Part shown: piece after piece, positions 1 to 64,000 of the stretch
How positions within the stretch are numbered: position 1 is the first letter of the stretch
How the letters are laid out: every line of letters starts with the position of its first letter
Assembly (NCBI RefSeq): GCF_008831285.2
Contig: NC_045147.1
Coordinates: forward strand, 18,640,854 to 18,704,853
DNA length: 64,000 nucleotides
Direction: 5' to 3'
Source: Nymphaea colorata
Taxonomy: Eukaryota; Streptophyta; Magnoliopsida; Nymphaeales; Nymphaeaceae
Position numbers and translations under genes: made by a program
Notes under the pieces: model-generated
Told to the model about the DNA's origin: nothing
The model's database searches: none
What the model saw: only the letters and a program-made list of their open reading frames with translations

Positions 1-59
1 CTCCTTTAAAAAAAAAAAAAAATCAGATATGGAAAAGAAAAATTGTTATTCAATAAAAA

Positions 60-2500
60 AACAGATCGAATTCAGATTTAATAAATGACATCTAATCAGA
101 TTTGGATTTAGATTCAGATACACATAAATATCTAATTGGATTTGAGTCTGATTTAGTTTTAATTAAATATATTATATCCAATGTTCTTACACTTTGAAAA
201 TCGGTTGGATTCGGATCAAATTTCAGATTCGGATACGAATAGAAAAAAATCAAATTTGGAGATTCTGTTTGAAAATCAGATTTCAGATTTGGATATGATT
301 TATTTGAATCAAGTGTACTGAAAAAATGAATACAGAGAGCATATCAGATTCGAATCTAATCCATTGACATCCTTAATTAAAGGCATACGATCAGAGACCC
401 AGGTGGGGAGTTCAAATACAGGCGTTGGTCCGACCCAGATGTGGTTTTCTCACGGATGGGCTGCGGTCAGAACTTTATCACGAAAGCGGAATCATCAAAT
501 TGAACCTTTAACTAAGATCGATGGTCAACTTATTATAATTGAATGTATATACGTAAATGTTCATTAAAGCAGAATATTTATTCAAAATGGCTTGATTTGA
601 ATTATGGACGATTTATGGGTCATGGACCATCAAGAGGAAGTACTAAGTTAATTAAGACGAAGCCATTGCTTGTAGTTAATTAAGTGCGTTTTCCACATTT
701 ATTCGAGTAAAAAGCCTGCTAGTAAAATAGGCTAGGAAATTAAGAAACAATACAGTAAACTTCCCTTTACATCATTTTCCCAACAAAAGATAACCATGGT
801 AAAACTTAAATCTCAGATAAGATCCAGACCTGTAATTAGTTTTTTAATAACAGCCAAATCTAAATCTAACGTCCAACTAATTAAACAAAACCCAAATCAA
901 GAACGGTCCGATGAGATCTCAAACCATCAACTTTTTCGGTTTCCTTCTCTGTGGATCTCACTCCTCCGTTATATCAATAAGCTCAAAGAAATGTGAGTCG
1001 CTTGAGCCACTGCTCCCCCCCATTGTATCTGATATGATATGAGGATTTTGCCATCTTTTTTCCTCTGCAGCAGCACAGATTCTGACCTGACATCTAAAGT
1101 ATTCGGCCGTCCAAGATTTGGGTTGTTTGAATCCACACTCAGACACGTTGGCAGAGGAAGATTAAATGCTTTAAGACTCAGTAATTTGACGTTTTCTCAT
1201 ATAGTATTGGATCATATATATCTCCTTGTTATATCATCCGTAAAGTTGAATACTTCAGTACGTCGATCAACCGAATAATGCCTACACATATAATTTAAGT
1301 TTAGCAACTTTCTGTTTAAATTTCTACAGAGAAAAGTAATGAAGTAAAAAAATTCATGCACTTCGGTTCCATCTTTCAAACAAACTTCAAATTTGTTTGG
1401 TTGCATGCGATACAAAGTATAGAGCCACCTGATCAAACTCACGAAGTAAACCCTGCTTACCAAAATAAAGACGCTCAAGCATTATCAGTCTGGTGTTAAT
1501 GCCAAGGTATTGCCACCACCCCAAGATACTGCTTCATGTTGAACGTATATTATTTTGGCTTTAATGAAAGGCACGAGACAAACGCAGGCGCAAGTTCACA
1601 GGACCTGTTTAACTCGAAACAAAATTTACTCCGATTTTTGTTAGTTTTGTGGTATCAGATCAAGTACATGGGTTTAAATTCAAATGGTAAGCGCCTTATT
1701 TGAGAAAACTTTTATCATTTTGACATCTGCCACAGCTAGAAAGTAATTACCTGATATAAGACTAGTTGAATTTTACCAAACAAGTTTAGAAATTCGAGGC
1801 TTTTGAGTGGATTGTTAACCTATACCGCATGCGCTCAGACAATCCCATAAGATCCGATACCAACTCTTTTGATACCTCTTCCCCTTCAACAATCATGCAG
1901 CTGCACCGAACAAGGAATGCAGGCAGCACACTCACCAAAACCCGGCAATCATCATCCTCATCCAATTTCCAGGAAACTGTCATAGATTTTCTCCACGAAG
2001 TTACAGCAAGCAAACCAGCAAGTAAAAAGCTATACAGAGAAACAAAAAGACAAAGAAAGAGATTGTTCTTTCGTCGCAGATATAGGCGGCAAAAGCCAAA
2101 CGATATTGCTATATATGTTTGGGTGAGGGGGATCAGATTTGAATTAGATATATTCTTTAACTATATCTGTTCTTGAGGATATGGTTCAAATTCAGATTCG
2201 AATATGAATGAAGAAAGGTAATGTTTAAATCCAAATTTTGACTTCACAATCCAAATTCTGATTTTCACATTGACATTTGAATCTGACTTTGACTTCGAAT
2301 CCAAACTCAAATCTTGAACCAAATATAGGCAATTTTTAAAATGTAAGGGCATTGGATATAATTGTTTAAAACTAAATGCAATTCGAATCTAAAATTGAAT
2401 CTGAATCCAATCAGATATTGATATACATCTGAATCCAAATCCAATCTGATATCATTTCTTAAATTCGAATCTAATCTGATTTCTGAATGGGATATTAGGC
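60..2500. repeat. Possible element bounded by inverted degenerate subterminal repeats
   Basis: From 60 to 360 the + strand is packed with variants of CAGATTTGGATTTAGATTC. From about 2,130 to 2,490 the same word family appears as its reverse complement (GAATCCAAATCCAATCTG and variants). Short degenerate repeats in opposite orientation at the two ends of a roughly 2.4 kb block resemble the subterminal arrays of CACTA-like or Mutator-like non-autonomous elements. I found no clear terminal inverted repeat or target-site duplication, so the element class is open. Confidence 0.35.
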
Positions 2501-3175
2501 GAACTTGAGGTTTGTTATAGAGATGGTGCATTCAATACTGTGTACAACACAACAATGTATCAGGGGAACAGCTCCCTGATCAAGAATCCAATTGGCAACA
2601 GCTAGTTTTAGCTGCATTAGTCCGACCAATTATGCTATGCCTCTTACGATTATGCTCATCCTTTTTATTTTCTTCTAATGGACTTGATTCACGTGTCGGC
2701 CTAGTTGATGCTCCAGATAGATAATAAACAGAATGGAGTTCAGTTGGCCGCCCACTTCACCTCCCTATGTGGCACTTCATGAGAACTCTTCCTGTCGATT
2801 ATAAGCATTCTTGTTCTCGTTAATACATCAACAACACGGAATACGTAGATTTGCGGTTCAAATTACATCGTTGAACCGCAGAAGCAGACATTGACCTGAT
2901 CTCAATTCTCAATCAATAACTTGTGGAGGTTGATCGAGTCTTCTAAAAAGCAGTTCATGAAGGTTACTTCGTGTCCATACGAAATTGAGTGTCGGTGACC
3001 CCACCAGGGGTTTACTTCACCGACCATTAAGTGTCTCCCTGTCTTTAAGTCCATCTGTCATGAAGAAAGACAGGGAATCAAGAAGCAACTTTCCCCAGCT
3101 TTGAAGGCATTGGAAGGGTGTGCTCACTCTAAATGGCTGGGATTTGGTTTGAAGGCTTTAGTTTTTTTCACATCA

Positions 3176-3285
3176 AGGGGTATAGCATAGTCGGTCAGAC
3201 ACCAAGGGGTATAGTATAGTCGGTGAGGCATGAGTACAAGCAGATAGCACATCTTTTGATCGATTCTAGTGTATGCTATTCCCCT
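3176..3285 (+). repeat. tRNA-derived SINE-like fragment with duplicated head
   Basis: The sequence CAAGGGGTATAGCATAGTCG is followed about 29 bp later by a near-identical CAAGGGGTATAGTATAGTCG. Each TAGYATAGTCGGT resembles an RNA polymerase III A box. A B-box-like GATCGATTCTAG follows near 3,259. This layout suggests a tRNA-derived SINE with a duplicated head. A related head occurs near 42,012. Confidence 0.35.
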
Positions 3286-3829
3286 AAATCATAAAAGGTA
3301 TGATCCTGCCAGTCCCATCCAAGTTCTAATGCAGGAACTGAAGGCGTTTTGGGGTCTTTTCCAAGTTTAGTTGTTTTGGCTGCACCAAGTTCGATCAGAT
3401 TATTTGTGATTCCAGAACAATAGAATTCAACATCAATAGGAGATGCAGCAGAGGTTGTAGTTTCTCTTCCAGCTGTTTCAGGGACTGATTCAGGAACAGA
3501 AGTTTGGCACTATAAAATCAACATTTGAAGAAGCAAACTAATCACACACCTGGGACAACTGAAATATCTGCCTTTCACTCTTCTGTGATAAAACACAACG
3601 TACATGTATTAAACAATAATGAGTCTCCACTAGTCGGGGCAAGCCAAGCCGAGTTACTAGCGGTTCATCTCATTTCACAACCCTGATTTTTATGGCAAGC
3701 TTTTTGAAGGTATATATAATGCGAGTGGAGTTTTGAACCCTTCTGTAACTTCTTTCAACCCTTTTGTTTTTTGTTTGGAATCCATAACATTCCAATTCAG
3801 ATACATTAGCAGCGCGCCCATTGAAGTCA

Positions 3830-3996
3830 GAGGGGCGGAGCCAGGGGCCAGCAGGGTTCATATTCCTCTCTCAAATTTTTAAAAAAAGAAAATCTGCATG
3901 TAATTAAAAAAAAAAAAAACTTTTTAACATAGCTCCTATCAAAATTTTAAAACTATAGTTCCAATCTCCTAATAAAAAAATCCTAGCTCTGTTCCC
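3830..3996. repeat. GGCGGAGCCA-type dispersed element
   Basis: The left end reads GGGGCGGAGCCAGGGGCCAG. After an A/T-rich body the right end near 3,984 reads TCCTAGCTCTGTTCCC, a decayed inverse of the left end. Related words occur at 36,871 (CAGTGGCGGAGCTAC) and in the ferredoxin C2 intron near 61,340-61,510 (GTGCCCCCACC, then TTTTTTTGGCTCTCC). This looks like an old, short, non-autonomous element family. Confidence 0.35.
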
Positions 3997-6900
3997 TACT
4001 TCCAAGAAATCCAAGAGTTCGATAACCAAGTTGGTCGCTACCTTCCAAGAAACTATTGAACCTACGGCATTTTAAGTACATTTGGGGTCATTTGAATAAA
4101 GGGACACTTTATGAGTGTTCATTAATCTGCCCCAAAAACTGGTGTAGATATATTCTCAATGTTCCATAAATCAGCACTATTTTTTAGATAGATTCATGGA
4201 TACTCACAAACTGTTCCTTCGGCCAAACACCCCCACTCATGGGTTTGGTTCAGAATGAAATCTTGTAACAACCCAAAAGTTAACATTGTCAAATACTCTT
4301 ATCAAATTTTGACAATAATAGAAGTGATCCGCTTAATTGATTTAGCAGGATAACTATAAAGCCTTACATTTCATGCAAGAATATGTACTTTTCAATTATA
4401 CCATCTTTGACATTAATTATACAAAGTCCTATGTGCATGTTGAAATATGGGGATTCCACGATTGTCCTTAATAAATTAAAATTAAGATTAGAACCCAAGT
4501 TCTTAATTTTATGGTTCCAAATCTGAATCTCGGCGGCTCGTTGGTGTGCCATTGGTGTCGTTGACCAAAGCATGAGGAATGCATTGAGTTGGTGAACAAG
4601 ACGCGGCTGTCTTCTTCTTGTTGAGTGAAAAACACGAACCAAAGGTGCTACTTTCTCGTCGCTGTAAGATAAATTGTCAAGTGTTGACTGTTGTATTCAA
4701 AATGTCTGTCGGCAACTGCACGCCTGCTATTATACTCTAATCTTCTCGTGAACCATGAATGTCTTCATTCGTGGAAAATTATCTTTAATGTGGCAGCTTA
4801 TATGTTCACACACACACACACACAGAGTGCAGATAAAATGGAAATTCATTACCAAAATGGGTGACACGATGTCACCATCATACAAAAAACAAAGCAAACA
4901 ATAAAAAAAATGAAAAATCAAAAGAGAGAGAGAGGGAGAGAGAGACAACTGGAAGGTGCTGGAGACTTAGATATTAGATGAATAAAGAACATGCAACCTT
5001 ATTACTTCACACATTTTTCTTGTTATTTTTCTATCAAATTCTGATATGAAAAAGTTGGAAGGATGAGATTGTTCCGCTTCTGTATGGCATCTAAGTGTTT
5101 AGCACCTACCAATTCCTCATATATATATATATATATATGACACATGAGCACACACTTAAAATCCCACATAAAGAATACATTGCCTTCATATAACAATGTG
5201 CACATCAAACATGGAATTACATCACATTTTCCTGAAGTGCATCGGACTCCAGCAAGTATGTGCACAGGTGCGGCTGCGCGCACACTATCCTTCCCAAGCA
5301 TGTTTAGCCAATGCGGTGCTCTATAGATAATTTCCCATGTCGTTCTTTGTTACATAATACTGCTTATCTGAGATATACAAGTTCTAACTGGCCTTCAAAC
5401 TGCAAATAATTTGCAACCCAATGTTCGTCCGAGAAGCCTTCAAAAGTACTTATTCTTAAGTCGTAAGCAGGTGATCCAAGAGTTGAGTTCTGCTAATTAC
5501 TAATCAAAATGGTAGCTAAATTTTAGCAGAAACACCTAAAAGTTAAATACTTAAAAACCTGAATGAGTAATAGCTTTCAAGATTTTGTAGTGGAGCTTGG
5601 GCGTCATTTTCAGCAGTGTGGACCCTCTAATAATAATACATGACAAATAATAACATATGGGTCGCCCACATGAGAGGCGTGTGCAACTTACAGAAGGGGA
5701 CGCTGGGTGGGGGACCTCCCTCCCCAGAACAGTGCCAAAAAAATGATAATAAAAAAAAAAAAAAAAAAACTCCTAGCATTATTCATTGAGACACAGACTC
5801 GACAACAAAAATTATTAAAAGAGAAATTGCTCCATTTCAACCTCTGAATTTCAAGGCGCCGCATTATTTGTCAAGAGTAGCTATAAAAGATCAAGGGGAG
5901 TAGTTGTACCCAAAAAATGAAAATGTTAATTATTTCAAACATGAAATTCTACCTCGACAATAACTACATGCAAACCCAAGTTGCGGCCTTTAAGATATTT
6001 TCTCAAATAAAAATAAAGTGGAGAGACACAAGATGAAAGAAGAGAAAGCGGGCTTGTCTCCCTTCCGCGACGATGATGATACTCGAGGACGGAAAAAGGT
6101 CATCGGGACAGCCACGTGTCCCGTTGCGCCTTTCACTGTGGGGACTTGTCCACGCGTCGCGTTCACACAGACTGTCATAGCAAAAGGACGAAAAACTATC
6201 CTTGTTTCAACAAAAGCTTTGCTTTCGTTCTATGGCCAATAGAGAGGGAGAGGGGGGAAAGAGAGACGAAACACGCTTTCCATCCAACCGAGTGGCTGAA
6301 CAGTGAACAGAGACTACCTAAAATCCAAATCACTTGCTGCCAAATCGATTTCAACAATAATTTTTTTTTTCACTTTATATAATTAAATAAAGAAGCCAAA
6401 GTGGTTCTTTCCACCGGACCCACGACGATGTATGGACGAGGACGTTCTGGTCTTTAAACAAAAAAATTGTGGACGCCATCATGCTGCTCTTCCTCGCTTC
6501 TTTTCGATCCTTTGGAAGCCGATTTGTTCGACAGAATGTCAAATAATGAAAAATTTCCCCGAGAAAGATGGCAGTAAGTACTCCCTTACTGGTCCTTTAA
6601 TGCACTGTTGCTCCTAATTCAAGGAAAGAATTGACAGGCTTCTGACTGATTATATGCCCTTTTGAAATCACTTCCCATCGGATTCTCGATCTTGATCTTT
6701 CATGGTAGATCTTCACTTTTTTCTTCGTCTGAAGAAAACTCCGGTTACACCTCTGGAGTCTCTGCAGACCGTATGCTCGAGCTTGATCTTCGGTCTGTGT
6801 TAGGTAACAAAATCAGGGAAGATCATTTGAGCTCCTTTTTTACTATAACAATGAATGAAACCCATGCCCATAATGAATGAATGGGTGTGTTCTACTTACT

Positions 6901-7451
6901 ACTATAAAGATGTGATGGTAAGAATATTGTCAGAAAGATGCTTTATATTGTTAAAACTCAGTATTTCATACTTATTGGTCCACGGTTCATATTCGCTAAC
7001 TGTCCCAGTCAAAGTATGGAGAAACGTGGCAAAGGCATGAAAAGATACATGGACGCGTGTCCTCTTATTTCTCTTTCTCCATAGATAACGCTTATCCTGC
7101 TTATGTCATCGTTTTCATTGAAATACCATCTTTTTGGAGTTACCGATATGTTTTGCTCTCTCAGACTCTCACTGCTTGGATGGTAACTCGGCTTATTACC
7201 ATATGTTGGCATCTCTCTGTAAATTGTAATTATGAAAACAAAATTTCCGAGGTTGGATCTGTGTTAATGTCTGCCGTCCGTCTTAAAGATGGAGGGTGGT
7301 GAATAAACGACAGAAATATTCAGCCTCTCTGCTGGCTGATTTCCAAATCATACGCTGAGACGTTGGCAAGAGACGAAAGGAGTTTGGTGGGGGCGCCATG
7401 CGTTACACTAGTATCACACGTCTTCAGAAATTAAAAAAGAAAGAAAGAAAG

Positions 7452-7537
7452 AAGGCCCAAAATGGGCCTTCATTTGCTGTTGCTGTATAAAGATGAGATG
7501 CCTGCGGCCATTTGCTCCTGCCTTTGTGATTCACGTG
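7452..7537 (+). promoter_or_regulatory. Putative core promoter of the DUF1685 gene: site II palindrome, TATA box, G-box
   Basis: A perfect inverted repeat, AAGGCCCAAAATGGGCCTT, occupies 7,452-7,470. It contains two GGCCCA/TGGGCC 'site II' motifs, which TCP factors bind in many plant promoters. Sixteen bases further on is TATAAAG at 7,486-7,492. A G-box CACGTG lies at 7,532-7,537, probably in the 5' leader. The start codon at 7,682 is about 190 bp past the TATA box. The motifs are seen directly; promoter function is inferred. Confidence 0.55.
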
Positions 7538-7681
7538 ATCTTGCGGTTCTTCGACAAAACTGATCAGTTATAGCTATTCCCACAGAAATTCTTCTGCTTT
7601 TGTTTCTTCAGAGAGATCGGTCTCTCTGTTTAAGTCACTCCTTGTTTCTCTTCTGGATTCTTCTCTTCTCTCGAACTTGAG

Positions 7682-10313
7682 ATGGAGTCGACTTCTCCTG
7701 AAACCCTTGCCAAGCAGCTCACATGCGATGATGGCGACGACCATCATCGGTATTACGAGGAAGATGACGATGACAGCAGTGGGTATGGCTCCCTCACGCG
7801 GATGAGTTCGGCCAGATACCTCATGGACGATGATCACAGCGATGATGGTGGCGATGATGCTAGAAGGATATGCATGTCTCGCTTGTCCATCTGCAACAGT
7901 ACCAGGTCCCCCTTGTCTGACGACTATGGCGACGACGATCAATGGAAGCCTCAATACGAGTCAGGAGACGCAGATGGGGAACTCTCGGACAAGAAAGAAA
8001 GTGAGAAGGAAACGGGGACAAGGACTACGTCGGATTCCGACATCGAACCCAGCAAGAAACCGGGCAGAGATGTGTCGCTTAGGGGCGACACTCTGGACCC
8101 CTTGAGGAGGATGCAAGCCGACCCACTGAGCAAGCCCATCGAAGCCAAGAACTACGCGAGCGAGAACGACGTCGCAGAGGGCAGCCTCAGAGGAAACCGG
8201 CGAAGGAAGGGAGGGTACAGAGCGAGGGTGAAGAAGGAGAAGGTACTAGAGAAGGCGTGGGAGATGAAGAAGACGATGATGATGTTGATGGCAGGCGGCG
8301 ATTACAACGACGACTGTGAGGATGGTGGCAACGATCACCAGTCGATGCCATCGACGCCAAAGAGCACGGGATGCACGTACATGGACATGGACGAGTTGAA
8401 GGCGTGTCGGGATCTCGGGTTTAAGGTCGACGGCTCGAGTGTGAGGAGCAGGCTTTCGTGTTCGACCATTGACACCAACAGCAGCGCCGGCACCTCGCCC
8501 ATCGCCAACTGGAGAATCTCCAGCCCAGGTTAGTCTAGTCCTTCCCCACTACAACCCTAACTTCAAGCTTTTAATTAACAATCATGGCGGACAGGTGATG
8601 GAGTAGGCATAGAAAAAGCAGAAAACACTACTCTGAATCCTGCCATTCTGTAACACTGTGACTTGAGCATTTCCGCCACAAAATACTAGCAAACTAACCA
8701 GACCAACCCTACTAAAAGTTTTCCTCCTAAAGAGCTGGGCTATTAATAATTGCTCTGATCTTACTAAAAGCTTAGGCATGATGAGTTTATTTACTTGAAA
8801 TGCTTTAACATTATTGGAGCCATGACTGAAGGAGGTGGAATAGAAAGAATGGGCTTTGGCTGCCATTTTACTTGATTCTCAAGGTTCTTTACACGAGCCA
8901 AAGCTATTGGTACATGCGATTTGATACAGCAAAGACGACTTAGATTCCCATTTCCCTCCTTCTATAGGATGTTTAAACCTTATAAGAGATGCCATATTCC
9001 TAAAAGAAATATTGTAGTCTTGGCATTTATGAGTGCGGATATCTGCATTAATTTTTATAGCAAACTTGGAAACAGAATGACTGGTGGCTTTTGTGGAGGG
9101 TTAGGTGGTGGAAGGTTTGTCCTGGTAGGTTCTCCCGCACCATGTGCGGGTTCGTTCTGATCCACTCGTGGTTTTTCAATAATGTCGTGATGGCCCACAA
9201 TGAAAGCAGGAGCGAGATTTATCATTTATAGCCAAGGAAAGATTGATCGATGCAAAGATCAGGCCATGCCTGTGGACGGTTAGGAAATTAACTGCGCTGT
9301 TTGATTATAATACACTCGATTATAATTAGTGCTGCATAGAGGCAAATTATATACATTGATGTTGCTTTGATTAAAATAACTCGATTTTAATTCTCCTGCA
9401 ATCAGATGTGACTTGCACATTATGCTTGATGTCTTGTCTTTTTTACAGAGCCCTTTTTGTACCTCCAAGGCTTAATATTTACCAATGTCTCCTAAAATGG
9501 TGCTCACTGGATATTCGGGATCTAGAAATGAGGATCGGTGACTATATACTCTTTAGAAGTCTTGGGTGTACTGGAAGGCGAAACTCCATTTAGCAGCTGG
9601 TGGACAAGCACATTTTTAGTTATTTTTAGAAGTATGGTTTCAATAAATGGCCAAGAAATAAGAACAACTTATTTAGGAAAATAATTAGTAGAAGAACAAA
9701 AAAGGTAATCAAATAGCAAAGATCAGTATCCAGGCAAAACAACCAACTTTGATTCTTTGTCAAGTGTATCAGCGTAAGATCTTGAATTTGTCAGGAAGGA
9801 CTTACGGAGTTGCCAAAAAAATGTCTACCTGTTCAGAGAACAGATGCAACTAGCACATACGTTCAGATACAAGCTGGATTCTGCAACCGATTAGTCCAGC
9901 TTGTAATTGGCGCATACCAGCTTCCAATCTGCGAATAGAGTTAAGGAGGAAATAAACTGTTGAGAAATGTGACAACAATCGAATAGACATGGGAGTTGAA
10001 AAGAATTTGAAGCTGCCAAAGCTCATTACATCACATAGGATCTGTGCAGTCAAGCTCCCAAAAAGCAGTGAACATTGAAATCTTTTTGGTTGTTTTGAAC
10101 ACCCATTAACAGAGGGCTCACAAATATTGGCCTTTTTGGTTTTTCTTTTAATAAGCATCTCTCTCTCTTTCTCTCTCTCTCTCTCACCACCCCCCTCCTT
10201 AACCGTGGTTTCTTTCTCTTTCATGTCCTGCAGGGGATGACCCAACTGATGTGAAGGCGAGACTCTTAGTGTGGGCGCATGCGGTGGCCTCCACAGCTCG
10301 ACTCTGCAATTGA
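7682..10313 (+). CDS. DUF1685 family protein, 308 aa, two exons
   Basis: Exons are 7,682-8,528 and 10,234-10,313, with a 1,705-bp phase-1 GT-AG intron; read without splicing, the frame stops at 8,531-8,533. The product is a plant DUF1685-type protein, whose molecular role is not established. Two family signatures are visible: DELKACRDLGFKV from about residue 237 (family form near DELKGCIDLGFGF) and the C-terminal block ISSPGDDPTDVKARLLVWAH leading to ARLCN. The last block needs exon 2, which strongly supports the splice. Residues 15-80 are very rich in Asp and Glu, and residues 180-205 form a basic stretch with RRRKGG and KKEK. The usual conserved stretch between the two signatures (a TLPALE-like block) is not recognisable, so this is a divergent member. 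The ATG is the first in frame after a TATA box about 190 bp upstream. Confidence 0.88.
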
Positions 10314-10867
10314 TTTTTTTCTGAATGTAGATTCGAATGACAGATTGTCCCACAAGGCTTCAGTCTGTAATTATTTAGTGTGAGTGTGTGCATGCACCCG
10401 CATGGACCAGTGCATGCATGCGTATACGAGTGCGTGAGTGTGTGAGAGAGAGAGAAAGAAGCCATGGAAGCCAACATTGTGTTCAGGGTAAGACATGTTT
10501 GATGTCCTCGGCGCTCACACAGTGATTGAGCTGGGTGGTTGTGGAGGAAAGGCATAATTAACGGCCACACCGTCGTAGCACAAAGTGGTCTTGTCCTCTA
10601 ATTTGCTTAATATCCGAGATATAGAAGGTTCGCCACTGAAGGTGATCCTGCAACTTTTGCTTTTCTGGAAAAAGAAAAAGGAAAATAAGTTCTCATGATT
10701 TTAGGTAGCTAGATCCTTGATTGTAACCAGGGTAAGTATCCTGGATGATTTTGTTACTACCCATTGTACATATTACCAGTATATGTTCATGAATGTTTAT
10801 GGTGCCGTGAAAGCAGCGGAGTAATTGAAATTATGGCCCACTCTACAGTTCCAAAATCCGGCAATGG

Positions 10868-10923
<56 letters not shown>

Positions 10924-11482
10924 GTAGCCATTGGAATCACCATGGAAGATATTGCCGGAGGGAACATATTGCTTGCGAAATTTTGGTTCGTAGTAGAAGC
11001 CTATAACACAAAGGGGACCTCGTCAGGGACAGATCATTGGCTTTACCGCTTTTTCTTCATTAGACAAGGTGAGGTTAGGCAGAAGCACCGGCAACTTATG
11101 CCAAGAGGCAAAAAGAAGGTGTTGAACCCGTGGCCTCTTTCATCTTGAAAATCTTTCAATAATAGACCATAGAAAAAGTCCAAGCTAATTTTAAATTTAA
11201 AAAAAGCAAGAAAAGTCCAGAGCCATTTCCAATCTTATCTATTAACAAGGCCGCTTTTTCCATCACGAAAAACAAAAGAATCCCAATAGAGAAAAGGAAT
11301 CAACCGATTACTTGCTTTCACTTATGCCAGGAAAGCACATTGGATGGCTCTCCGTTTATGGTCTTCGGGATGACTCCTCACTGCCCTCGAGCCTATCATT
11401 CTGCCTGCCATGGCCTGCTTCCCTAGGCCAAGCATTTTCCATTAATTTGGTGGCATTCACAAAGATACTCTAGCAGATATAG
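10314..11482. other. Intergenic region downstream of the DUF1685 gene
   Basis: No gene is seen. It contains a compound (TG)n(AG)n microsatellite at about 10,869-10,924 and unique-looking sequence up to the start of the tandem duplication. Small reading frames across the microsatellite are repeats of Cys-Val and Arg-Glu and have no coding character. Confidence 0.6.
10869..10924 (+). repeat. Compound (TG)n(AG)n microsatellite
   Basis: An uninterrupted TG run of about 17 units passes directly into an AG run of about 11 units. The same TG-to-AG compound layout recurs at 41,843-41,878 inside ribosomal protein L18 intron 2. Confidence 0.95.
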
Positions 11483-11614
11483 GGCCAAACCGGCATCCAA
11501 TTCTTTATCAGGAGCAAGTTGAAAGAAACAAAAGCATGTTGATTTTCTTATATATCATTACATTATCAAGAAAACTGCAAATGCCCCTCACATGAGTAAA
11601 CAAAGCAAATAACA

Positions 11615-11616
<2 letters not shown>

Positions 11617-11656
<40 letters not shown>
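11617..11656. repeat. (AT)n microsatellite, about 20 units
   Basis: An uninterrupted AT run lies near the left edge of the left duplication unit. At the matching place in the right unit the run is only about 6-7 units (26,358-26,371) and is preceded by about 50 bp that the left unit lacks, so the array probably expanded or replaced sequence after duplication. Confidence 0.9.
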
Positions 11657-11658
<2 letters not shown>

Positions 11659-14600
11659 CCTTCAAATTATCAGGATATTGTCATTCTGATTTAAAAAATC
11701 ACCAATGAAACCATCACATAAAAAAATGATACTGAAATGTCACAACGCTGCTTACAATAAATGCTTTAAATAGTTTCCTAATTTCATGAGCCTATTCACC
11801 ATCTTCATTCTGTAGAACAAGAGCCCCGACTTAATTGATCATCTTGTAGAAATTCACAGCTTGTATGAATGGAAGAAACGGACTTGCCAATCAAAGATTC
11901 GAAGATATAAGATTATGGCAGGTTTTGTCACAAGGATAAGCACAATCTGTCTCTTTTATCACAGTTCGTTCAAAATACCAATCCCCAACAGCAACTGCAA
12001 TTTTCTGCATAAAGGAAAAGAAATGATAGTAAAGATATGTGCAATTATGAAAGCACAGTCATGAATTACACTAAGCAATCAAAGAGACAAGAATCAAGAA
12101 CTATGAATAAAATGTCTATTTGATAAGAAATAGTTATTTTAACAACCAAAAGTTCCTATTCACATATAAAATGTCATTGCCTAACAAGAGAAGTTTCAGG
12201 TTCGTAGTAGTATCCTTGAATGAAGACCAGCAAAAAGCTTTCCTCAAAGTTACTATATAATGCAAATACAAGATGAACAACATTACTCGCAGTTCACTTC
12301 TTTTGTGTCTATTGTAGTAGAAACAATAGACAGTCTTCCATGAAAACATCAAGTTCGGAAAACAAACCCAGTTAAGCCGTAACAATCATAAAGTGGTCAT
12401 TTATGTATTATTAGGTCCACACAACCATATTAGAAGCCATTAAAATGATGCTTTTTGCTTTCACGAACCAAAATATGCAAAGAACAACACAAAAAAGTTG
12501 TATCCCTCAGGAACGTTTCTGCATGAGAGGTATGCTGTTTGTCACTGTCTGAGAAATACAAGTTCAATAGTAACGCAGATTACAAGTGCCTACGACTAGC
12601 CTCAGTGTTGGCTGCGTGATGACAAAAAGAGCTACTGCACAGGCACCATACACAAAGAAAATAGCAAAAAGACATTTATTTAGATCAAACATTGTAGGAT
12701 TTGAAACAAAAGCAGTCAACTCCACAAAGCTAATGGATTCTTGCTATACGATATCACAAACATGCACACGGTTTGCAACTTTGCAGGTTTGACCAAGGGA
12801 AAGAAAAAAAACCAAGAAACCTTCCAACAATAAATTGTTTCTGAAAGAGAAAAACCCATATACACACCTTGCCTCCAATTGTAGGAGAACAATCTGCAAA
12901 CCAAGTGTCTTGACTCTCTGATTGACAATGTGCAAAGCATGAATTCACAAACAGACCATTTTGCCTAGATGAAGAAAAGCTCCTCATAGAATTAAGCATT
13001 GACATCCTAAAACCTGCTCATAAATGATAAAAGTTCAGGAAATATAAAAGATCAAAGTTGGTAACATAAACCTTTATGGCCACCTTTCGCAGGAATACAT
13101 AAAAGGACAATAACCTTGCAAAAATCCAATCTGTGAAGCATCACAAAGTGCAGGATTCATTTTACAGGCGGTCCAGTGACCATGAGGATCAGCACGTTGA
13201 GTTGCCAAACTAGCCTGGAGCTGGAAAAAGGAAACAAAGAGCATACCATAAGTGTTTTGCTGCAATCATTAAATAGCTCTTACAAATGATGCATGGATTT
13301 TTTTTGTTTGAGCTTTAAGATGAGTTCACTTTACCTGCCAAAAGTCATATGCAGCATTCAAGAGAAATAAAGGGGTTCTGATATTAGCTACCAAGTTCTG
13401 GGGGAAGAAACACTGCAGGCCCATGCACACATTAAAAATGTAAATTTTCCACAATGTGTTGCTATGTAATTTTATGCCAACTTAAAGGAACAAGTGGTAG
13501 AGCGTCACTGAAGTTGGATCCTCTTTTGATGTACAAGTAGATGGCAAGTTCCTTCCAGAACCCCAATAAATAACAAAATTTTCAGCATCATGCCTTTGAG
13601 TGCATCTAAAATGGTAGACTATCCAGTTTGAAATGCCGAAAATGATAGAACATCTAAAATTAGCAGTACCTGAATATTGACAACACCTTCAAAAATCGAC
13701 CTCATCGTGCGTCTACCAGCAATATCAATCCTACAACAGGTAAAATCTTAAGATTTTCAGGTGGATTTGTTAACACAAACTTTAACACGATGGGGTTAAT
13801 GTTCTGCAAGAACTGAGAGAGAGCAATAGCCATACGCATCCATGAAATATCCAGCATCACTAAGGCATTTGACTCGTGTACCCCTTGGAAATAATTCATG
13901 GAATTCATCACAGTGTAATATGGATGCTAAAACCCCAGCAGAACATCCTGAGAGAAGAGCCTGTACAGCATGTGATACCCTCAATAAATATCCAGCTACA
14001 GCAGAAAAGATAACTTCAAAGAAATACCAACTAAAATAGAGAATATGAATAACAATTTGAAGCTCAAAAAGACTGATATTAATAGACATCACTGTAAATT
14101 CAACGTATAGAGAATAGATAAGAAGGGTTTGCTACAAGTGAGGATCAATTAACACGTTAATTTGGTGCAACCAGGATTGACCATACTTTCATGATTTCAT
14201 CACCTGGACTGCCTTGAAAAAATGAAGACCACAAGAAGCACAATTGTTTAGACTAAAGTCTCTAAATTTTTCAAAATGTAGAAGACAAGCAGCATTGTTT
14301 ATCTTAACAACATGATATATCAAAGGGTACAGTTGTCAATGCATGGATTACCATGATCAATCTAGACAGCTTTAACATTGCAAGAACAGGAGGACCATAT
14401 GCCAACATAGAAGTCAACCAGGCACATGTACTGAATCTTAAGACACATGTGCACTAGTGGGAAATCCATAATTATATAAAACTGAACAAGAAAAGGGTGA
14501 ATTAAACAAATTTCAATCAAAAAATCTTTTGGGTGCACTGCACTGGGCCATTTGGAAGCAAACGACTAGTATTGTCATAGCTAAAACTAAGTTCAAGTAC

Positions 14601-15360
14601 CAAAAACAGCACCACAAAAAAATACCATGCACAGAGCTCCAAAAGAGCCAATAATTAGACATTCTGGGTAACAGGAGAAAATTTGATTACATATATCATG
14701 ACAGTAATTATTTGACTGCCATATCCAGAAGGACAATATGGAATGTGATGAACTACCATTTCACATGCTAAAGAAAAACAAAAGTCACAAATGCACATTG
14801 AATATAAAAAATTAACTGGATCTTTATCAAGTCAAAGGATCCCGAGCAAATGTGATGTATCAAATGTATAAGGTCATTTTCTCCAACTTGATAGTCTACT
14901 ATCAAAATTCAAAATGTATCCACTTCTACCAATGTTAACTATAAGCATTATCAATATGGTAATTTTCAGGTCTTATTCTCTTCTACAATTTAATCTTCAT
15001 CCAAGAAACATATAAAAAGAAGATACATGACTGGCATCACTTATCTAAGGATGTATCTAGCATGTATAACATATAAGAAAACATATTCTTTCTCCAACCA
15101 TATGTTGTATTGCTTCTCTCTCTTTCTCTTTTGCTTGAAAGTGTGTTCTTTACTCAATTCCCCCTTCCTATCCATCAAGTCCATCAGATGCATACTCTCA
15201 GAAGCTAGTAAATCATTCTTGTTTTTTTAAGCTACATACAACAATTTAAAATTTTAAACTTGACTAGCAATTCATGTCCTCATCCAAATGTATCAGTGCA
15301 CTACCTTAAATTCTGTATATGAATAATTTACATTTAGCAATAAAATGTGTTAGAAATATA

Positions 15361-15416
15361 AATGAAACACAATCTCCAAAGAAAATATGGAAAAAGAGAA
15401 AGAGGGAACAATCAGT
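15361..15416 (-). other. Micro-inverted segment relative to the right duplication unit
   Basis: These 56 bp, in the intron between esterase exons 5 and 6, are the reverse complement of 30,134-30,189 at the corresponding place in the right unit, with about four mismatches. They begin AATGAAACACAATCTCC; the right-unit segment ends in GAGATTGTATTTCATT. An ACGATACG-motif repeat follows immediately on the right at 15,427. Confidence 0.85.
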
Positions 15417-15426
15417 CAAAAAAAAA

Positions 15427-15522
15427 TACGATACGGTTACGATACGTTACGATATTTTACGATACGGCGTATCTTAAAGCCAGACCGATACAGCTTACAA
15501 TACACTTTTTACAACATTGGTC
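15427..15522. repeat. ACGATACG-motif repeat fragment
   Basis: The block has several ACGATAC words (TACGATACGGTTACGATACG and onward) and ends in CTTTTTACAACATTG. It is absent from the right unit, where unrelated sequence of similar length sits. A matching end, with ACGATACGTTACATTACG and finally CTTTTATAACATTG, occurs at 63,826-63,900. It is therefore one end of a dispersed repeat family. Confidence 0.6.
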
Positions 15523-15779
15523 AACTCAATTATCAAACATGAATATGCACTTGCTCTATTGCACAATATAACAATGGCAGTTAAGAGATAAGTTTCTACA
15601 TGAAACCATGCGCGAGAAGGATTTAAGGCTACTTCATATTAATATACACTTGATTCCACCACAAATTTTGACCAAATCAAGTCCTTGAAATTTATCATTT
15701 CTAGCATTTATCAGCCTAAGCATTGAAGATCACCTTTGCATGTTTTCCAAATATCTGCCTTTTACTGTATGCCTCTGTC

Positions 15780-15823
15780 TGTGTGTGTGTGTGTGTGTGT
15801 GTTACACACACACACACACACAT
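15780..15823. repeat. (GT)n-(CA)n self-complementary microsatellite
   Basis: About 11 GT units run directly into TTA and about 9 CA units, so the two halves can fold back on each other as a long hairpin. The right unit has a longer, interrupted version at 30,535-30,600. It lies about 70 bp beyond the 3' end of esterase exon 5. Confidence 0.9.
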
Positions 15824-16761
15824 GCGTGTGCAAGCATAAAATTTGAAACCCACATGGTGACCTGAAAACTAAAAGATAAAGCAGCTAACCTGCTTTGCAT
15901 AACGCATGCCTTTCGACATCAGATCCTCTACTGCAGCCAACCAGATGCGCTGTCCACGGAAGTAAAGGTTTGAAACCTGAAAGGACAAAAAGGGTGCAAC
16001 TAGATAACGTTAAAAGAGAGCATACTATAGCAGAAACCAAATCAGAAAGAACAGAACACCGAAAAGATCCTCAAAAGCATTTCAGAAAAATATCCTGCCC
16101 ACAGTTGCTGGAGACATAGCACTGGCACATGGTCAACTTGATCAACCATTGAAAACAGCAAATGTTCATATGTTGCAGCCTGCAATTTATCTACCTGCCC
16201 TACTAACAAAATTCATTAGGATGCCCTTCATAAATTTTCCCTAAATCATCGTGTTAGAGATCTCAAATGGAAGGTTGGAGTTTGGACAAATAGCAGTTAA
16301 AACTTAAAAATATCAAATTGAAGAAATTACTTGCCATTTCTTGAACTAATTCTTCCTTATGGACATGAGTATAATGTATAGACGTTTCATCATGCATTTG
16401 AATCTCATGTCAACAAAGACGAAAAGCTATCATTTAATGCATATTTCATGCCTGTAATGCAAGAAGGCACTGTTTATTCCTAAGTTTTTTTCATAGTTAT
16501 CTGAACTTATTTTTATGTATTGAACACAAAAAATGGGTAGTTAATAAAGTTGTCTGATACAATGAACAAGAAAAGAGACTACCACCCATGCACTGGCATA
16601 TCGAACGACCAACTAAAAGAAATAACTTATTTGATGGCCCCATGCATGCATGTCACACTCAAAAGATAAAACCATAAACAACATATGATATTTAGAAAGA
16701 GGAAGCCTACCAATCAATTCCATATAAAGTACATAACTTTGTCATCATCATCAGCTGAAAG

Positions 16762-17168
16762 GGTAGTCACAGAAAACGTGTTTTTTTCAAAAAAAAAAAG
16801 CAAAAAAGCCACGATAAATTAAATGGCCGTTTAAAACTTAAGAACAGCGTGTTTTTTTGAAAAAAACATTAAAAACGAAAAAAAAAAGTGTTTTCATTTT
16901 TATTTTCACTTGTTTCATTTTTTTCAGTTTTTTTAATGCCAAACAGTTTTTTTGTTCATTTTCTATTTTTTATTTGTTGCAAATCTATTTACCTTTTGAT
17001 GTTTGTGTTATTAATTTCTCACTTATTTTATTTCCCCATTTTTAGTTTTCAAATTTTTAAAAATTTATGGTTTTTTTCCCGTGTTTTTCTCATTTTTTTC
17101 AAGCTTGCCGTATTATACCCTAGAAAAATCTCACTGTTTAAAAGTCCGAGACGTTATTTGTGACTGTG
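16762..17168. mobile_element. MITE-like insertion, about 407 bp, 8-bp target-site duplication
   Basis: The right unit reads CATCAGCTGAAAGAACATTT without interruption at about 31,525. The left unit is interrupted by 407 bp flanked on both sides by GCTGAAAG (16,754-16,761 and 17,169-17,176). The ends are imperfect inverted repeats: GGTAGTCACAGAAAACG at the left and CGTTATTTGTGACTGTG at the right, sharing AGTCACA and AACG. The interior is very T/A-rich and has no coding capacity. An 8-bp target-site duplication fits the hAT superfamily. The element sits in the intron between exons 4 and 5 of the broken esterase gene. Confidence 0.85.
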
Positions 17169-20100
17169 GCTGAAAGAACATTTACATAAAAGTAATCATA
17201 ATGATTATGGGCTCAGTTCTCACCTTATCTTCACCTTCCCCACTAAAAGATGCACCGTCACAGTAGCGAATCCTTACTCTATTTATTCCAGTTGAAAAAG
17301 TCTATTAAATAGAAAATATTTAGCAGTTCTCCAAACAAATCAAGCATTCCAACTCCCAAGATACAGCAGGATGTCTTGGACCCATCTCAAAGAAAGAGGC
17401 AAAAAGGAACAAAGCAACATTATTTGACAAACCAGGATTTTCTGCAGGATTATTGCTTAGAATTCCAGTAAATGGAAGTTGTTTTTCCATGAATTTTGAT
17501 GAACCACGACGAGTTGTCTTACGAAAAATACAGCTCCTAATGGTGTTACACCAACCTCCACCCTGCAGTTAGAATGTTATCAGATGAATAATCTAAGTGG
17601 AAACAGATATCCACATAAATGAAAGAACAGAAATAAATACTCAAAACTACTTGGGTGAGGCACCTTACATAATATTAGTTATGTAGGTATCAACTACGAA
17701 AATTCTTGAGCTGACTTTTCATTGCAAAATTGCATAGATTCTCATACCTCCAATTGGATGAGCCAACTATTAGCGCCTGAACCAAATCCACGGTGGAGGT
17801 GATAACCAGGCAGAGTTCCATCCAGGCAGACTACAAAAAGTGAGAAGGAAAGAAAGATTAGGCAGATCATAAACTTTTGAAACATGACCTTAAGGACTTA
17901 TTTGATTAGAGATTTTTTTTTTTTTTGACTGAAAAGGTAACTGTAGCTTAGAATCCAAAAGTTTTGATTATATATTCGTTTTGCTAGCATTTTGAACGAT
18001 TCCCTTATTGAGGGCAATGACATAATCCATTTGTCGCCATAGCCATCACAAAGCCAGGTCATGTATTAGACTGAATCGTTACTCGTTACGGACAGATCTT
18101 TGAAAACTATTATTCACGAATTAGCAGCCGAAATTATTTTCAGTTAATGCTATGTCATGGAGCTTTAGTGTTGAACATATTCAAAAATATGAGTATAGTT
18201 GTGCAAACGACATCTATCAGAAACACCAGACTGAGAAGAACATCAAACATAGCTGGTGGAAGCCATGGCCATGATAACTGCCAGGTCACCTGTCTCAGAA
18301 TCTCAGATCTTAACTAAAGCCGAAACCTAAGAATAACCAATACAAAAGGAACTGGAAAAAAAAGAACGAGATGAAGAAGTGAGAAGTAGGAGAAAAGGTA
18401 AAAAGTCGTATCCACGCAAAGCAATGGAAACAAATTATCCCCGTATTCTGTCGTAGCCAGGCCGCTTTTAAACCTTTTGATACCCCAATAACCCACTCTG
18501 CTACCTGTCCTTGTGGCAACAAGGAGAGCAATTACACTCATCACCTCCGTAATCATTACAACCACATGGGTGACCATGGAAAAGCCGGTTTGAAGAGGAT
18601 GTGACTGCAAAACACTAAAATAATAGCATAACCGCTCCCCATCTGATGATCAGCCCAACAGCGACCACCATATCTCATGCTTGATGGAGATAACGGAGAA
18701 AGAAGTTCATAGAAGAAGGAAAACGGGAGGAAAAGAGAGGGAGAGAGAGAGAGAGCTTGCCTGCTCCTTTTGCAGCAGCACTAGCTACGAGGGTTAAGGG
18801 AACCATGACAGGGATGTCTGTCACATTCAACTTCTCAAAAGCGACTACTCCGCCTTTGTTCAAACAAAAAACGGCCATGCAGAGCACCCACAATGCATAT
18901 CTACGAAGTCCCAACCATCCCTTCCCTGTCCCTGCCATTTTTCCTTCTTCCTCTGTATGCCGCAACCGAATCTCTCTGTCGCTCCCTCCCTTTCTCTCAG
19001 TGGTGCATACATGAGGGATATAAATAGGACCGCAGAGAGGTGAGATGCAGATTTGCAATGAGTGAGATGTGGCACCCCCTGTCAGCTTATTGCATTGAGG
19101 AGGAGTGGAGGACCAGCAATAAGGATTAGGTGTCAGTGGCAGAAAACGCAAAGGGAAGAAAAAACAATCGGGTAAATGGGTAGGCAGGGCGTCACTGTAA
19201 CTGTCCCAGGGTCCTTAGATGAGTTAAAACGCTTCTGAAGGTCGGAAGAGGGTTCCTGCAGAGATATAGCCACCAACACAAGAAAGCGGCCATTAACCTC
19301 CGAGGATCTTGCTCAAGCACAGAGAGAAAATGAGAGAGAGAGGGAGGGAGGGAGGGAGGGAGAGCTGCAGTTCCTGCCGACCGATGGGCTTCCTTTCTCA
19401 ACTTTTCCCTCTTGTGAACTGCCCGCGTTTTTTCATCCTCGCCTCCTCCTTTATTCACTTTGAAATAATATTAAAAGCTCCTCCTCTTAGATTGCCGCGA
19501 AACAGATCGGAAAATGGAAAAGCGAGGAAAGATAAAAAAAAAATCTTCACATACGGTAAAAACCAAGTTACTTTGAGAAATTTCGGGTTGGTAGTCCACC
19601 AAGTTACAACTTTCCAAACTTCATTTTTTAGCTTCTTCCCTTTTTCTGTTGCAGATTGCCAACCTTCTGTTGGGCATAAAAGTTGTCCATTATTAGACTT
19701 GTGGTAGCTCCGGATCTTCCACTGACAACCTTCCTCCATCTCAAGAAAAGAAGAAAAGAATAGGAAGGGCGCGTGACGGCAGTAAAGGATCTTCATTGCG
19801 AGTAAATGAAGGGGATAGTTGTGTGTCCTTTCACGGTACGAACTCCCACGAGAAACCTACAACAACTCCGCTGCCCAATCTCAGAGACAACGCTTTGTCT
19901 GTGACAGTTATGGATGAAAAGGTTGTCTTTCAACTTCAACTAGAGATTATTAATGGTTTCTTTGTACTGGGGACCTTCTTGAAAAAAAGCGCCTGAAGCT
20001 TCATTGCAGATAGAGTTATCTACATGTACTGCAACCAAGATGCATCAGATCGGGTATCTATCTGATTGTGTTACAAAATTCAACCAAGATGCAGTCGCAA

Positions 20101-23100
20101 TGTTACCTCCAAAATAATAATTGTAGAAAAAAAGAAAGAAAAGAAATTTGCCCGTGATTTGTGAGTTCTTTAGTCTACAAATTTTGACTTTCCCTAGCTC
20201 TAGATTGAAATGTTCGAATCAAACAAGGGTCGCAGCCGGCAGTCTGATTATTATTATGAGTGTTATGTAGTTGTCTTTCTGCGCACAGCCACAGAAAGTT
20301 TCACAATGACACCTCCAGACTCTCAGCCTGAAAGTAGATTACTTTCCCATTATTTGGAATTTGTTGGGTGGATGAATTATTTTCTGAAAAAGATATAAAA
20401 AGGGCAGTAAAAGATATAATTAATTCATTTATTTTTCAAGTGATTAGGAGGTATTCCACCATCTGAGTGAGAGCTCAAGGACCCTCCTTTTCCTCTTCAT
20501 GTAGAGATAGTTTACCTTCAACTTTTTACCACGCCACACACTGTAAGACCGAAGGAAATAAGGCTTATAGAAATCAAACCAACAACAAAAAGATTCACCG
20601 GCACCAGTTTGAATGCCCCAAGGTTTTTTCTTTTTTTTTTTTGTTTATTGTTTATTGTGGTGAAAGAGATTACCAAAAGGATTATTCATGAAAATTTTCA
20701 GACAATTGGGTTTTGTGGCAACATGGTCATCATTGAAGAGGAAGCTTGATTTTGTCAAAAAATTTTAACCGAATGGTTCCAATCCAAACCAATTGAGTTC
20801 ATGTGTAAAAATCTTGAACTATAACTTTTCAAACAGTTTTCCCAAACAATAACAAGCAACTAGATCCCTAAGGACTCCTGTTAGAATGTTGGAGATCACT
20901 ATCATGTCTCAGTGCACTATACTTATGGATCGTAAAAGGTTATCAACCATACTTTGTGAGGGTAAAGAAGCATACACGAAAAAAGAGGCACTGGTCTCTC
21001 TTAGAAGGGGGTGGAATGAACCACTCACCCTTTAAAAATAAAACAAAAACAAAAAACAAGCAAAGAAATCTAACATGGACCTTTTATTTGACTGAGTGCT
21101 TGCCACTTCTTTAACCAGAAACGTGTTGTTTCACTTGAAGGTTAGGATAACTTATCCAAAAGGTGAATAATTTTCTGGTAGAAATATAACAGAGTATTAG
21201 GCTAAGTGGGGTGGAAGGAAGCAGCATTCCTCTGATGGACAGTCCCAATTTGACTCTTATGGTTCCCATTTGTGGAGGAACCCTGATTTGGGGCATCTCT
21301 CAAGGTTGGAAAGGTGCACCCAAGGAAATTTTACGTCTGTTTACACGAGTTTCAAGGCCAGTGTCCTTATGATTCGTTTAGGATTGTGTTTGAATCGTGG
21401 AAAAGAAGTCGCAGGACCCTGTTTTCTGTCACATCCTCACAAGTCCAACAGGGGAAAAATTCCCACGAATTGCGACTCTCTCTATTGTGATAAATTGGGT
21501 TCTTTGTACCTTCGTTTTGGTTTTCAAAACTAAGGAAATCATATCATAATTATTATTTTGATTGTCATATGTTTATTCTGCAGGGTTACATTAATTATTA
21601 AGAAATTTTTACAAAATGGTGCCTTTTTGCTACTAATTAGTGGGAACCATGCTTTATCTTTTTGTTGGAGAATAGTAAATCTTTTATCTCTAGTATGCAT
21701 TCTATTTTATTTAGACTCTAATGTTTTGTAGTCTTTTATGATTTTTTGTATTCGCCTGTTTCTAATTTATTATAAATTTTTTGTATATTTATAAGGTTGT
21801 ATTCGGCAAAATGAAAAATGCAATAGAAGAAAATGTGGCAAGAAGTCACAAGAAGCTACAAAAGGAGAGAAAATGGGCTTTTCTAAAATGGGCTTCTCTT
21901 CTCTACCAATCAATCACTTTTGAAAAGAATATATTAGTATTTTGTGATGAACCTGATGCAAGAATTGGTTTGAGGATTAATCAGTAGAAAACAGAAAAAT
22001 TGTCAGATATTGACCCTTTTTTTTTATCGTATCTGTAAAGACCGGACGTTAGATTCTCTCTTTTTCACAAAACTCAAAGGTCGCCTTCTCAGAAAGAAGA
22101 TCGGTCGGAAACATGTCGAGGAGTAAAAAAAAAAAAAAAAATCATTGGCAGTAGCTCATTGAAGAAATCTTTTCCGGAGGTAAAGAATCCAGTGCAATTA
22201 AATTGTCATTAAGGACAAACCGTCATGAGATGCAATGTGAACCACCAGCTACTGCATTGAGAAATTACCATAAAAACATTAAAGTAGAAAATTCTAAGGC
22301 GTTCGTTTGGATTTACAGGGACGCAAAACGCGCTCCTAATGAACAAGGACTTATCTCCATGCTAAGCTGTTGTCCACCAAGTTTGCTAAAACTACACTTC
22401 TTGATTGATCGGATGATTACATAAGACTTCAACCAGAGAACTCTGTGTTGCTAAATCACTGATCTCTAAGTACAGTAGCAGACACACAGTCCAGCTGGGA
22501 AACCTGCCATTCACTCTCAGTTCATACATGATCAGGAGTCTCGTCGGGTTCTCAGAATCGTCCTCGGGTGAGTTCATCGGTTGTACCATGTATCCTAGAT
22601 AGTGTTAGGTCCTATCAGTCACAATGCCTCTGATCCAACTGGGTTTTCTTTATGAAACATGGTCAAAACCAAGTCCACACCAATCTCATTGCAGAGCCAT
22701 CATGGATCCAAATTTCGCCAACAATTGCATGTTTCTGGCAATTGTCCTTGTCTTCAGTTTCATAAGCGTCAAAATGTGCTGCATCTGGAGCGTTCTTATG
22801 GAGAAAAACTTACATTCTGCTGCCAGTTTTGCTCCTTGCTTGCTGGCAAAACAGTAAAGAAGGAACACAGCTGTTGCAAAATTCCAGTCTCATCAAGAAA
22901 GAAGAATGTAGTGATTTTGATAAACAAGTGAAGTTCTGAAAAGTGATAGTAGTGGCCATCCTTTTCAATAGAAAAAGGATGTACCAACGAGTGACAACCA
23001 CAAATCGCGTTAAGAAAAGTCTAACGGAAGGAACCAAGCATGGTGTCCCCGCCCCATGATCGGAACTTTTCGAATGGTACATTATAAGAGTCCACAGAAA

Positions 23101-23884
23101 TTATTGCCGTCTTTCTTTAATGACATCATCTGTCTTGTTGCATCCATAGGTAGACAAAGCAAATCATTTTCAAGGTCGAGACCACAAAACACAATAGCGA
23201 CTACGAGCAAATCCGTTGTCGAGTTGATGACCAGGTCCAAGTCGGAGTCTACATCCAGGATTTAATCTCGAGTTTTTCGCACTAATTTCCCAACCAAGTC
23301 CAAAAACAGTGTGCCAAAAGCGGGGTGAGCTTTGGGCTGATCAAAAATTTTGTAGACCCACATGAATTAAAAGTTTGAGGCATAATAAATCTGGTTGAGT
23401 AAAAGGCCGTTGTCTAACAAGTTCTGAATATGCGATCCAAACCTCAACAAGTTTTGTTCAGGTTCGATTTCAGGTGTAGCTGAAAATGGCAATGTTTCGA
23501 GTCCAAAAGGTGCGAATCTTGATTAGGTCGAAATCAGGACTAGCTTGCTTGCACTTTTCATTTTGTATTAAAATTCAACGTCACTTGGTTCGGGCTGGTG
23601 TAGTAATAGCGCCCAAGACAGGTGCATCGGGTACATTTGGCTCCAGACCGCATCCATTGCGAGTTTTTGGGACACGATCCATACACAATTTTAAAGAGAG
23701 TTCCAAGTGGAAAAACCAAGATACTTTTGAGTCATCAGATTTCCTAGTGAGCAGGCAGTAAACCACCTATCATCCAAAAAAGATGCCCAACGGCCCCTGC
23801 AACTCATCCTGCCCCAAGAGTCTTAAGTTGTGTGAAGAACTAAGTGTGGTATGGTGCACTAATCAACTAGAATGTTGTATACAT

Positions 23885-23955
23885 TGGGGTAACACCTACA
23901 CGAATCGAACCAAAGACAACCGCCTGCCGCACCAGTTAGGTTATGCTCTTTGAGG
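23885..23955 (-). repeat. tRNA-derived SINE-like head
   Basis: On the minus strand a Pol III A-box-like TAACCTAACTGGTGCGG is followed about 20 bp later by GGTTCGATTCG, a near-consensus B box. It does not fold as a complete tRNA. The same block occurs in the right unit at about 39,895-39,965, so it predates the duplication. Confidence 0.5.
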
Positions 23956-24518
23956 GCGTCATGAGATCTTGAAGCATCCTGTTTTAACATGAGATCATCT
24001 TGAAGTTTCCTGGTTTAAATTCAATTTCTAGTCATTTCCCTGTCGTTCTAGTTGATCTTTGATTTTTTTTTCCTTTTGGGTAGAAATATTTTTGTACAAT
24101 TTTGCTTCACAATGCATCATGCCTACCACTAAACAGAACAACAGGATCTTCTCTACACCATTTTCGTTATGGTGGGCACTCCTGCAATGAATCGACTGGC
24201 CTTCCATGACCGTGTTGAAGAAGAAAAGCATCCGCTACCTTGGCAGCAGAAGAATACAACGCTCAAAAGGCAGGGAAAAAAGAAGCATATCTTGCCATAC
24301 AAGGTGAAGAAAAGCTCGTGGTTGTAGATCTCATCCACAAGACAACAAGCATTACACTGAGTCCTTTTCCAAGCACAAGAGGATCCAAGCGATAACAAGT
24401 TTCAAAATTAGAACCATATATGTCTCTGAAAAATTGAAAAACGACTCTGTAAAGAGGACCTGTCATAAACATTTGAGACATTATAGACAAAAAATCAGAG
24501 ATCAGATTGACGACACGT

Positions 24519-24668
24519 TCAGAAGTCAAGACCATGTTCACGGGCAGAATCAGCCAAAGCTTTAACACGTCCATGGTATAGATAACCCCCACGATCAAAG
24601 GCCACCCTGGTTATTTCTTTTTCTAGACAAACCTTGGCAATGGCTTCTCCAACTCGTTTTGCAACTTC
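24519..24668 (-). pseudogene. Orphan last exon of plastid ribosomal protein L18
   Basis: This 150-bp segment is colinear with exon 3 of the functional gene (40,516-40,665). It keeps an acceptor AG, an open frame from [17 protein letters not shown] to AREHGLDF and the stop TGA at 24,519-24,521. One change is Glu for the normal Gly in [10 protein letters not shown]. The exons encoding the first 117 residues are not in the left unit, because the duplication ended within L18 intron 2. It is a gene fragment. In principle it could act as a distant alternative terminal exon for the L18 transcript, since it lies downstream on the same strand, but that would mean reading through the intact esterase gene. 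Confidence 0.92.
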
Positions 24669-24838
24669 CTGATACAAGAAATATGGTAAATGAGAAACTT
24701 GAGGTGACTAAGGCGAGGCAAAGAAATTAAAACTAGAAAAATAACAGACAACCAAAAGTGAACTACGGACAAAGGAACCAACAAATGAAAAAGGACTAAA
24801 ACAAAGCCTGGAACCAAAATAGTTAGAAAAACAAGAAG

Positions 24839-25191
24839 ATTCATTCTCAAGAAGGGTATGAACCAACACAATCATCTCATTAATGACCACCTTTATAAGT
24901 CATTGAAGATCACTCATAATTTTCAATACAAAACTAAACTTTTGGGGTGTTACCATCCACCCCCGTTAAGGCACACGCATCCGCACGTGTGGGACCCCAG
25001 GTCTGAGTGTTGAAACTGTTCTGATACCACTGTAACAACCCGACCCACTACTCGGCTCGGGCTCCTGGTTCGGCAGATCCCAACCCACCCGCTAGTAGTT
25101 TCGACTTCATTCTCAAAAATGTTATGAACCAAGACAATCATCTCATTAATAACCGTTTTTATAAGTATACGGAACTAAACTTTTAGGGCAT
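24839..25191 (-). mobile_element. TRIM-like miniature LTR retrotransposon remnant, left unit only
   Basis: Two direct repeats of about 85-110 bp (24,841-24,952 and 25,107-25,191) share TTCATTCTCAA, ATCATCTCATTAAT and AAACTAAACTTTT. Between them, read on the minus strand, a primer-binding site TGGTATCAGAACA (25,017-25,029, close to the initiator-Met tRNA type) follows an LTR end GGGTTGTTACA. A polypurine tract GGGGGTGGATGG (24,953-24,964) precedes the other repeat. The internal region is under 100 bp with no coding sequence, which defines a TRIM. The repeat at lower coordinates lacks the GC-rich LTR end present in the other. The right unit has no such element. Confidence 0.72.
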
Positions 25192-26622
25192 TGTAGTATG
25201 GAACCCTAACATGATGCTTGTTCATGGATAGATTGTAAAATTTGAAGAGGCCAAATGGTTCCTAATCTTTAAGGCCATGCTTGGTGGGGAATGACAATCT
25301 TCCCATTGAACCCTGCAACTTCCAGGTCAAGAAAGTATTTTGTACCAGGCTCTCCAATTTAAGTTCATTAATACAGTACCAAAAGGGAATGGACCGTTCT
25401 CTAGTTAAAAACTTAAAGTACAACTGAAGGGCAACTAAAGGTGCCCACCCTTGATCATTGCAGCAAAAGGAACGGAGAAGGATATTTTTATGGCAAAGCG
25501 CCAACCTGCTCTTGTCCACGAGAAAGAAACAACAGGCTAGCCTTCCTAGCTGGGCCACCTAAAACGGTTGAGTCAAAGAAACTCGAAACCCATTATTCTT
25601 AGGTTTTTATTATCAAGGTTTTTCTTAGGTATTGATCTGCAATTTTGTTTCCTTGAGAAAATTTCAGGAAATCAAAAAATATAAAACATATAGAAAATTT
25701 TGTCAATTTTGAATTTTTCTATTATTTTATTGCAAAAACATTGACAAACATTAATAACAGTTATTAAAATGTTAAAAGAAAGCTATTTTAAAAAAAAATT
25801 CTGAAAAAATTGCAAAAAAAAGTTAATATTCTCATGATGCCACTAACCCCAGTCTTAAGACAATATATGAAACGGTTAAACAGAAGGATTTGATTCTCTA
25901 TCTTAAATATTCTTGCCTTGGTTTCGTTCACAATTTGACGGATCAAGATATAAGTTTGTAGATGCAGACTTTACCCTTTCTACCATTTGGGTTCGGATTC
26001 AGATCTGCTACACGACAATTAGACATTGGATGGAACCCAAAGGCGCCGGAATGGAGGGCAGGGCCCTAGATGTCATGTCGGCAAAATACAGTCCAAATCA
26101 TTGTGCAAGGCAAGTTGTTGCTTCTCCAAGAACGTTTTGGCTTGAGTTTCTCTTCCAACCTGAGACTTTCATGGCCTAAACGGCATTCAATTCTTTTATC
26201 AGGAGCAAGTTGAAAGAAACAAAAGCATGTTGATTTTCTGATATATCATTACATTATCAAGAAGAATTCAAATGCCCCTCGCACGAGTAAACAAAGTAAA
26301 TAACACCATGAAACAAGAATGTCATCTTTAAACTGCACTTCATTGACTTCAGTGTCATATATATATATATGACCTTCAATTATCAGGATATTGTCATTCA
26401 GCTTTAAAAAATCACCAATCAAACCATCACATAAAAAATGACATAAAAAATGATACTGAACACCCGTGATGTTACAACGCTGCTTACAATAAATGCTTTA
26501 AATAGTTTTCTAATTTCATGAGCCTATTCACCATCTTCATTCTGTAGAATGCAAGCTCCGACTTTATTGATCATCTTGTAGAAATTCACAGCTTGTATGA
26601 ATGGAAGAAATGGACTTGCCAA

Positions 26623-29600
26623 TCAAAGATTCGAAAATATAAGATTATGGCAGGTTTTGTCACAAGGATAAGCGCAATCCGTCTCTTTTATCTCACTTCG
26701 TTCAAAATACCAATCCCCAACAGCAACTGCAATTTTCTGCAGAAAGTAAAAGAAGAAATTATAGTAAAGATATATGCAATTATGAAAGTACAGTCATGAA
26801 TTACACTAAGCAATCAAAGAGACGAATCAAGAACTATGAACAAAATGCGTATTTGATAAGAAATAGTTATTTTAAGTTTTAACAACCAAAAGAAGTTCCT
26901 ATTCGCATATAAAATGGCATTGCCTAACAAGAGAAGTTTCAGTTTCGTAGTAGTATCCTTGAATGCAGATCAGCAAAAAGCTTTCCTGAAAGTTACTATA
27001 TAATGCAATACCATACAAGATGAACAACATTACTCGCAGTTCACTTCTTTTGTGTCTATTGTGGTAGAAACAAACTTTATGCTAGACCAAGGCAGTATAC
27101 AAGTACCATGAAGACTAAGAGCCGTCTTCCATGAAAACATCAAGTTCAGAAAACAAACCCAGTTAAGCCGTAACAGTCTTAAAGTGGTCATTTATGTATT
27201 ATTAGTCCACACAACCATACGAAAGCCATTAAAACGATGCTTTTTGCTTTCGCAAACCAAAATATGCAAAGAACAACACAAAAAAATTGTATCCCTCAGG
27301 AATATTTCTGCATGTGAGATATGCCGTTTGTCATTGTCTGAGAAATACAATTTCAATAGTAATGCAGATTACAAGTGCCTACGACTAGCCTCAGTGTTGG
27401 CTGCATAATGACAAAAAGGACTACTGCACAGAGACCATACACAAAGAAAATAGCAAAAAGTCATTTATTTAGATCAAACATTGTAGGATTTGAAACAAAA
27501 GTAGTCAACTACACAAAGCTAATGGATTCTTGCTATACGATATCACAAACGTGCACATAGTTTGCAACTTTGCATGTTTCACCAAGGGAAAGAAAAAAGA
27601 CCAAGAAACCTTCCAACAATAAATTGTTTCTGAGAGAGAAAAAGCCATATACACACCTTGCCTCCAATTGTAGGAGAACCATCTGCAAACCAAGTGTCTT
27701 GCCTCTCTGATTGACAATGTGCAAAGCATGAGTTCACAAACAGACCATTTTGCCTAGATGAAGAAAACCTCCTCATAGAATTAAGCATCGACACCCTAAA
27801 ACCTGCTCATAAATGATAAAAGTTCAGGAAATATAAAAGATCAAAATTGGTAACATAAACGTTTATGGCCACCTTTTGCAGGAATACATAAAAGGACAAA
27901 AACCTTGCAAAAATCCAATCTGTGAAGCATCACAATGTGCAGGATTCATTTTACAGGCGGTCCAGTGACCATGAGGATCAGAAGGTTGAGTAGCCAAACT
28001 AGCCTGGAGCTGGAAAAAGGAAACAAAGAACATACCATAAGTGTTTTGCTGCAATCATTAAATTGCTCTTACAAATGATGCATGGCCTTTTTTTGTTTGA
28101 GCTTTAAGATGAGTTCTCTTTACCTGCCAAGAGTCATATGCAGCATTCAAGAGAAACAAAGGGGTTCTGATATTAGCCACCAAGTTCTGGGGGAAGAAAC
28201 ACTGCAGGCCCATGCACACATTAAAAATGTAAATTTTCCACAATGTCTTGCTAACTTGCTATGTAATTTTACGCCAACTTAAAGGAACAAGTGGTAGAGC
28301 CTCACAGAAGTTGGATCCTCTTTTGATGTACAAGTAGATGGCAAGTTCCTTCCTGAACCCTAATAAATAACAAAATTTTCAGCATCATGCCTTTGGGCGC
28401 TTCTAAAATGGTAGGCTATCCAGTTTGAAACGTCCAAAATGATGGCGCATCTAAAATTAGCAGTACCTGAATATTGACAACACCTTCAAAAAACGACCTC
28501 ATCGTGCGTCTACCAGCAATATCAATCCTACAACAGGTAAAATCTTAAGATTTTCAGGTGGATTTGTTAACACAAACTTTAACACGATGGGGTTAATGTT
28601 CTGCAAGAACTGAGAGAGAGCAATAGCCATACGCATCCATGAAATATCCAGCATCACTAAGGCATTTGACTCGTGTCCCCCTTGGAAATAATTCATGGAA
28701 TTCATCACAGTGTAATATGGATGCTAAACCCCCAGCAGAACATCCTGAGAGAAGAGCCTGTACAGCACGTGTGACCCTCAATAAATATGCAGCTACAGCA
28801 GAAAAGATAACTTCAAAGCAATACCAACTAAAATAGAGAAAATCCGATGTATAGAGAATATATAAGAAGGGTTTGTTACAAGTGAGGATCAATAACATGT
28901 TAATATGGTGCAACAAGGATTGACCATACTTTCATGATTTCATCACCTGGACTGCCTTGAAAAAATGAAGACGACAAGAAGCACAATTCTTTAGACTAAA
29001 GCCTCTAAATTTTTTAAAATGTAGAAGACAAGCAGCATTGTTTATCTTAACCACATGATATATCAAAGGGTACAGTTGTCAATGCATGGATTACCATGAT
29101 CAATCTAGACAGCCTTAACATTGCAAGAACAGGAGGACCATATGCCAACATAGAAATCAACCAGGCATATATACTGAATCTTAAGACACGTGCACTAGTG
29201 GGGAAATCCATAATGATATAGAAGTGAACAAGAAAACAGTGAATTAAACAAATTTCAATCAAAAAATCTTTTGGGTGCACTGCACTGGGCCATTTGGAAG
29301 CAAACGACTAGTATTGTCATAGCTAAAACTAAGTTCAAGTACCAAAAACAGCACCACAAAAAAATACCATGCACAGAGCTCCAAAAGAGCCAATAATTAG
29401 ACATTCTGGGTAACAGGAGAAAATTTGATTACATATATCATGACAGTAATTATTTGACTGCCATATCCAGAAGGACAATATGGAATGTGATGAACTACCA
29501 TTTCACATGCTAAAGAAAAACAAAAGTCGCAAATGCACATTGAATATAAAAAATTAACTGGATCTTTATCAAGTCAAAGGATCCCGAGCAAATGTGATGT

Positions 29601-32600
29601 ATCAAATGTATAAGGTCATTTTCTCCAACTTGATAGTCTACTATCAAAATTCAAAATGTATCCATTTCTACCAATGTTAACTATAAGCATTATTCCTGTG
29701 GTAATTTTCAGGTCTTATTCTCTCTTCTACAATTTAATCTTCATCCAAGAAACATATAGAAATAAGATACATGACAGGCATCACTTATCTAAGGATGTAT
29801 CTAGCATGTATAACATATAAGAACATATTCTTTCTCCAACCATATGTTGTATTGCTTCTCTCTCTTTCTCTTTTCCTTGATAGTGTGTTCTTTACTCAAT
29901 TCCCCCTCCCTATCCATCAAGTCCATCTGATGCATGCTCTCAGAAGCAAGTAAATCGTTCTTGGTTTTTAAGCTACATACAACAATTTAAACAACTTGAC
30001 TAGTAATTCATGTCCTCATCCAAATGTTATCTGTGCACTACCTTAAATTCTGTATATGAATAATTTACATTTAGCAATAATATGTGTTAGAAAGATTATA
30101 TATATGTATATATATATATAGGTCATCCTCTTAACTGATTGTTTCCTCTTTCTCTTTTTCCATATTTTATTTCGAGATTGTATTTCATTGATAGCCTTTC
30201 ACATTGTCTGTGTATATCTTTGCAACTTTCCCACATGAATGTCTTTGATAAACTTCATTTAGTCATGGTCAACTCAACTATCAAACATGAATATGCACTT
30301 GCTCTATTGCAGAATATAACAAAGGCTGTTAAGAGATAAGTTTCTACATGAAACCATATGCGAGATGGATTTAAGGCTACTTCATATTAATATACACTTG
30401 ATTCCACCACAAATTTTGACCAAATCAAGTCCTTGAAATTTATCATTTCTAGAATTTATCAGCCTAAGCATTGAAGATCACCTTTGCATGTATTCCAAAT
30501 ATCTGTATTTTACTGTATGCCTCTGTCTCTATGTGTGTGTATGTGTGTGTGTGTGTGTTGTGTGTGTATATGTGTACACACACACACACACACACACACA
30601 TATGCGTGTGCAAGCATAAAATATGAAACCCACATGGTGACCTGAAAACTACAAGATAAAGGAGCTAACCTGCTTTGCATAACGCATGCCTTTTGACATT
30701 AGATCCTCTACTGCAGCCAACCAGATGCGCTGTCCACGGAAGTAAAGGTTTGAAACCTGAAAGGACAAAAAGGGTGTAACTAGATAATGTCAAAGAGAGC
30801 ATACTATAGCAGAAACCAAATCAGAAAGAACAGAACTCCAAAGAGATCCTCGAAAGCATTTCAGAAAAATATCCTGCCCACAGTTGCTGGAGACATAGCA
30901 CTGGCACATGGTCAACTTGATCAACCATTGAAAACAGCAAATGTTCATATGATGCAGCCTGCAATTAATCTACCTGCCCTACTAACACAATTCATTAGGA
31001 TGCCTTTCATAAATTTTCCCTGAATCATCGTGTTAGTGATCTCAAATGGAAGATTAGAGTTTGGACAAATAGCAGTTAAAAATATCAAATTGAAGAAATT
31101 ACTTTTCATTTCATGAACTAATTCTTCCTTGATGGACATGAATATAATGTATAGTTGTTTCATCATGCATTTGAACTCTCATGTCAACAAAGACGAAAAG
31201 CTATCATTTAATGCATATTTCATGCCTGTAATGCAAAAAGGCACTGTTTATTCCTAAGTTTTTTTCATAGTTATCTGAACTTATCTTTATGTATTCAACA
31301 CAAAAAAAAAAAAAGTTAATAAAGTTGTTTGATACAATGAACAAGAAAAGATACTACCATCCATGCACTGGCACGTAGAACGACCAACTAAAAGAAATAA
31401 CTTAGTTGATGGCCCCATACATGCATGTCACACTCAAAAGATAAAACCATAAACAACATATGATATTTAGAAAGGGGAAGCCTAGCAATCAATTCCATAT
31501 AAAGTACGTAACTTTGCCATCACCATCAGCTGAAAGAACATTTACATAAAAGTAATCATAGTGATTATGGGCACAGGTCTCACCTTATCTCCACCTTCCC
31601 CACTAAAAGATGCACCATCACAGTAGCGAATCTTTACTCTATTCCAGTTGAAAAAGTCTATTAAATAGAAAATATTTAGCAGTTCTCCAAACAAATCAAG
31701 CATTCCAACTCCCAAGATACAGCAGGATGTCTTGGACCCATCTCAAAGAAAGAGGCAAAAAGGAACAAAGCAACATATTTGACAAACCAGGATTTTCTGC
31801 AGGATTATTGCTTAGAATTCCAGTAAATGGAAGTTGTTTTTCCATGAATTTTGATGAACCACGACGAGTTGTCTTACGAAAAATACAGCTCCTAATGGTG
31901 TTACACCAACCTCCACCCTGCAATTAGAATGTTATCAGATGAATAATCTAAGTGGAAACAGATATCCACATAAATGAAAGAACAGAAATAAATACTCAAA
32001 ACTACTTGGGTGAGGCACCTTACATAATATTAGTTATGTAGGTATCAACTACGAAAATTCTTGAGCTGACTTTTCATTGCAAAATTGCATAGATTCTCAT
32101 ACCTCCAATTGGATGAGCCAACTATTAGCACCTGAACCAAATCCACGGTGGAGGTGATAACCAGGCAGAGTTCCATCCAGGCAGACTACAAAAAGTGAGA
32201 AGGAAAGAAAGATTAGGCAGATCATAAACTTTTGAAACATGACCTTAAGGACTTATTTGATTAGAGATTTTTTTTTTTTTGACTGAAAAGGTAACTGTAG
32301 CTTAGAATCCAAAAGTTTTGATTATATATTCTTTTTGCTAGCATTTTGAACGATTCCCTTATTGAGGGCAATGACATAATCCATTTGTCGCCATAGCCAT
32401 CACAAAGCCAGGTCATGTATTAGACTGAATCGTTACTCGTTACGGACAGATCTTTGAAAACTATTATTCACGAATTAGCAGCCGAAATTATTTTCAGTTA
32501 ATGCTATGTCATGGAGCTTTAGTGTTGAACATATTCAAAAATATGAGTATAGTTGTGCAAACGACATCTATCAGAAACACCAGACTGAGAAGAACATCAA

Positions 32601-33324
32601 ACATAGCTGGTGGAAGCCATGGCCATGATAACTGCCAGGTCACCTGTCTCAGAATCTCAGATCTTAACTAAAGCCGAAACCTAAGAATAACCAATACAAA
32701 AGGAACTGGAAAAAAAAGAACGAGATGAAGAAGTGAGAAGTAGGAGAAAAGGTAAAAAGTCGTATCCACGCAAAGCAATGGAAACAAATTATCCCCGTAT
32801 TCTGTCGTAGCCAGGCCGCTTTTATACCTTTTGATACCCCAATAACCCACTCTGCTACCTGTCCTTGTGGCAACAAAGAGAGCAATTATACTCATCACCT
32901 CCGTAATCATTACAACCACATGGGTGACCATGGAAAAGCCTGTTTGAAGAGGATGTGACTGCAAAACACTAAAATAATAGCATAACCGCTCCCCATCTGA
33001 TGATCAGCCCATCAGCGACCACCATATCTTATGCTTGATGGAGATAACGGAGAAAGAAAATCATAGAAGAAGGAAAACGGGAGGAAAAGAGAGAGAGAGA
33101 GAGAGAGAGAGATTGCCTGCTCCTTTTGCAGCAGCACCAGCTACGAGGGTTAAGGGCACCATGACAGGAGTGGTACTATACTCGGCAACCCATTGTGGGA
33201 TCTCTGTCACATTCAACTCCTCAAAGGCCACTACTCCGCCTTTGTTCAAACATAAAACGGCCATGCAGAGCACCCACAATGCATATCTACGAAGTCCCAA
33301 CCATCCGTTCTCTGTCCCTGCCAT
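26623..33324 (-). CDS. PAE: Pectin acetylesterase (CE13, Notum-like), 421 aa, 12 exons
   Basis: Exons in transcription order: 33,117-33,324; 32,103-32,185; 31,788-31,917; 31,584-31,657; 30,670-30,756; 28,633-28,757; 28,467-28,527; 28,306-28,359; 28,124-28,201; 27,904-28,009; 27,657-27,802; 26,623-26,736. Together they give 1,266 nt, open to TGA. The enzyme removes acetyl groups from cell-wall pectin. A signal peptide covers about residues 1-32 (basic start, then [13 protein letters not shown]). Family blocks follow in order: [67 protein letters not shown] with nucleophile Ser201, [14 protein letters not shown] with Asp297, DPHGHW, SCFAHCQ with His364, AVGDWYF and CPYPC-like [12 protein letters not shown]. 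The length is typical of plant members. Intron 1 has a GC donor. The start is the ATG before the signal peptide, about 80 bp after the TATA-like sequence. The broken sister copy lies 8 kb away. Confidence 0.95.
33116..33117 (-). other. Non-canonical GC splice donor, esterase intron 1
   Basis: Exon 1 ends ...GGAGCAG and the intron begins GCAATC, giving AG|GC. The frame and the family sequence KGA-V-CLDG force this junction. The left copy has the same AG|GC (GCAAGC) at 18,760-18,761, so the GC-AG intron predates the duplication. Confidence 0.85.
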
Positions 33325-36300
33325 TCTTCCTTCTTCCTCTCTATGCCGCAACCGAGTCTCTCTCTCGCTCCCTCCCTTTCTCTCAGTGGTGCATACGTGA
33401 GGGATATAAATAGGACCGCAGAGCGGTGAGATGCAGATTTGCAATGAGTGAGATGTGTCACCCCTTTTCAGCTTATTGCATTGATGAGGACCATCAATAG
33501 GGATTAGTTCTCAGTGGCAGAAAACGCAAAGGGAAGAAAAAACAACCGGGTAAATGGGTAGGCAGGGCGTCACTGTAACGGTCCCAGGGTCCTTAAAACG
33601 CTTCTGAAGGTTGGAAGAGGGTTCCTGCAGAGATATAGCCACCAACACTAGAAAGCGGCCATTAACCTCCAAGGATCTTGCTCAAGCACAGAGAGAAAAT
33701 GAGAGAGGGAGGGAGGGAGGGAGAGCTGCAGTTCCTGCCGACCGATGGGCTTCCTTTCTTAACTTTTCCCTCTTGTGAACTGCCCGCGTTTTTTCATCCG
33801 CGCCTCGCCCTTTATTCACTTTGAAATAATATTAAAAGTTCCTCCTCTTAGATTGCCGCGAAACAGATCGGAAAATGGAAAAGCGAGGAAAGATAAAAAA
33901 AAATCTTCACATACGGTAAAAACCAAGTTACTTTGAGAAATTTCGCATTGGTAGTCCACCAAGTTACAACTTTCGAAACTTTATTTTTTAGCTTCTACTT
34001 TATTTTTTAGCTTCTACCCTTTTCCTGTTGCAGATTGCCAACCTTTCTGTTGGGCATAAAAGTTGTCCATTATTAGACTTGTGGTAGCTCCGGATCTTCC
34101 ACTGACAACCTTCATCTCAAGAAAAGAAGAAAAGAATAGGAAGGGCGCGTGACGGCAGTAAAGGATCTTCATTGCGAGTAAATGAAGGGGATAGTTGTGT
34201 GTCCTCTCACTGTAGGAACTCCCACGAGAAACATACAACTCCGCTGCCCCATCGCAGAGACAACGCTTTGTCTGTGACAATTATGGATGAAAAGGTAGTC
34301 CTTCAACTTCAACTAGAGATTATTAATGGTTTCTTTGTACTGGGGACCTTCGTGAAAGACGCGCCCGATAAATTAAAGCTTCATCGCAGATAGAGTTATC
34401 TACATATACTGCAAGATGGCGTTGCCCTTCCGTCACGCATTCGAATTGAAAAAAGCCCATCTCGATACATCAGATCGGGTATCTGTCTGATTGTGTTATA
34501 AAATTTGACCAAGATGCAGTCGCAATGTTGCCTGCAAAATAATAATTGTAGAAAACAAGAAAGAAAAGAAATTTGCATGTGATTTGTGAGTTCTTTAGTC
34601 TACAAATTTTGACTTTCCCTAGCTCTAGATCGAAATGTTCGAATCAAACAAGGATTGCAGTCTGATTATTATTATGAGTGTTATGTATTTGTCTTTCTGC
34701 GCACAGCCGCAGAAAGTATCACAATGACACCTCCAGACTCTGAACCTGAAAGTAGGTCACTTTCCCTTTATTTGGAATCTGTTGGGTGGATGAATTATTT
34801 TCTGAAAAAATATAAAAAGGGCAGTAGAAGATATAATTTATTTATTTATTTATCAAGTGATTAGGAGGTATTCCACCATGTGAGTGAGTGAGAGCTAAAT
34901 GACCCTCCTAGTGTACCTTCAACTTTTCACCATGCCGCACATTATAAGACCCAAGAAAATAAGGCTCATACGAATCAAACCAACAACAAAAAGATTCACC
35001 GGCACCAGCCGGACCGCTGCGCAATGCCCCATGAGGTTTTCCCTTTTTTTTGTTTATTTTTGTGAAAGTGATTACCAACAGGATTATTCATGAAAATTTC
35101 CAGAAAATTGGGTTTTGTGTTAACATGATCATCATTGAAGAGGAAGCTTGATTGTATCAAAGTTTTTATTGGAGCTTCAACAGCAAAACGGCGCCTATGA
35201 AGCAACACCTTAGTTGGTTTAGTTGGTGCCTCCCAAAAGCAAACCTATGAACACAAGTTTTATGCTTCTTCTTCTTAAGTTACCATAGACAAACCAATAC
35301 TGAAAAATCAAGTAACTAAAGGTTAAAGAAACCTACATTTAATGAAAACAATTTAATTGTCTTATGGCCAAGTAAAAGATGTTGGATAATGACCTTTGAG
35401 TCTTATCAAACATCTCGTAAGTGTGAGAGGGCCACTCTAAGTTAAGATATCAACTTCAAAACAGTTTGCTAAAATCATATTATTTGATAAATTTTAAGAT
35501 AAACTTTACATTGTTTATCTCTCACTTGCCCAACCGCAAGCTGGGTATCGAGAAATCCTGTGAGGCTGACTATTTAAGCTTAGCAATGCATCAATTAGAA
35601 AGTATCTTTGAATCTTTGATGATTACCTAATACGAGCCTCAAGGAAGGAAGCCCCGCGAACAACTCTAACATTGCTTCTGTTCTCTCTTCTTCTATTCCT
35701 CTCCTTATTCTGCTCCTTTCAACAGACGTTGTTGCCGCAGCTTCTTCACGTGCAAACTGGAGCCGCCGGTGAACCTGCTGTGTAGACGAATAATTGATTC
35801 AGGCCACCGTTCTGCCTCAATTCCCAACAGTTTTTTAACCGAAAGGTTCGAATCCGAACCAATGAGTTCATGTGTAAAAAACTTGAATTGTACCTTTTCA
35901 CAGTTCCAATTTGATTTTCATGCTTCCCATTTGTGGAGGAACCCTGATTTGGGGCATCTCTCAAGGTTGGAAAGGTGCACCCAAGGGAATTTTTTTCTTC
36001 TGTTTACACGAGTTTCGAGATCAGTGTCCTTATGACTCGTAAAGGATTGTGTTTGAATCGTGGAAAAGAAGTTGCGCGACCCTGTTTTCCGTCACATCCC
36101 CATAAGTCCAGCAGAAACTAAGGGGAAAAATTCTCACGAATTGCGACTCTCCATCTTGTGATAAATTGGGTTGTTTGTACCTTCGTCTCAGAAAAACCAG
36201 TAAGCCGACAAAATGAAAAATGCAATAGAAAAAATTGTCACAAGAAGCTGCAAAAGGAGAAGATTACAGAAGAAAATGCAGTATAAACAAAAAACGAGAG

Positions 36301-39300
36301 GCAAAAGGAGAAAAACCGGTGAGAAAATGGGCTTCTCTTCCCTACCAATCAAGCACTTTTGAAAAGAATATATTCAGTATTCTGTGCGTGAACCTGATGC
36401 AAGAATTGATTGGAGGATTAATCAGTAGAAAATAGAAAAATTGTCAGATTTTGACCCTTTTTTTCTTATCGTATCTGTAAAGACCGGACCTTACAGATTC
36501 TCTCTTTTTTCACAAATCTCAAGGTCACCTTCTCCGAAAGAAGCTCGGCCGGAAATTCGTCGAGGAGTTTAAAAAAAAAAAAACACCGACAGTAGCTCAT
36601 TACAGATAATCTTTTCCAGAGGTAAAGAATCCAATGCAATTAAATTGCCATTAAGAACAAACCATCATAAAATGCAAAGTGAACCACCTGCTACCGCATT
36701 GAGAAATTACCGTAAAAACATCAAAGTACAAACTTCTAAGGTGTTCGTTTGGATTTACAGGGACGCAAAACGCACTCCTAATGAACAAGGACTTATCTCC
36801 ATACTAAGCTGTTGTCCACTTCTTGATTGATCGGATGATTACATAAGAAGGTGAAATCAAGAAAAGGAAACAGTGGCGGAGCTACATGTGGGCAATTGAG
36901 TGTGGGTGGACCTAGGTCTTGTCGCGGAGTTTCGGACCCAACCTTCAATGGATTACGAATGAGTTATGGGTCCACCCACCAACTAGAGCATGCGCCGTTG
37001 TTTCTTCAAATCATCACTTAGTGCCCCTTAATTAGTCTGATTTTTTCCACTGGAATACATGTTTTAAATGGATGGTTTCTTCTCCTTTTTCTGCATAATG
37101 AAAGCTTTCCAATAATAGCAGCACTACTGGTGACAATAAGGTCCCCTCTCCACTAGTACACAGCTTTGACCTTATGGCAGAGAAGAAAGTTAGCCAAGTG
37201 ACAAAAAAATGAAAAAGACAGGTGGTCCGCTCACTCTTTGGGCATCTAATAATGTTCATGGAATTTTCTCAAGATAATCAAATATGAGATAACTCCAATT
37301 GGGCTGAGAGAAAGCATATCTAGGCCAACAAATCTCTCTCTTTCTCTCTCGATTTGTGATATTGTCAGTGTTTATGTTGTATTTCGTACTTGTTTCCCAG
37401 AAAAACATTCTTAGCAGCACATCGGTTTTTTGAAATACCAAAAGGTTATTAGGATTCAAAGGCAGTAGCAGCTTCTGCTTTTCACTTCCCCTCTTAGTCT
37501 GAACATATGTATGAATTTGAAAAGATCTCGGATGAAACGAATCTCTGCAGTGTGTGTAAGCGTGATTTAAATCATCTTGGTCGAATCAAGGCCCGACTGT
37601 ACTGTCAACATAACCTGGTCTTTCTTTCTCCTTGAAATTTCATATAAGCATGAGAGACAACATGATCCAGTAAATGCATTTCACCAAATCTATAGAGAAG
37701 TGATATATATATATTTTTTTTGTAGTTTCATCTCATCACGTATCTACAACTATACGATAATTTAAAATCTGACGAAGATCTGCTTGCAGCAGAGATAGAG
37801 GAGAGCATATGCAACTCAGAAGAAATGATGGGCAGAGAAATCGCGCTCACGTGGTTTGCTGCATCCCTTGAAGCCGAAAGGCATTCAAATTCGGTGGATT
37901 GATCCTGTTATGTATTCGGTGGAAGTCAATCGACATGTTTTCTAATGTCCTTGCCGTCCATGAACGGTAGAGGTAAAGGGGTGTGTACTGTTTAAATAGT
38001 ATCCTCATTTTGGCTGCAAAATCTACAAAGGTCATTTCGGAGTTTGCTCAACTAGATTGCAAGATCTGGGGACCAATTAGCTTGATCAGTTTACCTTTAT
38101 TATTTTTCTCGTCTTAAGAACAGGGAGATCCAAGCGCCACTCTCGAGTTTAAAGGAGTAACTCTAAATTAACCCAGGTCCCGAATCAGCCAGGGAAATAC
38201 TTTGGCCTCTTCGAGGTATTAACACTAATAGATATATTCAGAAAGCCACCATGCCTGGACAACCAGAAGTGGCATATCATTTCACTGAATAACGTGCCTT
38301 CACAGAAAGAACTGGATAATTGAGCAAGGCCATGTGCAGATGGCTTGTCTGTGAACGACAGACAACCAGACAATTCTGTGTTGCTAAATCACTGATCTAA
38401 GTACAGTAGCAGATACACAGTCCAGCTGAGATGCCTGCCATTTACTCTGTGTCCATACATGATCACGAATCTCGTCGGACTCTCAAAATCGTCCTCAGTT
38501 ACAAAAAGGGTCAGTTCATTGGTTGTACCATGTATCCTAGATAGTGTTAGGTCCTATCAGTCACAATGCCTCTGATCCAACTGCGTTTTCTTTATGGAAC
38601 ATAATCAAAACCAAGTCCAGACCAATCTCATTGCAGAGCCATCATGGATCCAAATTTCGCCAACAATTGCATGTTTCTGGCAATTGTTCTTGTCTTCAGT
38701 TTCATAAACGTCAAAATGTGCTGCAGCTGGAGCGTTCTTATGGAGAAAAACTTTCATTCTGCTACCAGTTTTGTTCCTTGATAGCTGGCAAAAATGTGCT
38801 TCATGGAGAAACCAAACCTAAGAGCAATTGAAAGCAAGTTCTTTGAAAATGCCTTTAGACTAAAGAACTTGAACAATGTTCTATTCATACTCAGAACAGT
38901 AAAGAAGGAACACAGCTGTTGCAAAATTCCAGTCTTATCAAGAAAGGAGAATGTAGTGATTTTGATAAACAAGTGAAATTATAAAAAGTAATACTAGTGG
39001 CCATCCTTTTCAATAGAAAAAGGATGTACCAACGAGTGACAACCACAAATCGCGTAAGAAAAGTCTAAAGGAAGGAACCAAGCATGGTGTCCCCGCCCCA
39101 TGATCGAAACTTTTCGTATGGTACATTATAATTGTCCACAGAAATTTTTGCCGTCTTTCTTTATATGACATCATCATTCTTGTTGCATCCATAGGTAGAC
39201 AAAGGAAATCATTTTCAAGGTCGAGACCACAAAGCACAATAGCGACTACGAGCAAATCCGTTCTCGAGTTGATGACCAGGTCCAAGTCGGAGTCTACATT

Positions 39301-40515
39301 CAGGATTTAGTCTCGAGCTTTTCACATTAATTTCCGAACCAAGTCCAAAAACTGAATGCCAAAAGCGGGGTGAGCTTTGGGCTAATTAAAAACACTGTTT
39401 GAGTAAACCCTGGTAACAACAAGTTCCGAATATGCGATCCAAACCCCAAACAAGTTTTGTTCATGTTCGATTTCAGGTGTAGCTGAAAATGGTCAGGTTT
39501 CGAGTCCAAAAGGTGCGAATCTTGGTTAGGTCGAAGTCGCTTGCTTCCACTTTTCATTTTATATTAAAACTCAACATCACTTGGTTCGGGTTGATGTAGT
39601 AATAAATAGCCTGATGCAACGCCCAAGACAGGTGCACTGGGTCCATCTGGCTCCAGATCTCATCCATTGCAAGTTTTTGGGACGGATAAACGATCCATAC
39701 ACAATTATAAAGAGAGTTCCAAGTGGAAAAACCAAGATACTTTTGAGTCATGAGATTTCCTAGTGAGCAGGCAGTAAACCACCCATCATCCAAAAAAGAT
39801 GCCCAAAGGCCCCTGCAACCTGCCCCAAGAGTCTTAAGTTGTGTGAAGAACTAAGTGTGGTATGGTGCACTAATCAACTAGAATGTTGTATACATTGGGG
39901 TAACACCTACACGAATCGAACCAAAGGCAACCGCCTGCCGCACCAGTTAGGTTATGCTCTTTGAGGGCGTCATGAGATCTTGAAGCATCCTGTTTTAACA
40001 TGAGATCATTTCCTGGTTTAAATTCAATTTCTAGTCATTTCCCTGTCGTTCTAGTTGATCTTTGATTTTTTTTTCCTTTTGGGTAGAAATATTTTTGTAC
40101 AATTTTGCTTCACAATGCATCATGCCTACCACTAAACAGAACAACAGGATCTTCTCTACACCATTTTCGTTATGGTGGGCACTCCTGCAATGAAGCGACT
40201 GGCCATGACCGTGTTGAAGAAGAAAAGCATCCGCTACCTTGGCAGCAGAAGAATACAACGCTCAAAAGGCATGGAAAAAAGAAGCATATCTTGCCATACA
40301 AGGTGAAGAAAAGCTCGTGGTTGTAGATTTCATCCACAAGACAACAAGCATTACACCGAGTCCTTTTCCAAGCACAAGAGGATACAATCGATAACAAGTT
40401 TGAAAATTAGAACCATATGTCTCTGAAAAATTGAAAAACGACTCTGTAAAGAGGACCTGTCATAAACATTTGAGACATTATAGACAAAAAATCAGAGATC
40501 AGATTGATGACACGT
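33325..40515. other. Region between the esterase promoter and L18 exon 3, right unit
   Basis: No gene is recognised. The likely esterase promoter begins it: TATA-like GGGATATAAATAGG at about 33,401-33,414, in the minus-strand sense CCTATTTATATCCC. The rest is duplicated noncoding DNA plus the two right-unit-specific blocks (35,161-35,830 and 36,849-38,365) and a second copy of the SINE-like head near 39,895-39,965. Confidence 0.6.
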
Positions 40516-41842
40516 TCAGAAGTCAAGACCATGTTCACGGGCAGAATCAGCCAAAGCTTTAACACGTCCATGGTATAGATAACCCCCACGATCAAAGGCC
40601 ACCCTGGTTATGCCTTTTTCTAGACAAACCTTGGCAATGGCTTCTCCAACTCGTTTTGCAACTTCCTGGTACAAGAAATATGGTAAATGAGAAACTTGAG
40701 GTGACTAAGGCCAACTCTGGTAAGAGGCAAAGAAATTAAAACCAGAAAAATAACAGACAACCAAAAGTGAACTACAAAGCAAGGAACAAACAATGAAAAA
40801 GGACTAGCACAGAGCATGGAACCAAAATAGCTAGAGAAACCAGAAGAAATAACAGTATGCAGGTAATGGTATGCAACCCTAACATGATGTTTCTTTATGG
40901 ATTGTAAAAATTCAGAAGGCCAAATGGTTCCTAATCTTTTACTCAAGGCCATGCTTGCTGGGGAATGACTATCTTCCCATTGAACCCTGCAACTTCCAGG
41001 TCAAGAAAGTATTTTGTACCAGGCTCAACAGTTTCAAGTTCATTAATACACTACCAAAAGGGAACGAACCGTTCTCCAGTTGTACTCTAGTTCAAAACTT
41101 GAAAGTACAACTGAAGGGGCAACTGAAGGTGTCCACCCTTGATCATTGCAGGAAAGGAACGGAAAAGGATATTTATGGCAAAGCGCCAACCTGCTCTTGT
41201 CCACCAGAAAGAAACAACAGGCTAGCCTTCCTGAGCTGGGCCACCAAAAACGGTTGAGTCAAAGAAACTTGAAACCCATTATTCTTAGGTTTTTATTATC
41301 AAGGTTTTTCTAGGGTATCGATCTGCAATTTTTTTTCCTTGAGAAAATTTCAGGAAATCAAAAAATATAAAACATATAGAAAATTGTGTCAATTTTGAAT
41401 TTTCTATTATTTTATTGCAAAAACATTGACAAACATTAAAAACAGTTATTAAAATGTTAAAAGAAAGCTTTTTTTTTTAAAAAAAAATTGCAAAAACAAA
41501 ATTGATATTCTCATGATGCCACTTTTACAAAATATTGTGACATTTCACTTTTTTCATTTTCCTTTATTTTCCCACTTCTTTTTGCGCTTTTTTAAACAAT
41601 GCCTAAAATCACCAATTCGAAATCTGAATTAACATCTCTAAGGAGTAAGGAACATAAACTAGAATTCCTTGGGGTAAGAAAAGAAACTATTGAATGATGA
41701 GATTCTTGGAAAGGTAGCTGTTGCATCTATATCGAACTTTACACCAGATATGAAAGTCAATCCACAGTCTGAGTGCTTATCACCTCATGGCCTTTACTGA
41801 GTTTCATGTTCCTTGAACAGTGTGTGTGCCACTGTGCCTGTA

Positions 41843-41878
<36 letters not shown>

Positions 41879-44800
41879 GGCATAGTGCCCAGTATCTCCA
41901 CCTTAGTTTTTTCGTCAGTGTCAAAATTGTGAAGCAACAAAGTCATGAAATTGATGGTCTTATAAGGAGAGTACATTGATAATCAGATTTCCCAATGGCA
42001 GGGCCGCAGGTGTATAGTATAGTCATCAAGAAGCAAGGCTCTGTCATCTAGACCACATTCAAGTCCTGTCACATAGACATGCTTGATGCTTGCAGTTCTT
42101 TCTGCCTACTAGGATGTTCCCCTTTTTGTCTCCTCAGGGCCCCTGTAGAGCATTTGGTTATCTATATTTTACAGTGCCAATTGTGGTTGATTTGTCGTTC
42201 GATGTTAAGTAAATAATTTCATGTGAAAAAGACTCATCATTGAGCTCCCAAAAGAATGTACCAAGTAAAAAAATCATTACTTTCATGACAAAAAAGCCAG
42301 GAAAGAAAGAAAGAAGAACAAAATAAGTAAATCAACATGATAAACTCGTTTCTTTTTACTAAAACAGAAGACTCCTGTATGAATAGATCAAGTATCTTTA
42401 ATTTGCCTTCAAAACAGAGTTTGAGTGGTATCAACTGACATGAAGGGGAAAATGACCTCTCTACTGCAAGTTCTTTAAGTTTTCTGCAAAGGCTAAAAAT
42501 CATATCTGCATCTATTAAGCGAAGAGAAGACATATCTGAATCACAATACACTGATGATTAAGAAAGTTGATATCCATTGAGGAAATAGAATGACTTAAAC
42601 AGATTTATATCATACCAAGTGCAGTAAAGGCAAGGGTTTTTGTCTTTGATAATGTATGTGAAAGAGTCAAGCACCACAGGGTTTCCCTTAGCCAATTTCC
42701 TCTGGAAAGAAATGTCCTTATCTTCAGGGTCCTTCATTTACTGCATTTACATACAGTATCAAAGACAACCACACTTGCCTTTCCATTAGCTATGAAAGTG
42801 TATATACTGCTTAGGTTTCAAAAAAATCTAATTGAAGTTGTGTAGTTGATTATTATGCAATCTAGTTTAAGTGACAAATGCACATTGTCATATGGAAGCC
42901 TCCCAGCAAAAGTTTTTGCTGGAGGACAACCATTATGAGAAACTATGATGTAAATCCTCAAGTAGTTGTAGGACATATATCCACTTTTAGATGAAAATTT
43001 ATGAGAAAAAAAAGTTGGAAAATGTGAACTTTCCATTAAAAGGTATAAAGAAAATTTTCCTTTCATATTCCAACCAGTAAGATGTAAAAATCAGTAACTG
43101 TAGCCACTGATAATATTATTTCTGCCTAGCCATTAAGATGTCAAAAAGAAAAACAGGATATTTTCTTCAGATACCATCTGTTGACTGAAACTATTACCTA
43201 TGAAATTAGTCAGAAACAAAATGACATAAAATAATACACCAACTTAGTTTAGAATTGGATGAATCGATGCCTTCATATGGCTAAGAATGATGTGAACACA
43301 AAATCATCCCGGAGCATTTCAACCCTCTCAAAACTGTTTACAGAATACACTTTATAACACAGTTCGGTATGTTATTTACACACATAGAACGCAATCAGTA
43401 AACACTGATATCTCTATCGCTAGGGGTTTCATGGCTTGGAGCTCTCGATCTAGTCTTTCCAGCCAGCAAGTCTGTAAATGAAGATGTTGTAAGTTTCCTA
43501 AGCTAGTATTTCTTAATTCACCTCACTTAAACAAGACATTCAAAGTAAAGAACAACGTGGCCAGCATAAATTTTAACTTAGAATTCACCAGAATGTGGTA
43601 AAAAGTAACTCAGGATCTGAAATTTGAATCCATGTAGGACAATTTTGGAAAAGAGTGTCATGGCTGTGAGCTAGATGCAGTCTTGCAGGAAAGTGGAACT
43701 GCCTAAGAAAGCTCCCTTGTCCTAGTCTTGTGAAATAGGGCAGCATTAAAAAGTCCAAAAAAGGAAAATAAAATAATGGAAAATGCTATATCCACGTTAG
43801 ATGCTAATAACTGTCTTTAGTAGAAAAAAAAATGTCCAATCCACTCTATTAGGTCGGTACATAAACCATTTTCAGGTCAGTGATCAAAACAGATACACAG
43901 AGACTATCATGGAGACTGAACGCCATGTGGAACCAATTAATTCTATATCTTCCAAAAGCACGTCCTATAATCCACCCATTTTCAAGAAAAAAGCGGCATT
44001 GAACATCATATCTCCACTACCAGAGTGTGCATTTCCACTGACGTTGAGCACTTGCACAGCAACATCAAACCAAACGCAAATTCATGGCTTTCCTTCATCG
44101 CCTAAAGATACGCAGATGAACCGGTCCCTGAATGGCATCTCTGTACCATGCAACGACAGACTACAGAGTAAACTAGGGCACTTGCAAAAGAAAGGGAAAC
44201 CCCTATAGAATCGTGGAAGCTGCTGAACGGAAATTAAGTCATTATTGAACAATAACGTACTCAAACTAAATTTGACTATTCCCCTCAATTAATAGAGTTA
44301 TTATCACTTGAACATAGACTTAGTTCAATTATAATCACTTGAAAATAGACCAACTAGAGAAGGTGGCTCTAGGAATTATTGGATGAACTATACTACTGTT
44401 TCAACTATACACGTCTATGCTTTTGTGTTCTCATTCTCACACCTACATCCTCACCGTATAAGATAAGAGCAGTAAATTAAACTGATTTTTTTTACTATCG
44501 GTTGATTTATCCAATTAAGCAAGACAATGTGATAGGGGATAACCGAAACTCCTCTCCACAAAGATACGGAAAGAATGCTGAAAACCTCAAATGCAAAATT
44601 TTAATCCCCCAGCTCAGGAACTTACAATTGTTGGTCCAGAAGTGCATTGAATCTCCTCAACAAGGGATTTCTGCATCGTCGAAGCGGAGGCAAGCGTATG
44701 CATTTTTGTGTCGTCGATAACCTGGACGAAAAGATGTTTGTTCGACCGGTAAACACACAATCTTGGCCTCTCCGGTGTTCCATGAACCTTGGAAATGCAA

Positions 44801-45159
44801 CGAGCACAAAAATGTTAGCAATGACACCAGAACAGCACTAATTTGCCGCCAAAATTGGAAACAGCCGATAACTCCGACCAAATTGCCGTCAAATTCAAGG
44901 CGAAAAGCAGACGCACAATGAAGAAAACCGAAAACTAGAACTAAATAAAACCATATGAAAAGAGAAGCACCTTCTTCCGGATACGCTCATGCCGAGCAAT
45001 GCGGTCCTCTCTCCTGGTCCTGGCATTGGCTTCGATTTTCAGGAACCGGGCATTCTTGGGACCGAAGTTTGAAGTGAGGGCGGTCGTAGAAGAGAGGGAG
45101 GAAGAGCGAACGGAGTTGAGGAATGAGAGGGACGAGGACAAGGAAAGAGAGACCGCCAT
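40516..45159 (-). CDS. RPL18: 50S ribosomal protein L18, chloroplast precursor, 166 aa, 3 exons
   Basis: Exons: 44,971-45,159 (residues 1-63), 44,626-44,787 (64-117) and 40,516-40,665 (118-166, stop TGA). Both introns are phase 0 with GT-AG ends; the second is 3,960 bp. The protein binds 5S rRNA in the large subunit of the plastid ribosome. Residues 1 to about 43 form a Ser-rich transit peptide. The mature part has the bacterial/plastid L18 pattern: [72 protein letters not shown] and [21 protein letters not shown], ending AREHGLDF. The length fits the plant family. The endpoint of the tandem duplication at about 41,522 lies within intron 2, which is why a second exon 3 occurs 16 kb away. Confidence 0.96.
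40666..44625 (-). other. L18 intron 2: duplication edge, SINE, microsatellite and unassigned exon-like frames
   Basis: This 3.96-kb intron contains the right edge of the duplication (about 41,522), a compound (TG)n(AG)n microsatellite (41,843-41,878) and a SINE-like sequence (about 42,005-42,180). It also holds several open frames bounded by splice-like signals: minus strand near 42,419-42,543 and 43,408-43,472, and a 135-codon plus-strand frame at 43,801-44,208. None matches a family I recognise. Confidence 0.5.
42005..42180 (+). repeat. tRNA-derived SINE-like element
   Basis: An A-box-like TATAGTATAGTCATCAAG (from 42,013) is followed about 40 bp later by the B-box-like CATTCAAGTCCTG (42,056-42,068). 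Spacing and words fit a tRNA-derived SINE head. The head resembles the TATAGTATAGTCGGT fragment near 3,211. The 3' end is not defined. Confidence 0.45.
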
Positions 45160-46459
45160 AGTTCTCCTGGATTGAGCTCCGCCAACTCCACCGCTGTTGC
45201 CTCACCTCGCTGCCCCGGTCTGGGCGTGTATACCTTATCGTGAGTCAACATTTTACTCAAATATTCCTCTCTTCTTCAAAAATGACATTTCTTTTTCCCA
45301 TTATTTGATCCACAGGCCGACCAAATCAGTAGAGAGACTCTGGATCTCAGTCCAGTATGTAACCAGTACAGACCCAACCCGGTGCCTATGTAAACCGTCC
45401 GGATCAGGATATTCTAAACACGTTGAAAAATCAGATTTATCTAATTCAGATACACCCAAGAAAAACCAAGATATAGTTTTCACTTGTTCTCATATTATCC
45501 TGCTATGTTATAAATTTTTGTGTTTCTTTTTCAAAAAGAGTAATCTAGGACTAATCCGACTCTCACTTGTTTGTAGAATTTTATTTTATTAATTTTTCTG
45601 AAATCTATTCTGGCAAACCCAAATATTTGTTTACATGAGACAATTAGGATTAACATTAACATTCGTTATTGCCCTTCTTCCCACATGATAAAACAAAATA
45701 ATGCAGTAAAGTGCTTCGGACTCGAATGTGTCACCTTCCCTCATACATTCTTGTTTAAGTGTTCATTTGCATCCTGCGCTTCCTTCATCTACTGCCCGAA
45801 TTGACGAAACTTTTAACCCACCTTCTTGAGACATGTAAGAAATGATTCGTGCAGCTTGTACCACCTTGAAATAAAAATGACTGGATCATATCTTCTCATG
45901 CAAATCTCAAGAGTCCCCACGGGATCAATTAACTTTGACGAGTTTCCAGCACCGTCGAATCAATATGTGCAAGTGGATCAGACTCTCATAGCGCCAAATT
46001 TTGAAAAGTCATCGTATTCAAATTGCAAACAAAAACGTCTCAACATAGTTAATACAGGACCGTCTACCTAAAAAGCTACATGAACATCCTCACCCTTCAT
46101 CGAAAAATGGTCAAGGGAGGGATCTCGATAGAGCCCTGCACGAATGGGCGATTATAAGGGATTGTAGCGCTGTAATATTCTAAGAATGCTTCAATGGATT
46201 TTGAACTTCCTATTTCATGTTTGGTAGGTAAGAATCAATTGCACAAAGGATTACAAAAATAAAAATGTCATCTATAAGGAACAACCACACCAAGAAAAAC
46301 AAAGAAAAAACAAGAAGACTTCTAAATGTTGTGAAGCAAACACTAAATTATAGATATTATAAACAATTTTGACAGACCATCAGATCATCTAGATATATGC
46401 AACATAAAAGACTAGGAGTAGCATATCCCACTGCATTGTGTTGTGCTTCTTTCTCCAAC
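45160..46459. other. Intergenic region between L18 and YKT6, both on the minus strand
   Basis: It holds the upstream region of L18 and the downstream region of YKT6. I see no gene and no clear TATA box for L18. Short AT-rich words such as ATCAGATTTATCTAATTCAG near 45,430 resemble the degenerate repeat at the left end of the window. Confidence 0.55.
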
Positions 46460-49400
46460 TCAAAGAATGGTGCAACACTGATTAGTTTTCTTTGCTTGCT
46501 TGTAGAACATCTGTCACATGCAAAAAGCAGGACGTTATCAGAAAGCATCAGCTAGCATGACAGCACGGCTACTGGTCCACCAATTTTGATCAAACAAAAA
46601 AAGGACACAGTATTCTTGTTTATATGTCAATTAAGAATGCATGAACCACACCAAGTACAAACACGTCCACCTGGAGAATTCTGCAAAACATGTCAAACGT
46701 ATTGCCTTCTGTTCAAGGAGTCCGCGGCAAGCCAAATGTGTATCTCGATACAGTATACTAGGCCACCGGCATAATACACACCTTCCATGTGTTACAACCA
46801 CTATGAGTTTTGGTATTATATTAACTTTGTGCATCAGATACAAATTGTGCTTTCTCAAAATGACAGCCACTCCGGCCATTTTTTAAGAAGATACATTCTG
46901 GAGAAACAGGATAGGATTGGTTAATACAACCACCTTTTGTCCAGATTTCTTAAACTAGGATTACCACACTAGAAGCTGAAATTGAAATTTTAGAAGTCTA
47001 GTTGTAGACTTATTGCACAGGTACCAACACTGGATAATTTGGAATTGGCTGTGGCAGCCTCTGCCAAACGACATCCAGTAGCCTATCAGGGAGTTCGCGG
47101 CATCAAGTGTGTGATCATGGCTCAGACCAACAGCTGATGACACTGCTACCTATTCTTATTCGCTTGTTCTGGTGGCGGAGAGGATGGCACCTGTCTTCTG
47201 GCTTAAGAAGGCTGTCATCTGGGTCTAGGTCAGGGCACATGACATCTAACATGGCTTTGACAAGCAAGTTCAAAATTTTTTTCAAGAAGAGGGCACAATT
47301 ACTTTTTTCTTTTGATTAATAAAAGGACGACTTTCTTTTTTATCTTACACAAATTTTTCGGAAGTACCACATCAAATGATCATGAATTTTAGTTATGAAA
47401 ATGCCCATGCAAATGGTATGGTATTCTCCTATGACAAAGGTCAAGGGCTTATCTAGATGAATGTTCTTGAGTTAAATGTATCCACTTTGCAAAATGAACC
47501 AAGACATCACATCCCATGGTGAAACAACCATACACACACACGCATGCACAAAAGAGAGAGAGAGAGAGAGAGAGATCTACCTGAGATGCGGCACTCAGAT
47601 CTGAACTTTTCTCCACTAAACTATCCAGCCTCTCACCTCTTGCAAGGACGCTGTCAATAGTTTTATGCTGCCTCGTTCCAGAAATTTATGGCACAGAGAC
47701 ACCAAACCGTGCATGTTCATGTCAGTAAAACATCTTAAAAAAAGATCAAATACAGACAAAGTCATTCATGTTTGGGTATTTACTTGATTATGAAAAATTA
47801 AAGTTGTTGAACAAACTAAGAGCTAGATTGATACCAAATAAGATATTCTGCCTAGACAAAGCCTCCAAGATGCACCAAATAAATGATAGCACACCAACTT
47901 CATATTAAAGATGTCTTTTTTTTTTTTTCTTTCAAAGAAAATATAAACAATAAAACAAGTTCACTCACAAGAATAATTTTGGTTTCATCCAAATCTCGCT
48001 GAATCTTCATCAACTTGTCAGCTTCTGCGGGGTCCTGAAATTGCAAGTGCACCATAAATATCATACACTTCAAGAATAAAAGCTAAAGCTGACATTCATA
48101 GATTTCAAGCCAGCAGATGAGTCACAACTTTATAACTAAACAGTACGATGAAAAGCTAACTGGATAACTTCATAAGACTACAAATACATATACCTGAAAC
48201 TTGGTAAGTGATTCATTCAAGTATGGCCAAGGTTGATTTGCATCTGTTTGCACCCTCCTCCAAGAATCTCCAAAATTTTTCTCATATTCATCTAGGACCT
48301 GAGATTGTTTTTAGTTATATTCACAATTCATCTGCTTAAGAAGTTCCAGAAAACCATAAAGAGAGTAGCAGCTGGTCCAGTTATATAAGCATGTAAATCC
48401 AGTAACATGAACATCTGACATGCAAAGAAGAAAATGCAAAAGAATATGGACAGCAATAGTTGTCATCAAATGCTAATAGCAGTCAGTGACCGGATCAACT
48501 ATTAACTTGCTTAGGTACTCAGACAATTAGATTTTGGGACCTTTCTCTCACACTTTAGTAACTGAATTTCTACCAAAATAGCATAACATTTAAACTGTTC
48601 CATCCACAAAAGTAGCCGCTGGGAAGATCTAGCAGCCATTCTGTAGGCATAAACATGACATGTTCCATACATTAGAAAAGGCACGACTCATAATGGCTCA
48701 TATGTGAACAACGTAAAATAGTACAGAACCTACATTTTCTGAAATGGTTGTTGCCTGCTCTTCCAACCATCAAGGAAAACTAGAAAAAAATGCCTTTGCA
48801 AGAAAATTTAAAATACAGGCAAGTTTTTCTTTTAGGGATTAGAAGTGCCTTTGTTCGTTACCACACAGAGACTCACAGAGGCAAATTCAATCTCCAAAAC
48901 AGGAGTAAGTTGCTTGACATGCGAGCAATAAAATATCAAACAACTGAAGAATCACTTAACTGGCTATTAACAGAAACAGACTGAGAAAACTCTCAAGATA
49001 CAACTTCCAGTATAGCTGAAATTGTTTATGAGAAAAAAAGACTTCAACAAACACAACAAGAGATGACTTCACAGAACAAGAGAGGTTTCGTCATAAGAAC
49101 AAGAAGGCTTCTCTAGAGCTTTTCAGACGCATTTGTCATATATAAATAGTCATGCCACCACACCCAAAATTTCTGCAAACCACTTACATAATTTTGCACA
49201 GATAAACAGCTATAGATCCTGGAGTACCAAGTCTATTAAGGACATCATTATGAAACTTCTGGTTCGAAGTACTTTTCATCATTCTTAGACCACCTTTTAA
49301 GCACAAGCTTGGCAGTGTCAGTAGGTGTCAAACTTAGGAGGCATTTTACATTTAACAAATTTTTTTTATAACCTTGCTCATCAATATTTAAGTCATGTTT

Positions 49401-52400
49401 CCTCATTTAACATAGCATCTTAAGAATAATACTCAATCAAACAATACAGAAGTAGAACAGAAAAGGATAAGAAAGGCTGTGATGGAGTCATGGGACTTTA
49501 TCAAAAGAAGGGAGTTCTCAGCATACTTAAACATCAACTTTACGCAAAATGTGGAGAAGTTCAACATAATATCGATAAAACTTGCACAAGGGAAAAACAG
49601 GACAGCAGTAAGGATGTGAAAAAGAACCAGAAAACTTCAAGCCACCACATGTTACATGGAAGGACATGTTTCAGACAAATTAAAGAAGTCTTGGTTAAAA
49701 ATAAAAGAAGAAAGGACAAGCAAAAGCAGGAAAAAGGGGGCAAGCACTATAAGAAAAGGTCTGACCTTATTCAGAAGACTGAATGCACTGCGAACAGGAT
49801 AGTGGTCATCCGTGAAGGCCAAGGCACAAAGACCATTTCTGTTGTAAGAATGCACCTTGTATTCTGATAAGGTAGATACGACATAAGCATTTGGATAAAC
49901 CAAAAAGAGCAAAAAAGCACTAACAACAATGGTGGAACAGCACTCCAAGGGAACCACATTCAGGAAATCAACACAAAAAAACATAAAAAATCAAATTAAG
50001 TATAAAAGAAAAAAATAGTCATGTCAAAGTTATGCACATTCTATAAAAGTCACTTACTTCCAAATGAAAGACAACCAAAGCTCAGGAAAGAGCTCACTTT
50101 TAAAAAATAATAGCATAAAAATATCATACCAAATCACAGAATTAAATGATTGCCAGGTATCCTTAATAAACTTCTAGTATCTGCACAATGACACTCCACT
50201 TTGTTTCATGCTAAAAACAAGTCTCTCAGGTCCTTCAAAATTTGTCTTTAAAGATCACTAACCAGGTAAAATGAATTATGTACTTTCTTCTGCGAACAAC
50301 ACGAGGCAGGGGAAGGAAGGTCAAACAAGATTCTAAACAGGTAGGATCCATTCCAAATCTAAGCACTACCAAAGTCAACCTAACTGGATTTCACATAACA
50401 TAATCAGATTCATAATAGAATCTGGAATTAGATGAACAATCTAAGTGAATGTCCTGATTCAACTAGCTTAGGATCCAATATCTACATGCATCTGGATCTG
50501 AACCCAGTGGGGAAAGGGATTTGGATGCAATATTCAGTAGGAAATGAAGGCCAAAATAAGAATTTCAGATCCAGTTCAGATCTGATTTAGGCATTACCAT
50601 ATTCAACCTAACTGGGTTTCACATAATCAGATATATAGCAAAATCTAGATTTAGATGAACAATGTAAAAGGGCTTCCAGATTCATTAGGTCAGGATCCAG
50701 CATTTACAGGAATCTGGATTCCATCCTGGTGTGGAGGTGGATTTAGAAGAAATATTCCGTAGTGAACCCAAGTTGATTGTTAATTGGAACCTAAGCTTCC
50801 TTCAGATCTGACAAATTCATTGAAATTCAATTGGATATACAGGTCTAATGCAAATTTAATATCCCTAGACTTTAATGTCCTGAACTAAAAGACATGATGG
50901 AAACAAAGTAAAGGCTTGGTCAAAAGAAACTGTCCAACTGGAGGAATATGTTTATGGAAGGACAAAAGGAAAAAGGATGCTGTTGGACTTGCTCACAGAG
51001 AAACAGCAGGTCAAGATTTGGAGATATATGGTGCTAAGACATGATGGGTGCAATGGAGGACTGCAATTGGTGATAAAGCCTATGCATGGAAAAGAAATAA
51101 GAATAAATGCCCTATTAAATTGACAACAAACAAATGCAAAGTCTTTCCACATAAAAAGAGGAAAAAAAGAAAAGACCAATGTAAATGGAGAGCCTATACA
51201 AAGTTACAAACTAAGCAATGGAATGCATGCAGACCATGTTCGACCTCATAGTGCAGCATTTTAAACATGCAGGATTGCAAAAAAAAAAAAAAAAAAAAAG
51301 GAAATTCAGAAGGCAAATAAAATTCAATTAAAAACCATATCAATAATCAAACTGTTCCGCTCATGCATGTGTGTTCCCATTAACATACATATAGATATAT
51401 ACGTGCATGTGCACTTCCACGACTCCATGATTCTGCAAGTATATGATGTATTAACAAATGATTACACATTTTTCAAAAAGACAAACAAAAACTGCTAGTT
51501 ACAACCGAATAACTAAATATAGAGCACGAATTAGTATGATGCTTTGAAATAAACATCAGCAAACTGCAGAAGAAGTGCAAAATATCAAGATGACACATAC
51601 ACAGTAGCTAAAAGTATGAGGGCACCAATAGAGTGCTAGAATTACATGATGCTACATTCCTTGCTTGTAAAGCAACTAAATGAATACCAATCATCAGGAA
51701 CCAGCCAATATTCACTTCCTTTTCAAATGATATTCTTCAACAGAAGCTAAATGGAGAGCCAAAGAGAATGGCGTTCGAAGCACTAACTTAGATGCTATAA
51801 AATTGCAGTATCATGAAAGTTGATCGTTCTCTGAAAAATAGACAGCACTACTAGTTGAAAGCTTAGTTAGATGATCATACAAACACGAACAGAAAAAAAA
51901 ATATATATATATCTGTCCAACATTGTCACGAACTCTTGATAAACAAACATTTTAAGATGCATATGGCCAGAGTTACGGTGCTGCTCCCACTCTACCATCT
52001 ATCTTTTCACTTAGCCAGACAAATTCTCATGAAATCCTTCTTGTTCACAAAAGAAATTCAAAAAACCAATAACCAAATAATTTCTTCCAGGAACTAGTAT
52101 GGCATCCAATGATTAAAATGTAAAAGAAAAATTATAGCACATAAGGGTGCCAAAAGGAAAAACCACGGAGAAAATTCAACAAGCCAGCAGAAGGAGGGAA
52201 AAACGAAAATTATTAACGTGGCTCAAAATTGAAACGATTATTAGGTTATAGTTTATTTAGAGAATCACAAGAATTGCAGGCACAACGATCTGGAGGGCAT
52301 GGAAATTTCTCGCCGAAGAAAACCATAATTATGGCACAACTCGAACAGATTCTTGGCTAGACAATTCCGATTTATAAAACCGAAGATCCAACATAACTGA

Positions 52401-52759
52401 TCCTTCCCTGTCTGACAAAATGAAACCACCCACACACTAGATCGCGAAAAGGATCCCTCCAAATTTTCAGCGATTAGAAGAAGAATATTGATGAAGGGCC
52501 ACAAGAAAAATATCGAAACACAAAGGAGAGAGAGAAAGAGAGGAAAAAGCCAAGAAAGAGAGAGGAGGGGACCTTCGTGCTGGACGGACTGGCGCTGGCC
52601 GGGAGCCGTCCTGGCAGCAACGGTACGAGAAACGAAAAGGATGAATTCCTTGGCGCTCGACCTCTGGAAGTAACCGAACTGGCTGACGTCCGAGGCGTTG
52701 GCCAGCATCACCGCCGAATCCCCAGCGCATTTCATCACCAGCAACGCCGTGATCTTCAT
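46460..52759 (-). CDS. YKT6: YKT6-type R-SNARE (longin SNARE), 197 aa, 6 exons
   Basis: Exons in transcription order: 52,573-52,759; 49,766-49,863; 48,194-48,298; 47,969-48,034; 47,581-47,667; 46,460-46,510. All introns are GT-AG and the 594-nt frame is intact. YKT6 is a vesicle-fusion SNARE acting at ER-Golgi, Golgi and vacuolar/endosomal steps. The longin domain runs from MKITALLVMK to about residue 130 (QFGYFQRSSAKEF, YKVHSYNRNGLCALAF, DDHYPVRSAFSLLN). The SNARE motif follows, with zero-layer Arg162 in SVLARGERLDSLVEKSSDLS. The C-terminus is CCTIL: Cys193 is the palmitoylation site and Cys194 the prenylation (CaaX) site, so it is membrane-anchored by lipids. Length equals that of known plant YKT6. 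A TATATATA lies about 110 bp upstream of the ATG. A paralogue starts 1.2 kb away in the opposite direction. Confidence 0.97.
50361..50790. repeat. Diverged tandem dimer in YKT6 intron 1, period about 228 bp
   Basis: The block starting GCACTACCAAAGTCAACCTA (50,362) recurs from 50,591 as GCATTACCATATTCAACCTA. Both continue with an ACTGG(A/G)TTTCACATAA segment, AATCTGGA words, an AGGATCCA(A/G)(T/C)AT(C)T word and a late GGATTT..GAAATATTC. Divergence is considerable. No coding sequence is involved. Confidence 0.7.
51281..51300. repeat. Poly(A) run in YKT6 intron 1
   Basis: A run of about 19 A occurs in the plus strand. It is not flanked by an identifiable element, so it is recorded only as a homopolymer. 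Confidence 0.85.
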
Positions 52760-53958
52760 CTCCTCCCCTCTCTCTTTCTGTCTCTCTGAGGATTCACCGG
52801 AGAGCTGTCACCACGCAGAATCGACGCTTCAGAGAGAGAGGTACAAGGCCACGGGCCGATGGAATATATATAATTACAACAATGATCAAAGAACCAGAGA
52901 GACAAGACAGAGGGAAGGAGGAGAGAGAACCAACGAAGGAAAAACGTAAGGCTTAGGGAGAAGGAGAGCTCGAATAAAGGGAAGGCGAAAAGAATCCTGC
53001 CTCCTTTTCCCGGTTCTTTGAAGCATAACGCTACCGATTGGGGATGGAGAGGTCTCCATTTCGAAGATCATAACGATCGAATTACAGTATTATTAGTGGT
53101 AAACGAGATTCTTCCCAAATCCCAACCAAGTGGTCGGTTCAAGCTTGGTGTGCTCGGATCCAGGTCCAACGCAACCCCACCAGGACGCACATGATCACTG
53201 GATCTCGGATCCGATCCAGATCCAATCTTTTCAGATGCATAACCACACTTTATTACCCAAATAATTTTTCTCTGTTTCTTCCATTTCTTTTCGACTCACT
53301 TATTAGGCCCTTCCAATGGGAGAAGTTATGTTGTCTTTTTCTTTTTTTTGGTACTCTTTGGTAGTTGTCGGCCTAACTTTTTTTAATCATGAAAAAGAAG
53401 ACAACCATGTGTAGATAATAAAAAAATGTATTCATCACGACCCGATTCATCAAATATATAGGTTTCAGATTTGGGGACGTCAATATGTTTCTAAAAGTCC
53501 GACTTCATCAGGTTGAGACTCCGAGTTGGGTTTGAACTTTTTGAAACCAAACCCCTACTTTTACAAATAAAATGGAGCGGATGAGGCTCGGGCATAGAAC
53601 TTGCAGATGGATCCAATTGGTATTCAGATCTTGATTTCTTTATCGGACCCATCCAAATGGATACGTGGTCCGAATGGTTCGCTGGTAAAGCCAACCCATG
53701 GACATCCCTTGGACAGTCCAAATCCAATCTCAGGCAGATCCAGGACCCGACTGCCAAAATTTATGGGGTCCGTCCACTTACTAATGCAACAGTAGGCGCG
53801 TCCCGCCCCAACGGCCAACGTTGCTCGCGAGATCGTCCGGAGACGTTCCCGCCATTTCTCTTCCTTTTCTTCTTCTTCTTCTCCGATCGTCCTTCCAAGA
53901 CTGTGGTCTACTTCCTTTTCTTCTTCCGTCTTGTTTTTTTCCTTATCGAGAAAGAGAG
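52760..53958. promoter_or_regulatory. Head-to-head intergenic region between the two YKT6-related genes
   Basis: The two start codons diverge from this 1.2-kb stretch. On the YKT6 side there is a TATATATA at 52,865-52,872 and a CT-rich leader. On the other side, near 53,796-53,853, are GC-rich words including GCGCGTCCCGCCCC and TTCCCGCC (53,846-53,853), the latter an E2F-type site. The middle has repeat-like words built on GATCCAGATCC. A shared bidirectional promoter is possible but not shown; separate core promoters seem likelier given the distance. Confidence 0.5.
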
Positions 53959-56900
53959 ATGACGATCACGGCGTTGCTGGTTCTGAGATCGGAGGCGGCC
54001 TCGGCGACGGAGCCGGTGATCCTTGCGAGCGCGATGGAGATCAAGCAATTCGGGTACTACCAGAGGATTGGAGCCAAAGAGGCCATCTTATCGGTTTCTC
54101 GGAAGCTGGCCAAGGCCACCCATCCTTCACAGCAGAATTCCACTCAGCACGACGGTTCGTCTTTCCTTCTTTCTTCCGTTTTCAATTTTTGCCTTTCCCT
54201 GTTGTCCGCATTTTCTTTAGAAGTTCCATACTTCGATTGATATACTTAGAGATCCGCGTCTCTTTTGTAGTTTCCGACGTGTTACAGTTAGTTTACCGCT
54301 CATAGATGACAAGATCGAGTCTTGTATCTCGTTCTATTGTAGACGATTTTCCATGTAGATGTAATGAAATCGTGCTCCTGAGTTAGCCTTGCCGTCCGAT
54401 GATTATAGCGCTTTTTCTTCGTCAAATTTGTTAGAAGCTATTGACGCCAGCTTTCACGTTTTAGCAAGTAACGTGATCTTAAATCAGCACCGGAAAAGAA
54501 GCGGGAAGGAAGGGGGGGGGGGTGTGGAAGAAATAAACTCAATCTGAAAAAATTGAACAATTAGGAACAGTTTCTGGTCTTCCTTTAAACATTTAATGTG
54601 TGATATGCTGTCACAGCCGTCATTTTGCTCCTTGATGTTGCAAATCCTTTGTTTCATTGATTTTATAAAGAAATGTTCCAGAACACAAGGTACACTATTG
54701 CATCCGAGATGGTCTCTTTGACGTGATATTTGTTGATGAGCATTACCCAGTGAAGACGGCGTTTGGCATTCTGAACAAGGTAATACATAAATTGGATCCC
54801 AAGAATTTGCTGTTGTTCATGCTAAGTGTTTAAAATGTTGAATTCAAGATCGCACAAAGTGTCATCTAGTTTGTGCTGGAAATTTCACTTCAATCTTTGT
54901 TCTCATTGTGGTCATTCTTGCACTTTGTCTCACTGTTGTGCAGTCATTCTTTATTTTGTCGTTCTGATGGTTTTGAGGTTGTCTTCTGATGGATGTGATG
55001 TAAAGGTTATCTGAAACTTGTCTGAGTCTACATGATATGTAGATACTCTTTTCTTCGAATCTACATGACTTGTCAGCTGCAGTTAATTATCGAACAATTT
55101 AATTGGTCTCTTCCGCTGTGTTTGCCTCGGTTGCTTATTTTCCATGTATCTAACAAGAAAATGTTCATTGATGAACGTGAGACGGCTATATCTTTCACGG
55201 CTATTCAAGCCTATCCTAGCTCAAGTCTACCAGTAAACATGCTAGTATAATCCCATTGCTGTCGAGTGCCATGGAATGCCTCCCTTCCCTTGAAGTTGTA
55301 TTGCTAACAAAAACTTTGTGAATTTTCATTCATTGGTTTCTTCAAATGTCTCAAATTGAAATTGTTGCAAATAACTCATTTTTGCTGACTGGACATTATA
55401 TCTTTCCGTTCAGTGGTCATGCAATGATTTTACTTTTAGCATCTTGAAAACCCATGCTTCTTTCTTATTCCAACGTACAATTTTTTTGGGTTCTTCCATT
55501 AATTTAGGTCACTACTATCACAACGACAATGACGATTGTATGCTACTGTTGAGAATCCAAATTGGCCTCACGATTGTAACTTGAATTAGTGGAAACTGCC
55601 CGGCCACTTGTCTGTCTGTTGATTACTATTTCTAGTTCATGAAGATGCAAACCTTCATATACGAGTGTTTTGTTGCTCATTTAAGCATCACCCTTTGGGA
55701 ATGAGTGCTACATGACTTGTATCTATTCCTGGCTTCTTGAATGAAGGCTTGTCATTAGGTGAATGTACAAAGCTTTACCATTCAAGAAAATCCTTGACTT
55801 TTAACTTCGAGACAATGAGGGAAAAAAAGAGAATCTGATGCCAGGTACTAGATGAATATCAGAAGGCTTTTGGGGATTCTTGGAAGACAGTGCAGATTGA
55901 TGCCAATCAGTCGTGGCCTTTTCTAACTGAAGTTCTTTCAAAGTTTCAGGTATTTGCTTTACCTGAGAAACCTGTAAATCTGCAGAATCTTATTTTAGAT
56001 TGGCACTAAGTATTGTTGATGGTCTGTTTGAAAATATCTTAAGGTAAAACTTAAGCTTCTCATGATAAGAAAGATACTTGTTGCTATTCCAGGATGCTGC
56101 TGAGGCTGACATGATTATGACAACTCAGTGGGCTTTAGATGAAACCAGAATTGCTATTGTGAGTAGTAGTTGATTTCTGTTAGCTTTATCTTCAATAAAT
56201 TAGAAAATGCCAATTAGGAAGTGGGCTTGCACATTGCATGCGTCCTAATCATCTGAAGTTGTGTTTGTTACCACTGCCACTGTGAGTCGGCTGTCCAGCT
56301 ATTTTCTTTCGCTTCACTTTTAATCATGTGTTACCTTTCGTTATATCATCATTCCTAGCAATATTACCAGAATAGGAAATCGAGCTTCCCTGAATTTGTG
56401 CAAACAATGTTCATGCATCGTGGCAACAAGTGCTTCGTTAAGTGTTAAGCATTAGTATCTGCATACATGCAAAATATCAGTTAAGTTCTCCATTAAAGAA
56501 ACACAAGGATTGCCTGTCTTCTAGGTTCATTTAATGTCACATGCCATGAGTAAAGTGTCTTTGTTTAACGACTTACAAAAAATCCACATGCTCAACAGCA
56601 TTTACATGCAACAAGAGCAGTTACAGGTCTTCAAGCTACTACTGTGCAATGGATCCTGGATAAAACAGTAAACATTTCTTGGCAATTTTGGTTATCCTTC
56701 ATTCTGGGTTGTTCATTGGCGCTTATCAAGTGCCCAGAAACCCTGGATACTAGCACATATCATTTTGACACAATAGATCATGATATGCTTGCGGGGTCCA
56801 AGAGGGACCAAATCAGAAAACTCTGACGAGTAGAAGAGAAAGTGAAGTTGCGTAGATTGTAGAAGGACTAATATAATTTTAGTCTTTGGTGAATCTTAGC

Positions 56901-59257
56901 ATGAATTTTTGAGATTAAGAACTTCAGATGAAATCAAGGGAGTTGGTGCAGTAGTTGGGCTTTAGTTGTCTGGAGTCAGATTCCAAATCCCTTCGGCACC
57001 ACCCTCTGCATAAGCCTAAGTATGCATAGGTCCTGGCCTCAACAGTATTAGCCACAGGGTATTATTCTGCTGGAAGTGCAACTAAATCTCATGATCTCAG
57101 ATCTGTTTCCTTGCGTTAGAAATAGGGCTCGTGGAGTGCCAAGATGGATGGACGAGAGAACCATGTATTTGCAAACTGCAAAATTGTATGAGTATGCTTG
57201 AAACGCATAAACACTGACAAGAGTCATGAAGTCTGTTTGCCTCGAGTTCATATATATGACTGGTAGCTTTCACGGCTTTACTCAATTTTTTACATCATTA
57301 GCATTTTTCTTTTCCTGAAAGGAATTGTTTGCTGATATTTATTTTTTATCGAGTCTGATGTCCTTGAAGTATGCAGTGGTACTAGTTTTTGATATATGCA
57401 CTACATGTATCTATTTGGGAACTTAACACAACTCCAATAATTGTAAATTTTCCATCAAATCTGAATAAGGTTCCTGGATGTGTACGGGAGAATAATCATA
57501 TGTTCGTCAGTATGGTGTATCTGTTCTTTACATATTTAGTCTAACTATCATGCTTTACTAAAATACTGTTGACTATGCCATTGAACATTGGTCGTGCCAA
57601 ATGGATATCTCGTGCAAACAAAGAATGGAAATGCTAATTGTCATCATTTTCAACTGTCATTCTCTGCAGAAGTCGGACGAAGCAAAGGGACAACTTCAGT
57701 ATTTGGCTGAAGATGATAATGAAGAACTTACAACTTCAACATCCATTTCAGAAACCATCAAACGCAGGAAATTAACTGTAAGAGTTTAGTGTTATTCTAT
57801 TGGACGGTAAGGCTCTTCCAACTTTCCGGCTACCAAGAGAACGAATGGCTGCCAACACTAATATAGAAATCTAGGCCACCTTCCTTTTTTGTCATATATA
57901 ACCTCGGAAGCTACATAAGGTCAACTTAAGACGAGTTATTCAGTGTTAAACATTGATCATATTCATGACCGCAGGCTCCAGCATCAATCTGCCGTTTTCT
58001 GCTCATTTCGATTTTGTACAACTTTGCATTCTGGACATATGCATAAAAAGTTGACTCACGAACTATTCATCTGCTCACAACTTATTTTTGAACTGTTTCC
58101 CATAGAATGATTTTTCAAGATATGCAACCAACAAAAAACTTGGTATTCATACCTGTTTATAATTGTCTCCTTCTAATGTTTACCTGTAGGAAAATGATGT
58201 AGGAGAGGGTACAGGTGCTGCAGAGGAAGATGACGCACAGGACAGGAATACGCTGGGTTCAGAAGAAATGGAAAAACAAATCGATCTCATTGTCGAAAAG
58301 ATTGAAAGATTTACTGAACAAGTAAGCTTTCTCTTTTAGAGGAAAAAGAAACGCTTCCTAGAAAATCTGGATCGTCAACTTGAAGTATTTACCTTTTTCA
58401 TTTAAGACAAGAACTTGTCTTCATTAAAGCGACTCTATTTTAGTGGTCGAGAAGGCAGTCGTCGGATATGCGTTGAGGGCCCCAAATGCATTGGTAAAAG
58501 TGAGAAGCGTCTTCCTCTTTCCTCATGGAGAGGCTCAGTCTTCAAAGAGAGGCATGCCTCTCACAACTCCCTAAAGGCACCATATCACACTAAAAGGACA
58601 CATCTAGCTTGGCATTTCTACACTCCGGAGTTATAACATGAATACAAGATTCTCTTTGGTGAACAGTGTTATGGAAATCATGAAAAAAAAAAACTGCAGG
58701 ACAAAACAAGTGAAATGGAAGCGTGGTGGTGTATTGGAAATTGAATAGAGTGTTCAAGCAAACCAGTGTTTCCGACTTTTTTTGGGTGCATATGCAATAT
58801 TTGTCTTTTTTCTAAACGTAGTATTAATCAGTCATTTTCATTGCGTTGGCAATTACTTACAATTGTTTTATATGTTCAATCGCATCTACAACCAGTCGAT
58901 GCCAGATGAGGCCCTGTTCCAGGGTATAATAGGAAAACCTGGTTGCTTGTGCAGGTCTCGGAGGTCCTAGAAGCAGGAAAAGCTATGTACAAAGAATTGA
59001 GCAATGATTTTGAGGAGCGTGTAATAGCGTCAGTTCAGATCTACAGAAGTCCATGAATTTCTATTGCATGCACGGAGCAACAAGAAATGAATTTTCATTG
59101 ATTCTCTCTGCTACTTTACAGGATTCATCAGCAGCAGGTAGAGGCATGGCAGGAGGAGATAAAAGAGCTGCGCCTGCTTGATGGAGTCAATGAAGAAGAC
59201 GTTCAACGCCTTCAGAATGCAATATATCTCCTTCACTCCTTCAGTAAGGCCCAGTGA
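53959..59257 (+). CDS. YKT6-like longin domain fused to an acidic linker and coiled coil, 327 aa, 9 exons
   Basis: Exons: 53,959-54,154; 54,682-54,779; 55,845-55,949; 56,093-56,158; 56,599-56,667; 57,670-57,777; 58,190-58,321; 58,955-59,028; 59,122-59,257. The total is 984 nt, one open frame with GT-AG introns. Exons 1-4 (residues 1-155) are a YKT6 longin domain: MTITALLVLR, QFGYYQRIGAKEA, VDEHYPVKTAFGILNK, VLDEYQKAFGDSW and DAAEAD...LDETRIAI. Exons 2-4 have exactly the YKT6 lengths (98, 105, 66 nt) and phases. Then, where YKT6 has its SNARE exon, five different exons follow: an unplaced stretch HATRAVTGLQATTVQWILDK; a basic TIKRRKLT (possible nuclear signal, residues 209-212); an acidic AAEEDDAQD; and a coiled coil from EEMEKQIDLIVEKIERF to about residue 320. 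There is no SNARE motif, CCTIL or membrane segment. I do not recognise the C-terminal half with certainty. It may be one chimeric gene or two merged by my model. Confidence 0.7.
56940..57065 (+). repeat. Possible tRNA-derived SINE in the longin-chimera intron 5
   Basis: TTGGTGCAGTAGTTGGGCTT resembles a Pol III A box and GATTCCAAATCCC, about 30 bp on, resembles a B box. A run CGGCACCACCCTCTGC follows. The combination is suggestive but not decisive. Confidence 0.3.
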
Positions 59258-59553
59258 GCCGACTCTCCAAATAATTTCCATCGAACCAGTGCCTCCTGTC
59301 CAACCGTGTGGGGGAAGTGCAGACCCCTTTTCTTACTTTGCACGGGTTACAAGCAAATGGTGATGCGTGGAGAGATGAAGATTCTTAGAGAACCGCAATC
59401 AGAAGGTATTCGATCATCTTTCTCTTTTCTCTCCCACTCATAATTGGAGGCATCCTTCGGATGGATCAAGGATGCCTTCAAGAAAACAAATTCATGAAAC
59501 AATGAGGCTGCACTATTTGTGAAGGCCTTCTGTTATCTGGGGTATGTTTCTCT

Positions 59554-59590
<37 letters not shown>

Positions 59591-59660
59591 TGACAAATTC
59601 ATGAAACAATGAGGCTGCACTATTTGTGAAGGCCTTCTGTTATCTGGGGTATGTTTCTCT

Positions 59661-59707
<47 letters not shown>

Positions 59708-60423
59708 TGATGAGGACCCTATAAGTCTTCCAGGTCAGGGATCCTAAAAGGGCCTTTCCTCAAGACATGTATTGTACGTTAGTAGTCAAGTTTGGCTTGC
59801 TCTTTCTGCTCAGCAAACGTAAAAAAGAAAGAGAGGAGGAGGTTTGGCAGGTCCAGTACCACATTATCGCCATCAGATGCTATTTTTTGTAACTTCGACG
59901 CGACTTTTTAGTCTAGATAGATGCAACAAGTTGGAAGCATATGGCTCAGATTGCCACTTGTTCAAATCCGATTTGGATATCCTACAAGGCAATTAGAATC
60001 AAATTCGCATGAAAAGAAGTCACAAAATGTGCATCTGGCCCATCGGCCGCCAATGCTAAGTCTTCTGCAGGCCATGCTCACAAGTATAGCATTTGGGAGC
60101 TCTCTGTGATGCCTCAAATCTCTTTTATTACAGATGCCTCCTTGCGAAAGAAAAAATATTTTCTCGTGTTCGATATACATAAAATTTCTGTAAGTGATCT
60201 TGTTCAGGAAGAAGCCTCATTGGGCTACATCTCAATAGAGCACGCACACGAGAATCAGTCCTCAACAACACCCCCACCCCCACACCAAGAAAAGAAAAAG
60301 GAAAACAAAACAATAGAAGTAACAAAGACAAACTACTTTTACAAATGAGGAAAAAGTCAAAAGATATTCATTTCTGATGGTCCTAAGACCACCTAGTGCA
60401 ACTGCTAGCTTGCACTTGCCAAT
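59258..60423. other. Convergent 3' region between the longin chimera and ferredoxin C2
   Basis: The two genes end towards each other here. The only clear structures are the 107-bp tandem duplication with its GA runs (59,486-59,705) and short C-rich and A-rich stretches near 60,270. No coding sequence is recognised. Confidence 0.6.
59486..59705. repeat. Near-exact tandem duplication, 107-bp period, each copy ending in (GA)n
   Basis: The segment beginning ACAAATTCATGAAACAATGA at 59,486 is repeated from 59,593. Both copies run through CTTCTGTTATCTGGGG to CTCTCGGAGAGAG and a long GA run, then ATGGTGA. I see no mismatch outside the GA-run length (longer in the second copy), so the event looks recent. 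It lies about 230 bp past the stop codon of the chimera, possibly within its 3' UTR. Confidence 0.95.
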
Positions 60424-62420
60424 TTACTCGTCAGCCATTGCCAACTCCAACGCATAATCATCTCTCTCCTGCCAAACCGATTGGGGAAGCAATGTAAGAA
60501 ATCTGCCGACTTATGTCGTAATTCTAACTCACAGCAGAATTTGTACTTTGAGTCAAATCACTTCACAGTTCAAGATCAAAATTAAGAATAGGCCTAGTAT
60601 TGCAAAAGATAGTTAATAAGATGTTAGAGAAGAGCGGCGGAAAAAGAGACAAGAACTTACTATAGGACCTCTAGCGAAATATCTACCGAACTGTAACCAG
60701 TAAACCTGCACAAAGATAATGAACTGGTTGAGCGGAATGATGGGAGCAAAAATCCTATGTGTAGATTCTTAAGAAAGCGCTACCTCATCTTCATCCTGGG
60801 TTTCGACTACGAGATCAGACGATGGATATCCCACACAAAGTAGTGCATAGCCCTATAAACCAACAAACATGATTAACGGTCTTCCATAATGCATGATGCA
60901 GCTGCAATTTAAGGTACCTAATATACAGAGGCCGGAAAACATATGAACGGCAGTTTCAGAAAGACAAGTTAGATTAAGAATCCTGTTGCAGAAAGCTTAT
61001 TGTCATCATGCACGGTAAGCATATTAAGGTATCATCTTCCCGTGGATGAGACAACATTATCTTGCCTTGAAACTGGAAGCTTTGCCTCCTAAAGCAATTC
61101 TTGTGGATATCGATAAGCACTCGCACTCAATATCTTGGCATAACCCGGATAAAGAGAAGTACCTTAGCTTTTAGTTCAGCAGATATACCAAGGGCCTCCG
61201 GTTGTCGAATTTCTCCAGACTTTATCCTGACAGCACAGCTGGTACAACACCCTGCTCCATGGAAACACTCTGTTAAAGTACCAGTCTTCGTGGTACATCA
61301 GAATTGTGCATCAAGCTAAGGAAAAAAGGTTACCGGAGGCCAGTAGCTGAGCCACATGGTGGCTAGTTGCCCACAATCAGCCTCACAAAGTTACTTTCAT
61401 ATTATGTATAATGTTTTGATATATTTGAATGTTTATATATATAAGTGCCCCACAAAATTTAAAGATATTGAATTAGTGCCCCCACCAGAAAATTTTTTTG
61501 GCTCTCCTAGTGCCGAAGGCATCATCATAGAATCAGAACATGGAATTATGATAATGAAACAAGTGGAAAAGAGATTCCGTGTTGCAGCATTCACAACTTA
61601 GAACAGATAAAAGAGGTCTCGATTAAGGCCACTGCTGCGGGCAACAATGGATTCGCAGTTCCTTGATTTCTTCTAATTAGGACACAATGTTCTCCAGGGA
61701 TACCAATTTCCGTGATGGCTTACTACGAAGAAGCTAGAGATGATATCTTCTACAGCTAAAACCATTTCAGCACTTGTTCTGCATTTGGGTTATCTCAGTA
61801 AGGTAGTGTTAGAAAAAAAAAAGCACTAAGAAATGAAACTGCAGACCTACAGTATAGAGTGAACTGCTGGTCTTCTTTATGTTGCTCATTCATCTTAAAT
61901 GATGCAAAATCAAACATCTTTTTTTTTTTTTTTGTTAAATACAGGCAGGAAGAGAAACCCTTCAGAATACCATGTCTGCAAGCAAACGGCAGCGTGATGT
62001 CTTGCGATTCTGCATAGTGTAATATGTATTCATCCTGAAGAAAACCGAGTGAAACAGAGCTGTTCATATCAACGGACGCCAAAATCGCTCACGGTGGACA
62101 CGAGTGAGCGCTTCTTCAATCAAAACTGAAAATAAAGAAAGTAAAAACAAAAAGGGAACTGAGAATCCAACCTCGGGAACTTGGAAATGGTGAACGACTC
62201 CCCTCTTCGTGTCATGAACAGTCACCTTGTGCATCCGAACCTGGGGAGCGGCCACGGCCGACGATGCCCCATTCGTCTGGGCATCGACTCCGGTCCCGAC
62301 CTGGGAGCTTCGGCAGATTACTCGACTAGCAATGTTCTCGTTCTTCTTCTTGTTCTTGTTGGCAGGGAAGGAAGTAGAGAGACTCCACAGAGAAGCTATG
62401 GAAGCCGATGCTGCTGTCAT
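60424..62420 (-). CDS. FDC2: Ferredoxin C2, chloroplast precursor, 186 aa, 6 exons
   Basis: Exons in transcription order: 62,172-62,420; 61,971-62,034; 61,163-61,251; 60,784-60,852; 60,661-60,705; 60,424-60,468. The total is 561 nt, open to TAA, all GT-AG. FdC2 is a plastid [2Fe-2S] protein related to ferredoxin, with reported roles in photosynthetic electron transfer and chlorophyll metabolism. Residues 1 to about 40 form a transit peptide rich in Ser, Ala, Lys and Asn. The domain opens with MHKVTVHDTKRGVVHHFQVP. Cluster ligands are Cys102, Cys107, Cys110 (ACRHGCCTSCAV) and Cys140 (ALLCVGYPSSD), spaced CX4CX2CX29C. The C-terminal extension typical of FdC2 follows: ETQDEDEVYWLQFGRYFARG, then ERDDYALELAMADE. 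The ATG at 62,418-62,420 is the first in frame; the frame stays open further upstream without another ATG near. Confidence 0.96.
61340..61515. repeat. GTGCCCCCACC-type dispersed element in ferredoxin C2 intron 2
   Basis: Words typical of the GGCGGAGCCA family occur at both ends: GTAGCTGAGCCACATGGTGG on the left and AGTGCCCCCACCAGAAAATT then GGCTCTCCTAGTGCC on the right, with an AT-rich body. It is probably a decayed non-autonomous element. Confidence 0.3.
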
Positions 62421-64000
62421 CGCTGGTGTTCCTGTGCAAGAAGGAGGGCAAGGTGGTACCAACGGACGGTCTCTTGGAGTCGGAGAAGGAGATGTTGCAA
62501 GGCTGAGGAACCAAACGGTGAGATTGGGCAGCGAACACAGGATAAGATTTCACACGTGTCTCGGTTACAAAGGCTGGACGTTGATTTCGCCCACACCCTT
62601 CTTGATTAAAAAACAAGAAAAGCTAACTCCTCTCCCAACTGCAGAGTTGATCGTGCTTTAGATTTCAACTTCGAAGTTTTGTTTCAAAACTCTGACAATA
62701 AGACTGTTTTTCATAGTTCAAAGCTTAAAATTATGCTCAAGAATGGATTTGTTCCTGATCGTGTGGGTAGGATTTTAAAGGAACCTAAAATTTAATTTAT
62801 CTGCCAAAGCTTTTGAAAATTCATAGCCAAGCCAATTTAGAAGTGGAATGTTAATATTTGGGCCGTGAAAATGTCATCAATTAGTTCATAGCAAAGACCA
62901 ATTTCGCTTTTAGAATAAAACAGCTGCGTGAATCTTTGTACCGCTACATTGCACCTAACCCACGCTGTAGATTATTGCCTGCAATCGAAAGAATCCTTTT
63001 CCCGTTTCTTAGCCATCGAGATTCCTTCTCCTGTTGCTTCGGATTTCTAAACTCTTAGAGCGAATAACATAATTCGTAGTTGAAAATCGAAAAACTACTA
63101 GTCCTGCCTCTAAATGTTATAACAATTCATACAAGTGGAGTATTAGTCTTTTCATCTCTCAACACCAAATCTACGGAAATATTTCCTTAAGGTAAAAATT
63201 ACATTTATCTTTTCCGTCCCAGCATACCCATAATGTCCTTATGTATAGCTGCTTTTGCAGTTAAGAGTGCAAATGTACGTATTGCACGATACGGGGGCTG
63301 TATCGTACGATACATCCTCATACCCCCATATCGTACGATACATGATAAAATTATTTTTTGTAGTTTTTTACAAAAAAAAAATTTCTTTCTCTTTTTAAAC
63401 ATGTCAAAAGTTGTTAGAGGGAAAAGTTTTTACTAGTTTTTCTACAAAAATCACCTACTTATGTGATAAATCGTCGATTTAGAGGAAAACTTGCTTGTCC
63501 ATAAAAAGGTTTACTCATGGCCCGTGGGGATGATGGGAACTTGATTGATGATAATCATAATATATTATTTGTTGCAAACTTGTAATGTAATCTAAAACAC
63601 TTTAAAGTTCTGATGGATGTTTATTATGTTGTTAAGAATTTCTTATTTATCATTTCTAAATGTTTAGTGTTGTTAATATATTATGGCTTATGAATGATTG
63701 ATGAGTTTTTTTTAATATATATAAAACATGACTTTTTTAATTGATTTTTTGCCTTTCCTGATTTTACCGATTTTTTCTCTATTTTTTTAATTTTTAAATA
63801 TTTTTATGAATTTAAAAATTAATTTACGATACGTTACATTACGTTTACGATACAATGTATAGGTCTATCCGACTGATATGCTACGCCTTTTATAACATTG
63901 TTAGTATGAATTAACTGAATACAATCATACAACCCTGCTTATTGCCCAAGGAAGGGATTTGTGCACCTTAAAACTTTTGGGGTAATTCTCAGATAAAGAA
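62421..64000. other. Upstream of ferredoxin C2; intergenic with a palindrome-rich repeat
   Basis: No gene is recognised. The first few hundred bases should hold the ferredoxin C2 promoter, but no clear TATA box is visible. From about 63,285 to 63,900 lies the ACGATACG-type repeat. Plus-strand frames overlapping 62,181-62,661 are antisense shadows of ferredoxin C2 exon 1. Confidence 0.6.
63285..63900. repeat. ACGATACG-motif repeat element with perfect palindromes
   Basis: The left end contains GTATCGTACGATAC, a perfect 14-bp palindrome at 63,300-63,313, and a second TATCGTACGATA at about 63,329-63,340. CGGGGG and CCCCC arms lie around the first one. The right end, ACGATACGTTACATTACG to CTTTTATAACATTG, matches the fragment at 15,427-15,522. 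The interior is AT-rich and noncoding. The superfamily is unknown. Confidence 0.5.

Follow-up and report, generated by a model that had tools for sequence, protein, structure and literature searches.

A duplicated YKT6 gene in Nymphaea colorata that may encode a soluble non-SNARE longin with a helical tail

We describe a duplicated YKT6 gene, lying head to head with an intact YKT6, whose product is predicted to be a soluble non-SNARE longin that is open in form and ends in a helical tail, a tentative reading of the DNA to which we give a little over four chances in ten. The gene lies in a window of 64,000 nucleotides (18640854–18704853 of contig C10), by which we mean the whole stretch of Nymphaea colorata DNA analysed here. 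Our best reading of its sequence is still that of the original prediction, an anchorless longin that descends from YKT6 and has had its C-terminus replaced, and we weigh it below against a decaying paralogue, two separate genes and a SNARE completed from elsewhere.

Results

A YKT6 duplicate beside an intact gene

A YKT6-type longin module begins at 53959 on the plus strand and opens a gene that extends to 59257. Its neighbour, a complete YKT6 read from the minus strand, begins at 52759, which leaves a gap of 1.2 kb between the two starts. The two genes share 89 of 155 residues, and exons 2–4 (98, 105 and 66 nt) agree in length and phase, which bears out the earlier recognition of a YKT6 longin module in exons 1–4; exon 1 of the duplicate is 9 nt longer than its YKT6 counterpart. 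Pfam finds a Longin domain in the product (48.4 bits, cut-off 26.2), and its PDB matches are to five YKT6 sequences, with E values from 1.5e-15 to 2.6e-12, and then to VAMP7, at 0.00024 and 0.0082.

Our model of the duplicate has eight exons of 196, 98, 105, 66, 108, 132, 74 and 136 nt with GT-AG borders, all of them open, with a stop codon ending at 59257, and it yields a predicted protein of 304 residues. The original prediction had 327 residues and five extra exons joined in phase at the phase-0 end of exon 4. Four of these, exons 5–8, can indeed be joined in that way. The other, which its 69-nt length suggests is 56599–56667, looks like intron, being equalled or exceeded by 337 of 515 open intron windows in its own frame, and we rejected it.

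The features of the two genes are as follows.

46460–52759, minus strand: complete YKT6, six exons, 197 aa, with SNARE motif and CCTIL; head-to-head paralogue of the duplicate
53959–54154, plus strand: exon 1, longin residues 1–65 and the first base of codon 66; 52% identity to YKT6 exon 1 by tblastn
54682–54779, plus strand: exon 2, longin domain, 98 nt; YKT6 exon 2 length and phase, DNA match reached by 1/200 shuffles
55845–55949, plus strand: exon 3, end of the longin domain, 105 nt; DNA match score 75 against a shuffled maximum of 29
56093–56158, plus strand: exon 4, start of the SNARE motif, 66 nt; DNA score 43 against a shuffled maximum of 30
56159–57669, plus strand: intron 4, expected place of the SNARE exon; no relic of that exon found
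57670–57777, plus strand: exon 5, acidic linker with KRRK; in phase, per-base score equalled or exceeded by 11/227 open intron windows
58190–58321, plus strand: exon 6, acidic linker and start of the amphipathic helix; equalled or exceeded by 1/134 open intron windows
58955–59028, plus strand: exon 7, amphipathic helix; equalled or exceeded by 50/488 open intron windows
59122–59257, plus strand: exon 8, helical C-terminus without a cysteine anchor; equalled or exceeded by 0/130 open intron windows

The 64-kb window contains no detected tRNA, and no Rfam family was found in 46000–64000. As expected from the original prediction, the 304-residue product is acidic (pI 4.65). It has a single cysteine, with none in residues 156–304, and its modelled C-terminus is SKAQ-stop, so that a C-terminal CC lipidation motif is absent. 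Residues 156–304 are hydrophilic (GRAVY -0.88) and, judged from hydropathy, include no C-terminal transmembrane anchor of the phytolongin type; the sequence KRRK, a candidate for the nuclear signal suggested earlier, occupies residues 186–189, in the part of the acidic linker encoded by exon 5.

Loss of the SNARE motif and membrane anchor

The SNARE exon and the CCTIL exon had been called absent, and our searches agree. When compared with 53959–60500, YKT6 exon 5 (87 nt) was matched or outscored by 77 of 200 shuffles and exon 6 (51 nt) by 98 of 200, whereas YKT6 exons 3 and 4 were equalled by 0/200 each and exon 2 by 1/200. As the matches were no better than shuffles, we rejected the idea that a remnant of the SNARE exon survives in intron 4 or further downstream, as far as 60500. 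A tblastn search of the whole window with YKT6 (E up to 10) returned residues 153–197 at YKT6 itself, with no second copy, and among the best candidates in the plant's own genome (E up to 1) the same residues were found only in YKT6, in a single-exon copy on the small contig C758 and, weakly, on C144 (E 0.57). These searches speak against a SNARE that is still made through an exon lying somewhere else or beyond a gap in the assembly, in favour of which nothing specific was found, and we regard such an arrangement as very improbable.

Contrary to what had been proposed, the loss does not coincide with the beginning of the motif. The Pfam Synaptobrevin match in YKT6 covers residues 135–192 and the exon 4/5 boundary falls at 152/153, so the motif begins inside exon 4, with 18 of its 58 matched residues before the boundary. 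Pfam reports no Synaptobrevin match in the duplicate's product. On the layer spacing that we assume here, the duplicate presumably retains I, T, L, T and I at the positions of SNARE layers -7 to -3, whereas layers -2 to +8, including the zero-layer arginine, are missing. As far as the sequence allows us to judge, it should not be a working YKT6 SNARE.

A longin domain with signs of past constraint and an altered docking stretch

Comparison of the duplicate with YKT6 over 152 aligned codons gave dN of 0.28–0.30 and dS of 1.17–1.45 by three methods. If dS is divided equally between the two branches, this dN is too small for a copy that has been neutral since the duplication, and a Ka/Ks near 0.2–0.25 over exons 1–4 suggests that the longin part was constrained in the past. 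A passage of PMC7015852 puts the duplication peak of water lilies at about 0.9, so the YKT6 pair is probably older.

Change has been faster in the duplicate and is clustered. Polarised over residues 18–154 with one human YKT6 as the outgroup, 21 changes fall on the duplicate and 2 on YKT6, with 32 unpolarised. Among 65 residues common to the plant and human YKT6 proteins, 23 are changed in the duplicate: 4 of 11 in residues 1–30, 12 of 19 in 31–72, 3 of 25 in 73–137 and 4 of 10 in 138–152. The difference between 31–72 and 73–137 has a Fisher p of 0.0009, for boundaries that we set with the changes already in view. The helix and strands included in 31–72 are reported to contact the SNARE domain in closed Ykt6, and mutation of F42 to open the protein (passages in PMC8000380 and PMC7696345). 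In the duplicate, Phe39 has become alanine (A42) and Phe42 has become serine (S45), leaving it without a phenylalanine that in YKT6 is part of the hydrophobic face on which the closed form relies.

Because Phe39, Phe42 and 12 of the 19 conserved residues in the docking-face stretch are changed, the duplicate is unlikely to clamp the SNARE motif of YKT6 in trans. The same changes weaken the regulatory role originally suggested for an anchorless longin of YKT6 descent. Any binding of inherited partners would more likely involve the conserved stretch 73–137, where 22 of 25 residues are kept.

This pattern of change could also be produced by a decaying paralogue that was once constrained, lost its SNARE end and is now functionless, whether transcribed or silent, its tail being a chance open run-on. 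We consider this a real possibility, if not one we would bet on. The excess of polarised changes on the copy is in keeping with it, and so is the retention of conserved residues (42/65), which is not significantly better than that of unconserved ones (28/53; p 0.26, with 34 similar positions left out). Decay does not readily account for eight modelled exons that are all open, with GT-AG borders, at a synonymous divergence above 1, for the low dN/dS of exons 1–4 or for losses of conserved residues that cluster in one stretch.

Coding signal and helical character of the tail

To score the tail we used a small coding model, trained on 1908 nt from YKT6, exons 1–4 of the duplicate and one long open frame, with per-base comparisons against overlapping open intron windows. 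As a benchmark, exons 2, 3 and 4 of the duplicate were equalled or exceeded by 6/289, 28/244 and 50/544 such windows. Total coding scores were 8.9 for exon 6 and 9.0 for exon 8, each with a nearly equal score in a second frame. Exons 5 (2.4) and 7 (1.7) fell below the best candidates of intron 4 (4.1 as an internal and 3.1 as an initial exon) and intron 2 (3.2), and a non-model stretch of intron 6, 58444–58493, reached 6.8. Exons 6 and 8 thus look coding and exons 5 and 7 weakly so.

The uneven signal bears on whether the locus holds two genes: a longin-only protein of about 159 residues, in which reading runs on from exons 1–4 past donor 4 and stops after VSSS, and a separate gene downstream. 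Intron 4, at 1.5 kb, is the longest of the model, and an in-frame ATG lies upstream of exon 5 at 57601. In addition, the best ATG-to-donor stretch within the intron (56780–56829, 3.1) scores no worse than exon 5, and a longin-only plant Sec22 is reported in PMC2779197. However, the segment from this ATG to exon 5 (57601–57669) is intron-like, with 218 of 515 open intron windows equalling or exceeding it, which disfavours a start there, and the 3.1 of the best initial stretch compares with 44.4 for exon 1, itself part of the training set. Exon 5 also follows exon 4 in phase behind a pyrimidine-rich acceptor. On balance we think two genes unlikely, though a serious rival, and continue with the single eight-exon model, the splice joins of which are predicted.

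Residues 217–300 are amphipathic, with a helical moment equalled by 0 of 1,000 shuffles, as is the shorter segment 218–250 (2 of 1,000). Taken alone, residues 263–300 have no significant moment (83/1000), nor does the linker 156–216 (431/1000). Of the coiled coil first proposed, then, the amphipathic helix holds up; hydrophobicity at a and d positions is high only in windows near 216–253 and near 271–298, by a score that has no control. Both the amphipathic tail and the coding-like exons 6 and 8 argue against decay, whereas the weak-looking donor of exon 7 (GC|GTCAGT) is more easily understood under it.

Searches with the tail gave no Pfam family above its cut-off and no convincing PDB match. 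Matches to Fib_alpha, Nuf2_DHR10-like, UPF0335 and others were below the Pfam cut-offs or had E values of 0.011 and worse, and we took them as chance helical matches. No relatives were confirmed among pattern matches in viral contigs (6) and prokaryote genomes (34). Within the plant's genome, the tail has no matches beyond the locus itself, a fragment on contig C6 and one 23%-identical stretch (E 2.17) that we took to be a chance match.

Decayed fragments of the duplicate gene are present on C6, C4 and C8, which also fits decay. The C6 fragment is 73.5% similar to 58749–59235 and takes in exon 7, the greater part of exon 8 and intron sequence, in a broken frame. Identity to it is 0.844 for the end of intron 6, 0.716 for exon 7, 0.688 for intron 7 and 0.805 for exon 8. 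Mismatches number 43 in 187 exon bases and 60 in 292 intron bases (p 0.57), so conservation in the exons does not exceed that of the adjacent introns. By codon position the 43 exon mismatches divide into 15, 18 and 10, and the third-position excess of a coding sequence is absent, as decay would predict. The third-position share is below the value of about 0.42 that we assumed for a well-constrained copy compared with a neutral one (p 0.009), and the pattern is compatible with no constraint (p 0.20) in what is a small test without an outgroup. The C6 comparison lends the tail no support and leaves constraint on it unproven. C4 carries a decayed exon 2 with 3, 6 and 8 mismatches at the three codon positions, and these 17 in 74 bases are too few to judge.

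Discussion

We propose that an old inverted local duplication of YKT6 gave rise to two head-to-head genes, one of which would have remained a normal YKT6 while the other was deprived of both SNARE exon 5 and the exon for prenylation but gained four downstream exons in the same phase. The product would be a soluble non-SNARE longin composed of the longin domain, SNARE layers -7 to -3, an acidic linker and the amphipathic helical tail. It should not complete a YKT6-type trans-SNARE complex, because it has neither the arginine of the zero layer nor the SNARE layers C-terminal to it, and no CC anchor. Nor should it form the closed, lipid-shielding fold of YKT6, because Phe39, Phe42 and much of the docking stretch are changed. 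If the protein is made and is stable, its most likely mode is that of a permanently open, unanchored longin in which stretch 73–137 would contact inherited or new partners and the tail would self-associate or recruit a second protein. The duplication, the missing exons, an open tail in phase, the clustering of changes at conserved residues and the faster evolution can be read from the sequence itself, whereas expression, the splice joins, stability of the protein, its partners and its self-association are inferred. We hold a fuller version to be doubtful: that this is a lineage-specific YKT6-derived non-SNARE longin gene which lost its docking face together with its SNARE motif, and with them the autoinhibitory role, and which acts through a self-associating tail as a non-fusogenic scaffold, with a divergent promoter region of 1.2 kb between it and the YKT6 of the same plant.

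Among known longin systems the closest plan is that of the human splice isoform VAMP7b, which has the same plan as the duplicate and, according to a passage of PMC3123573, a localisation different from that of VAMP7a. VAMP7b arises in the VAMP7 family by splicing with a frameshift, whereas the duplicate is a separate YKT6-derived gene with its own exons. VAMP7i, a longin-only isoform, is reported in the same source to be found in the nucleus, which suggests that loss of the SNARE motif and anchor can relocate a longin.

Plant longins offer further parallels. A rice Sec22-like non-SNARE longin (Q6UU98), as characterised in part of PMC2779197, is an anchorless plant gene product that lost its SNARE region by genomic deletion; unlike the duplicate, it is Sec22-derived, consists of the longin domain without a new tail and has a confirmed transcript. 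The phytolongins Phyl1 and Phyl2 are plant longins with a replaced SNARE motif, and a passage of PMC2779197 notes that their structure, too, varies on the alpha-1 side, where the SNARE motif binds. According to parts of PMC2779197 and PMC4861013 they descend from VAMP72 and carry both a transmembrane anchor and a Phyl domain, whereas the duplicate derives from YKT6 and is anchorless. Its PDB ranking, with YKT6 ahead of VAMP7, and the exon structure shared with YKT6 set it apart from VAMP72-derived longins, in a comparison that contained no VAMP72 or phytolongin sequences. The duplicate resembles YKT6 in its Longin domain, its identity and its exon 2–4 structure, and differs in the missing SNARE exon and CCTIL and the altered docking stretch. 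With a longin domain and an incomplete SNARE motif, its predicted product would fall within the general description of non-SNARE longins. Among the matches listed from the open-access literature, we found no gene for a non-SNARE longin that descends from YKT6 and has acquired a new tail.

If expressed, the duplicate would bring the YKT6 branch, through a gene separate from YKT6, into the range of non-SNARE longins, and would provide a natural test of which parts of the longin surface serve autoinhibition (lost with the SNARE motif) and which serve other contacts (kept). Expression would also raise the question of whether a SNARE and its non-fusogenic relative are co-expressed from a divergent promoter region. 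If it is instead a decaying copy, duplication has simply had one of its ordinary outcomes. Our own-genome searches showed no multi-exon YKT6 loci other than the head-to-head pair, so the duplicate may occupy the place of the second YKT6 that other plants keep.

Related sequences elsewhere in the genome

Decayed fragments of the non-SNARE copy, the YKT6-derived gene in the window, lie on three other contigs of the same assembly (C4, C6 and C8), where they may be the remnants of a second copy or, alternatively, captured pieces.

Decayed fragments of the non-SNARE copy (coordinates are those within each locus, L)
L034 (C6), 5359-4840: exons 7-8
L035 (C4), 4259-4376: exon 2
L040 (C8), 1501-1583: end of exon 1
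L041 (C6), 1501-1599: border of intron 1 and exon 2

The complete YKT6 gene has its own matches outside the window. Its exon 4, together with flanking intron, has a 79.7% similar copy on C12 (L036, 4841-4672). YKT6-like matches also occur on two small contigs, C758 (57.7 kb; L016/L026) and C144 (33.4 kb; L003/L027); these share 28-49% identity with the YKT6 of the window and are possibly foreign DNA in the assembly.

Repeats and duplications within the window

Directly 3' of the non-SNARE copy, at 59480-59710, a stretch of about 105 bases is tandemly repeated and ends in a GA microsatellite, and intron 1 of YKT6 carries a short direct repeat (50357-50540 versus 50585-50762, 73% identical). Positions 11483-25844 and 26173-41523 form a large tandem duplication of several blocks at 86-92% identity, with open frames in each copy that appear pectin acetylesterase-like.
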